NCBI GenBank assembly: GCA_963169875.1
Contig: CAUJEL010000082.1
Location: 1-42,753, forward strand
From: Candidatus Zhuqueibacterota bacterium
GTDB lineage: Bacteria; Zhuqueibacterota; Zhuqueibacteria; Residuimicrobiales; Residuimicrobiaceae
Direction: 5' to 3'
DNA: 42,753 nucleotides
The notes under the pieces were generated by a model. It was not told the DNA's origin, searched no databases, and was given only the letters and a program-made list of their open reading frames with translations. Below, in pieces: positions 1 to 42,753 of this stretch (within the stretch, counting starts at the first letter, position 1; every line of letters begins with the position of its first letter). The position numbers were made by a program, and so were the translations under genes.

Positions 1-476
1 CCGGGCTCGGTCAGGGTGCCGCGGTATTCGCGCACCTGCTCCGCGGTGAGATCGCACACATACGCTTTGCCTTTTTCGATCAGCGCGATGGCGAACTGAT
101 AGAGCTGCTCGAAATAATCGGACGCATAGAACTTGCGATCCTGCCAGTCAAAACCAAGCCAGCGCACGTCTTCTTCGATGGCATCAACGTATTCAACATC
201 TTCTTTGGCGGGATTGGTGTCGTCATAGCGCAGGTTGCATTTGCCGCCGAACTCTTTGGCAAGCCCAAAATTGAGGCAAATAGACTTGGCGTGTCCGATG
301 TGCAGATAGCCGTTTGGCTCCGGTGGGAAGCGGGTGTGCACACGGCCCTGATACTTGCCGGTTTGCAAATCTTCCCGGATGATGGCGCGTATGAAATGGG
401 GGGGCGCCGTACTGTTTGCATCCTCGGGCGCATTTTTCCCGGCCTCGGGATACCCGGTGTCTTTTGTGGTTTCCAT
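1..476 (-). CDS. glnS: Glutaminyl-tRNA synthetase, N-terminal part (runs off left edge)
   Basis: This gene would charge tRNA-Gln with glutamine in the cytoplasm. Only the first 158 codons are inside the window. The class I signature [16 protein letters not shown] is present, with HIGH at residues 59-62 in the form typical of GlnRS rather than GluRS. It is followed by [13 protein letters not shown] and [13 protein letters not shown], both characteristic of GlnRS. Residues 1-25 form a variable leader rich in Asp, Ala and Pro ahead of the conserved [10 protein letters not shown] start. I chose the ATG at 476 because GAGG lies about 9 nt upstream. The gene follows tRNA-Gln and a hairpin terminator, and gltX lies just beyond. 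GlnRS means this organism can charge glutamine directly; whether it also has GatCAB cannot be seen. Confidence 0.95.
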
Positions 477-517
477 GTTCCGCTACCTCAACAGTTGAAA
501 ATATAAGAGACTAAATC

Positions 518-550
518 AAAAACGGTCATCAGCACCGTGCGACGACCGTT
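518..550 (-). terminator. Intrinsic terminator between tRNA-Gln and glnS
   Basis: Read on the minus strand, AACGGTC and GACCGTT form a 7-bp stem (544-550 with 521-527). The 16-nt loop can fold further through a GCA/TGC pair, and a run of five T follows. It would end transcripts from gltX/tRNA-Gln before glnS, and it implies a glnS promoter in the roughly 40 nt that remain. A TATATT there is a possible -10, but I see no convincing -35. Confidence 0.65.
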
Positions 551-559
551 CTTGTGCAG

Positions 560-630
560 CTGGGGAGCAGGGATTCGAACCCCGATACCATGATCCAGAG
601 TCATGTGTCCTGCCATTGGACGACTCCCCA
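560..630 (-). tRNA. tRNA-Gln(CTG)
   Basis: A full cloverleaf reads on the minus strand. The 7-bp acceptor stem TGGGGAG/CTCCCCA starts with T as in known tRNA-Gln. The anticodon stem CATGA/TCATG encloses the loop CTCTGGA, giving anticodon CTG. The T arm contains GTTCGAATC. The discriminator base at 560 is G and CCA is not encoded. The 5' end lies 6 nt after the gltX stop codon, so the tRNA is probably cut from the 3' end of the gltX transcript. Its cognate synthetase gene glnS comes next. Confidence 0.96.
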
Positions 631-636
631 ATCCGT

Positions 637-2163
637 TTATGAAATTAATTTGGGAATGATCTCCATGCCCCTGTCAATGCGTCTCAAAACGGTCTCTTTG
701 CCCAGCACTTCGAGCAATTCGAACAATCCCGGGCCAACGCTGACGCCCGTCACCGCAAGCCGGAGCGGATGAATCAACTTGCCGCCGCTGCTGTTATGGG
801 CCTCGGCGACCTGCCGCAAGGTCTCCTCAATGGCGCCGGCCGTGAACGTATCCAGTTTCCGGATCGCTTCCGCGAACTGCCGCAGCAGCTCTGGCGTATC
901 TTCCTGCCAGCGTTTTTGCGCCGCCTGTTCATCGTAAGAGGTGGGATCATTGAAAAAATAACCCGCCAATTTGACAAAATCTTCCGTAAAATAGAGCCTC
1001 TCCCGCATCAAACCGACAGCCCGCGCCAGATAATCATCCGCTACATCTGTATATCCGGCTTTGCGCAGCGCCGGTTTCAGCTCCTCCATCAGCGAAGCGA
1101 CATCGCGGCGCATGATATGCTCTTTATTGAGCCACTGCAATTTTTTGAGGTCAAAAATGGCCGCTGATTTGTTGACGCGTTGCAGTGAAAACTCTTGCAC
1201 CAGCTCTGGCAGATCAAAAACCTGACGGTCATCGCCCTCGCCCGGATTCCAGCCGAGAAGTGCGATGTAATTGATGATGGCCGCTTTTTCATAGCCTTTG
1301 CGGATATACGAGGCGACATCGGGATCCACTTTGCCGCTGGGCAGTTCATCCAGGGATTGGATGTCGCGCTTGCTCATCTTGCTGCCATCCGGATTGAAAA
1401 TCAACGGCAGATGCGCCATGTGCGGCGGCGTCCAGCCAAAACACTCGTAGAGCAGCAAATGCTTGGGCACGGAACTGAGCCACTCTTCGCCGCGAATGAC
1501 ATGGGAAATTTCCATGAGATGGTCATCCACCACATTGGCCAGATGATAGGTGGGAAAGCCATCCGATTTGAGCAAGACCTGATCATCTATTTCGCGGCTG
1601 TCAAAAACGACGCGGCCGCGAATTTCATCATCCACCTCGAATTGGCGGCCTTCCGGCACCAAAAGCCGGATCACATAGGGTTTTCCGGCATCCAACGCCG
1701 CACGCAACGCTTGCGGGGTCATATTCAGGCTGTTGCTCATCTCATGACGGATGGTGAAATTGTATTTCATGAACTGATTGCCGGACTGGCGCGCGCGCTG
1801 CCGCGCCGCTTCGATCTCTTCCGGCGTATCAAAGGCATAATAAGCAAAACCCTTGTCGAGCAGCTCCCGGGCGTATTTCTGATAAATCTCTGTTCTTTGC
1901 GATTGGAAATAGGGACCGTAATTGCCACCCTGCCGGGGGCCTTCATCGGGAACCAGGCCGGCCCATTCCAGCACGGAGATGAGGTTTTCCGTGGCGCCTT
2001 CGACAAAGCGTTCGCGGTCCGTGTCTTCGATGCGAAGGATGAACGTGCCGCCGTGCTTGCGGGCGTACAAATAGTTGTACAACGCGGTGCGCAAACCGCC
2101 GATGTGTACAAAACCCGTCGGGCTGGGGGCAAATCTTACGCGTACGTTGGTCAAAGAATTCAC
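637..2163 (-). CDS. gltX: Glutamyl-tRNA synthetase
   Basis: Cytoplasmic enzyme that attaches glutamate to tRNA-Glu. The 508-aa length fits the family. The catalytic Rossmann fold starts with RFAPSPTGFVHIGG (HIGG at residues 20-23), followed by LRIEDTDRER. KMSKRD (262-267) is the second ATP-binding signature. The C-terminal third is the helical anticodon-binding region. The Cys residues of the zinc-binding subtype are absent near residue 110. The start is GTG at 2163 (MNSLTNVRVR), with GGAA about 5 nt upstream; family alignment supports this start within a few residues. A terminator for the upstream serine tRNAs ends only about 25 nt before the start, so gltX is read either by partial readthrough or from a promoter overlapping that hairpin. 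Confidence 0.98.
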   Translation of the reverse strand: MNSLTNVRVRFAPSPTGFVHIGGLRTALYNYLYARKHGGTFILRIEDTDRERFVEGATENLISVLEWAGLVPDEGPRQGGNYGPYFQSQRTEIYQKYARELLDKGFAYYAFDTPEEIEAARQRARQSGNQFMKYNFTIRHEMSNSLNMTPQALRAALDAGKPYVIRLLVPEGRQFEVDDEIRGRVVFDSREIDDQVLLKSDGFPTYHLANVVDDHLMEISHVIRGEEWLSSVPKHLLLYECFGWTPPHMAHLPLIFNPDGSKMSKRDIQSLDELPSGKVDPDVASYIRKGYEKAAIINYIALLGWNPGEGDDRQVFDLPELVQEFSLQRVNKSAAIFDLKKLQWLNKEHIMRRDVASLMEELKPALRKAGYTDVADDYLARAVGLMRERLYFTEDFVKLAGYFFNDPTSYDEQAAQKRWQEDTPELLRQFAEAIRKLDTFTAGAIEETLRQVAEAHNSSGGKLIHPLRLAVTGVSVGPGLFELLEVLGKETVLRRIDRGMEIIPKLIS

Positions 2164-2188
2164 CTGTTTCCGTTTTTCCTGTAATTAC

Positions 2189-2216
2189 AAAAAAATGGCG
2201 AAACCGCCATTTTTTG
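2189..2216 (-). terminator. Intrinsic terminator after tRNA-Ser(GCT)
   Basis: The stem ATGGCG/CGCCAT closes on a 4-nt loop and is extended by A/T pairs on both sides, so it has a T-run on either strand. On the minus strand it lies just below the tRNA-Ser(GCT) 3' end and directly above gltX. The symmetry would also let it stop plus-strand transcripts. Confidence 0.85.
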
Positions 2217-2221
2217 TTTTG

Positions 2222-2310
2222 CGGAGAGGCAGGGATTCGAACCCTGGGTAGGGATTACTCCCTACAACGGCTTAGCAGGCCGCCCCGTTCAGCCACTCCG
2301 GCACCTCTCC
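2222..2310 (-). tRNA. tRNA-Ser(GCT)
   Basis: Class II tRNA of 89 nt. The acceptor stem GGAGAGG/CCTCTCC is perfect, the anticodon stem-loop is CGGCCTGCTAAGCCG with GCT, and the long variable arm contains TAGGGAGTAATCCCTA. The T loop is GGTTCGAATCC and the discriminator at 2222 is G. CCA is not encoded. It reads AGC/AGU codons and is probably co-transcribed with the second serine tRNA about 30 nt upstream. Confidence 0.97.
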
Positions 2311-2341
2311 GAAAAATATGTTTGCGCCCGCCATCACGGGA

Positions 2342-2428
2342 TGGCGGAGGGAGGGGGATTCGAACCCCCAAGGGTTTGCACCCGGCGGTTTTCAAGACCG
2401 CTGCCTTGCCTGTTAGGTCTATCCCTCC
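2342..2428 (-). tRNA. tRNA-Ser(TGA), CCA encoded
   Basis: Class II tRNA. The 7-bp acceptor stem GGAGGGA/TCCCTCC is perfect, the anticodon loop CTTGAAA gives TGA, and the variable arm includes CGGGTGCAAACCC. The T arm is GGGGG TTCGAAT CCCCC. The discriminator G at 2345 is followed by an encoded CCA (2344-2342), unlike the two other tRNAs here. The D stem as I align it has one non-canonical pair (A11 opposite G24). The loop is CTTGAAA and not CTTCAAA, so it reads UCA/UCG serine codons and is not a selenocysteine tRNA. Confidence 0.95.
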
Positions 2429-2439
2429 CGGCAGGCATA

Positions 2440-2468
2440 AATTTACAAATAAATAAGAAGATAGTCAA
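2440..2468 (-). promoter_or_regulatory. Sigma-70-type promoter for the serine tRNA pair
   Basis: The minus strand reads TTGACT (2468-2463), a 17-nt spacer, then TAAATT (2445-2440). The expected start of transcription is near 2433, only a few bases before the mature 5' end of tRNA-Ser(TGA) at 2428. The A/T-rich spacer and the close placement fit a strong stable-RNA promoter. Confidence 0.8.
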
Positions 2469-2502
2469 ATCTTTTTTCATGCAATCATTGCGAATCAATA
2501 GA

Positions 2503-3594
2503 TCATGCGCGCGCAAATTTCTTGCCCGGCAGTTGAATGACAAGATTCTTCAGCTCCAGTTGCAGCAGAATCGCGGCGGTTTGCGAGACCGGCTGCTGCA
2601 CGTTAAGCGATATGGCGTCAATATGAACCGGATCTGGACCCAGTACCTGCAGGACGGCGGATTCCTCGTCGCTGAGATCCTCAACCGGCAGGGAGAGTTG
2701 CACCGCCCGGGCGGGGTGCATTTGCAGACCGATTTCCACAAGAATATCGTCGATATTCTGCACCAGTTTCGCCCCCTGCTGGATGAGGCGATTGCACCCC
2801 CAGCTCTTGGGATTGTTGACATTTCCGGGAATGGCCATCACCTCGCGGCCGTACTCCAGCGCATTGTCCGCGGTGATGAGCGCCCCGCTGGTTTCTCCGG
2901 CCTCGACCACCAGCGTCGCCAGGGAGAGTCCGGCAATGATGCGGTTGCGGCGCGGGAAATGGGGTGCGTCGGGCTTGGCGCCAAACGGATACTCGGAGAT
3001 CACCGCCCCTCTTTCTGCGATTCGTCGCGCCAGCTGTTTGTTTTCGCTCGGATAGATTTGATCGAGGCCGGAACCCAGGACCGCAACAGTCACGCCACCC
3101 TGGGACACGCAAGCGTGATGCGCCAGCGTGTCAACCCCGCGCGCCAGCCCGCTGATCACCGCCAGTCCTCTTTGCACCAGTTCGCGGGCGAATTTTTCCG
3201 CCATGATCTGCGCGTATTCGCTGGGAGCGCGCGTCCCGACCATGGCGACGCTTTGCAGAGAGAGGGCCTTGATATCGCCTTGAACGAACAGGATCAGCGG
3301 CGGGTCAAACAGGGGCTGTAAAAGAGGCGGATAATCCTCATCCCAGATACTGAGCAGGGTGACGCCGGACTGCCCGGCCAGACATATTTGTTTTTCAGCA
3401 AAAGCCAGGTCGCGATGCTTTTTTATGGCCGCGGCGAGGGTCTGATCGATGCCCCCCACTTCACAGAGTTGACGGGTGGAGGCGGAATACACCGCTGCCG
3501 GAGTTTTGAAGCGCGCGACGAGATTGCGCATGCGCTGGGGGCCAATGCCGGGGGTTTGATACAAGCTGAGTAACTCGGGTGTGACAAAACCCAT
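2503..3594 (-). CDS. dprA: DNA processing protein DprA (RecA loader)
   Basis: DprA binds incoming single-stranded DNA during natural transformation and loads RecA. The 363 aa hold an N-terminal helix-hairpin-helix part (about 1-65, TPGIGPQRMRNLV). The Rossmann-like core follows with VGTRAPSEY, SGLARGVDTLAHHA, AVLGSGLDQIYP, SEYPFG, FPRRNRIIAGLS and EAGETSGALITA, all core DprA motifs. A C-terminal winged-helix domain covers about 300-363. The start ATG at 3594 has GGAG 5 nt upstream and lies 11 nt after the obg stop, so the two genes form an operon. The gene also occurs in non-competent bacteria, so it is only supporting evidence for DNA uptake together with the ComEA/PilM-like genes at 27.6-30.2 kb. 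Confidence 0.97.
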   Translation of the reverse strand: MGFVTPELLSLYQTPGIGPQRMRNLVARFKTPAAVYSASTRQLCEVGGIDQTLAAAIKKHRDLAFAEKQICLAGQSGVTLLSIWDEDYPPLLQPLFDPPLILFVQGDIKALSLQSVAMVGTRAPSEYAQIMAEKFARELVQRGLAVISGLARGVDTLAHHACVSQGGVTVAVLGSGLDQIYPSENKQLARRIAERGAVISEYPFGAKPDAPHFPRRNRIIAGLSLATLVVEAGETSGALITADNALEYGREVMAIPGNVNNPKSWGCNRLIQQGAKLVQNIDDILVEIGLQMHPARAVQLSLPVEDLSDEESAVLQVLGPDPVHIDAISLNVQQPVSQTAAILLQLELKNLVIQLPGKKFARA

Positions 3595-3605
3595 ATCATC
3601 TCCAT

Positions 3606-4619
<1,014 letters not shown>

Positions 4620-4705
4620 TTAGTTGAATGTAAGAAAGGATTCGGGTGGATTGGAGGAAGTCCCGGTCGCATGGACACTTGCGCCGGTTGCGCCCTGGCA
4701 GAGGG

Positions 4706-5365
4706 TCAGCGCACGCCATTGGCCATGGCGCGTTTTTTCTTGCTGTCCAGTCCGATGTTTTTCAGGGTTCTTCTCAACGCAAACCAACCGACTTTAATAT
4801 TGCCATGGGCCGGCGTATTCAACGTCCGCGCCAGTTGGATGGTGCTGATATCAGGATTCGCCGCGATGATCTTGCGGATTTTTTCTTCCAGGCCCTCAGT
4901 CCGGCCTGAATCCGCTGCCAGCGTAGATTCCGGTCTTGCGCTTGCCGGCCGCCGCGGGGAATCGACATCGACTTCCGCGACCGGCACCGTTTCGCTCATG
5001 GGCCCCAGCGTGCGTTCGAAATCTTTGATGGCTTCTTCAATGGAATCGAACGCTTTGAGGATATAATGAAACTCCAGCAATTCGAACACCTCATACACCT
5101 CGGGGATCATCCGTACCAGCTTCAAGTCGCCGCCGCGTTCCCGAATCCCCTTGATTTCGCTGATAAAAATGCCCCAGCCCGCACTGCTGACGTAATCCAC
5201 ATTACCCAGATCGATCACGATATTGAAAGAACCGGCTTTTAGCAAAGAACTCAATGCATGTTCCAATTCTGAAGACGTGGTCGTGTCGATGTAGCCACCC
5301 ACCTTGATTATTGAAATGCTGCTTTTTGAACCCGTCTTTTCCACCGACAATTGAATGCCTTCCAT
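4706..5365 (-). CDS. STAS anti-sigma factor antagonist with C-terminal DNA-binding-like domain
   Basis: A partner-switching antagonist, normally phosphorylated on Ser by an RsbW-type kinase and reactivated by a PP2C phosphatase. Residues 1-115 are a STAS domain. DYVSSAGWGIF (57-67) is the phosphorylation loop, and alignment with SpoIIAA/RsbV points to Ser61, with Ser60 next to it. Residues 120-155 are a Pro/Ser/Ala/Glu linker. Residues 157-212 form a helical, basic-ended domain (EEKIRKIIAANPD...LRRTLKNIGLDSKKKR). This domain resembles residues 735-795 of the neighbouring kinase/phosphatase in spacing and key residues. Antagonists are usually about 110 aa, so this extension is unusual. The start ATG at 5365 has GGAG 8 nt upstream, and the gene has its own strong promoter. 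It lies directly after the kinase/phosphatase gene, its likely partner. Confidence 0.88.
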   Translation of the reverse strand: MEGIQLSVEKTGSKSSISIIKVGGYIDTTTSSELEHALSSLLKAGSFNIVIDLGNVDYVSSAGWGIFISEIKGIRERGGDLKLVRMIPEVYEVFELLEFHYILKAFDSIEEAIKDFERTLGPMSETVPVAEVDVDSPRRPASARPESTLAADSGRTEGLEEKIRKIIAANPDISTIQLARTLNTPAHGNIKVGWFALRRTLKNIGLDSKKKRAMANGVR

Positions 5366-5466
5366 TTTAAATCTCCATCAAGATGATTCCACGGGTGGTG
5401 CGCCCGCGCGCCGATATCTCTGTGTGATCGGGCTTTTTGCCGTCTCAAGAGATCATCCAGAACAAT

Positions 5467-5495
5467 AATATAACTTTTATCATTTCAATAGTCAA
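5467..5495 (-). promoter_or_regulatory. Sigma-70-type promoter for the STAS antagonist
   Basis: The minus strand reads TTGACT (5495-5490), a 17-nt spacer, then TATATT (5472-5467), close to consensus. Transcription would begin near 5460, giving a leader of about 95 nt before the ATG at 5365. It allows the antagonist to be made independently of the long operon upstream. Confidence 0.82.
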
Positions 5496-5528
5496 TAAAA
5501 AACATCCCGCATTTTTTACGCATCGCAA

Positions 5529-8500
5529 TCAGGTTGATTCCGACTGATTCATGAAGCGTTTGGCCCGTTGGATGCTGTCTCGTATATCGCGCCGGTCCGG
5601 GGAGATTTGCAGCAGCTGCTCCCAGTAATAAATCGCCTGTGGAAACGCCCCTTGATTGGCATAAATGACGCCCAGTTTCTCGTGCGCATCGCGGTTCTTT
5701 GGATCGATTTTCAGCAATAGCCGGAATTGTTGCGCCGCTTCGCGATATCGTTGCGTCCGAAAATACGACTGCCCCAATAAAGCTCTTATCTGGCCGTCGT
5801 CACCATGCCGGGAAAGAATCGATTTACATATGTCGATGGTCTGCTCGAATTCTTCCGTCAAAAAGAGGCTGAGGGCCTGGGCCAGGGCGCGATCGCGCTC
5901 CGGATCGGAAGCATGATAGGCGCCCGATTCTCCATGGCCTTCTCCTTCGGCAGGTTTTTGCCCATGCCCGTTGCCGGAACCGGATTGCGCCCATTTCTCC
6001 TCCGGGGCCGGGTCTGTGCTTAACAGATCGATCAGCTCATCAAACGATAGACGATGCTCCGATCTTTCGGTCCTGTCAGGCACCGCCTCTTCAGGGTCCG
6101 GCTCCTTCAAGGTCCAGGATAAATCTTCCGCTGGCGTTTCCGGCTGGCTTTCGCGATTGATCCGGTCAGCGATCTCACTTTGCAATATCTGATCAACAAT
6201 ATCGCTCTCCAGCTCTCCGGTGGCGTTGTTGATGAGACGCTGCTCGTCATCCATTTCCAGAAATTCGTCAAAGGCATCTGACAAGGCCGGCGCCAGGTCG
6301 GCCGCAAAATCCGCGGCATCATCGACGTGAATCGCTTCTTCCTGAACTATTTCAGCATCTTCTGCCGGCGGCTTGGGGAAAAGTTCGTTATCATGCTGTT
6401 GCGCAAAAGGATCTTCCAGACCGCCGCCTTCATTGAGCATGGCGGCGAAATCAAATTCATCGCTGCTGGATTGCGCCTCGTGCTCGGCCGCAGGCGGAAG
6501 CGTCAACGCCTCAGGCGCCGCAGCCTGCTCCTCCTCCGCGATTTGAGAATCAGCAAAAGCACCCGGGCCCGCACCCTGATCCAGCTCATTCTGCGCTGCG
6601 GGCGCATTTTCCCGGGACTCGCTGCCGGCGTATGAAAATCCCAGCTCCTCCAACGAGAGGTCGTTTTCCGCGGTTGGTTTATCCGCGTTGTCCTCGAGTT
6701 GTTCTGCCACAACCGCAGTCACCGCTTCCGTCTCCGGCGGCATGCCATTGTAACGTTTATCGAATAAATCCTCCATGGGCGTATTCATCAGTTCATCGAT
6801 GCCGATGGAGAGAATATTGCGGCCCTGATACTCGTCTTCCCCCCGGGGGGGCACAGACGTTGTTTCGGGCTGGGGCGACTGTTCTTCTTGCGGGTGGGGG
6901 ATGGGTTTTCCCGCGGCCGCATGCAAACGTCGTGGCGGCGCAGCGCGCTCGTCCGGGCTTTCCTCCCCTTCATCGGGAAGATCGGCGAGGCCTCCTTTTT
7001 GAATGATCACCCGTCCATCCAGTGTCAGCATGGGGGTTCCTGGGGGTTTCGGCCGCCGTTTTTTGCCGCCCCGGTTGACAAACGCCTCCCGTAATTCCTT
7101 GGTATTTAACTTGGCGCGAACCAATTCTTCGTAAATCTTGGCCGGGGCCAATTCGAGGAACCCATAGCGCTCCGTTAAAAGCTCTTCCGCGATCTTTTTT
7201 GCGCCATACTCCGGATGGCGCATGATAATGTCATAGAGCTTGGTTTTCTCTTCGATGCTGAGATGTTTGCTCTCAATGGACTCAATTTCCCCGGTCTCCA
7301 GTTCCTCGACTTTGCCGCCCTCGAACAACTCTTTATATTTGCTGTAATAGGCATAGGTTGACAAACCTTCGGCTTCGCACGCTTCGCGAATATTACTGCC
7401 TTGTTGCAAACGCGCATAGACCCGCTTGGCCCGATCCAGTTCAATTTTTTCCGCCGTGGATTGTTCTTTGATGGCCACCAGCGTGATATCATCGCTCTGC
7501 GCCGTTCCCTCGGTGAACGAAAGCAGATCCTCATGCAATTTTTCCACAAAATCACTGGCTTGCTGGTTGCCATATTCCCGAATGACGTTGAGAAAGCGTT
7601 CTTCCCCGTACAATTGCCGCCGCCGGTTCATCGCTTCGGTGATGCCATCGGTATACATGAGAAGAATATCTCCCTCATTCAGAGAGAGGGTATCAGACTC
7701 TATGGTATTGCGAAAAAGATTTTTATCCGGCAGAGAAATGCCGATGGGGAATCCATGGGGATTCAGATAATAGGTTTTCTTGCGGCTGGGCCGGTACAAA
7801 ATCATGGGATTATGCCCGGCACTGGCATAGTTGAGGCGGCGGCGCTTGGAATCGATGATGACGTAGAAAAGCGTGACAAACATACCTTTTTTCATGTCAT
7901 TGACCACGAACTCGTTGACGCGCGCCAAAACCTCAGCGGCATCCTTGATCCCGCGCGCCTCGGTGCGCAGCGCCGTACGGATCATGGTCATGACCAGAGA
8001 GCCGGGAACGCCTTTTCCCGACACATCCGCCACAACGATACCCAGCGTGTCCTTGTCCACTTCGACAAAATCGTAATAATCACCGCCCACTTCTTTTGCT
8101 GCAGCATAGTAGGTGTCCAGCTGGTAGCCTTCAATTTCCGGAAACTCGCTCGGCAGCAGGGTTTGCTGGATTTCCTGCGCCACCTGCATCTCTTTCTGCA
8201 GCCGTTCCTGCTCGGCCAGGTTGACCTGCGATTCCCGTAATTTAAGCGTGATATCGCTGAAGGCCTGAGCGATCTCGCCGATCTCGGTGCTTGCGTCGAT
8301 GTCCATCTCGTCGGCGACGCCGGGTTGTCCCAGCTGCTTCACCCATTCCGACAGGCGGCGGAAAGGATTCATAACCAGATAGATGAGCAGAAAAAGTCCG
8401 GCAGCGCCGATCAACCACACCAATCCGGTCAGGTTGAGATCACTCCACCTCGCCCGGGAGATGTCACTTCGAACCGAATTGTATTGAATGAGAAAGTGGG

Positions 8501-9461
8501 CTTTGCAGAGGGTTTTTCCCCCTTCGTCGAGCACCGGATAAACGATATCAATGACTTCTTCACCGGAAGTGAATTTGTAGGTATAGACATCTTGCTCAAT
8601 GCTCCTGGCGTCCGCGGGTTGGTCATAATGTTCCAGTACCAGGCCGTCTTCGCTGCTGGCCAGGATGAAACCATTGTTATCGATGATGAATGCGCGATAA
8701 AGGATATCGCGGTACTCGGACATTTGCAGGGTATTGATGCCGCGGGCCGTATGAGCCAGGATGTCAATGTCGTCGGGTAGATTGGTGCCGTCGATCAGGT
8801 TTTGCCGCACCGTTTCGTTGAGCTGCTGCTGCATATTGGTGGAGACATCACTGGCCAGTACGGAAAGTGCGGTGCGGCCGCGCACCAGATAATCATCGGT
8901 TATGGCCTCTTCGCGCCGGAAAAAATAATAGAAATAGATGCTGAGGAGAAAAACCGTGAAAACGGCCATGGCAACGAACCAATATCGGGCCTTGAGATTC
9001 AACGAGAGCGAGGGCACCACCATGCGGCGCTTGCGCGCAACATCGCGATACTTGGACAGCCACAGCTCATTGCCTTCTTCTGTTTTGCGATAATCGATCT
9101 CGTCCAGAAGCCGGCGCATGATAAAAATGCCCAGTCCGCCTTTTTTGCCGATATCGACGTAGCGCTGCAGATCGGGATCGCTGACCTGTCTTGGGTCAAA
9201 ATATTTGCCCTGGTCGATCAGGACGATGGTCAAGCAGTTTTTCTTGACGATGGCGCGAATGGTGATGTTGCCTTCCCAGTCGCGATAGGCGTGTTTGATG
9301 ATATTGGTGGCGGCTTCATCGATGGATAGCTTGAAAGCGTTAATCACCCTTTCGGAGAACCCATGGCGGTGGCCTACTTTGGTGACAAAATCCCGCAATT
9401 CTCCGAGATACTCAATTTTTGCCGGGACTTTTAGCTGCTCTTTTAATACACTCTGAAACAA
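5529..9461 (-). CDS. Fused RsbW-type kinase, membrane sensor, SpoIIE/RsbU phosphatase, HTH and TPR protein
   Basis: A 1310-aa protein with both enzymes of a partner switch. Residues 1-140 are a GHKL anti-sigma kinase (N box DEAATNIIKHAY 48-59, D93-Q-G95, glycine loop GKKGGLGIFIM 105-115). Membrane segments at about 157-181 and 344-365 flank an extracytoplasmic sensor region of about 160 aa, followed by HAMP (365-415) and a short coiled coil. Residues 445-665 are a PP2C phosphatase with its metal-site motifs: GGDYYDF (459-465), VADVSGKGVPG (477-487), YTDG (603-606), SDDIT (656-660). Residues 672-795 contain two HTH-like segments resembling those of IS3-type transposases. Residues 800-1190 are acidic and probably disordered; 1190-1290 are TPRs. 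The start is TTG at 9461 with AGGGGA about 9 nt upstream; no ATG is close. It begins 3 nt after the PorV-like gene. The likely substrate is the STAS protein next door. Confidence 0.9.
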   Translation of the reverse strand: MFQSVLKEQLKVPAKIEYLGELRDFVTKVGHRHGFSERVINAFKLSIDEAATNIIKHAYRDWEGNITIRAIVKKNCLTIVLIDQGKYFDPRQVSDPDLQRYVDIGKKGGLGIFIMRRLLDEIDYRKTEEGNELWLSKYRDVARKRRMVVPSLSLNLKARYWFVAMAVFTVFLLSIYFYYFFRREEAITDDYLVRGRTALSVLASDVSTNMQQQLNETVRQNLIDGTNLPDDIDILAHTARGINTLQMSEYRDILYRAFIIDNNGFILASSEDGLVLEHYDQPADARSIEQDVYTYKFTSGEEVIDIVYPVLDEGGKTLCKAHFLIQYNSVRSDISRARWSDLNLTGLVWLIGAAGLFLLIYLVMNPFRRLSEWVKQLGQPGVADEMDIDASTEIGEIAQAFSDITLKLRESQVNLAEQERLQKEMQVAQEIQQTLLPSEFPEIEGYQLDTYYAAAKEVGGDYYDFVEVDKDTLGIVVADVSGKGVPGSLVMTMIRTALRTEARGIKDAAEVLARVNEFVVNDMKKGMFVTLFYVIIDSKRRRLNYASAGHNPMILYRPSRKKTYYLNPHGFPIGISLPDKNLFRNTIESDTLSLNEGDILLMYTDGITEAMNRRRQLYGEERFLNVIREYGNQQASDFVEKLHEDLLSFTEGTAQSDDITLVAIKEQSTAEKIELDRAKRVYARLQQGSNIREACEAEGLSTYAYYSKYKELFEGGKVEELETGEIESIESKHLSIEEKTKLYDIIMRHPEYGAKKIAEELLTERYGFLELAPAKIYEELVRAKLNTKELREAFVNRGGKKRRPKPPGTPMLTLDGRVIIQKGGLADLPDEGEESPDERAAPPRRLHAAAGKPIPHPQEEQSPQPETTSVPPRGEDEYQGRNILSIGIDELMNTPMEDLFDKRYNGMPPETEAVTAVVAEQLEDNADKPTAENDLSLEELGFSYAGSESRENAPAAQNELDQGAGPGAFADSQIAEEEQAAAPEALTLPPAAEHEAQSSSDEFDFAAMLNEGGGLEDPFAQQHDNELFPKPPAEDAEIVQEEAIHVDDAADFAADLAPALSDAFDEFLEMDDEQRLINNATGELESDIVDQILQSEIADRINRESQPETPAEDLSWTLKEPDPEEAVPDRTERSEHRLSFDELIDLLSTDPAPEEKWAQSGSGNGHGQKPAEGEGHGESGAYHASDPERDRALAQALSLFLTEEFEQTIDICKSILSRHGDDGQIRALLGQSYFRTQRYREAAQQFRLLLKIDPKNRDAHEKLGVIYANQGAFPQAIYYWEQLLQISPDRRDIRDSIQRAKRFMNQSEST
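7077..7448 (-). other. Transposase-like HTH segments inside the kinase/phosphatase
   Basis: This stretch encodes residues 672-795. The first part (RAKRVYARLQQGSNIREACEA then GLSTYAYYSKYKELF) looks like the helix-turn-helix of IS3 OrfA-type proteins. The second (MRHPEYGAKKIAEELL, then KIYEELVRAKL) looks like the HTH_21-type region before an IS3 integrase core. No catalytic DDE core follows, and the reading frame is intact on both sides. It therefore reads as an incorporated DNA-binding or protein-binding unit, not an insertion. Confidence 0.55.
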
Positions 9462-9464
9462 ATT

Positions 9465-11459
9465 TTATCTTCCCCTGGTCTGACTGCCCTGGGTGTTTGT
9501 TTGCCTCTGTAAATTTTCACGCGCCGAATCAAGCGCTTTCAGGATTGTTTTATTCAAGGGTTGCAGTTTGCGCGCTTCTTCAAAGTACTGAACCGCCTCT
9601 TCATATTTGTGCTGGCCGTATGCATTGACCCCTTTTCTGTAAACTTCGCGAACATTGTCCGGCATGACCATCTCTTTGGCATTTGCACGCGCATCCGCTT
9701 CCCGGAATCGTTCCTGCAGGGATTGATTGCCCGGATCATAGCGCAGCGCTTCCCGATACAGGGACGCCGCCTCAGCCCAGTTTTGATTCATTTCCTGCGA
9801 TTTCGCCCGGCGAATGAGATCCTCCCGGCTCAACCTGCTTTCAATGGTGGATATCTGACCCGCCAGAAATGTTTCAATGTCCGGAATACCTCGCGCCAGC
9901 TGCCGCGCCTGATTATACAGCGTTATGGCATCGTAACCGCGATCCTGAAGCTGCAGTTGACGCGCGCGTTCCGCCAGATCTCTGATCTTTTTCCGCAGCT
10001 GCTCATCGGCATTCTTGCGCAACAACTGCACACGCTCACTGGTCGAATCAATGGCCAGGGCCTGATCACACTGGATCAGGGCTTCCGGGAAATCCTCCAG
10101 ACTGAAAGCATTGAGCGCTTTCTGATAATGCTCTTCAATGAGAAGATTGTTGCGCTTGATGCGCATTTCTTCTTCATTGCGGGCGAGAATTTCCGCTTCC
10201 TCTTTGCGGCGCTGCTCCTCCAGTGCCGCATTGATCTGTTGCTGCAATTTTCTCGCGTCTTCCAGGTCCGGATCATTGCCGGTCACATCATAAAAAAGCA
10301 CCTTGCTGATCGCCGCATAGGCGCCGGTATAATCGTTGCGCGCAAACAAAACCCGCGCCCGGCTTTGGCCGGAGACGATCGCCTGGGAACGTTCTTCACG
10401 CCGTTTCGCAGCCAATTCGGCTTCAATCCTTTGTGCCTCGCGCTCGCGATAATCGGCCAGGCGTTGTTCGCGGCCTTTGCCGATATTCAAAACCGCCGAC
10501 ATGCGATGGCTGCCGGCGATCAATGCGTCGCTTCCGGTCCAATACGAATAATCGAAAGCAACACCCGCAATTTTGGCGCCGCCACCGAAGGTCATCTGAT
10601 CGCCATAGAATCCTGTTCTGAGAAAAATCGTATTCTCATAGCCGTATTCAAGCCCCATGCGCAGTTGGCCCGGCATGGTCTTGGTTTTATCATACTCCAG
10701 CGCTATTTGTATCCCACTGGATCCCCCGCCCAAACCTATCTTTTTCCCCATGCCAAAACGGTACATGCGCGGTGTGCTTTCCCTGCTTTCGACGGCACGA
10801 ATGGAACGCTGCAGCAGGTTTTGGATGTTCAGGGCAAAACTCAAATCTTTTAACAGTGGAGCGGACGAGGCCGGGGTCAACAACAACCCTGCATCAGCGC
10901 CCAACGCCGACTCGGATAACGACGCGACGCTGCCGCTGCCTGCGTCCGGATAACCTGGCAGGGTGGCTCTTTCCACTTTGACCGTGGTGCCAATGGACCA
11001 CCATGGTGCCGGGCGATAACCATATCCAAATAAAAACAGCGTTCTTCCATAGGAGAGGCTGCCCAGCTTGATCGGGTAGAGATCATCGTAAATATCAATG
11101 TCCGGCGTCGACAGGCTCAGCACGCCGATGCTGAATGTGCCAATGAACAGCGTTGGATGGGCATACGCCAGATAGCTGTATTGTGTGCCAGCCAGCAAGT
11201 TGGTATAGTAGACGCCCAGACTCATGTGCTGCACATTCTGCAGCGCGGCTGGATTCCAATACAAGGCAAATGGATCATCCGCGCTCGCCACATACGCGCC
11301 ACCCATGGCCAGGGCACGAGCGCCAACCGGGAAATCGAATATATCATTGGCCCCGCCCCAGGCATGTTCCTGCTGTACGCCCTGAGCAAAAGCGCCGGCA
11401 ACAAACACAACGGCCAAAACAAGGCTAAAGGTAAGGTATTTTATTTTTGTTTGATTCAC
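9465..11459 (-). CDS. PorV/PorQ-family outer membrane protein with C-terminal TPR region
   Basis: An exported protein: signal peptide 1-26 ending AGAFAQ. The barrel region (about 30-328) opens with the family signature GARALAMGGAYVASADDPFA then YWNPAAL, and has alternating beta-strand patterns to VLNIGKG. A charged coiled coil (330-365, AELAAKRREER) leads to TPR-like repeats (370-660). PorV and PorQ work in type IX secretion, PorV as a shuttle for secreted cargo. That role is family knowledge; this member differs by its large TPR extension, which presumably faces the periplasm. The start is GTG at 11459, 21 nt after the stop of the giant secreted protein, with no strong ribosome-binding site, so coupling is likely. 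The TTG of the kinase/phosphatase follows 3 nt after its stop. Confidence 0.87.
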   Translation of the reverse strand: MNQTKIKYLTFSLVLAVVFVAGAFAQGVQQEHAWGGANDIFDFPVGARALAMGGAYVASADDPFALYWNPAALQNVQHMSLGVYYTNLLAGTQYSYLAYAHPTLFIGTFSIGVLSLSTPDIDIYDDLYPIKLGSLSYGRTLFLFGYGYRPAPWWSIGTTVKVERATLPGYPDAGSGSVASLSESALGADAGLLLTPASSAPLLKDLSFALNIQNLLQRSIRAVESRESTPRMYRFGMGKKIGLGGGSSGIQIALEYDKTKTMPGQLRMGLEYGYENTIFLRTGFYGDQMTFGGGAKIAGVAFDYSYWTGSDALIAGSHRMSAVLNIGKGREQRLADYREREAQRIEAELAAKRREERSQAIVSGQSRARVLFARNDYTGAYAAISKVLFYDVTGNDPDLEDARKLQQQINAALEEQRRKEEAEILARNEEEMRIKRNNLLIEEHYQKALNAFSLEDFPEALIQCDQALAIDSTSERVQLLRKNADEQLRKKIRDLAERARQLQLQDRGYDAITLYNQARQLARGIPDIETFLAGQISTIESRLSREDLIRRAKSQEMNQNWAEAASLYREALRYDPGNQSLQERFREADARANAKEMVMPDNVREVYRKGVNAYGQHKYEEAVQYFEEARKLQPLNKTILKALDSARENLQRQTNTQGSQTRGR

Positions 11460-11480
11460 AATAGCAAAATGCCCAAAAAA

Positions 11481-11795
11481 TTATTTTATCACGGCGATCT
11501 TGGTGACCGCCACTTTGCCATCTTCTGTTTTAAGATAGGCGAGATAAACTCCGTTCATCACTTTATCGCCGCGGCCGTTGCGTCCGTCCCAGGTGATGTC
11601 ATCCTGATGCACGCCTGCACTGGTTTGCCGGGGATGCGCCGCTTTGGTGAATTCCCAGGCATAGACCAGATCCCCGGTCAGAGTAAAAATCTTCAGTTGA
11701 AAATCGCCAGCTTCCTGCAAATAATATACAAATTTCGTGACCGGCCGGCTGGATGTTCCAAAGGGATTGGGATAATTGCAAAAAGATTCTTCGAG
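11481..11795 (-). other. C-terminal FlgD-like/type IX sorting-like domain
   Basis: Encodes about residues 3477-3580 of the giant protein. YPNPF, the LxIFTLTGDLV strand, WDGRNGRGDKVMNGVYL and a terminal KIAVIK strand are the hallmarks of this C-terminal domain in FCB secreted proteins. It is the main sequence evidence that the giant protein is a type IX-like cargo. Confidence 0.75.
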
Positions 11796-14700
11796 CGCAT
11801 CTTCGACGATCACCAGCGTGCCCGAGTTATACCCCAGATATTGCACCGGCGCCAGAGTCGAATCCATGATGCCCAGGCGGCTGTGATAAATGGCATCGCG
11901 CGCTATGATGGCTGATGAAGAATCGATCGACACGGTAAAATCGCTGATTTGCGCCGCGGCCGCGATATCCACAATCAGATCGAACTTGTACTCGTCGGCC
12001 GCACGGATCGTATCCGGCGTCGCCGATGTAAAATGGAGAACCACTTCCGGGCTGTTACCCGGTGAGGTGTTTTCTGCGATTACTCTTGTGGGTTGATCAT
12101 GCTCCACAGCGGCAATGCGGCTGATGACCGATCTCGCGGCAACCGCCGCGCCGCTTCTGTTTTTAATCTTCACCCTGACGGTATCCAGCAGTGACTTGGT
12201 CCCAACCGATTCATCTTTATTCTGCAACGACACCCCCAACAGAGGGATTGCTTTGCCACCGCGCAGAGTGACAGAGGCCGGCTTTACAGCGAAGGATTTG
12301 ATGACCATGAATCCGGATTGCGGCTGCACCAGAACCATCGCCGAGTCGGCCACAATATCTGCATCGGTTCCTGAAAGCAAGTCTTTGGGAGGACGCGTGA
12401 GTTTTACGACCAGCGTGTCCGCATCCGGGCTCACGTTTTCAGGGGCTTTTATCCGCCATGTCCATTGCTTCGCGTCCGTGGTCACCGATTTATCGTTCCT
12501 GGTGGTATAGCCAGGCGGCAGCCGCAACTGCATCTGGTAGGTGCCATAATAATCGGCGGTACCCAGGTTCTGCAGCGTAGAGGAGAGATCAAATTCATTG
12601 CCGATACTAATCGGTACCACCACCTCCGGCGGCTGCTCATTTATTTGCGCCCGCATTTCAACCCGCGCACGCTGCACGACATAGATCGGGTAACTGATTC
12701 GCGAAAAATCGGTTACCGCACTCAAGCCGGAATTGGCGTCTTTGGGCAAATCAAGGACACTGAACCAGATATCAAAAAGCGTATCCTGGCTCGCCGCCGG
12801 GGCGCGCAAATTCCACACCAGACTGTCAAGGCCGCTTTTTACCAGCGTTTCCCCCTCTGTAATGAAGGAAGAGGGAACAAACAGCTGCACACGGGGCACG
12901 TCTGCCGGATTCGGCAAAGCGGTATCGGATTGATGGTTGATGTATAACGTCAACTGGAAATCCGATTTGCTGGAAATCATATTGGTCAAACCCGCGGGCG
13001 CGGAAATGCGCGCACTGAAATTGAATTTCGTTCGCGGCTGCGTCGTTACGGTGATGTTGCTGCTGCTATTGGGCACGATCGGAGTGCCGGAGCGATAGTC
13101 TTTCGCGCTCACGGTAAGGGATATGGCATTGTTCGCCGCGGGTTCCGCGGGCGCGATCATATTCCATTTCACGACCTGGTTCGGGCCCGCGGGTACGGAT
13201 ACCGCCGGGTTATTGGTCTGGAATCCGCCTGTGAAGCCGATCTCCGCCATCATTTCCTTGACATTAGTAGAGGTGATGGTCGCTGTAATGTCAAAGCTCT
13301 GTCCCGCGGAGACCGTGCGATCTGTTGCCCCTGTCGGGCTGCTGATATAAAAGTTTTTCAACTGCACAACGCCACGCGGCTCCGTGCGTACATTCAGGTA
13401 ACTTGCCCCTTTACCGATATTTGCAGGGATGTTGGTATTGGTGTCCTGCGGCGCTTCTGTGATTTCAGCATAGATGGCGCGGCTGTCGAGAATGGTTGTA
13501 TTCGAGGCCCTGACGGCCCAACTGATGTCTGATCCAATGGTGAATGTTTGCACCGAATCGCCTGCGTTCAAGCGCAGTCCGCTTCTTTGCAGATGCAGCG
13601 TGACCTTTCCGCGGCCATTGACTTTTGCCGCGCCCTGATTAGTGACCAGCGTTTTCAACGTGGCCAGCTGATCCGTGGAAAAATTGGCCTGGCCATTTTC
13701 CATGACGCCATCCACTGGATCGCTCACAATCAGGAAATCAAGATACAGACTGGCCCGTTCTACAATTTTGTTGATCGTCACATTTTTCTGAATCGTTTGC
13801 CAACCGTCCGCCGAAAGACCCTTGGCCTCAGCCATAAAGATCCTTGGAATATCTGTCCCGGTTTCCGGCATCTGTATGCGCCAATAAACGGTGTCAGGAT
13901 TGGTCAAGATGGGCTGTGTTTCACTGCTCAGCAGTGAAAAAACCGGATCGCTTGGCAGAACAATCCTCACGCTCTTGTTCTCGATATTGCTGGTCGCGTG
14001 AACAACGGCGCGCAACGTCAACTGCTGCCCGGTTGACACCTCTCCATCTCGCGCCCCTTTCGGGGAATCGATGATGAAATCGAGGGTTAACCCGGAGCGC
14101 AGCGTGGTGAACACCAGGCTGGTTTGCATTTTTTCGGCAGCGGCCGCCTGCTTTTCGTTCTCATCCTGGGGTATTTGCGTGATCTGTACGCCGATGGCAT
14201 CGCTGAACGAATCGTTGTTCGGCGCCAACAGATGCAGCGTATCCATCACACTGGTCTGGCCCATCGGAATTGAGAACGCCCGCTCCATATCACCGTCGGC
14301 GAGCGCATAGTTTTTACCAGCCGGGAGCTGAAGCGTGAATTTCCCACTGCTCAAGGCTGCGGTACCCAGATTGAGCAATTTGACATGGACCGTGAAAAAT
14401 TGTCCGGCTGTTAGTATGCTGTCCTGACCGGATTCGCGCATGAGTTGAACATCAACTTTGGCCGGATTTTGAATGCGCATCAGGGCGATGGCATCGGTCG
14501 GCCGTGCCGGCTCCCGAACCTCCGCCGGCAACTGGGATCCCTCGGCTTTTGCCGAAAGTATCCTTGCCGTCCAGGTCTCGGTGCGCTCCCGCAGCAGCGC
14601 CTCCCAGCTGTCATCGGTGACCACCTGAAATTTGACGCTGTCTCTGCTGCCTTTGCCGATATGACCGATGACCAGAACAGGTTGAATGATGCTGGAAGCC

Positions 14701-17700
14701 CCGGCACAGGAGAGTTCTATGCGCACCGAATCAACGCCGGTTATTTCGCTGGTTTCAGCTTCCACCTTGATCTCTGCCAGCCGGCCCCGGTTCACCAGCG
14801 CCCGCCCCAGATTGTCGTAATTTTTGGCCACAACCGAGGTGAGATTGATGCGCACCCAGGAGTAGCTATTAACCGTCATGGTCGTCTTGCCGGTCGCGGT
14901 CATCAGATTGCTTGCGCCCGGAGCTTTATTCTGGTCCGATGCTTGCAGATTAACCCTGACCTCAGCATCCCCGGCAATTTTGCCAACCTGGGTCACGATG
15001 AACAGCAGGCTGTCCTGCCGGCCACCTGCCAATATCAACCCATCCGCACTCACCAGTTTGGCGGGCGCATTGACCTGATAGTAAGTATCGACATTACCCT
15101 GCACCGAGAAAGTTATGTTGGCCGGCGAGATGTTTTCGAATTTCAAGTCTGCCGCGCCGTCATTGATCACCTTCACATAAATCCGCCAATCATTCTGATT
15201 GTCGCCGGCTGTGACATTTGCCGGCGCCGCCACGGATACGATGCGCAGGTTCGCAGCCGCTTCTACGGTGACTGACGTGGAAGAATCCTGCCCCACCCGA
15301 TTCACCGGGGCTGGCGTGCCCGCATTAACCCCTTTGGAAGATCGTATCTCCGAGCCGATATTGACCAGCCCTGGAAGTGTTTCCGCCATGGCCGTGAAAG
15401 TCACCAGACCAGTATCCCCGGATGCGAGGCGCGCCGGCATCACCAGATCATTTTTCGTAAATCTGATGCGGTTTCCCGGCTCTGACACCAGGTGCACTTT
15501 CACCGAATCGATGGCCTCTGTGCCCAGGTTTTTAACATAGACATCCACAGGGAAGGTTTGCTGGTAACTTACCGTTCTATCGGGATTTGGCGTGTTGGCA
15601 TGGGTGTTTATCAACCGCAATTCGGCCGGCCGGTAGATTTTCAACATCACCGTTGAATCCGGCGACAGGGACGCCTTGGCGATGGAACCGTCCTCGCCAA
15701 CAGCTCTGGGAATGTCGGCTGTTAATGTTTCACCCATCAAGTTTTCCAGGGTATCCGCCTGGACCTGAAACGTGATCAAGCGGAAATAATCCGTATCGCT
15801 AACGCCCAAATCGTTGATAACTTGCGGATTTGTACCGAGAATTGTCGACCGCGTGCCGCGCAGGCGCACGTACACGCTGTCCAAAACCTGGCCGCCGTTA
15901 TTTTCAACCCGAACCTGAACATTTAGCCGCTGTCTGGTATTAACATGCACGATGCCCTGGTCATCAACATTATATGCTTTGCCATCGACATTGGTTTGCG
16001 CAATCTGCACGCGCGCAGAAGTCGAGATGAATATTTCATCCTGCCCCGTCTGCGGATTAATGATCCGGGAAGGATCATTGCCGTCCGCCGCACGGAGGCG
16101 CGCGGTGACCGGCATGATCCCGCTGCCGGCTCCGGAGACCGTGACCTCATAGGTGAGTCTCTTCGCGACGCCGAAAGTCAACCGGCGTTCCTCGGCGGAG
16201 AGGACCGGCGCCGCCACCGCAAATCCGGGTCTGAGGGTGATATCGCTGGCCGCCGGGGGTTCCAGCAGGAGCACCCCCTGGCCGCTATTGGCAACATCCA
16301 CATAGATGTACCAGGGCTTGACCGATCCCGAGGGGATGGTGTCTTTTGACGTGCTCACCTGCACAATTTGCAGGATGCCGGGCTGCTGAATGGCCAGGAT
16401 GGCGGTGGTATCCTGTGCTGAGACACCGGGCAGCTGCGTTGCAGATTGGCCCGTATTATGGGCTTCAGAACTGATGATATGTACGGTTAAATTATCAAAG
16501 ACATTGGCCACATTCCCGGCTTTCACGAGCAGCCCCGGCTCGGTCCACTTGCTGGATGCGGCGCGGATGGAATCGATCTGCACTTCCTGTCCATTGGGAA
16601 ACAGCACAAACCCGTCGCCGCGCCAGCCAATTCGTACACGGCGGGCCCAATCTCCTTCGCCGGGATTGGTCACTTTGGCCTGAAGATAAAATTCCTGCCC
16701 TGTGTTGGCGAACGATTTTTGCGGTAAAACCGCGCGGACGCTGTCAATGCGCACTTTCGCCGAATCCTGAACCAGGACGTTCACGGTTTTTCCCAAATCG
16801 CCGCTGTCGACCAGTAAAACCCGGGCAGTGTTGTTTTCAGTCGTCTGAATTCGGACATCGATCTGGAAGGGGCCAAGAACTGCGGGCTCGGCGCTGACGG
16901 ATAGTACGCTCCATTGCAAACTGTCGCTGTGACCGGCATCCAGGAGCAGCGTGTTGCTGCCGAGAAACGCCAGCGGCGGTTGTATGGTATAGAACGCGTC
17001 CCCGTTGGAGAACCGCAGCTGCGTCTGCGCCAGGTCAAGCGTCATCTGGCTGCCGCCGCTGTTGCTCACTCTGGCACGAATGTGCCAGGGGACATTTTGC
17101 CCCCGGGAAACCGTGCTCTGGCTGCTGCTCAAGTCCGCCAACTGCAGTTCAGCCGGCGATTGCACCAGTACATATCCGCTGTTTCCTTCGTTCGTCTGCT
17201 CATCCACCTTGCGGAAAGTCTGCGTCGAATCGGTCAACCAGATGTGGCCTGCGATGGTGACCTGCCCCGGCAGCATGCCGGGACTGATGCCGTTGACACC
17301 ATAGCGAATCGTGGAAGAAGCTGCGCCGCGCAGGTACCGTGAACCATTTATAAAGGTATCCGGATTGCTGACCTGGAAAAGAGCGGAGACGTCTTGCGAG
17401 CCCAGCAGAAAGCTGATCTGGGTGGAGTCGAGAAACATGGTGGCGCTGCCATTGTTGGTGACGTCCAGTTCGATAAACCACGGTTTCGTCTGGCCGATGG
17501 TTGCCGTGGCTGCCAGGCTGCGCAAGGCCGTGATCATCACCTCGCGCGGATCCCCGACCGTGACCATGTTATTCGTCAAGTTGATAATCTGTTCAAAAGG
17601 ATCGCCATTTTGCGCGCCAACAAGGTGCAATTCGGGCGTGTAGCGGCCGGTGCGAAAGTCGATCGGCAGACTCTGGGCATTGAAATAAAGCGTCTGGCTG

Positions 17701-20700
17701 TCACTGCCCGGTATCCGGGTTGACAGAGCAGCATCCAGCAGGGTGGTAAATGTGATTGCGCCGTCCGTAAAGGTCAGATAGGTGGACCCGGCCTCCAGGA
17801 GCAGCATGGATTCACCGCTATTGAGCACATTCACCTGGAATCGATAAAAAGCGCCGCCGGAAATATAGGAGGGTTGCATGGAATTGGCCTGAACCGAGAG
17901 ACTGGCCGGCGTCTGAATGGTCAACGAGGCTGTTGGGGCCAGATTGGACAACCGCACCGGGCGGTTGCGATTCACTTCTTTCCCGGCGACGCGCACCTCG
18001 ACTTGCAGCACACTGTCAGCCGCGCCCATGCTCACACCTGTGAAAATCAGGCTGTCCGCAGTGCCCGCTTTTAATAGCCGGGTGCCACTGCCCACCAGAG
18101 CCGCCGGCATTTGCAGCGTATAATCGCTCTGCCAGATGCCATCCTTGAACAAACGGACATAGGTGCTGTCCGTATTGTCCAAATCGAGGAGAATGTCGCC
18201 GGCGTTGGCCTGACTGTTCAAATGCAGGGTGATATGCCAGGGGGTTGTGCCGTTTTGCGTCAGCGTATCGGGAACAACCGCGATAGCAGAGATATAGCCA
18301 TTGGCCGGATTCTGCAAAGTGACGGTTCCCTGGGCACTTGGCAAGGTCTTGGCGCTGTCCGGTTTGCCGCTGTTAAGATTGGCAAAATAGAGTGCGGCGT
18401 CGATGGTTTCGAGCCCCAGGGATTCTCCGGCCCGCCGCACGGCAAACCGCAGGGTATCACTTTGTCCGCTCTTGAGTATCGTGCCCCATTGCAGCAGCTT
18501 TGGCCGCGCCAGGATAAAACTGTCGCTATTGGCAAAGACCAGCATGGAGCGCAGGGTGTCCATTTCGACGGCGCTGCCGCCCTGATTGCTCACCAGCACA
18601 TCGATGTGCCAGTCGAAAGTCGTGTCGAGAGCGGTGACGGTGGGCTGAGAGGCGCGCACCTGGGCGATGCGGATGTCTTCGCTGGTTTGCACCTCGACGC
18701 TTCCAAAGGCATCGCTGGCCACCAGCCCTTCCAGCGTTTTGATGCGGCTGAAAATGGAATAGGTGCCCGCCTGCAGCGTTGTCGCAGAGACGCCATAGAG
18801 GACCGACCTGGTTTCGCCGCTCGACAGGCTGGTCGTGCCATCTGAAAATGCGGCCGGGGCCACCATGACAAACTGGTTGCTATAGTCTGTGCCCGCGCGG
18901 CGGAATTGAACGAATGTCTCCGATGGACTAAAGTCCATGGTGAGCGGGAATGATCCTGTGTTCTTGACATCCACACGCACCTGCCAGGGGGTTGTCTGCC
19001 CCTGGGTTACGGCTGGTTGTGATGGTTGAATCTCGACAATTTGCAGACTGCCCGCTTCAACGCTGTAAAACAAATCCGGCATGGCCGCCTGTGCAAATTT
19101 GGTGACCATGGTGTTGCTCTCCACATATTGAACAGTGGGATGAACAAATACATAGCCCTGTGGAGCAACTGTGGAGGATTGTAAATAATACTTCAGTTTT
19201 GCGGTTTGCAATGCCGTCAAAATGACCGGATTCGTGACGTCCTTTGTAACTCTGAATGAATCGGAGGCATCCGTCATGTTGTTGAGCAGAAACTGAAATG
19301 AGGTCGACTGGATAAGTGCATTGGCAAAATAGGCATCCGTGCCATTTTGAACTTCGACCTCAATGGCAATTTGTTGTTGCCCCTGCTGCACGGTATCCGC
19401 CAGGACGTCAATGCTTTTGATTAAAAGATTGGCCTCATTCTGGACAAACCAGCTATGGGTGGTTCCGCCGGGCAAGGCGCTGTCCACTACCAGGGTGGTC
19501 CCGCTGAATTTTCCGCTCATGGAGCCATCGATAACCGTGTTGATTCCCGCGGTGCTGCCCCCCAGAACGCGCACATAAAAAGTGAGCTGCTCGGTGCTGG
19601 GGCCTGCGGGCGTACGCGCAGGGATGGTTATGGCGGTAGAAGGTCCTGTAAAAGAGTAGCTGCCATTGCTGAATTTTAATTGCCCCACAACATCCGTGAG
19701 CGGTAACGTCCCCCAATTTTGAATCTCCATGACCACCGGGATATTGGACTGCCCGATACTGACCCTGGCGGCATCCGCGCGGATGCGGCTGATCAGGGCG
19801 GCGCTCACGTCTATCTGGCCGCTGGTATCCGCTATTTGCGGGGTGGTGTTCAAGGCGCGCACATATATCCGCTGCGCGCCAGGTGTGGCCAACTTGAAGA
19901 GATTGGCGGCATACACGCGCTGTGAAGCATTGACAAAGGTATCGTCCCCAGGCAGGGAAGCACTGGCATCGCTGCTGCTGAAATGGAGGGTGCCGCTAAA
20001 CGTATTGCTGTTGCCAAAATCATCATAAAATCGTACGGTGATATCGCCCGGAAATGTGCTGTTCAGGGGGATCGTCGCGGGGATTCCGCTCATCTGTATA
20101 TTCCCCAGCGGCCCGGCGGTGACGGAGATCACCGCGGTGGTATCGGCACAAACAACCACAGGACCGGAAAAGACTTCGCCGATCAGCCGGGCGCTCTCAA
20201 CCTTGACCAGTGTCTGAAAAGCTTGGCCAATGCCTCCGACCACGGTGATGGGCGTCAGAATCGGCGATTGCCCGTTGGGCGATACGCTTGCTCCGGTCAT
20301 GGCCCGGATAATTACCGTCCCATCGGCTGCATTCCCATAGGCATCCCGCGCGTCGTAAACTTGCAGCGGGAAACTGACGCCCGCAGCTTGCGAGGCATTC
20401 ACATTGAGAGCAAAAGACGTGACCATGCCGCTGGCGACTCTGACCGCATCGGTTTTTTGTGAAAACGACGCCGTTTGTACTGACAGGGTTTGATTGCCGG
20501 TGGTTTTGAAAACAAAAGCGTTTCCGCTGATTTTGTAACGCCCCTTGTCACTCACCTGAAAGTTATACGAAGCGGGCAATTGGGCGGCCGGATCAGAGCT
20601 GGCAAATGTCAGGAGTCCGGTATAATCTACTTTGGCATTCCCATAAAGATCTTGTACATCCACGATCATGGAATCGATGCCGCCCAAAGTTTGCCCGGCG

Positions 20701-22223
20701 GAGACCCATGACGGCAAGGGGCTCTTCAAGGTCAGATCGAGTCCACCGACGCTCCCCGGGGACACCGTAAAGGGATCTGTATCATCTGTAAAACCGGGGA
20801 CGGAACCGCGCAGGCGAACGCCGCTTTCGGTTTTAAAGAGCGTGACGCTCCCGGTTCCAACCCCATTCACAACTTGCACTTGTGAAAAGACCGGTGTGGT
20901 TCCGTCCGGCGCGGTGTGCGGCTGGCCATCATTAAAGGCGATATTCACCGTGCCGTTGGTCGAATTCCCCCCCGCATCCACAGCGCCGCTGACGGTGACC
21001 GTCGTGGCCACGCCCGCGGTCACAGCGGTGGGGATGGACAGGATAAAACTGCTGATGGCGCCCGGCGTGACCACGATATTGCCGGTTGAATTGCTCAGGG
21101 TTCCGTCTGAAACCCAAATCTTTTGCAGTCCGGCTGTTGACAGCCGGAAGGAGCTGGCGGAAAAGATGCGTTCGCCATTGATGAGCATCGCAGCAGCCGG
21201 CAAAGCGGCAAAGGGATCGCTGCTGGAGAAACTGACGGTTCCCGCATAGGCGGTGGCGACATTGCCGTACAGGTCGTTGGCGCGAACGGTGATATCGCTG
21301 CTGAAGGAGACGCCGGAGGCGATGGTTGCCGGTTCGCCGCTGAGGGTTAGTTTTCCGGCGCCGCCCGGCACCACGTTAAAGGCATTGCTGTTACGGCTGA
21401 AGAGGGTTGAACTGCCGCGCAGGACCACGCCGGTCTCCGCGGCGAACAGAATCTGATTGGCCTGACCCGCGCCATTGAACAGGCTCACGGAATTGAGTAC
21501 CGGCAGCGCGCCCGATGGCGAGGGACTGCCACCGCTCAACGCATTGATGGTTACCGTGCCCCCGGCGGGGTGCTGATAAACATCCTTTGCGTTGATAATT
21601 TTCAAGGCAAAGGAGACGCCTGCGGTCTGCACCGCTATGGTCTCGATGTCGAAGGTATTCGCCGGGCCGTCGATGTGATATGGATCAGACGTGCCACTTT
21701 CCATCAACTTGTAGGGCGGCGGAGGGGGAATGGTCGGCTGGCTGTCGTATATCTTTACCGTTACCCTGGCATCCAAATGTTGTGTTCGTGGATTGCGAAT
21801 CAGAGCCAGGATCAGGCCGACCGAGCTGCCGGCGGAAATGTCCATGCCATATCCGTCCCGGAGCAGGCGGATGGAATCGCTGAAAACCTGGACCTGACTG
21901 AAGCCCCCGCGCCACTGCGGCTGTGCTACCCCGCCGTTGGTGACGGCACCGAACGCCGCGATCACCGACCCCGAAGAAAAGCCAAATTCCGGCTTTCCGG
22001 TGATCAGGGAATCCGGGAACTCGATGACGATGGTTCCGGTTCTCGATATCGTGATAGAATTCGTAAATCGAATAAAATGAGTGGCCAATTGGCCGCTGGC
22101 GTAGGTCGAGAGGCTGTCTTTCGCCTGCGTAATCGCCCCGGCCGCTTTTTCCACACCAGCCAACCCCAGGAGCAGGCAGATAAAGGTCACATATGTATAT
22201 TTCTTATTCAACACACCATCCAT
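11481..22223 (-). CDS. Giant secreted repeat protein (3580 aa) with C-terminal sorting-like domain
   Basis: Not a named family. Residues 7-30 are a signal peptide (KKYTYVTFICLLLGLAGV). Residues 30-195 resemble the small exported protein encoded just upstream. Residues 196-805 hold three copies of a roughly 200-aa unit with two alternating Ig-like modules. Residues 806 to about 3470 hold about 20 diverged CARDB-like beta-sandwich repeats of 110-150 aa, each starting with a pattern like LQIVEIQPSQPAVTQGQTTP and then V.V.N.G. The last 104 residues carry YPNPF, FTLTGDLVYAWEF, ITWDGRNGRGDKVMNGVYL and KIAVIK, as in FlgD-like/type IX C-terminal sorting domains. There is no recognisable enzyme domain and very little Cys. 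I infer a cell-surface or extracellular adhesin/filament exported by a type IX-like route. The ATG at 22223 lies 12 nt after the upstream stop, without a strong ribosome-binding site. Confidence 0.88.
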   Translation of the reverse strand: MDGVLNKKYTYVTFICLLLGLAGVEKAAGAITQAKDSLSTYASGQLATHFIRFTNSITISRTGTIVIEFPDSLITGKPEFGFSSGSVIAAFGAVTNGGVAQPQWRGGFSQVQVFSDSIRLLRDGYGMDISAGSSVGLILALIRNPRTQHLDARVTVKIYDSQPTIPPPPPYKLMESGTSDPYHIDGPANTFDIETIAVQTAGVSFALKIINAKDVYQHPAGGTVTINALSGGSPSPSGALPVLNSVSLFNGAGQANQILFAAETGVVLRGSSTLFSRNSNAFNVVPGGAGKLTLSGEPATIASGVSFSSDITVRANDLYGNVATAYAGTVSFSSSDPFAALPAAAMLINGERIFSASSFRLSTAGLQKIWVSDGTLSNSTGNIVVTPGAISSFILSIPTAVTAGVATTVTVSGAVDAGGNSTNGTVNIAFNDGQPHTAPDGTTPVFSQVQVVNGVGTGSVTLFKTESGVRLRGSVPGFTDDTDPFTVSPGSVGGLDLTLKSPLPSWVSAGQTLGGIDSMIVDVQDLYGNAKVDYTGLLTFASSDPAAQLPASYNFQVSDKGRYKISGNAFVFKTTGNQTLSVQTASFSQKTDAVRVASGMVTSFALNVNASQAAGVSFPLQVYDARDAYGNAADGTVIIRAMTGASVSPNGQSPILTPITVVGGIGQAFQTLVKVESARLIGEVFSGPVVVCADTTAVISVTAGPLGNIQMSGIPATIPLNSTFPGDITVRFYDDFGNSNTFSGTLHFSSSDASASLPGDDTFVNASQRVYAANLFKLATPGAQRIYVRALNTTPQIADTSGQIDVSAALISRIRADAARVSIGQSNIPVVMEIQNWGTLPLTDVVGQLKFSNGSYSFTGPSTAITIPARTPAGPSTEQLTFYVRVLGGSTAGINTVIDGSMSGKFSGTTLVVDSALPGGTTHSWFVQNEANLLIKSIDVLADTVQQGQQQIAIEVEVQNGTDAYFANALIQSTSFQFLLNNMTDASDSFRVTKDVTNPVILTALQTAKLKYYLQSSTVAPQGYVFVHPTVQYVESNTMVTKFAQAAMPDLFYSVEAGSLQIVEIQPSQPAVTQGQTTPWQVRVDVKNTGSFPLTMDFSPSETFVQFRRAGTDYSNQFVMVAPAAFSDGTTSLSSGETRSVLYGVSATTLQAGTYSIFSRIKTLEGLVASDAFGSVEVQTSEDIRIAQVRASQPTVTALDTTFDWHIDVLVSNQGGSAVEMDTLRSMLVFANSDSFILARPKLLQWGTILKSGQSDTLRFAVRRAGESLGLETIDAALYFANLNSGKPDSAKTLPSAQGTVTLQNPANGYISAIAVVPDTLTQNGTTPWHITLHLNSQANAGDILLDLDNTDSTYVRLFKDGIWQSDYTLQMPAALVGSGTRLLKAGTADSLIFTGVSMGAADSVLQVEVRVAGKEVNRNRPVRLSNLAPTASLTIQTPASLSVQANSMQPSYISGGAFYRFQVNVLNSGESMLLLEAGSTYLTFTDGAITFTTLLDAALSTRIPGSDSQTLYFNAQSLPIDFRTGRYTPELHLVGAQNGDPFEQIINLTNNMVTVGDPREVMITALRSLAATATIGQTKPWFIELDVTNNGSATMFLDSTQISFLLGSQDVSALFQVSNPDTFINGSRYLRGAASSTIRYGVNGISPGMLPGQVTIAGHIWLTDSTQTFRKVDEQTNEGNSGYVLVQSPAELQLADLSSSQSTVSRGQNVPWHIRARVSNSGGSQMTLDLAQTQLRFSNGDAFYTIQPPLAFLGSNTLLLDAGHSDSLQWSVLSVSAEPAVLGPFQIDVRIQTTENNTARVLLVDSGDLGKTVNVLVQDSAKVRIDSVRAVLPQKSFANTGQEFYLQAKVTNPGEGDWARRVRIGWRGDGFVLFPNGQEVQIDSIRAASSKWTEPGLLVKAGNVANVFDNLTVHIISSEAHNTGQSATQLPGVSAQDTTAILAIQQPGILQIVQVSTSKDTIPSGSVKPWYIYVDVANSGQGVLLLEPPAASDITLRPGFAVAAPVLSAEERRLTFGVAKRLTYEVTVSGAGSGIMPVTARLRAADGNDPSRIINPQTGQDEIFISTSARVQIAQTNVDGKAYNVDDQGIVHVNTRQRLNVQVRVENNGGQVLDSVYVRLRGTRSTILGTNPQVINDLGVSDTDYFRLITFQVQADTLENLMGETLTADIPRAVGEDGSIAKASLSPDSTVMLKIYRPAELRLINTHANTPNPDRTVSYQQTFPVDVYVKNLGTEAIDSVKVHLVSEPGNRIRFTKNDLVMPARLASGDTGLVTFTAMAETLPGLVNIGSEIRSSKGVNAGTPAPVNRVGQDSSTSVTVEAAANLRIVSVAAPANVTAGDNQNDWRIYVKVINDGAADLKFENISPANITFSVQGNVDTYYQVNAPAKLVSADGLILAGGRQDSLLFIVTQVGKIAGDAEVRVNLQASDQNKAPGASNLMTATGKTTMTVNSYSWVRINLTSVVAKNYDNLGRALVNRGRLAEIKVEAETSEITGVDSVRIELSCAGASSIIQPVLVIGHIGKGSRDSVKFQVVTDDSWEALLRERTETWTARILSAKAEGSQLPAEVREPARPTDAIALMRIQNPAKVDVQLMRESGQDSILTAGQFFTVHVKLLNLGTAALSSGKFTLQLPAGKNYALADGDMERAFSIPMGQTSVMDTLHLLAPNNDSFSDAIGVQITQIPQDENEKQAAAAEKMQTSLVFTTLRSGLTLDFIIDSPKGARDGEVSTGQQLTLRAVVHATSNIENKSVRIVLPSDPVFSLLSSETQPILTNPDTVYWRIQMPETGTDIPRIFMAEAKGLSADGWQTIQKNVTINKIVERASLYLDFLIVSDPVDGVMENGQANFSTDQLATLKTLVTNQGAAKVNGRGKVTLHLQRSGLRLNAGDSVQTFTIGSDISWAVRASNTTILDSRAIYAEITEAPQDTNTNIPANIGKGASYLNVRTEPRGVVQLKNFYISSPTGATDRTVSAGQSFDITATITSTNVKEMMAEIGFTGGFQTNNPAVSVPAGPNQVVKWNMIAPAEPAANNAISLTVSAKDYRSGTPIVPNSSSNITVTTQPRTKFNFSARISAPAGLTNMISSKSDFQLTLYINHQSDTALPNPADVPRVQLFVPSSFITEGETLVKSGLDSLVWNLRAPAASQDTLFDIWFSVLDLPKDANSGLSAVTDFSRISYPIYVVQRARVEMRAQINEQPPEVVVPISIGNEFDLSSTLQNLGTADYYGTYQMQLRLPPGYTTRNDKSVTTDAKQWTWRIKAPENVSPDADTLVVKLTRPPKDLLSGTDADIVADSAMVLVQPQSGFMVIKSFAVKPASVTLRGGKAIPLLGVSLQNKDESVGTKSLLDTVRVKIKNRSGAAVAARSVISRIAAVEHDQPTRVIAENTSPGNSPEVVLHFTSATPDTIRAADEYKFDLIVDIAAAAQISDFTVSIDSSSAIIARDAIYHSRLGIMDSTLAPVQYLGYNSGTLVIVEDALEESFCNYPNPFGTSSRPVTKFVYYLQEAGDFQLKIFTLTGDLVYAWEFTKAAHPRQTSAGVHQDDITWDGRNGRGDKVMNGVYLAYLKTEDGKVAVTKIAVIK
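11796..19808 (-). repeat. About 20 tandem CARDB-like protein repeats
   Basis: Residues 806 to about 3476 of the giant protein. Repeats start with a hydrophobic strand plus a Pro/Thr/Gly stretch and W.(I/V).V.V.N.G. Examples are LQIVEIQPSQPAVTQGQTTP, IRIAQVRASQPTVTALDTTF, LQLADLSSSQSTVSRGQNVP and LQIVQVSTSKDTIPSGSVKP. They have diverged strongly at the DNA level, so this is an old expansion rather than a recent one. Confidence 0.75.
19809..21638 (-). repeat. Three tandem two-module Ig-like repeats
   Basis: Residues 196-805 of the giant protein alternate module A (residues about 200-285, 388-490, 600-700; ...GVSF.L.....D.YGN...GTV.I) with module B (286-387, 491-599, 700-805; D.YGN....Y.GT..FSSSD....LPA). 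The SSSDP/ASSDP/SSSDA cores lie about 210 residues apart. This is clearly a triplicated block, distinct from the CARDB-like repeats after it. Confidence 0.8.
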
Positions 22224-22235
22224 AGAGGATTCAGA

Positions 22236-22697
22236 TTATCGTTCAGAAAAGGCGGATAGCGACATTTGCGCCGTAAAAGATTTTGTCTGCAGACTATCCT
22301 GCACTATAAATGAAAAGGTATATTCTCTTTCAATGTCCTGCGGCAAACCGACCGTGGCGATGGCGACATCGACCGGTTGCGGCTCTATCCAGTTGCTGCC
22401 GACGCCCAGACGTCGCACCTGGAGCGTATCTCCATTGCTCTCCACGGACAATCCGCCATTGAGGGAGAAGGACGCTGCCATCTGGACCTGGGTCAGGTCG
22501 AACTCGGGTGGCATCATGACCGCCATCCGCCATTGTGTGGTCACCGGGGCCGGCAATTGCAGTTGAAACCGCAGTACGGTTGCAGAACCGGGCAGCAGGG
22601 GCGCCGCAGCAACCGACACCAGCTCCTGCGCCCTGGTGCCGAGGGGTGTGCCCAGCGCGAAGAGGAAAAACAATATTCTTATTTTTTTCAAAGCCAT
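22236..22697 (-). CDS. Small exported protein related to the N-terminus of the giant protein
   Basis: An unrecognised 153-aa protein with a signal peptide (MALKKIRILFFLFALGTPLGTRAQ, residues 1-24) and a single beta-rich domain. The pattern of a pPxFxL strand, SLNGGLSV, a one-residue-alternating strand and a final YTFSFIVQDSLQTK matches the layout of residues 40-165 of the giant protein encoded 12 nt downstream. I infer a shared domain. I chose the ATG at 22697 over an in-frame upstream ATG at 22727 because GGAG lies 5 nt before it and the signal peptide then starts properly. It opens the gene group that includes the giant and PorV-like proteins. A chaperone, anchor or subunit for the giant protein is possible but unproven. 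Confidence 0.75.
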   Translation of the reverse strand: MALKKIRILFFLFALGTPLGTRAQELVSVAAAPLLPGSATVLRFQLQLPAPVTTQWRMAVMMPPEFDLTQVQMAASFSLNGGLSVESNGDTLQVRRLGVGSNWIEPQPVDVAIATVGLPQDIEREYTFSFIVQDSLQTKSFTAQMSLSAFSER

Positions 22698-22995
22698 CCG
22701 TACTCCAAAGCGATTTGATGCCCGCAAAGACGTAAAATATGTTTCATCCCATGATACCCTGTCCTGGTTCGAAACACATCGGGCGAAATCCGGGCATATT
22801 TCAGCCTGATTTTTTGCCGCTCTGCCAAAGCTGCAAACTTTATACCATTAATACATTTAGATGCATTCGTGCAGTATGAATTTCTGAATTACCGGCTGTT
22901 TAGTCTCTCTGCGTCAATTTCTGGTCGCGCTGCCTTGTCATTGTGTGTTCTGGTGATGAGGCGCCTCTACGAGGGAATAGAAGGAAGATCTGCAA
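22698..22995 (-). other. 298-nt non-coding stretch upstream of the secretion operon
   Basis: The longest gap in the window. It holds a 10-bp perfect palindrome GAGGCGCCTC (22962-22971), an A/T-rich middle and a possible extended -10 promoter (22839-22847), leaving a leader of about 135 nt. I do not recognise a riboswitch or a strong terminator in it. Confidence 0.5.
22839..22847 (-). promoter_or_regulatory. Possible extended -10 promoter of the secretion/partner-switch operon
   Basis: The minus strand reads TGGTATAAA, i.e. TG-n-TATAAA, a good extended -10. No convincing -35 lies 17 nt upstream. It would give a start near 22832 for the small exported protein, the giant protein, the PorV-like protein and the kinase/phosphatase. 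Confidence 0.4.
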
Positions 22996-24132
22996 TCATT
23001 TTAAAATGGCCCGCAATAAAATTAAAAACCCGCGGCCGTCATTTTCCAGTAATTTAAGATTTTTTTGCGCTTTTTTAAATCCCGGATTGATGCGAACAGC
23101 TTCGCGATAGGCTTCCAGCGCCCGGGCAAAATCATGCCAGCCGCGCAGCAAATAGGCGGTGCCCAGGCTATGCTGCAGATCCGCATATTCCGGATGCTGG
23201 TTGATGGCCTTGTCCAGCGTTTTTATGTAATTATCCAGGACGCGGTGATTTCGATCCAGGTCGGAAAACATGAATTTCAGATAGAATTCGCTGTCGGCCA
23301 CAAGACTCTTGTGGTTGGAAGGTGCCGGTTCGATCGTTTTTTCTATTTCCCGGATGCCCTCCTCCAGCCGTTCCCGGGTATCCAAACATTCAATCCCCGT
23401 TTCGATGTGCTGCTTTTTCTCTTCTGAAACCTGGCTCAGCGCATAGAGCAGGTGCTGTTTACTCTCACGTAATCGTTCGATGGGCGGTGGCAGCTCCGAG
23501 TGGGTCGGGTATTGCAAGGCCGATTCCGCCAATACCAGGCCCAAGAACAGATGGGCGCGCAGATAATCGGGATGCAGGGCAATGGCATTCTCGCAGCACT
23601 TTATGCTTTGCAGGGGATCATTGATCTTGCGGTACACTTCAGCCAAAAGCAGATGAATATCAGGATAACCGGGGGCGCTGTGTATGGCTTGCTGCAGTTG
23701 ATACAGTGCCTGGTCCGTATCCCCAAACCGGAAATAGGCCTGGCCGAGATAAAAATGCACATTTGCATAATCAGGTGATTCGGCCAGCAAGGTGGTAAAG
23801 GCATCGATCGCCTCATTGAAAAAGCCCTTCTCCAAAAAGAGGGTCCCCAGCTTGAACAGGGAATCCGGGTTTTTACCGCTGACCACCTTTTCGATCACAT
23901 GAAAAAGCAAATCCAGGTCACTTACTACAAAATCATGGTACTGTTTGACTTCCGTTTCCCGGTTAGCTTCCTCCAGGCTGTCATCAAGCAGCCATTCCCG
24001 CACATCCACAAGTTGATTGTTGTCGGAAATGCTCGTGCGTACTTTATTTTCTTCCTCAACAAAAGCTGTCTGTATCTGTAACTTTCTTTTGCCCGCACGA
24101 AGCGCATGGTTGAAACTAATTTCTCGACTCAT
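22996..24132 (-). CDS. TPR-repeat protein of unknown function
   Basis: A soluble-looking 378-aa protein without signal peptide or membrane segment. TPRs cover about 88-205 (SLFKLGTLFLEKGFFNEAID, VHFYLGQAYFRFGDTDQALY, IHLLLAEVYRKI...) and again about 300-368 (LQHSLGTAYLLRGWHDFARA). A charged Glu/Lys-rich helical region (225-285) separates them. The ATG at 24132 follows directly on the TGA of the FmdB-like gene with no gap, so translation is probably coupled. I cannot assign a pathway. It ends the rsmD-to-TPR gene string before the 298-nt gap. Confidence 0.85.
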   Translation of the reverse strand: MSREISFNHALRAGKRKLQIQTAFVEEENKVRTSISDNNQLVDVREWLLDDSLEEANRETEVKQYHDFVVSDLDLLFHVIEKVVSGKNPDSLFKLGTLFLEKGFFNEAIDAFTTLLAESPDYANVHFYLGQAYFRFGDTDQALYQLQQAIHSAPGYPDIHLLLAEVYRKINDPLQSIKCCENAIALHPDYLRAHLFLGLVLAESALQYPTHSELPPPIERLRESKQHLLYALSQVSEEKKQHIETGIECLDTRERLEEGIREIEKTIEPAPSNHKSLVADSEFYLKFMFSDLDRNHRVLDNYIKTLDKAINQHPEYADLQHSLGTAYLLRGWHDFARALEAYREAVRINPGFKKAQKNLKLLENDGRGFLILLRAILK

Positions 24133-24375
24133 TCAATCCTTCTTCTCTTTGGGTTTTTCATTGGTGCTGTTATTTGTGGAAGAAGTATGGTTCTTTTTAT
24201 AATCTGTGATGTAAAAACCAGATCCTTTGAAAATGAGTCCTGAACCACCCGTCAAAATACGTTCCACAGTTGCTTCGTGGCAGACGGGACAAACCTTTAT
24301 TGACTCGGCTGTTATACTCTGAAAAACCTCAAATGTATGCTTACAGCCAGTACAACGATACTCATAAGTGGGCAT
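24133..24375 (-). CDS. FmdB-family zinc-ribbon protein
   Basis: A small (80 aa) putative regulatory zinc ribbon. It starts with the family signature MPTYEYRCTGC. Zinc ligands are C8/C11 and C29/C32 (CTGC, CPVC), followed by GGSGLIFKGSGFYITDYK, also typical. The tail (62-80) is Lys/Thr/Asn-rich and disordered. The ATG at 24375 has AGGA 8 nt upstream. It lies 12 nt after the aminotransferase stop, and its own stop abuts the TPR gene. The family function is unknown. Confidence 0.92.
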   Translation of the reverse strand: MPTYEYRCTGCKHTFEVFQSITAESIKVCPVCHEATVERILTGGSGLIFKGSGFYITDYKKNHTSSTNNSTNEKPKEKKD

Positions 24376-24387
24376 TGCTACATCCTT

Positions 24388-25578
24388 TTACTGTAAAGAT
24401 AACAATCCGTTTTCAATACGATCCAATGCCCGCTTTAGTTCTTCCATGGAGGTGGCATACGACAAACGGACATGGGTGTCCATGCCAAATGCCACCCCGG
24501 GAACAATGGCCACGCCATATGACTCCAGCAGGTATTGGCACAGAGAAGTGGAATCCGATATCCGCCGGCCGTCCTTTTCTACACCATAATAAGCCGAAAC
24601 ATCCGGGAAGGCATAAAAAGCCCCTTCCGGCAGGAGACATTGCACCTTGGGAACCGCCGTCAGGCGCTGGTATACGTAATCTCTTCGCGATAAAAAAGCC
24701 TGATGCATGTCGCGAATAAAATCCTTGGGGCCCTGCATGGCTGCCAGTGCCGCTTTTTGAGAGATGGACGTCGGATTGGAGGTGGTGTGTCCCTGGTATT
24801 TTTTCACCGCTTGCGCAATGGGCTCCGGCGCGGCCAGATAGCCTATACGCCATCCTGTCATCGCATAACTCTTGGATACGCCATTAACCAATAGCAACTG
24901 CTCGCGTATTTCAGGAAATTGCGTCAAACTGGTAAATCCTTCTTCCGTAAAGACAATCTTGTCATAGATTTCATCCGCGAGCACATAGATACCACTGCGG
25001 GCAATGACTTGCACCAGTTCCGCCAATTCACGACGGCTGTAAACAGCGCCGGAAGGATTGCTGGGACTATTGAGGATGAGCAACCGGGTTTTTGCCGTGA
25101 CCGCGGCTTCCAATTCGGCCACGGTGATCTTCAAGTGGCGGCGGTTGGCCGGATCGATAATCCGCATACGGGCATCCGCCAATTGAATCATTTCCGGATA
25201 ACTCACCCAATAGGGACTGGGGAGAATCACTTCGTCGCCCGGATCGCACACCGCGAGGATGGCCTGAAAAACAGCGTACTTGGCGCCACAACTGACCACA
25301 ATCTCATTAGGCTTGTAGTGCACCCTGTATTCTTCCAACAGCCATCTGCTGATGGCCTCGCGGAGCTCGACACTACCTTCCGCCGGGGTGTATTTGGTGT
25401 AACCCTGTTCGATGGCCGCAATGGCGGCTTGCTTGATATGATCCGGCGTATCAAAATCGGGTTCTCCCGCGCCCAGGGCGACGACGTCCACGCCTTCGCG
25501 GCGCAACCGCGCCAATGTGCTGTTAAGAGCCACTGTTTGCGATTCGCTCATGCGTATCATACGTTGAGAAAGGGGCAT
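24388..25578 (-). CDS. Aspartate-type aminotransferase (class I, PLP-dependent)
   Basis: A 396-aa fold-type I aminotransferase of the thermophile-type aspartate aminotransferase group. It transfers an amino group between aspartate (and possibly other amino acids) and 2-oxoglutarate. GAGEPDFDTPDHI lies near residue 36, W124 in SPYWVSYP stacks on PLP, and NSPSNPSG (170-177) and ADEIYDKIV (201-209) bind cofactor and phosphate. Lys236 in VNGVSKSYAMTGWRIGY forms the Schiff base, and the Arg in VRLSYATS near the C-terminus is the usual carboxylate ligand. The ATG at 25578 has GGAG 7 nt upstream and is 19 nt after the pta stop. Substrate range beyond aspartate cannot be read from sequence. Confidence 0.93.
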   Translation of the reverse strand: MPLSQRMIRMSESQTVALNSTLARLRREGVDVVALGAGEPDFDTPDHIKQAAIAAIEQGYTKYTPAEGSVELREAISRWLLEEYRVHYKPNEIVVSCGAKYAVFQAILAVCDPGDEVILPSPYWVSYPEMIQLADARMRIIDPANRRHLKITVAELEAAVTAKTRLLILNSPSNPSGAVYSRRELAELVQVIARSGIYVLADEIYDKIVFTEEGFTSLTQFPEIREQLLLVNGVSKSYAMTGWRIGYLAAPEPIAQAVKKYQGHTTSNPTSISQKAALAAMQGPKDFIRDMHQAFLSRRDYVYQRLTAVPKVQCLLPEGAFYAFPDVSAYYGVEKDGRRISDSTSLCQYLLESYGVAIVPGVAFGMDTHVRLSYATSMEELKRALDRIENGLLSLQ

Positions 25579-25597
25579 TACTGACTCCGTATAATTT

Positions 25598-26578
25598 TCA
25601 CCCGTTTGCTTTCAGACTGCAAATGCACGCGACATTGATGATATCTTCCGCCTTGCAACCCCGCGACAAATCGTTGGCCGGCTGGGCAAGTCCCTGAATG
25701 ATCGGTCCGATGGCCTGGGCGCCGGCCAGCCGTTCGACCAGCTTATAACTGATGTTGCCGGACTGCAAGTCCGGAAAGACCAGCACATTGGCATGACCCG
25801 CAACCGCACTCCCGGGCGCCTTTCTCTGACCAACTGTTTCCACCAGGGCCGCGTCCGCTTGCAGTTCACCATCAATTTTCAGATTTGGATTTTTTGTTCT
25901 GGCCAATTGCAGCGCTTGTGTGACCTTGTCGACCATCGCATGGGAAGCGCTGCCTTTGGTCGAAAATGACAACAACGCCACCACCGGCTCCACGCCGGTG
26001 AGGCTGCGGTGGGTTTCCGCTGAGGCCAGGGCAATATCCGCCAGCTGGTCCGCGGTTGGATCGGGAATCACCGCGCAATCGGCGAAAGTGAGAACGCGGC
26101 CATCCTGCAGCACCATGAGAAAACTGCTGGAGACCACCGAAAATCCCGCAGCAACGCCAATGACCTGAATCGCCGCCCGCATCACATCTCCGGTGGTATT
26201 GATGGCGCCCGCCACGCTGGCGGCAACCCGGCGCTGGCGAACCATCATCGCGGCAAAAAAGAGCGGATTTTCCATGGTCTTGCGAGCCGTCGGCAAATCC
26301 ATTCCTTTGTGTTTTCTCAGCTCGACAAAAGCCTCACAGTATGATTCATAGCGGGCATCCTTGAGGGGCTCGATGATTTCGATACCATCGATCTTGACGC
26401 CCAATTCTCCGGCGCGCGTTTGTATCTTCCGGGCATCCCCGATTAATACCGGATTCACCAGTTGCTTCTGTTTGCAAACCGCGGCGGCCTGAATGGTACG
26501 GTCATCTTCCCCCTCGGGAAAAACAATGGATTTATAATTCTGTTGGGCTTTCTGCTGAATCGTCTCAAGAATGGTCAT
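25598..26578 (-). CDS. pta: Phosphate acetyltransferase
   Basis: It interconverts acetyl-CoA and acetyl phosphate. At 326 aa it is the short form, only the PTA_PTB catalytic domain without the DRTGG/N-terminal extension of the E. coli enzyme. Signature stretches are [68 protein letters not shown] and [10 protein letters not shown]. The ATG overlaps the coaD stop by 4 nt (ATGA), showing translational coupling with a CoA biosynthesis gene, which suits a CoA-using enzyme. No acetate kinase gene is adjacent. A phosphate butyryltransferase is the alternative, but the motifs fit Pta better. Confidence 0.95.
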
Positions 26579-27063
26579 TTTCGCCTCATCTTCATCAATA
26601 ATTTTTCCTGAACATGGGGTGGCACAAAACTGCTCACATCCCCGTTAAATTTGATTAATTCCTTAACAATGCTTGAATTCAAATAGGAGTATTTTTCGTG
26701 GGGCATCAAGAACACGGTTATCAAGTGTTCGTCCAATTTCCGGTTCACCAGGGCCATTTGCAGCTCGAACTCGAAATCGGTCACCGCGCGCAAGCCCCTG
26801 ATGACGGCTTGCGCCTTTTTTTCACGCGCATAGTCGACCAGCAGGCCCTGAAAGCTGTCAACCGCGACCGTCGGCATCTCTGTCACGGCTTCGCGAACCA
26901 TCTCCATGCGTTCTGACTCATCAAACATGGGCGTTTTGCTGATATTGCGCGCCACCGCGACAATCACCTGATCAAACAGCTGGCTCGCGCGTTTGATGAT
27001 GTCAATGTGTCCATACGTGATTGGATCAAACGATCCCGGATAGATCGCAATTTTGACGGCCAT
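26575..27063 (-). CDS. coaD: Phosphopantetheine adenylyltransferase
   Basis: It makes dephospho-CoA from 4'-phosphopantetheine and ATP, the penultimate step of CoA synthesis. The 162-aa length is normal. [16 protein letters not shown] carries the (H/T)xGH nucleotidyl-transfer motif, [14 protein letters not shown] is the substrate loop, and [10 protein letters not shown] is the C-terminal motif. The ATG at 27063 has GGGATG a few bases upstream. It lies inside rsmD, overlapping that gene by 38 nt. The pair rsmD-coaD is a widespread conserved neighbour pair. Confidence 0.97.
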
Positions 27064-27601
27064 TTTTCATCCCGAAAAAAATAATTCTGGTATCACCCAT
27101 GGACTTGTCTTTATGAATATCCCATTCTTCAAAGCGCGGCAATTTCTCCCGCGATCCGGTTTCAAAAACAAAGAGCCCCGTGGGCGCCAGCGGCCCGGCC
27201 ATCACCATGGACATTAAAAGTTCTGTTTCCTGATAGCGGTAGGGAGGATCGCAAAAAATGAGGTCATATTGCATACCCTTCTTCGCTGCAAATTTGAGAA
27301 ACGAAAGGGCCTCCCGATGATAAACCTGTCCCTCAATGTCCAGATCGCGCAGATTTCGCTCGATGACGCGAACAGCCGCGGTCATTTGATCCACAAAAGT
27401 GACGGCGCCGGCCCCTCGGCTCATGGCCTCTATTCCCAGCGCACCCGTTCCGGCGAAAAGATCGAGCACGCAAGTATCCGCAATCCAATTGCCTAGATAC
27501 GAAAAAATGAACTCGCGATTACGATCAGATGTCGGGCGCAGCCAATCCCCTTTCACGGACTGCAGGCGCCGGCCTCCATAGCGGCCGGAAATTATCCGCA
27601 A
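27026..27601 (-). CDS. rsmD: 16S rRNA (guanine966-N2)-methyltransferase
   Basis: It methylates G966 of 16S rRNA during 30S assembly. The 191-aa protein starts with the family's MRIISGRYGGRRL and has LRPTSDRNREFIFSYLGN. The SAM motif is VLDLFAGTGALGIEAMSRGA and the catalytic motif is FCDPPYR. The start is TTG at 27601 with GAGGA about 10 nt upstream, and the conserved N-terminus requires it. The last 12 codons overlap coaD. Confidence 0.95.
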   Translation of the reverse strand: MRIISGRYGGRRLQSVKGDWLRPTSDRNREFIFSYLGNWIADTCVLDLFAGTGALGIEAMSRGAGAVTFVDQMTAAVRVIERNLRDLDIEGQVYHREALSFLKFAAKKGMQYDLIFCDPPYRYQETELLMSMVMAGPLAPTGLFVFETGSREKLPRFEEWDIHKDKSMGDTRIIFFGMKNGRQNCDLSGIV

Positions 27602-27650
27602 TTTATTCTAGTCCTCTATCGTTTTTTGTGCACACCCCGGCATCGCCCGC

Positions 27651-28655
27651 TCACAAGGCGCTGACAAATTCCAGCCGGAACACACCTGTCACCTTTTCGG
27701 CCGGTTTCAACATCAGAATAATTTTGTGGAGCGTCAGATAGGGATAGCGCTGCGCAATCGCACGGCCATACGCTTCGAAATCGCGCTCCGACCCGACCAC
27801 CTTGATAAAAATGGGGGTACTGTTGCGGTTTTCCCGCACAACCGCCTTCCCGAAAGTGATTTCGGGTGATTTAAAACTGTTCTCAACCGCCAGTTGGCGC
27901 AACTCTTTTTTCAGGCTTTTGAGGTCTGCTTCCCCGGTTGCGGCCTGGAGCGTCTTGTTGATATCCGCAAAAGTACCATTGATCAACGCGCGGACGCCGG
28001 TGTAATAGCCGCTGGAGGGTGAAAAAGAGAGTTGCCCGGGGACTTTTGTCTGCAGCGCGGCGAAATAATTTTCAATATCCGCGCGGCTTTCGGAGGATAC
28101 CTCGGCGGAAAACGAACTTTCGTCCATGATGAGCGTGGTGAGCCGCACCTCTTGCGGCCTTGCCGCGCTGACCGCAGTGATCAGCTGCATGGCGGCCTGA
28201 AGCGGGCCTTGCCCGGCGTCATAGTCCGGCAGCGCAGGCGGGGCCTGTGCCTGGGATTGCGGCGGCACACCCGTCTCAGCAGGCACTGCCATGGCGGGCG
28301 TTGGTTCCGTTGGTGTGCTTTCAACCACAGGACGGGTTGGTTCCGGCTGTGTCTCCGTCTGAACCGTCGCCGGCGCATAGCCGCGCAAATCCTCAGATTT
28401 ATAGAAAAATCCATAATAGGCGGCGGCAACGATCGCGCCTAAAAGTCCCAGTATGACAATGAGGGGGCCTAAAATGCTTCTCTTCCGTCCCTCACTGTCA
28501 TCAAACTGATAATAATCCAGGGGCGCCTCTGTTGCCGGCGGCTTCGCGGTTGCGGGTTCTTCACTAACTGGAGGCGGGGGCGCGTCCATGATGGGTGGCG
28601 TCCATTCCTGGCGTTTTTCGCCAGAATCCTCTCGCTGATCGATCAGTAAATTCAT
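27651..28655 (-). CDS. Single-pass membrane protein, possibly PilN/PilO-like
   Basis: A 334-aa protein. A Pro/Ala-rich cytoplasmic tail (1-60) is followed by one membrane helix (about 62-84, ILGPLIVILGLLGAIVAAAYYGFFY). Next are a Pro/Thr/Gln-rich linker (90-145) and a periplasmic domain (150-334) with a beta-alpha pattern containing VRLTTLIMDESSFSAEVSSES and an ALQTKVPG helix. This order (tail, helix, ferredoxin-like domain) is that of the PilN/PilO inner-membrane proteins. The PilM-like gene directly upstream supports the guess, but identity by sequence is weak. I chose the ATG at 28655 (GAGGGG 6 nt upstream) over a GTG two codons earlier, which is too close to the site. Confidence 0.65.
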   Translation of the reverse strand: MNLLIDQREDSGEKRQEWTPPIMDAPPPPVSEEPATAKPPATEAPLDYYQFDDSEGRKRSILGPLIVILGLLGAIVAAAYYGFFYKSEDLRGYAPATVQTETQPEPTRPVVESTPTEPTPAMAVPAETGVPPQSQAQAPPALPDYDAGQGPLQAAMQLITAVSAARPQEVRLTTLIMDESSFSAEVSSESRADIENYFAALQTKVPGQLSFSPSSGYYTGVRALINGTFADINKTLQAATGEADLKSLKKELRQLAVENSFKSPEITFGKAVVRENRNSTPIFIKVVGSERDFEAYGRAIAQRYPYLTLHKIILMLKPAEKVTGVFRLEFVSAL

Positions 28656-28719
28656 AAACACCCCTCAAGATGTTATGACACAATTCCAGGGTTATTACAC
28701 GAGCTGCGAAAACTTGTAA

Positions 28720-29664
28720 TCATGACCGTAAAAGTCCCAACAAAGGCAAAATGCGCCCGGGATTATCTTTGATTAGCTGCTCTGCCTCAAGACTGAGCGA
28801 ATGTTCGAGCCTTTCGAGGGGGGCAACGATCTGCACCAAGGCATTGCGCTGCAAACGCTGCAATCCATAGATGATACCGGACGGAATATTGGAATTGATG
28901 AGAAATAATTGCTCAACATTTTTCAATAAAACTTCATCGCCGAGGGTGTCGAGCTGACGCAGGATTTCATCATTAATCAGCGTGGCGATCTGTTCGCTAT
29001 TGGAATCGGTCAGCTGCGCTGCGGCATATTTGATTTCGCCCTGGCTGAGGAAACATTGATTTTTTAGCAAAGTCACCGAAGCATAGGTCGGCTCAATCTC
29101 GATCAAAGCGGAGAGCGCATGGAATTCAAGTTTAAGGGCAGACATGCCTCGGATCATCGCCAGGAGTTCCACATCCACCTGCTGTAATTTCAGCGGCGTG
29201 GCCTTGATGATGTTCTGAAGGAATGCAATAACGGCTTTGCGAACGACCGCGACCACAATATGGTCATAATGATCGCGTTCATGCCTGAATTTTTCATAGT
29301 TGGCATGATACTCATCCCGGGGGGCGACCAAGACCTGCTCCAATTCCCATTCGATTTGTTGACGAATGTCGGTTTCGCGAAGATCCTGGTCAACCCGCAA
29401 CCTTTTCAGCAAAACCAGCCGCCGGTCGAGACACACCGATGCGGTCTTGGCGGAAATGGCAAATCGGTCCAGCAATTGATTAATGCTGTTCGAGAAATGG
29501 ACGGCCATGTCCGGATCACCAAAAGCCTGTACATCAAAGGGAATACCGAGGTGCATGACGTCGGCAGTCAACAACCGCTGGGGTTGCCCTGTTGTCGCTT
29601 CCACAAAGAAAAGCGTGTCGCCGCTTATCATTAATCCTAGCTGGGTGTTAGAATTTTCCATCAT
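28720..29664 (-). CDS. PilM-like actin-fold protein
   Basis: A 314-aa protein resembling the type IV pilus assembly protein PilM (actin-like, cytoplasmic, binds PilN). It begins with a short beta segment (LGLMISGDTLFFVEATTG). RQQIEWELEQVLVAPRDEYHANY corresponds to the PilM region that couples to the inner membrane partner. VVRKAVIAFLQNIIKATPLK then VDVELLAMIRGM matches the second subdomain, and ALIEIEPTYASVTLL the third. Phosphate-loop glycines are poorly kept, so nucleotide binding is doubtful. The ATG at 29664 has GGGG 6 nt upstream. It stands between a ComEA-like gene and a PilN/O-like gene, which fits a pilus or DNA-uptake role. Confidence 0.65.
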   Translation of the reverse strand: MMENSNTQLGLMISGDTLFFVEATTGQPQRLLTADVMHLGIPFDVQAFGDPDMAVHFSNSINQLLDRFAISAKTASVCLDRRLVLLKRLRVDQDLRETDIRQQIEWELEQVLVAPRDEYHANYEKFRHERDHYDHIVVAVVRKAVIAFLQNIIKATPLKLQQVDVELLAMIRGMSALKLEFHALSALIEIEPTYASVTLLKNQCFLSQGEIKYAAAQLTDSNSEQIATLINDEILRQLDTLGDEVLLKNVEQLFLINSNIPSGIIYGLQRLQRNALVQIVAPLERLEHSLSLEAEQLIKDNPGRILPLLGLLRS

Positions 29665-29738
29665 GTCAAGCCCCTTTGCTCTTATTGGCTGTTTTCTTGG
29701 ATCCTCGTTGCCTTAACCACCATGTGCCGTGGTGCCGG

Positions 29739-30188
29739 TCACTTGACGCATACCCGATCCCGGATGCGCGCCAGGGTTTTCGGTCCTATTCCTTTGACCT
29801 GCTGCAGCTGCTCGATGGAAGAAAACCCGTTGTTGGCTTCTCTGAAGGCGATAATCCGGCTGGCCAACGCTGGTCCGATGCCCTCTAGTTGTTGCATTTC
29901 TTCGGAAGATGCATTATTGAGATTGATCTTCGTAATTAGGCGATTTTTGCGCTGCAGCAAGGTGTTGGACAAATACACCCCTTGCGCCGGTTGTGTTGTG
30001 GCGGCCCGCTCGGGATGAATCCCGGGCATGCTGTTGATTTTCTGCGCCAGTTCATTTTGTTGAATATGCCAGGCGCTCAAAGCACTGCTGCTTTGCGTCT
30101 GGCGGTACAGATTCACCGCGCAACCGATCAAAAATGATCCCAATAAAAACAGGACGAAGCGCCTCTCTTGAACACTAAAGTCCAACAT
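29739..30188 (-). CDS. ComEA-like helix-hairpin-helix DNA-binding protein
   Basis: A 149-aa protein anchored by an N-terminal membrane helix (about 10-28, RFVLFLLGSFLIGCAVNLY). It has a linker and then a double HhH domain (85-149): INLNNASSEEMQQLEGIGPA, ASRIIAFREANNGFSSIEQL and VKGIGPKTLARIRDR. This is the ComEA layout: periplasmic double-stranded DNA receptor for transformation. The double HhH domain is also found in proteins unrelated to competence. The ATG at 30188 starts 3 nt after the dnaJ stop with no clear ribosome-binding site, so translation is probably coupled to dnaJ. Confidence 0.85.
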   Translation of the reverse strand: MLDFSVQERRFVLFLLGSFLIGCAVNLYRQTQSSSALSAWHIQQNELAQKINSMPGIHPERAATTQPAQGVYLSNTLLQRKNRLITKINLNNASSEEMQQLEGIGPALASRIIAFREANNGFSSIEQLQQVKGIGPKTLARIRDRVCVK

Positions 30189-30191
30189 ATC

Positions 30192-31316
30192 TTAACGAAT
30201 GGCCTCTCGCATTTTTTCAAAGAAACTTTTGTCCTCTTTCTGCGGATAAATATTTTCATGTTTGGCTAATTCAGCCAAAAGAGTCTTCTCTTTTTCGGTC
30301 AATTTTGTCGGGGTATAGGCGGTGATGCGAATGAGCTGATCGCCAATCCCGCCATTCAGCCCGGGGATGCCTTTATTGCGCATGCGCAGTATTTTTCCGC
30401 TTTGTGTGCCTGCGGCAATGGTGATACGCGCTTTGCCGCCAAGGGTTGGAACCTCCACTTCATCGCCTAACGCCAGTTGCGGGAAACTCACCAGCAATTC
30501 ATACAGGACATCATTGCCGTGGCGCTGAAAATGAGTGTGGGGCTTTTCTTCGATGATGACCAGCACATCGCCATTGGGCCCCCCGCGCGGTCCAATATTT
30601 CCGGCGCCGCGAATCGTCAGGTATTGACCCTCCGCAACGCCCGCAGGAATCTCCACTTCCAGCGTCGCCTCGCCGCGGACGCGCCCCTCACCGCCACAGG
30701 CGGGACAGGGATTTTCGATGATCTTGCCTTCTCCCAGACATTTGCCGCAGGTTCTGCTGATGGTGAAAAAACCCTGGCGGTATGCCACTTCTCCGCGCCC
30801 CTGACATTGGGGGCAGGTGACCATGGAAGTGCCCGTTTTGGCGCCCGTTCCGCTGCATTTTTCACAGCGGACCTGTTTTTTGATTTTTATTTTTTTCGAA
30901 GCACCCTTGCCGATCTCTTCCAGATCCAGTTTCAAGCGAACCTGCAAATCGGAGCCGCGTTGCACCGTTGATCTTCTGCCACCGCCGCCCATGCCAAAAA
31001 TGTCGCCAAATCCACCGCCAAAAACTTCACGAAATATATCGAACGGATCGGCATAGCCGCCGCGCTCAAAACCGCCAAACCCGCCCGCGCCGCGGGATCC
31101 GCCGCGGCCCCACTGATCATATTCCCGGCGTTTCTGGGGATCCGAGAGGACGGCGTATGCTTCGGCGATGGCTTTAAATTTGTCTTCTGCATTTTTATCG
31201 CCAGGATTTTTATCTGGATGATATTCCATGGCCAGCTTGCGATACGCCTTTTTTATCGACTCTGCATCAGCGTCGCGGTTCACACCTAAAATATCATAGA
31301 AATCTTGATCTGCCAT
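30192..31316 (-). CDS. dnaJ: Chaperone protein DnaJ
   Basis: Co-chaperone that stimulates the ATPase of DnaK. The J domain (1-70) has HPD in [14 protein letters not shown] Gly/Arg/Phe-rich stretch (75-125) follows. Four zinc-finger motifs CxxCxGxG are present: [32 protein letters not shown]. The C-terminal substrate-binding domains come last (total 374 aa). I chose the ATG at 31316 ([12 protein letters not shown]) because it matches the family start. An in-frame GTG at 31346 and ATG at 31328 lie upstream, and ribosome-binding sites are weak for all. It is co-transcribed with hrcA and grpE. dnaK itself is not in the window. Confidence 0.96.
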
Positions 31317-31352
31317 TTCATTTCTCATCTGCACGTTGTGATGCACTATGCG

Positions 31353-31904
31353 CTATTTGCTGACAACAACCTGTGCGTGGCGCAAAATACGATCTTTGAA
31401 CAGATATCCTTTCTTATGTTCTTCGACCACTTTGTTCGATTCCGTATCCTCGACATCAATATGTAAAAGCGCATCATGATATTCCGGATCAAATTCCTGG
31501 CCGACGGCATTCATCGGCTGCAATCCTTCATCCTGTAATATCTTGAACAGGTTTTTCTGAAACAGGCGGATTCCATTTATCAGCGCGGCAGGATCGGAGG
31601 TGGCTTCCATGTTGGCCAGGATGAGGTCGAGATCGTCAAGGCTGGGCAACAGCCGGCTGACCAGATCACTGTTGGCATTTTGAATCAATTGACCGAGATC
31701 GCGATCATTGCGTTTGCGATAGTTCTCAAATTCCGCCCGCGATCTCAGCAATTGATCCTTCAGCTTGAGGTTTTCACTGTTCAGGAGATCCAACTGCTTC
31801 TGCAACTCGGCGTCCAGGGATTCGCTGGTCACCGGGACCTCTGCTTCGGGCTGCGGTTGCTGTTCTTCAGGCATGGATTCATGTGTACGTTCAACTTCTT
31901 GCAT
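31353..31904 (-). CDS. grpE: Nucleotide exchange factor GrpE
   Basis: Releases ADP from DnaK. At 183 aa it has an acidic leader (MQEVERTHESMPEEQQ), the long coiled coil (about 30-75, LDLLNSENLKLKDQLLRSRA), the conserved FENYRKRNDRD and LPSLDDLDLIL segments, and the beta-wing GYLFKDRILRHAQVVVSK at the end. The ATG at 31904 follows the hrcA stop by 13 nt; AGAAAGG overlapping that stop is the only nearby site, 16 nt away. A longer reading back to 31997 would run into hrcA and add a non-family, Trp-rich leader, so I rejected it. Confidence 0.94.
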   Translation of the reverse strand: MQEVERTHESMPEEQQPQPEAEVPVTSESLDAELQKQLDLLNSENLKLKDQLLRSRAEFENYRKRNDRDLGQLIQNANSDLVSRLLPSLDDLDLILANMEATSDPAALINGIRLFQKNLFKILQDEGLQPMNAVGQEFDPEYHDALLHIDVEDTESNKVVEEHKKGYLFKDRILRHAQVVVSK

Positions 31905-31917
31905 CGATCTGCAAACA

Positions 31918-32973
31918 CTACCTTTCTGCTTTTTGATTTCCCAATAAATATCCCAAAGTCTCAGCCATAAACTCCACCAGGCTGATGATCTTTGCATACT
32001 GCATTCTCGTCGGGCCGATAACCCCGATGGTGCCGGTCGCTCCGGCCATGTTATAGGTGGTGGTGATAACGCTGCAGTTTTTCAACACATCCTGTTTGTT
32101 TTCTTCTCCGATCACGATCGACACCCCGCTGCTTCCGGATTCATTCAATACGCGCAACAAGAGATCGCGCCGGTCGATCAGATTTAGAAAAACCCCCACC
32201 CGTTCCTGGGACGCGAATTCGGGCTGCTGAATAATTCGTCCAGCGCCGGTGATGTGAAAGTCCACAGGAGATTCAATGCCGATGAGCCTGTCCGTCTTGC
32301 TTTTGATAAGTTGCAGCACCTTTTTGCTTTCATCATCCAGGTCCGAAAAGCGCTCATCAAAAGATCCCTGAAAATCCTCAACCGTGATGCCGTGTAACCG
32401 TTCATTCAGCAGCAGCCGGACACCGTCCAGTAGGCTCGCCGGCACATTCTGATCCACTTCAACGATGATGGTTTTTACCAGTCCGGATTTGATGGTCAGA
32501 ACCACCAGTATTTTGCTTTCAGAGACCGATATTAAATCGATTTTTTCCAGCTGCCCCTGATTAAATCGCGGCGCCAGCACCACCCCCAATTGACTGGAGA
32601 TGTCGCTGAGTACGTGCGAGGCCTTGTCGATGATCATATCGACATCTTCAGAAAACCGGCTCAGCTGCTCCATGATCGAACGCCGGGCATTGGGGGTGAG
32701 GCGCACATTTCGCATCAGGCTGTCGACATAAAAACGATAGCCGATATCGGTCGGTATCCGGCCCGCGGAAGTATGGGGTTGCGCAATCAACCCTTTTTCC
32801 TCCAGATCCATCATCACATTTCTTATGGACGCCGGGCTCAAATTCAGTTCAGCAATTTTAGCCAGATATCGTGAACCGACCGGCTCTGCGCTTTCAATGA
32901 AACATTGCACAATAGAGATGAAAACCTGTCGCTCGCGTTCTGTCAGTTCAGCTATTTCCATGAGTCTCTGCAA
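31918..32973 (-). CDS. hrcA: Heat-inducible transcription repressor HrcA
   Basis: The classic repressor of groE and dnaK operons, binding CIRCE inverted repeats. It has 351 aa with an N-terminal winged helix (LTERERQVFISIVQCFIES, SPASIRNVMMDLEEKGLIAQPHTSAGRIPTDIGYRFYVD), then the dimerisation/GAF-like core with LLNERLHGITVEDF and GVIGPTRMQYAKIISLVEF. TTG at 32973 has AAAAGGA 6 nt upstream. ATG at 32961 is the alternative start and fits the family N-terminus equally well. It heads hrcA-grpE-dnaJ behind a strong promoter, but no CIRCE sequence is visible upstream. Confidence 0.96.
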   Translation of the reverse strand: MQRLMEIAELTERERQVFISIVQCFIESAEPVGSRYLAKIAELNLSPASIRNVMMDLEEKGLIAQPHTSAGRIPTDIGYRFYVDSLMRNVRLTPNARRSIMEQLSRFSEDVDMIIDKASHVLSDISSQLGVVLAPRFNQGQLEKIDLISVSESKILVVLTIKSGLVKTIIVEVDQNVPASLLDGVRLLLNERLHGITVEDFQGSFDERFSDLDDESKKVLQLIKSKTDRLIGIESPVDFHITGAGRIIQQPEFASQERVGVFLNLIDRRDLLLRVLNESGSSGVSIVIGEENKQDVLKNCSVITTTYNMAGATGTIGVIGPTRMQYAKIISLVEFMAETLGYLLGNQKAER

Positions 32974-32997
32974 AAAATATCCTTTTAACCGACCTAA

Positions 32998-33026
32998 AAA
33001 TTAGTGATTAATATGAGCCCAGTCAA
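32998..33026 (-). promoter_or_regulatory. Sigma-70-type promoter of hrcA-grpE-dnaJ
   Basis: The minus strand reads TTGACT (33026-33021), a 17-nt spacer, then TAATTT (33003-32998). Transcription would start near 32991, giving a leader of about 20 nt before the TTG start. The space up to the start codon contains no TTAGCACTC-N9-GAGTGCTAA repeat. Confidence 0.8.
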
Positions 33027-33068
33027 GAGAAATTTCCTTTTCTTCAGATTCGTCCGTCAAGCCTGGCT

Positions 33069-33917
33069 TCACAGGTATTTTCGCACAGCCAGGGCGCTTC
33101 CCAACAGACCCAGGGCTGCGCCCAAAAGTATTAAAATTCCCAGAATATGTCCAGGAACGGTAACAACGCCCGGCACGGTCGCATTGATAAATTCGAACAG
33201 AAAAAACAGCGCCATGGCGGCGATTCCGCCCCCGATCATCCCCTGTAAAGTGCCCTCGATAAAAAGCGGGGTTCGAATAAATGCGGCCGTCGCGCCGACC
33301 ATCCGCATTGTCGAGATGATATGCTGCCTTGCCGCTATCACCAGACGGATGTTGTTGGAAATAACAAACAGGGAACCAACCGTCACAAATAAAAGCAAGA
33401 TCCAGCTCGTCGTATTCGCCAGGCTGGCATAGCGTTGCAGCTGCAGCCATGTTTTAAAATGGTAGACGACTTCATCGATGCCCGGCTGCTGCTTGATCTC
33501 CGCGGCGATTTGCTCAATGCCGGCTTCATGGTTGTATTGACCGCTCAACAGCAGAGTAAAAGAGGCCGGCAAGGGATTTTCCTGCAACACCGAAAACATC
33601 TCTTTTCCGAATTCATGTTCAAAGGCCTGTGCGGCATCGTCCTTGGAGATGAATTGCACTTTTATGACGCCGGGGATTCGACGCAATTTGTCAGCGAGCG
33701 CGGCAATGCCGCGGTCATCCAACGTGTTGGAGATAAAGGCCTGCATTTGCAACTGCTCATTCAGCCTGCTTTTAAAGTAGGAAATGTTCGCCGAAATCAA
33801 CGTCAAAAAACCAAGAAGCGTCAGGAAGAAAGCAACCGTAAGAATGGAAAGCACGCACGATCCCCAGGCGCGCCGGAAGCCGTCTCTGCTTTCTTCCAAC
33901 AGATAGCGCAATCTCAT
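33069..33917 (-). CDS. ftsX: Cell division protein FtsX
   Basis: The membrane half of FtsEX, which controls cell wall hydrolases at the division site. At 282 aa it has four membrane helices (about 20-44, 168-192, 215-243, 255-279). The large extracytoplasmic domain (45-165) contains MQAFISNTLDDRGIAALADK and the PGVIKVQFISKDDAAQAFE segment typical of FtsX. ATG at 33917 has GAGAG 5 nt upstream and is preferred over TTG at 33929. It lies 13 nt after the ftsE stop and is followed by 94 nt containing the hrcA promoter. Confidence 0.95.
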   Translation of the reverse strand: MRLRYLLEESRDGFRRAWGSCVLSILTVAFFLTLLGFLTLISANISYFKSRLNEQLQMQAFISNTLDDRGIAALADKLRRIPGVIKVQFISKDDAAQAFEHEFGKEMFSVLQENPLPASFTLLLSGQYNHEAGIEQIAAEIKQQPGIDEVVYHFKTWLQLQRYASLANTTSWILLLFVTVGSLFVISNNIRLVIAARQHIISTMRMVGATAAFIRTPLFIEGTLQGMIGGGIAAMALFFLFEFINATVPGVVTVPGHILGILILLGAALGLLGSALAVRKYL

Positions 33918-33930
33918 GTTTGCTCTCAAG

Positions 33931-34581
33931 TTAAAGTATCAACTGACCATTTTTAATCTGCACGACCCGGCCACGATAGCGGCGCACCATTTCGAAATTA
34001 TGCGTAGCCATGAGAATGGTTGTCCCGCGCGTATTAATACGTTCAAGAACATCCATAATGCTGGCCGCGGTTTCCGGGTCGAGGTTGCCGGTCGGTTCGT
34101 CGGCCAGCAGCAGAAACGGTTCATTCACGATCGCCCGGGCAATGGCCACGCGCTGCTGTTCGCCACCCGACAACTCGTAGGGCATTTTTCGCGCCTTGTG
34201 ACTCAAGCCAACATCCGCCAGGGCCCGCAAAACCCGTCGTTTGATTTCTTTTCTTCGGGTTCCGATAACTTTTAGGGTGAAGGCCACATTATCAAAAACA
34301 TCGCGATCCATAAAAAGCCGGAAATCCTGAAATACTATGCCCAGTTTCCTGCGCAGATAGGGAATGTCTTTCTTTTTGATAAACAATGAATTATAATTCC
34401 CTATGCGCACATGCCCCTCGCTGGGCAGTATATCCATATAAAGAGCTTTTAACAAGGTGGACTTGCCTGCCCCGCTCGGACCGACTAAAAACACGAATTC
34501 TCCCTGCGCCACGCGGAGGTTAATCTGCTCCACGCCCTCACCATTGGCATAGGTAATTCTTACATTTTGCATCTCTACCAT
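33931..34581 (-). CDS. ftsE: Cell division ATP-binding protein FtsE
   Basis: ABC ATPase partner of FtsX (216 aa). Walker A is GPSGAGKST (34-42), Q-loop VFQDFRLF (Q85), signature LSGGEQQR (137-144), Walker B LLLADEP (157-163), and the switch His is in MATHNFEM (H194). [10 protein letters not shown] and [11 protein letters not shown] are typical FtsE stretches. The ATG at 34581 has GGAG 9 nt upstream. An in-frame upstream start at 34629 would overlap the methyltransferase gene and add a non-family leader. Confidence 0.96.
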
Positions 34582-34603
34582 TGAACCGTGCTCCACGTTC
34601 ACA

Positions 34604-35395
34604 TTAATCGTCTCTCTTCTGCAAAACATAATGTACCCGGTCCGCTTTTTCGCTGCCTGGTTTCAGGGAAAAATCCGAATAGGTACCCACGCGCTTAAAG
34701 GGCGTTTGTGAGATGAGTTGATCCACCTGCTCCAGGGAGCGGATGCGTTGACGATGCACTTCAGAGTAGGCCATCTCCGCGGTATTGTGCAAATAGATGG
34801 TGAAATAATTATATTGTATAGAGGCCGCCGCATCAAAATAACATGTGCGCCTGTAATAGCCACCGCTTGTTCTTTCTTCGTGGAGGTAATCTGCAAACGT
34901 CTCCAGCGAATTATGCAGGGTGCTGATGTCAAATATGAAAAGACCGGACGGATTGAGACGCCGGTGCACTTCCATGAATGTCCTGATCCAATCGTCCGCC
35001 TCGAGAAGATAATTCATGCTGTCATACAGAGAGAGAATGACGTCGGCTTGAATGCGCAGACTCAATCGCCGCATATCGCAGCACCAATAGAGGACCTGCT
35101 GCGCCTTCTGTTGTTCCCTTTGCCGGGCGCGCCGAATCATGGCCAGAGAGGCATCACAGGCCAATACCTTGAGGTTGTGCATGCTCAACGCTCGATCAAG
35201 GCTTCCTGTACCACAGGAGACGTCAAGAATCAATTCGGGCTCTTTGCCATGCAGCAGGGCCAGTTTGAGAATATAGTGCGCCCAGTGTCGATAATCAACA
35301 TGGTCCATCACCTGGTCATAGATCTGAGCCAGGGCCTCATACGGCTCTGCGGGATGTGCCTCGGAAAGATCTGATTTATGCCACCGCTCTGTCAT
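34604..35395 (-). CDS. Class I SAM-dependent methyltransferase
   Basis: A 263-aa cytoplasmic methyltransferase of unknown substrate. Motif I is LILDVSCGTGSLDRAL, motif II LKVLACDASLAMIRRARQRE, motif III-like DMRRLSLRIQADVILSLYDSMNYLL, and the post-motif helix is FMEVHRRLNPSGLFIFDIS. It begins with YEALAQIYDQVMDHVDYRHW, common in small-molecule methyltransferases of this type. The ATG at 35395 has AGGA 9 nt upstream and starts 14 nt after the stop of the 419-aa protein gene. It precedes ftsE by 22 nt. Confidence 0.85.
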   Translation of the reverse strand: MTERWHKSDLSEAHPAEPYEALAQIYDQVMDHVDYRHWAHYILKLALLHGKEPELILDVSCGTGSLDRALSMHNLKVLACDASLAMIRRARQREQQKAQQVLYWCCDMRRLSLRIQADVILSLYDSMNYLLEADDWIRTFMEVHRRLNPSGLFIFDISTLHNSLETFADYLHEERTSGGYYRRTCYFDAAASIQYNYFTIYLHNTAEMAYSEVHRQRIRSLEQVDQLISQTPFKRVGTYSDFSLKPGSEKADRVHYVLQKRDD

Positions 35396-35409
35396 GGGTC
35401 CGCATCCTG

Positions 35410-36669
35410 TCAGGTCTTCAGCTCTTTTTTTCGCGCCGCCGGGAAGAGAATATTATTCAGGATGAGCCGGTATCCTGGTGAATTTTTGTGCAAGACGAGT
35501 TGTGTATGCGGGTCATTCACGAAATGCTGATAGTCTTCGGGATCATGCCCGGCATAAAAAGAGAACGTCCCGCGCCCGAAATTTCCCCGCAAATATTTAA
35601 CTTGTTCGGTGCCTTCCGCTTCTCCCATGATCGTCACCGTGGATTTGATCAAATTCTTTTTAAAGCCGGTCGTCTGGCCCATAAATCCCTTGATCGCGGC
35701 CACATGATTTTGCGTCAACATGGTCGGGACCGGATCATATTTTGCAGAAAACTCAAACAAGGTAAAATAATCCCCTTCCGCCCCTCTGGATACAGGCGCA
35801 TAGGAGGGAGGAATATCTATATCCGAATACTCATAGATGAGTGGATTCGCTTCCAGCCTGAAATTTTCGAACGCAAAAGTCATGGAAAAATCCAGCTTGT
35901 CTTGGACGTTGGGCTCGACCGGATCTCCATCAAAAGGAACATCCACAATATCCACCCGGGCGGCTGCGAGTGCGATATCAAAGGAATCGGTCGCCGAGCA
36001 CATGGCGAAAAGAAATCCCCCGCCCGCGACAAATTCTCTGATGGCCAGAACAACGGCCAGTTTCATTTTCGATACTTTGGCAAACCCCAGTTTTTTCGCC
36101 ATCGCCCTGTTTTTTGCCATCTCGTCCTTGTACCAGTCCGCATTACGGTAATTCGCATAAAACTTGCCGTATTGCCCGGTAAAATCTTCGTGGTGCAGGT
36201 GCAGCCAATCAAATTTTTGCAGGTCGCCCTGGATGACCTCTTCATCCCATAGAAGCGTATAGGGGATCTCTGCATAGTCGAGGGCCAGCATCACGGCGTC
36301 ATCCCAGGCCTGCTTGTTGGGCGGCGCATAGATGGCCACAGCAGGGGCTTTCTCCAGCAAGACCACATCCATGTTTTCCTGCTCAATAACGGCATAAATC
36401 GCGCCCGCCTCAGCGCCATTAATAACAGAAAATGCAACGCCTCTGATCCGCAGCAGGCGCTCGATGGCGGCTGAATAGTCCATCAGGAAAGATCCGCCGC
36501 GATAATTCAACAGCCACTCCACAGACACGCCACTTTCGAGCGCCGCATAGGCGACGCCATAGGCCTTAAGGTGATCAGATTGCTTTAAATCCATGTTTAT
36601 TAATATTTTTTGCCCGTGGCCAATCGACACAAAAAACAACAGGGCTGCTATAAAGATGGCACGTCTCAA
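35410..36669 (-). CDS. Exported protein of unknown function (amidotransferase-like fold suspected)
   Basis: A 419-aa protein with signal peptide (1-19, AIFIAALLFFVSIGHG). It opens with KILINMDLKQSDHLKAYGVA and VEWLLNYRGGSFLMDY, a conserved start I associate with FCB proteins that some databases label asparagine synthetase B. I see no asparagine synthetase domain, so I do not use that name. AVVLAIREFVAGGGFLFAMCSATDSFD recalls a ThuA/amidotransferase-like or DUF4159-like gasdermin-free alpha/beta core with a Cys-containing strand; that is tentative. The C-terminal part has GTFSFYAGHDPEDYQH. The start is TTG at 36669 with GAGGA 7 nt upstream; no other start is close. It belongs to the DUF4159-DUF4175-TPR gene string. 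Confidence 0.75.
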   Translation of the reverse strand: MRRAIFIAALLFFVSIGHGQKILINMDLKQSDHLKAYGVAYAALESGVSVEWLLNYRGGSFLMDYSAAIERLLRIRGVAFSVINGAEAGAIYAVIEQENMDVVLLEKAPAVAIYAPPNKQAWDDAVMLALDYAEIPYTLLWDEEVIQGDLQKFDWLHLHHEDFTGQYGKFYANYRNADWYKDEMAKNRAMAKKLGFAKVSKMKLAVVLAIREFVAGGGFLFAMCSATDSFDIALAAARVDIVDVPFDGDPVEPNVQDKLDFSMTFAFENFRLEANPLIYEYSDIDIPPSYAPVSRGAEGDYFTLFEFSAKYDPVPTMLTQNHVAAIKGFMGQTTGFKKNLIKSTVTIMGEAEGTEQVKYLRGNFGRGTFSFYAGHDPEDYQHFVNDPHTQLVLHKNSPGYRLILNNILFPAARKKELKT

Positions 36670-36691
36670 CAGGATATCCTCTTTTGTATGG

Positions 36692-38566
36692 CTATAAAGG
36701 GCGCTTTTCCAATTGACGGATGCGAACCCTCACTTGTTCAATATAAATACTTTGCGGATATTTTTCCAGAAAAGATTCATATATTTGTTGCGCCTGATGC
36801 GAATCTGCCATATCTTCATACACCTCCGCCAGCGTCATCAACGCCAAATCCGCGCGTCCAGGAAATGGTTCCTGCACGAATGCCTGACACACGCTGAGCG
36901 CCTCCTCATAGCGGCCCATCTGGCGCAAAAGAGCAATCTGCAAAAAACTGGTTTCTTCCTGTAACGGTGTGTTTTTGCGCTGTTGCGCCCAAAGATACAG
37001 CGTATCGTAAGCCGCGGCGTATTGACGCTGTTTTTGCAGCCATTTCACCCTGCCGATGATGGCTAATCCGGCAGAATCCTGCTGATTTTCGCGCAGAAAA
37101 AAATAGAGCTCCAGTATGTTGTTTTTAACGGTATCTATCGCCGCCGAATTCTTTATGTCGCTGAGGTTGATTTGCTGGCCTAATTTTTCCATGGCTGTGT
37201 TGGCATGGCCGCGATAGAATTCCAGCTCTGCCAGCATCAGGTCCGATTGTTGCCGGTAGGGTGATGCAGCCGGGGCGTCCTGCTTTAACCTGGATAAATA
37301 GTGTTGCGCCGCCACCCAATCCCCGCGTGCAATTTGACATTCCGCGAGCTTTTGTTCCGCCATGAGACGGAAATTCAATGGCAGCGGCTGCTGTTTGAGT
37401 ATGCGAAGATAGGTGGATTCCGCCTTGTCGATGGCAAAGGTGATGTCAAAATACAGCGTCGCCAGCCGGGTTAACACTTCCAGCATATCCGGCCACTGGG
37501 GATAATCGGCGATAAAGGATTCATAGGCGTCAATGGCCAGATCATACTTTTTTTCTTTTTCCAATATTTGCGCCTTTGCAAAAGCGGCTCTGGTGCGCAT
37601 GGGCTGGTCCGATTCCTTCTGCGTGATGACGCGCTCCAGTGCTTCGCGCGCCTCTGCATAGGCGCCATCATTCATCGCCACCGTGGCAAACGTAATATAG
37701 TATTGTCCGAATTCAGCGTTGCTCTGTTCGATCAGCTGCCGCTCCAGCGCCGCATAATGGTCCAGAGCTTCGCGGTATTGTCTCTTCTGAGTGTGGAGGG
37801 CCGCCAGAATACGATGACCCGCCGCAGTGAATGACTTGTCGCTTTTGAGAAATTCTTCAAGCGCCCGCACAACGGGGTTAAAAACGGCCTCCTCGCTGGT
37901 CAGCGATAAAAGCTGGGCTTGAACAAACCCGATCTGAGCTGGGTTTTTTCGCAAAAAAGTAACATATTCCTGGCACATCTTTTGGTATTCGCCCTGGGCC
38001 TGATAGACGTGCACGAGCTCGAAAAAAAATTTATCCGCGTCCTTGAAGGACTTGCGGCCGCGTTCATACAACCATTGCGCATCGTTGTAAAGCTGATACT
38101 CCAAAAAAGCCGCACCAACCAGCAGATACGCGCGTTCATTGACCGGATTGTTAACCGCCACATCCCGCCACCGCCTGGCAGCGCTTTCCTGTTCGCCTGC
38201 AAGGTACTCGATCTCCGCCAGATCGGTTTCAAATTGAAGATCTCGATGTTGCGTCTGCAAATCAAGAATCAGGGATTTCCACGGATCCAGTGTTTTCAGC
38301 TGCTGCCAGCACCTCTTTGCGCCCAGATACGCGTGCAAATCTTTCTGATATTCCCGGGACCGGGCTGCGCGCGCATAGAGTTCCGCCGCCTGGTCGAGGC
38401 GTCCGCCCATTTCCAGCTGCTGCGCCATTTGCAGCAACATCCGTCCATCCGCGTCCTTCTGTGCAGCCGCACGCGGGACCATGCCGCTGTTTAATAGCAC
38501 GGCGACTGCGAATATCATCCAGGCCATGGTTGTTTTTTGCCGATGTTGTCTACTGTTCTCTCTCAC
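36692..38566 (-). CDS. Exported TPR-repeat protein
   Basis: A 624-aa periplasmic or secreted protein. Signal peptide about 14-36 (MAWMIFAVAVLLNSG...RAAAQ). Many TPR-like repeats follow from about 45 to 620 (AYLLVGAAFLEYQLYNDAQW, FAKAQILEKEKKYDLAIDAY, LMTLAEVYEDMADSHQAQQI, and QIYESFLEKYPQS at the end). No enzyme domain is visible. GTG at 38566 has GAGG 6 nt upstream and overlaps the end of the preceding gene by 17 nt; ATG at 38527 would give the signal peptide alone. It probably scaffolds partners, as is common for exported TPR proteins. Confidence 0.85.
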   Translation of the reverse strand: MRENSRQHRQKTTMAWMIFAVAVLLNSGMVPRAAAQKDADGRMLLQMAQQLEMGGRLDQAAELYARAARSREYQKDLHAYLGAKRCWQQLKTLDPWKSLILDLQTQHRDLQFETDLAEIEYLAGEQESAARRWRDVAVNNPVNERAYLLVGAAFLEYQLYNDAQWLYERGRKSFKDADKFFFELVHVYQAQGEYQKMCQEYVTFLRKNPAQIGFVQAQLLSLTSEEAVFNPVVRALEEFLKSDKSFTAAGHRILAALHTQKRQYREALDHYAALERQLIEQSNAEFGQYYITFATVAMNDGAYAEAREALERVITQKESDQPMRTRAAFAKAQILEKEKKYDLAIDAYESFIADYPQWPDMLEVLTRLATLYFDITFAIDKAESTYLRILKQQPLPLNFRLMAEQKLAECQIARGDWVAAQHYLSRLKQDAPAASPYRQQSDLMLAELEFYRGHANTAMEKLGQQINLSDIKNSAAIDTVKNNILELYFFLRENQQDSAGLAIIGRVKWLQKQRQYAAAYDTLYLWAQQRKNTPLQEETSFLQIALLRQMGRYEEALSVCQAFVQEPFPGRADLALMTLAEVYEDMADSHQAQQIYESFLEKYPQSIYIEQVRVRIRQLEKRPL

Positions 38567-41500
38567 TCAAGGCCTCGAAATACTTGCGAATCAATTCCAG
38601 ATAATCCCGGGAATACCCCTCTTTCTTCGCCCGTAACAAATCCTGCTGCAGCTGCGCTTTTCTTTCACCAAAATCATCCGGTAATTCTCCGGGACGAAAC
38701 ACCGCATATTCCTTGCCAGTTTCGGCTTTTCGTTTTCTGCTGTATTCCCGTTCTCTGACGGACTTTTGCGTATCCAGCATGCGCGATAATATCCGGTTCT
38801 GACGCTGAATGGTCTGACGATTCACGGCCTGGTTGGTGAAATCTTTTTCCACCTCCTTCATGTCCGCCGCCATCTGTTCCAGGTCGCCCAGAATCTCGGA
38901 TAGATTGGACGCTTCCGCGGCGAGCTGTTCGACGGATTTGCGAATCTGTCCCTGCTGCGACGCCCGCCGCGAAAAGGCCGCTTGCTGCGCCAGCGACATC
39001 TGCTGTCCCTGTCCCATCATCCCCATGGTTTGAGAATTAAGCCCCTGCTGACCATTGGCCAGGCCCTGCATCTGTTGCATGAATTGTTCCATGCTCATGC
39101 CGCCCCCCCCGCCCTTCATCATCGATTGCATGGCAGCGTCCATTTGCATAACCGCCTCATTCAATCCGGACATGGCTCTGCCCTGTTGTTGGCCGGCGGC
39201 ATCCAGCGAGCGGTTTTCAAAGTGCTGCAGCGCATTCTTCATGGTCTGGTGGGTTTGGCCCAGCGTGCTGCCAATGCGCGGACTGATGCCAAAGGCCGAC
39301 TTGGACGCTTCGTACATATCGTTGATGACCCGCTCCAGGCTGGATTGAAGCTGCTGTTGCTTTTCCGCGGCCCGGGGTATCTGGGCACTGGTCGCAGGCA
39401 GGGCGCCGGTCTCCCGCATGAGATTTTCCTGCATTTGCGACAGAGCCAGCAAATTTTTCATGCCTTGCTGCAAGGCGCGCATGGCGCGCTGCTGCATGGC
39501 ACCGCTCATCATGTCTTTGGCCGCCTGCAACTGCTGCCGGGAATTTTGCATGCCGGATTTTATTTGCTGCGACATCGCCGCCATTTTTTCCGTTTTCGAT
39601 TGCGCGATGGCCTGCTGCATGGCGTCCATCTGCTCTCCAACCCCGGCCTTGTCGAGTTCCTGGCGGGCTTTTTCTATCTCCTCTTGCGGCATGCCCGGTT
39701 GTTCGGCCATTTGCTTTTGCAATGCGTCTAGATTCTTATCGAGCTGGTCAACCTTTTGCTGTAATTCATTCTGTTCCTGTGAGAGTTTTTGCCGTTCCTC
39801 CGCCGAATTCTGCCGGGCTTGATCAGCTATCTTCTCCTGTTGCGCTTCCATTTCCTGAAGCATGCGGATGGCCTGATCAACCTCTTGCTCCATCTTGAGC
39901 TTTTTTAACAAAGAGATGGTTCGCTCCAAATTTTTATTGATCGCCTCTTCCGACATCTTGAGTTCGTCCATCGCTTTTTGCAGCAGATTCGGATCCATCT
40001 TCTGCATGGCCTCGGCGATTTTTTCCATGGTCTTCTGCAGTTCCGGCGTCATGATATCTTTGAACAACTGCTGCAGCTCTTCATACTTTTTCATCGTCTC
40101 CTGAGAGAGCAGTTGATGATCTTCCATCTTGGTGACCATATCATCAAGACGATCCGAAAGCTCTTGCAAATTTCTTTCGATCTCTTTTTGCTGCTTCAGG
40201 GTTTCATCGATTTGTTGCTTTTTCTGCCAATCCACTTCGTCGGCGCGTTTCATCTCCAACGTCAGATCCTCGAGCTGTTTTTTCAATTCTTTGCTCTTGG
40301 CAAACGTCTGCTCGAGATCGGCGATGGACTGATCCTGACTCTGTGCAATTTCATCATACAGTTCATAGATGGATGGAAATCGCGCGCGATACAGTTCACT
40401 CCGGCCTCTTTTCGGCCCGCGGATGATATCATTGTCTCGCACTTCTGCGTAATAAACCAGGACTTCTTCAGGCAGCAGGGGGGAATTGGATAAATCCCAA
40501 TTAAACGCCACATTTCTCTGCTCCCGCAGCGGCCCCGACAACGCCAGATCCTGCCGGATAAACCGCGAAGAGTCGATCTCCGCATCCGCATCCGCCAGAA
40601 CCTGATAGACCAGGGAAAGCCGCGAAACACCATAATCGTCCTGCGCCTGGATCACCAACGGCAGCAGCATATCCTCGCCGAGGTCGATGTCCCGGCCAGG
40701 AACAAGAATACGCACGAAGGGATGTTGATCAGGCACGATACCAATATGATACGTTATGGGATCCTGGCTATGAAGATTTTCGTGGTCGATTAACTCATAA
40801 TGGTAGGTATCCTCAGAGGACAAAGTAAACGCGGCACGGGCATTTATTCCCTCGACCTCCAACGCCAGGGGACTTCCCTGGCCAAATCGTAACCAGCCGG
40901 ACTGTATGGGCTTGTTGGCGACCGCCTTCCATTCGATCCGGGATCCTTGCAGCGCGCTGATATCACCCACATTGGTGTCCAGATCAACCGGCGGCAAGCC
41001 GCTGTACGACGGCGGTGTCACGCGAACCTGCAGCTGCCGGATCAACGGCAAATCGTAAACATCGATCTTGAAAGATGCGCTGCGTTGTGATGGATGTAAA
41101 ACAGCATAGCGCAGCGAATCCTTCAGAGAGAGGAGCGTGTAGGCAAATGTGTCCCCCGCACTCTTGTGCATTTCAACCAGTTCGGTGTGGCCAAAACGTG
41201 ATATTTCCAGTTTTAGCGGGGCGACAAAAGGTGTGGCCATCCAGGCCCGGATGGTGACATCCGCGCCGCGGTTGACCGTGCAATTGCCCGGCATAACGTT
41301 TATTGCTGATTGATCCGCCCGGTTCATCTCGGCAAGGGGCGAGAAAGAACGGCTCATTCCCTGCCAGAAAACATTCGGGAAAATGACGATCAACACGGCC
41401 ATGCTGCAAATGCCGACCAACAAGCGGCGGAACTCCAATCCGAGCGGTTTGCGGTCGATATCCTGGCGAAAATCGACGTTCTCCACCTCGGGAGAAATCG

Positions 41501-41900
41501 CGCGGATGGCGCCATCAATCAGGTCGGCAGACACCAGGGACCGTTGCATTTCGTCCATTTCGGCCAACTGCAATGCGTTTGCCAGCCGATCGTGCAGCTG
41601 GGGATGCCGGGCGCCAAGGTGAAGCGCGACGTCATTCAAGGAGGGTTTATGGGGCTGGAAAAATCGCGCCAGAAGGGCTTTGCCGGCCAGATGCAAAAAC
41701 AGAGCCGTAACGAAGAGCGCGCACGCGGTCAGGAGACTGACCCGGGCCCAGACAGGCAAAAGGACAAATCCTTGCAACAAGATCAAGGCGCCTGCGGTCA
41801 GCACGGTGATCCAGCACCAACGCGACAGGGTGGTGAAGAGATATACATTCTTGGCGCTTTCGCGATAGTACGCCAGTTTATTCAACCATTCAGTGTACAT
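38550..41900 (-). CDS. DUF4175-like membrane protein with long coiled coil
   Basis: A 1116-aa inner-membrane protein of unknown function. Membrane helices lie at about 28-50, 52-75 and 161-182. Residues 190-480 form two or more Ig-like beta domains (VMPGNCTVNRGADVTIRAW, LQVRVTPPSYSGLPP, DDYGVSRLSLVYQV). Residues 500-830 are coiled coil (LEQTFAKSKELKKQLEDL...). Residues 830-1010 are very rich in Met, Gln and Gly (MEQFMQQMQGLANGQQG, MGMMGQGQQM). The C-terminus ends in basic helices. It follows a DUF4159 gene, the usual partner in loci that also hold MoxR ATPase and DUF58 genes; those would lie beyond the right edge. The ATG at 41900 has GGA about 9 nt upstream. Confidence 0.8.
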   Translation of the reverse strand: MYTEWLNKLAYYRESAKNVYLFTTLSRWCWITVLTAGALILLQGFVLLPVWARVSLLTACALFVTALFLHLAGKALLARFFQPHKPSLNDVALHLGARHPQLHDRLANALQLAEMDEMQRSLVSADLIDGAIRAISPEVENVDFRQDIDRKPLGLEFRRLLVGICSMAVLIVIFPNVFWQGMSRSFSPLAEMNRADQSAINVMPGNCTVNRGADVTIRAWMATPFVAPLKLEISRFGHTELVEMHKSAGDTFAYTLLSLKDSLRYAVLHPSQRSASFKIDVYDLPLIRQLQVRVTPPSYSGLPPVDLDTNVGDISALQGSRIEWKAVANKPIQSGWLRFGQGSPLALEVEGINARAAFTLSSEDTYHYELIDHENLHSQDPITYHIGIVPDQHPFVRILVPGRDIDLGEDMLLPLVIQAQDDYGVSRLSLVYQVLADADAEIDSSRFIRQDLALSGPLREQRNVAFNWDLSNSPLLPEEVLVYYAEVRDNDIIRGPKRGRSELYRARFPSIYELYDEIAQSQDQSIADLEQTFAKSKELKKQLEDLTLEMKRADEVDWQKKQQIDETLKQQKEIERNLQELSDRLDDMVTKMEDHQLLSQETMKKYEELQQLFKDIMTPELQKTMEKIAEAMQKMDPNLLQKAMDELKMSEEAINKNLERTISLLKKLKMEQEVDQAIRMLQEMEAQQEKIADQARQNSAEERQKLSQEQNELQQKVDQLDKNLDALQKQMAEQPGMPQEEIEKARQELDKAGVGEQMDAMQQAIAQSKTEKMAAMSQQIKSGMQNSRQQLQAAKDMMSGAMQQRAMRALQQGMKNLLALSQMQENLMRETGALPATSAQIPRAAEKQQQLQSSLERVINDMYEASKSAFGISPRIGSTLGQTHQTMKNALQHFENRSLDAAGQQQGRAMSGLNEAVMQMDAAMQSMMKGGGGGMSMEQFMQQMQGLANGQQGLNSQTMGMMGQGQQMSLAQQAAFSRRASQQGQIRKSVEQLAAEASNLSEILGDLEQMAADMKEVEKDFTNQAVNRQTIQRQNRILSRMLDTQKSVREREYSRKRKAETGKEYAVFRPGELPDDFGERKAQLQQDLLRAKKEGYSRDYLELIRKYFEALSEREQ

Positions 41901-41919
41901 GTTTCATTTCCATAAGGAC

Positions 41920-42600
41920 TCAATGTGTCAGCGCGTGAATGATGATATTCGCACCCATTCGCAGCGCTTGTTCGCGTTTTTCAGGGGGATCGCCATGCAC
42001 ATCCGCATCGGCCCATCCATCAGAGATGTTGGTATTGAATGCATAAAAAACCACCAGCCGGCCCTGGTGAAAATAACCCAACCCCCGCGGAGGACCGCCG
42101 TCATGTTCATGAATCTTGGGCAATCCCGCCGTAAAGGCATACAGCGCGTGAAAGACAGGATGAGAAAATGGTATGTCGAGCAGCTCTTTGTCCGGGAATA
42201 CTTTTTTCATTTCGCGGCGAAAATGTTCATCCATGCCATAATCATCATCCGCAAACAAAAAACCGCCATTGAGCAAATAGGCGCGCAGCCGCTGGGCTTC
42301 CTGCTCAGAGAATGATATGCGTCCATGCCCGGTCATAAATAGAAGGGGATAAGCAAATAAGGCTTCATCCATCAAGGAGACGCGCGCTTCCTCTTTCGCG
42401 GTCTGGAGATTGGTGCGCGAACGTAAAAACTGATGCATATTCGGGATCATGGACGGATCGTTATACCAATCGCCGCCGCCGCCATATTTCAGGCGCGCCA
42501 ATTTTATGGCCGGCCGCATTTCCGGCGGCTGGCCCTGAGAGGATGTGGTAAAACCCGCAATCCACAGCAACAGGAACCAACTTACGCTTTTCGCTCTCAT
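41920..42600 (-). CDS. DUF4159 exported protein
   Basis: A 226-aa exported protein with signal peptide (MRAKSVSWFLLLWIAGF, to about residue 23). ARLKYGGGGDWYNDPSMIPN is the family start. YPLLFMTGHGRISFSEQE, LRAYLLNGGFLFADDDYGMD and REMKKVFPDKELLDIPFSHPVF are further DUF4159 hallmarks. These form an amidotransferase-like fold without a proven activity. I chose the ATG at 42600 because GGAAA lies about 10 nt upstream; ATG 42609 is possible. A probable group II intron ends about 20 nt before the start codon, so the normal upstream operon context is cut off. Confidence 0.88.
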   Translation of the reverse strand: MRAKSVSWFLLLWIAGFTTSSQGQPPEMRPAIKLARLKYGGGGDWYNDPSMIPNMHQFLRSRTNLQTAKEEARVSLMDEALFAYPLLFMTGHGRISFSEQEAQRLRAYLLNGGFLFADDDYGMDEHFRREMKKVFPDKELLDIPFSHPVFHALYAFTAGLPKIHEHDGGPPRGLGYFHQGRLVVFYAFNTNISDGWADADVHGDPPEKREQALRMGANIIIHALTH

Positions 42601-42619
42601 CTCAGGCATTTCCAATCGA

Positions 42620-42753
42620 GTAGGCGTCAGGATTACCCCTGACGCCTCTCACACCACCGTACGTACGGTTCCGTATACGGCGGTTCCAGAAGTTAGTGTT
42701 TACCGTTTAAAATAAGATAATCGAGCATTGAAAAGAGACCCAGCTTATCAAAA
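42620..42753 (-). mobile_element. 3' end of a probable group II intron (runs off right edge)
   Basis: On the minus strand, 42684-42653 folds like intron domain V. A 9-bp helix ACCGCCGTA/TACGGTGGT (one G-T pair) is followed by a 4-bp helix TACG/CGTA capped by GAAC. A 2-nt bulge (CG) lies on the 3' side, the hallmark of domain V. Next comes a perfect 10-bp hairpin AGGCGTCAGG/CCTGACGCCT (42647-42622), fitting domain VI. The element then ends ...CCTAC followed by TCGATTGG, leading into the DUF4159 gene. The upper helix is one pair shorter than the usual 34-nt domain V. The intron-encoded reverse transcriptase would lie beyond the window edge. Confidence 0.65.
42693..42752 (-). CDS. Possible C-terminal fragment of an intron-encoded protein
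   Basis: An open frame enters from the right edge and ends at TAA (42695-42693): FDKLGLFSMLDYLILNGKH. It ends 8 nt before the domain V helix. Its place fits the end of a reverse transcriptase/maturase in domain IV, but 19 residues are too few to identify, and the distance to domain V is shorter than usual. It could be chance. Confidence 0.3.
   Translation of the reverse strand, partial: FDKLGLFSMLDYLILNGKH

Follow-up and report, generated by a model that had tools for sequence, protein, structure and literature searches.

SypE from Vibrio fischeri, which contains an N-terminal kinase, a REC domain and a C-terminal PP2C domain, acts in both directions on SypA, a STAS protein associated with a polysaccharide locus (PMC3610818, PMC4517449). 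SypE requires the Asn residue N52 of its kinase and controls SypA. Among STAS switches that belong to polysaccharide loci SypA is the best studied, and what it acts on has been described as unknown (PMC8256260, PMC4517449). In HsbR/HsbA and CrsR/CrsA of Pseudomonas and Shewanella, a PP2C domain and a kinase/anti-sigma domain likewise share one chain and act on one STAS antagonist, and both CrsR and HsbR bind RpoS (PMC6482189). Rv1364c from Mycobacterium tuberculosis also carries opposing STAS kinase and phosphatase domains in one chain (PMC9138534; structure 3KE6), although the title of a 2008 paper by Sachdeva, cited in PMC9138534, reports that its kinase activity is lost.

The original prediction presented the joining of these two enzymes as novel. 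It is already described and experimentally studied in SypE, HsbR, CrsR and Rv1364c, and the surprise therefore does not lie in the fusion as such. Our searches returned kinase-PP2C fusions in both domain orders and in several phyla. A search of genome contigs also detected loci of Planctomycetota, Spirochaetes and Aerophobetes with separate kinase, STAS and PP2C genes, which we do not class as fusions. A further candidate, a 754-aa frame at G000:C157, proved to be tandem genes for a kinase (163 aa) and a PP2C protein (590 aa) separated by a TAA stop codon.

The window analysed here, 42,753 nucleotides from a Candidatus Zhuqueibacterota bacterium, encodes on its minus strand a chain with the order RsbW-type kinase, two-TM sensor with a weak HAMP match, SpoIIE-type PP2C, two HTH-like segments, acidic linker and TPRs (Table 1). 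The TTG start at 9461 is preceded by a ribosome-binding site, AGGGGAAG, about 8 nt upstream, and the stop codon of the PorV/PorQ-family gene lies 3 nt before it; in every locus whose 5' flank is available (28, the window's own among them), a homologue of that gene lies directly 5' of the sensor gene. Orthologues occur in 76 of 82 genomes of the phylum (KSB1/Calditrichota-named relatives), and because near full-length orthologues are found phylum-wide, the gene is not a chance reading frame. Among the papers searched, none described such a signalling system in KSB1.

Table 1 Features of the sensor gene and its neighbours, numbered along the window.
Feature	Positions	Strand	Basis or remark
PorV/PorQ-family outer-membrane protein + TPRs, 664 aa (upstream gene)	9465..11459	minus	NF033709 111.7 vs 90 bits
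Whole sensor gene, 1310 aa, TTG start	5529..9461	minus	predicted bifunctional membrane STAS kinase/phosphatase
RsbW/SpoIIAB-type kinase, residues 9-140	9042..9437	minus	PF13581 E 6e-26; RsbW 6m36 E 5e-17
TM helix 1, residues ~160-181	8919..8984	minus	hydropathy; RKRR just before suggests cytoplasmic N-terminus
Extracytoplasmic sensor region, residues 182-343	8433..8918	minus	helices + beta sheet; Cache-like (weak), WalK-like (weak)
TM helix 2, residues ~344-365	8367..8432	minus	hydropathy
HAMP-like segment (weak), residues 359-401	8259..8387	minus	PF00672 17.6 vs 25 bits, below cut-off
SpoIIE/RsbU-type PP2C, residues 445-666	7464..8129	minus	PF07228 E 4e-53
Tandem HTH-like region, residues 672-800	7062..7448	minus	second half homologous to STAS-A C-terminus
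Motif region RPKPPGTPMLTLDGRVIIQK (almost invariant), residues 803-822	6996..7055	minus	conservation in alignment
Acidic low-conservation linker, residues 829-1185	5907..6977	minus	25% Asp/Glu
C-terminal TPRs, residues 1186-1292	5586..5906	minus	TPR_2; poorly conserved
STAS-A gene, 219 aa, STAS domain + C-terminal HTH-like domain	4706..5365	minus	PF01740 E 1e-17
S60/S61 of STAS-A in VSSAGWG, predicted phosphoacceptor site	5183..5188	minus	invariant in STAS-A + STAS-B
C-terminal HTH-like domain of STAS-A, residues ~157-212	4730..4897	minus	hhalign; homologous to sensor ~732-800

Both enzymatic domains exceed their Pfam cut-offs, which bears out the claim that one chain with a membrane sensor holds both. 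HATPase_c_2 matches residues 12-137 with 91 vs 27 bits, and the domain has the GHKL fold, N-box (E49/N53/H57) and G-boxes (D83xG85; GGLG, 108-111) of the PF13581 family. The predicted structure superposes on RsbW 6m37 (Z 15.6, rmsd 2.4 across 113 residues), so that the predicted N-terminal fold has the expected ATP pocket, with low pLDDT in the ATP-lid region (87-117). It scores below the NCBIfam equivalog cut-offs for RsbW (TIGR01924, 79.4 vs 145 bits; NF003144, 70 vs 155 bits). The SpoIIE model matches residues 470-665 with 181 vs 25 bits, and the predicted PP2C fold resembles SpoIIE 5ucg (Z 21.3) and Rv1364c 3ke6 (Z 21.2), with the metal-binding Asp residues of the PF07228 family at D461, D479, D605 and D657/D658. 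The kinase motifs and these Asp residues, predicted to be intact, do not differ in any of the 47 aligned sequences, a phylum-wide set plus Latescibacterota, while the sensor, linker and TPR regions vary.

Between the two enzymes, hydropathy places two TM segments with basic cytoplasmic flanks, as predicted; the accompanying HAMP match is weak and below cut-off (Table 1). The intervening region is poorly conserved and is modelled with pLDDT mostly of 70-92. Matches to sCache_3_2 (257-335, E 0.008) and to the WalK model (154-422, E 5e-6) are below cut-off. At the C-terminus, the predicted TPRs were recovered (TPR_2, 44 vs 27 bits), whereas the stretch of about 400 acidic residues is in fact a region of ~357 residues, 88 of which are Asp or Glu.

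The sensor shares part of its HTH-like region with STAS proteins. The predicted HTH-like segments hold for the family, with HTH_32 matching 18 of 19 members (best 1.8e-6) and HTH_28, HTH_23 and HTH_21 also returned, but the window's own copy matches HTH_32 only, weakly and below cut-off. Profile alignment with hhalign pairs the second half of the region with the STAS-A C-terminal domain (probability 95%, E 2.4e-8); profiles were required, as BLASTP of the window's region against its own STAS C-terminus gave no match. In a whole-genome search of the phylum with the sensor HTH profile, nearly all matches were sensor or STAS-sized frames, the latter coinciding with STAS-HTH places wherever compared, and the reverse search with the STAS profile recovered the HTH-like region of the sensor. 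By structure the region comes closest to DNA-binding domains of bipartite type, those of Pax5 (Z 6.0) and Tc3 transposase (Z 5.3), matches which are weak and little above unrelated entries. As none of the neighbours in the fold search was strong (Foldseek E 0.35 at best), we assign the region to no HTH family.

The predicted STAS gene is real (STAS-A, Table 1) and lies directly downstream of the sensor gene in 69 of 76 genomes, with its Ser invariant, as would befit a cognate STAS partner of the SypE/HsbR/CrsR type. By analogy with SpoIIAA, RsbV and SypA, S60/S61 is the predicted phosphoacceptor. The HTH-like domain of sensor and STAS-A recurs in a second STAS protein, STAS-B, whose gene is not adjacent to the sensor gene. 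In all 21 genomes examined it belongs to a conserved polysaccharide-export operon, between GT5 and Wza/Wzc genes, and in nearly all of them an epimerase and a sugar transferase gene come next. Five other kinases in the genome are clearly over the HATPase_c_2 cut-off, one of them on STAS-B's contig, and PP2C matches number roughly twelve, which means that STAS-B may interact with partners other than this sensor. Outside the phylum, Latescibacterota (L035) have three STAS domains fused to the same kinase/PP2C chain, and FCPU426 (L036) and Zixibacteria (L037) have a PP2C-HTH frame followed by a STAS-HTH gene.

From these features we infer the activities, substrates, switching direction and output of the system. 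The membrane receptor is probably a two-way STAS enzyme, with predicted kinase and phosphatase activities that would add and remove phosphate on the Ser of VSSAG; both would act on the same STAS serine, as in SypE, HsbR and CrsR. The kinase precedes TM1 and PP2C follows TM2/HAMP, so both should be cytoplasmic, with an extracytoplasmic, Cache-like sensor between them in the chain. Because opposing enzymes with intact active sites share one membrane sensor beside a STAS gene, it is plausible that a single signal sets their balance: helix movements that follow ligand state would shift it, a role played in SypE by the receiver domain. Likely substrates are STAS-A and STAS-B, and the HTH-like domain carried by both and by the receptor may serve either substrate-enzyme docking or DNA binding by both partners. 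The most likely reading is a receptor working like SypE on STAS-A/STAS-B and controlling envelope or polysaccharide output, the output being probably envelope/exopolysaccharide production and not SigB-type sigma release. Taken by itself, the control of polysaccharide output is somewhat doubtful. More tentative still is a sigma-independent partner switch in which receptor and two STAS substrates meet through the HTH-like module, on DNA or directly, and phosphorylation of STAS-A and STAS-B would set the transcription or activity of the exopolysaccharide operon.

In a classical anti-sigma arrangement, the kinase domain would sequester a sigma factor, as CrsR does RpoS, STAS-A would free it and the phosphatase would only reset the antagonist. 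The RsbW-type fold, RpoS binding by CrsR and HsbR, and two ~300-aa sigma-70 proteins in the genome are consistent with this. Even the best-scoring sigma protein, however, falls short of the SigB/F/G cut-off (117 vs 234 bits; genome 95.6% complete), no sigma gene was noted beside the sensor gene and the polysaccharide operon instead houses STAS-B, and we regard the arrangement as unlikely. A slightly better, still low, chance attaches to the HTH region being the main output, the protein then being a membrane-tethered DNA-binding regulator, in principle like ToxR or CadC, controlled by its own kinase/phosphatase and the STAS-HTH proteins. The tandem helices, their weak Pax5/Tc3 neighbours, a below-cut-off IS481 transposase match (681-790) and the basic C-terminal tail of STAS-B (YR[FY]YRSR) point that way, but the structural Z values are low, rmsd is near 10 Å for two-unit matches, Pfam matches are sub-threshold and a protein-docking role fits equally.

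With 12 STAS matches in the genome, alongside several kinases and several phosphatases, the two enzymes might also act on different STAS proteins or sites and so not oppose each other. The adjacency of STAS-A in 69 of 76 genomes and the fused STAS domains of Latescibacterota argue against this, and we give it little weight. Least probable is that one domain is catalytically dead and acts as a scaffold or regulator: Rv1364c is reported to have lost its kinase activity, so that an intact-looking domain may still be inactive, but none of the catalytic residues checked in either domain varies among the 47 sequences.

On the preferred SypE-like reading, this is a phylum-wide system in which a single two-way enzyme has one STAS protein next to it and a sister of that protein is encoded in a polysaccharide-export operon. 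The sensor would then rank among the core signalling proteins of a phylum that is represented here mostly by metagenome-assembled genomes. The shared HTH-like domain is a concrete physical clue to a possible connection between enzyme, switch and output; if the sigma-independent, HTH-linked switch is true, KSB1 and related FCB phyla would have a conserved system for envelope control.

Among described systems, SypE is the closest analogue: both chains have an N-terminal RsbW-type Ser kinase, a central regulatory part and a C-terminal PP2C. However, SypE is a response regulator, whereas the sensor has no Pfam match to REC and carries instead a two-TM sensor, with an HTH-like tandem, acidic linker and TPRs, and the STAS proteins, unlike SypA, carry an additional HTH-like domain. 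HsbR and CrsR also combine phosphatase and kinase in one chain, but in the order REC-PP2C-kinase and with RpoS, FlgM and HsbD as targets. Rv1364c unites sensor, PP2C and RsbW-type kinase, and its solved structure contains both domains; its order is PAS-PP2C-kinase-STAS with STAS fused, as in Latescibacterota, whereas the chain here is kinase-sensor-PP2C-HTH with STAS separate. SiaA of the Pseudomonas aeruginosa SiaA/SiaB/SiaC system is a sensor phosphatase with two TM segments, HAMP and PP2C (PMC7647112), but the SiaB kinase is a separate protein and the system is without HTH. RsbU/RsbW/RsbV of Bacillus subtilis draw on the same enzyme families as separate proteins with SigB as target. Compared with SypE, HsbR, CrsR and Rv1364c, what is new is the transmembrane sensor placed between kinase and PP2C, the phylum-wide conservation, and the HTH-like module common to the receptor and two STAS proteins, one of them in a sugar-polymer export operon.

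The gene at the centre of this analysis, hereafter the sensor, is a genuine open reading frame that starts 3 nt past the stop of the upstream gene. As originally predicted, it encodes one chain carrying a putative STAS kinase and its putative opposing PP2C phosphatase, with both domains far over their Pfam cut-offs, and hydropathy bears out the proposed two-helix sensor; the basic flanks of both helices place kinase and PP2C in the cytoplasm. The rest of the predicted layout held in part: Pfam finds TPRs close to the C-terminus, HAMP and Cache give weak matches, and the "about 400 acidic residues" are in fact a 357-residue linker containing 88 Asp/Glu.

Features of the sensor and associated loci (unprefixed positions, window; L, retrieved locus; C, contig; G000, the window's own genome; G026, another genome of the phylum)
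Feature	Location	Strand	Details
Sensor ORF	5529-9461	-	1310 aa; TTG start; plausible ribosome-binding site
HATPase_c_2	sensor residues 12-137		Pfam
Membrane helices	sensor residues ~160-181 and ~344-365		hydropathy
SpoIIE/PP2C	sensor residues 470-665		Pfam
Two HTH-like units	sensor residues 672-800		
Motif KPPGTPMLTLDG	6996-7055	-	nearly invariant; directly after HTH-like region
STAS-A	4706-5365	- (as sensor)	downstream of sensor; 69/76 genomes
PorV/PorQ-family protein fused to TPRs	9465-11459	-	directly upstream of sensor; NF033709, 111.7 vs 90 bits
Secreted repeat protein	11481-22223	-	3580 aa; further upstream
Group II intron match	42615-42685	-	very end of contig; Rfam RF00029, 46 vs 40 bits
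STAS-B operon	L135:4454-12975 (G000:C34)		conserved; polysaccharide export
Conventional partner-switch operon	L133:2809-11222 (G000:C157)		order: two PP2C genes, STAS, separate kinase, two further PP2C genes
Latescibacterota chain	L035:7953-12359		kinase, sensor, PP2C, HTH, three STAS at the end; one 1469-aa frame
Long paralogue	L137:5194-11172 (G026:C23)		very long C-terminal part

The active sites of both enzymes are intact. The kinase aligns to B. subtilis RsbW (6m36, E 5e-17) and has an N-box (E49, N53, H57), D83xG85 and GGLG, while the PP2C domain aligns to Rv1364c and RssB. E49, N53, H57, D83, G85, G109, G111, D461, D479, D605, D657 and D658 are unchanging in all 47 aligned sequences, which represent many families of the phylum plus Latescibacterota (one sequence) and include at most 46 independent ones, since two retrieved loci (L033 and L015) are the same contig. 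The chain varies in its sensor region, linker and TPRs. An AlphaFold2 model (mean pLDDT 69) matches RsbW (6m37, Z 15.6), with the lid region poorly modelled, as well as SpoIIE (5ucg, Z 21.3) and Rv1364c (3ke6, Z 21.2). Given the conserved active sites and the RsbW-like fold, the structure prediction does not show an N-terminal domain lacking an ATP pocket, the outcome that would have counted against the original prediction.

The second HTH-like unit and the C-terminal domain of STAS-A, the neighbouring STAS protein, are homologous (hhalign 95%, E 2.4e-8, 70 columns). Searched against 82 whole genomes, the sensor HTH profile recovers, besides the sensor, almost only frames of ~220-300 aa, which are STAS-HTH proteins wherever compared, and the reverse search with a STAS profile recovers the sensor HTH. 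This link rests on profiles, as single-sequence BLASTP does not detect homology between the window's own pair. Structure searches with the region gave weak matches, so we call it HTH-like and do not claim DNA binding.

Most genomes of the phylum encode two STAS-HTH proteins, and the VSSAG serines are invariant in both (31/31). The second, STAS-B, lies in the window's own genome between a starch-synthase-like glycosyltransferase (GT5) gene and genes for Wza-like (Poly_export) and Wzc-like (GNVR, AAA) proteins, after which come an epimerase and a sugar transferase; GT5, Wza and Wzc neighbours were present in 21/21 genomes examined, spread across the phylum. Every STAS-B examined has a basic C-terminal tail of the YRFYRSR or YRYYRSR type, one starting MRFYRSR.

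Sensor orthologues, near full-length or split at contig ends, occur in 76/82 genomes of the phylum, and five of the six genomes without one are 70-85% complete. Where STAS-A is not downstream of the sensor, it is on another contig or not listed. The named genomes that hold relatives go under Calditrichota, at 69% identity, and under candidate division KSB1, at 55%. Outside the phylum, Latescibacterota has the same kinase-sensor-PP2C-HTH chain, with two separate STAS genes after it; short contigs from FCPU426 and Zixibacteria hold PP2C-HTH ends with a STAS-HTH gene after them. Paralogues of 1640-1990 aa that share the kinase-sensor-PP2C-HTH start and have a very long C-terminal part occur in G026, with similar frames in four other genomes (G031, G036, G059, G061), and were seen in family f10 only.

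A PorV/PorQ-family gene lies in the sensor 5' flank in 28/28 loci reaching that flank, Latescibacterota included, which suggests a connection with type IX secretion or the outer membrane; the tie between the sensor gene and the cell envelope is purely positional. The C-terminus of the secreted repeat protein weakly matches type IX secretion models. Large ORFs upstream of the sensor are also seen in L035 and a further retrieved locus, L034.

Most likely, the sensor would be a membrane receptor working like SypE, which controls how far SypA, the STAS protein of a polysaccharide locus, is phosphorylated and requires the conserved kinase Asn N52 (PMC3610818, PMC4517449). STAS-B is a predicted substrate of the sensor, judging from the common HTH-like domain; five other kinases in the same genome are clearly over the HATPase_c_2 cut-off. 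This genome is 95.6% complete, and none of its sigma factors scored over the SigB/F/G-class cut-off, which makes a classical sigma switch less probable. CrsR and HsbR do bind RpoS (PMC6482189), however, and two ~300-aa sigma-70 proteins here are remaining candidates. The conventional operon in the same genome, where kinase, STAS and PP2C are each encoded separately, marks the fused system as an addition rather than a replacement.

The fusion as such is not the novelty originally proposed: SypE, HsbR, CrsR and Rv1364c already combine the two STAS-directed enzymes in a single chain, and the bare fusion is common. HTH-less forms from Ktedonobacteria, Chloroflexi, Clostridia, Spirochaetes and Fibrobacter mostly have the PP2C-kinase order, and Omnitrophota has the kinase-PP2C order. 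As far as the literature consulted shows, what is new is the transmembrane sensor between the enzymes, the HTH-like module that the chain has in common with the STAS proteins, the polysaccharide-export operon link and the phylum-wide conservation. SypE has the same order, an N-terminal kinase and C-terminal PP2C flanking a regulatory part, and its N52 corresponds by N-box position to sensor N53; the sensor is not filed in the SypE response-regulator family because it has no REC domain.
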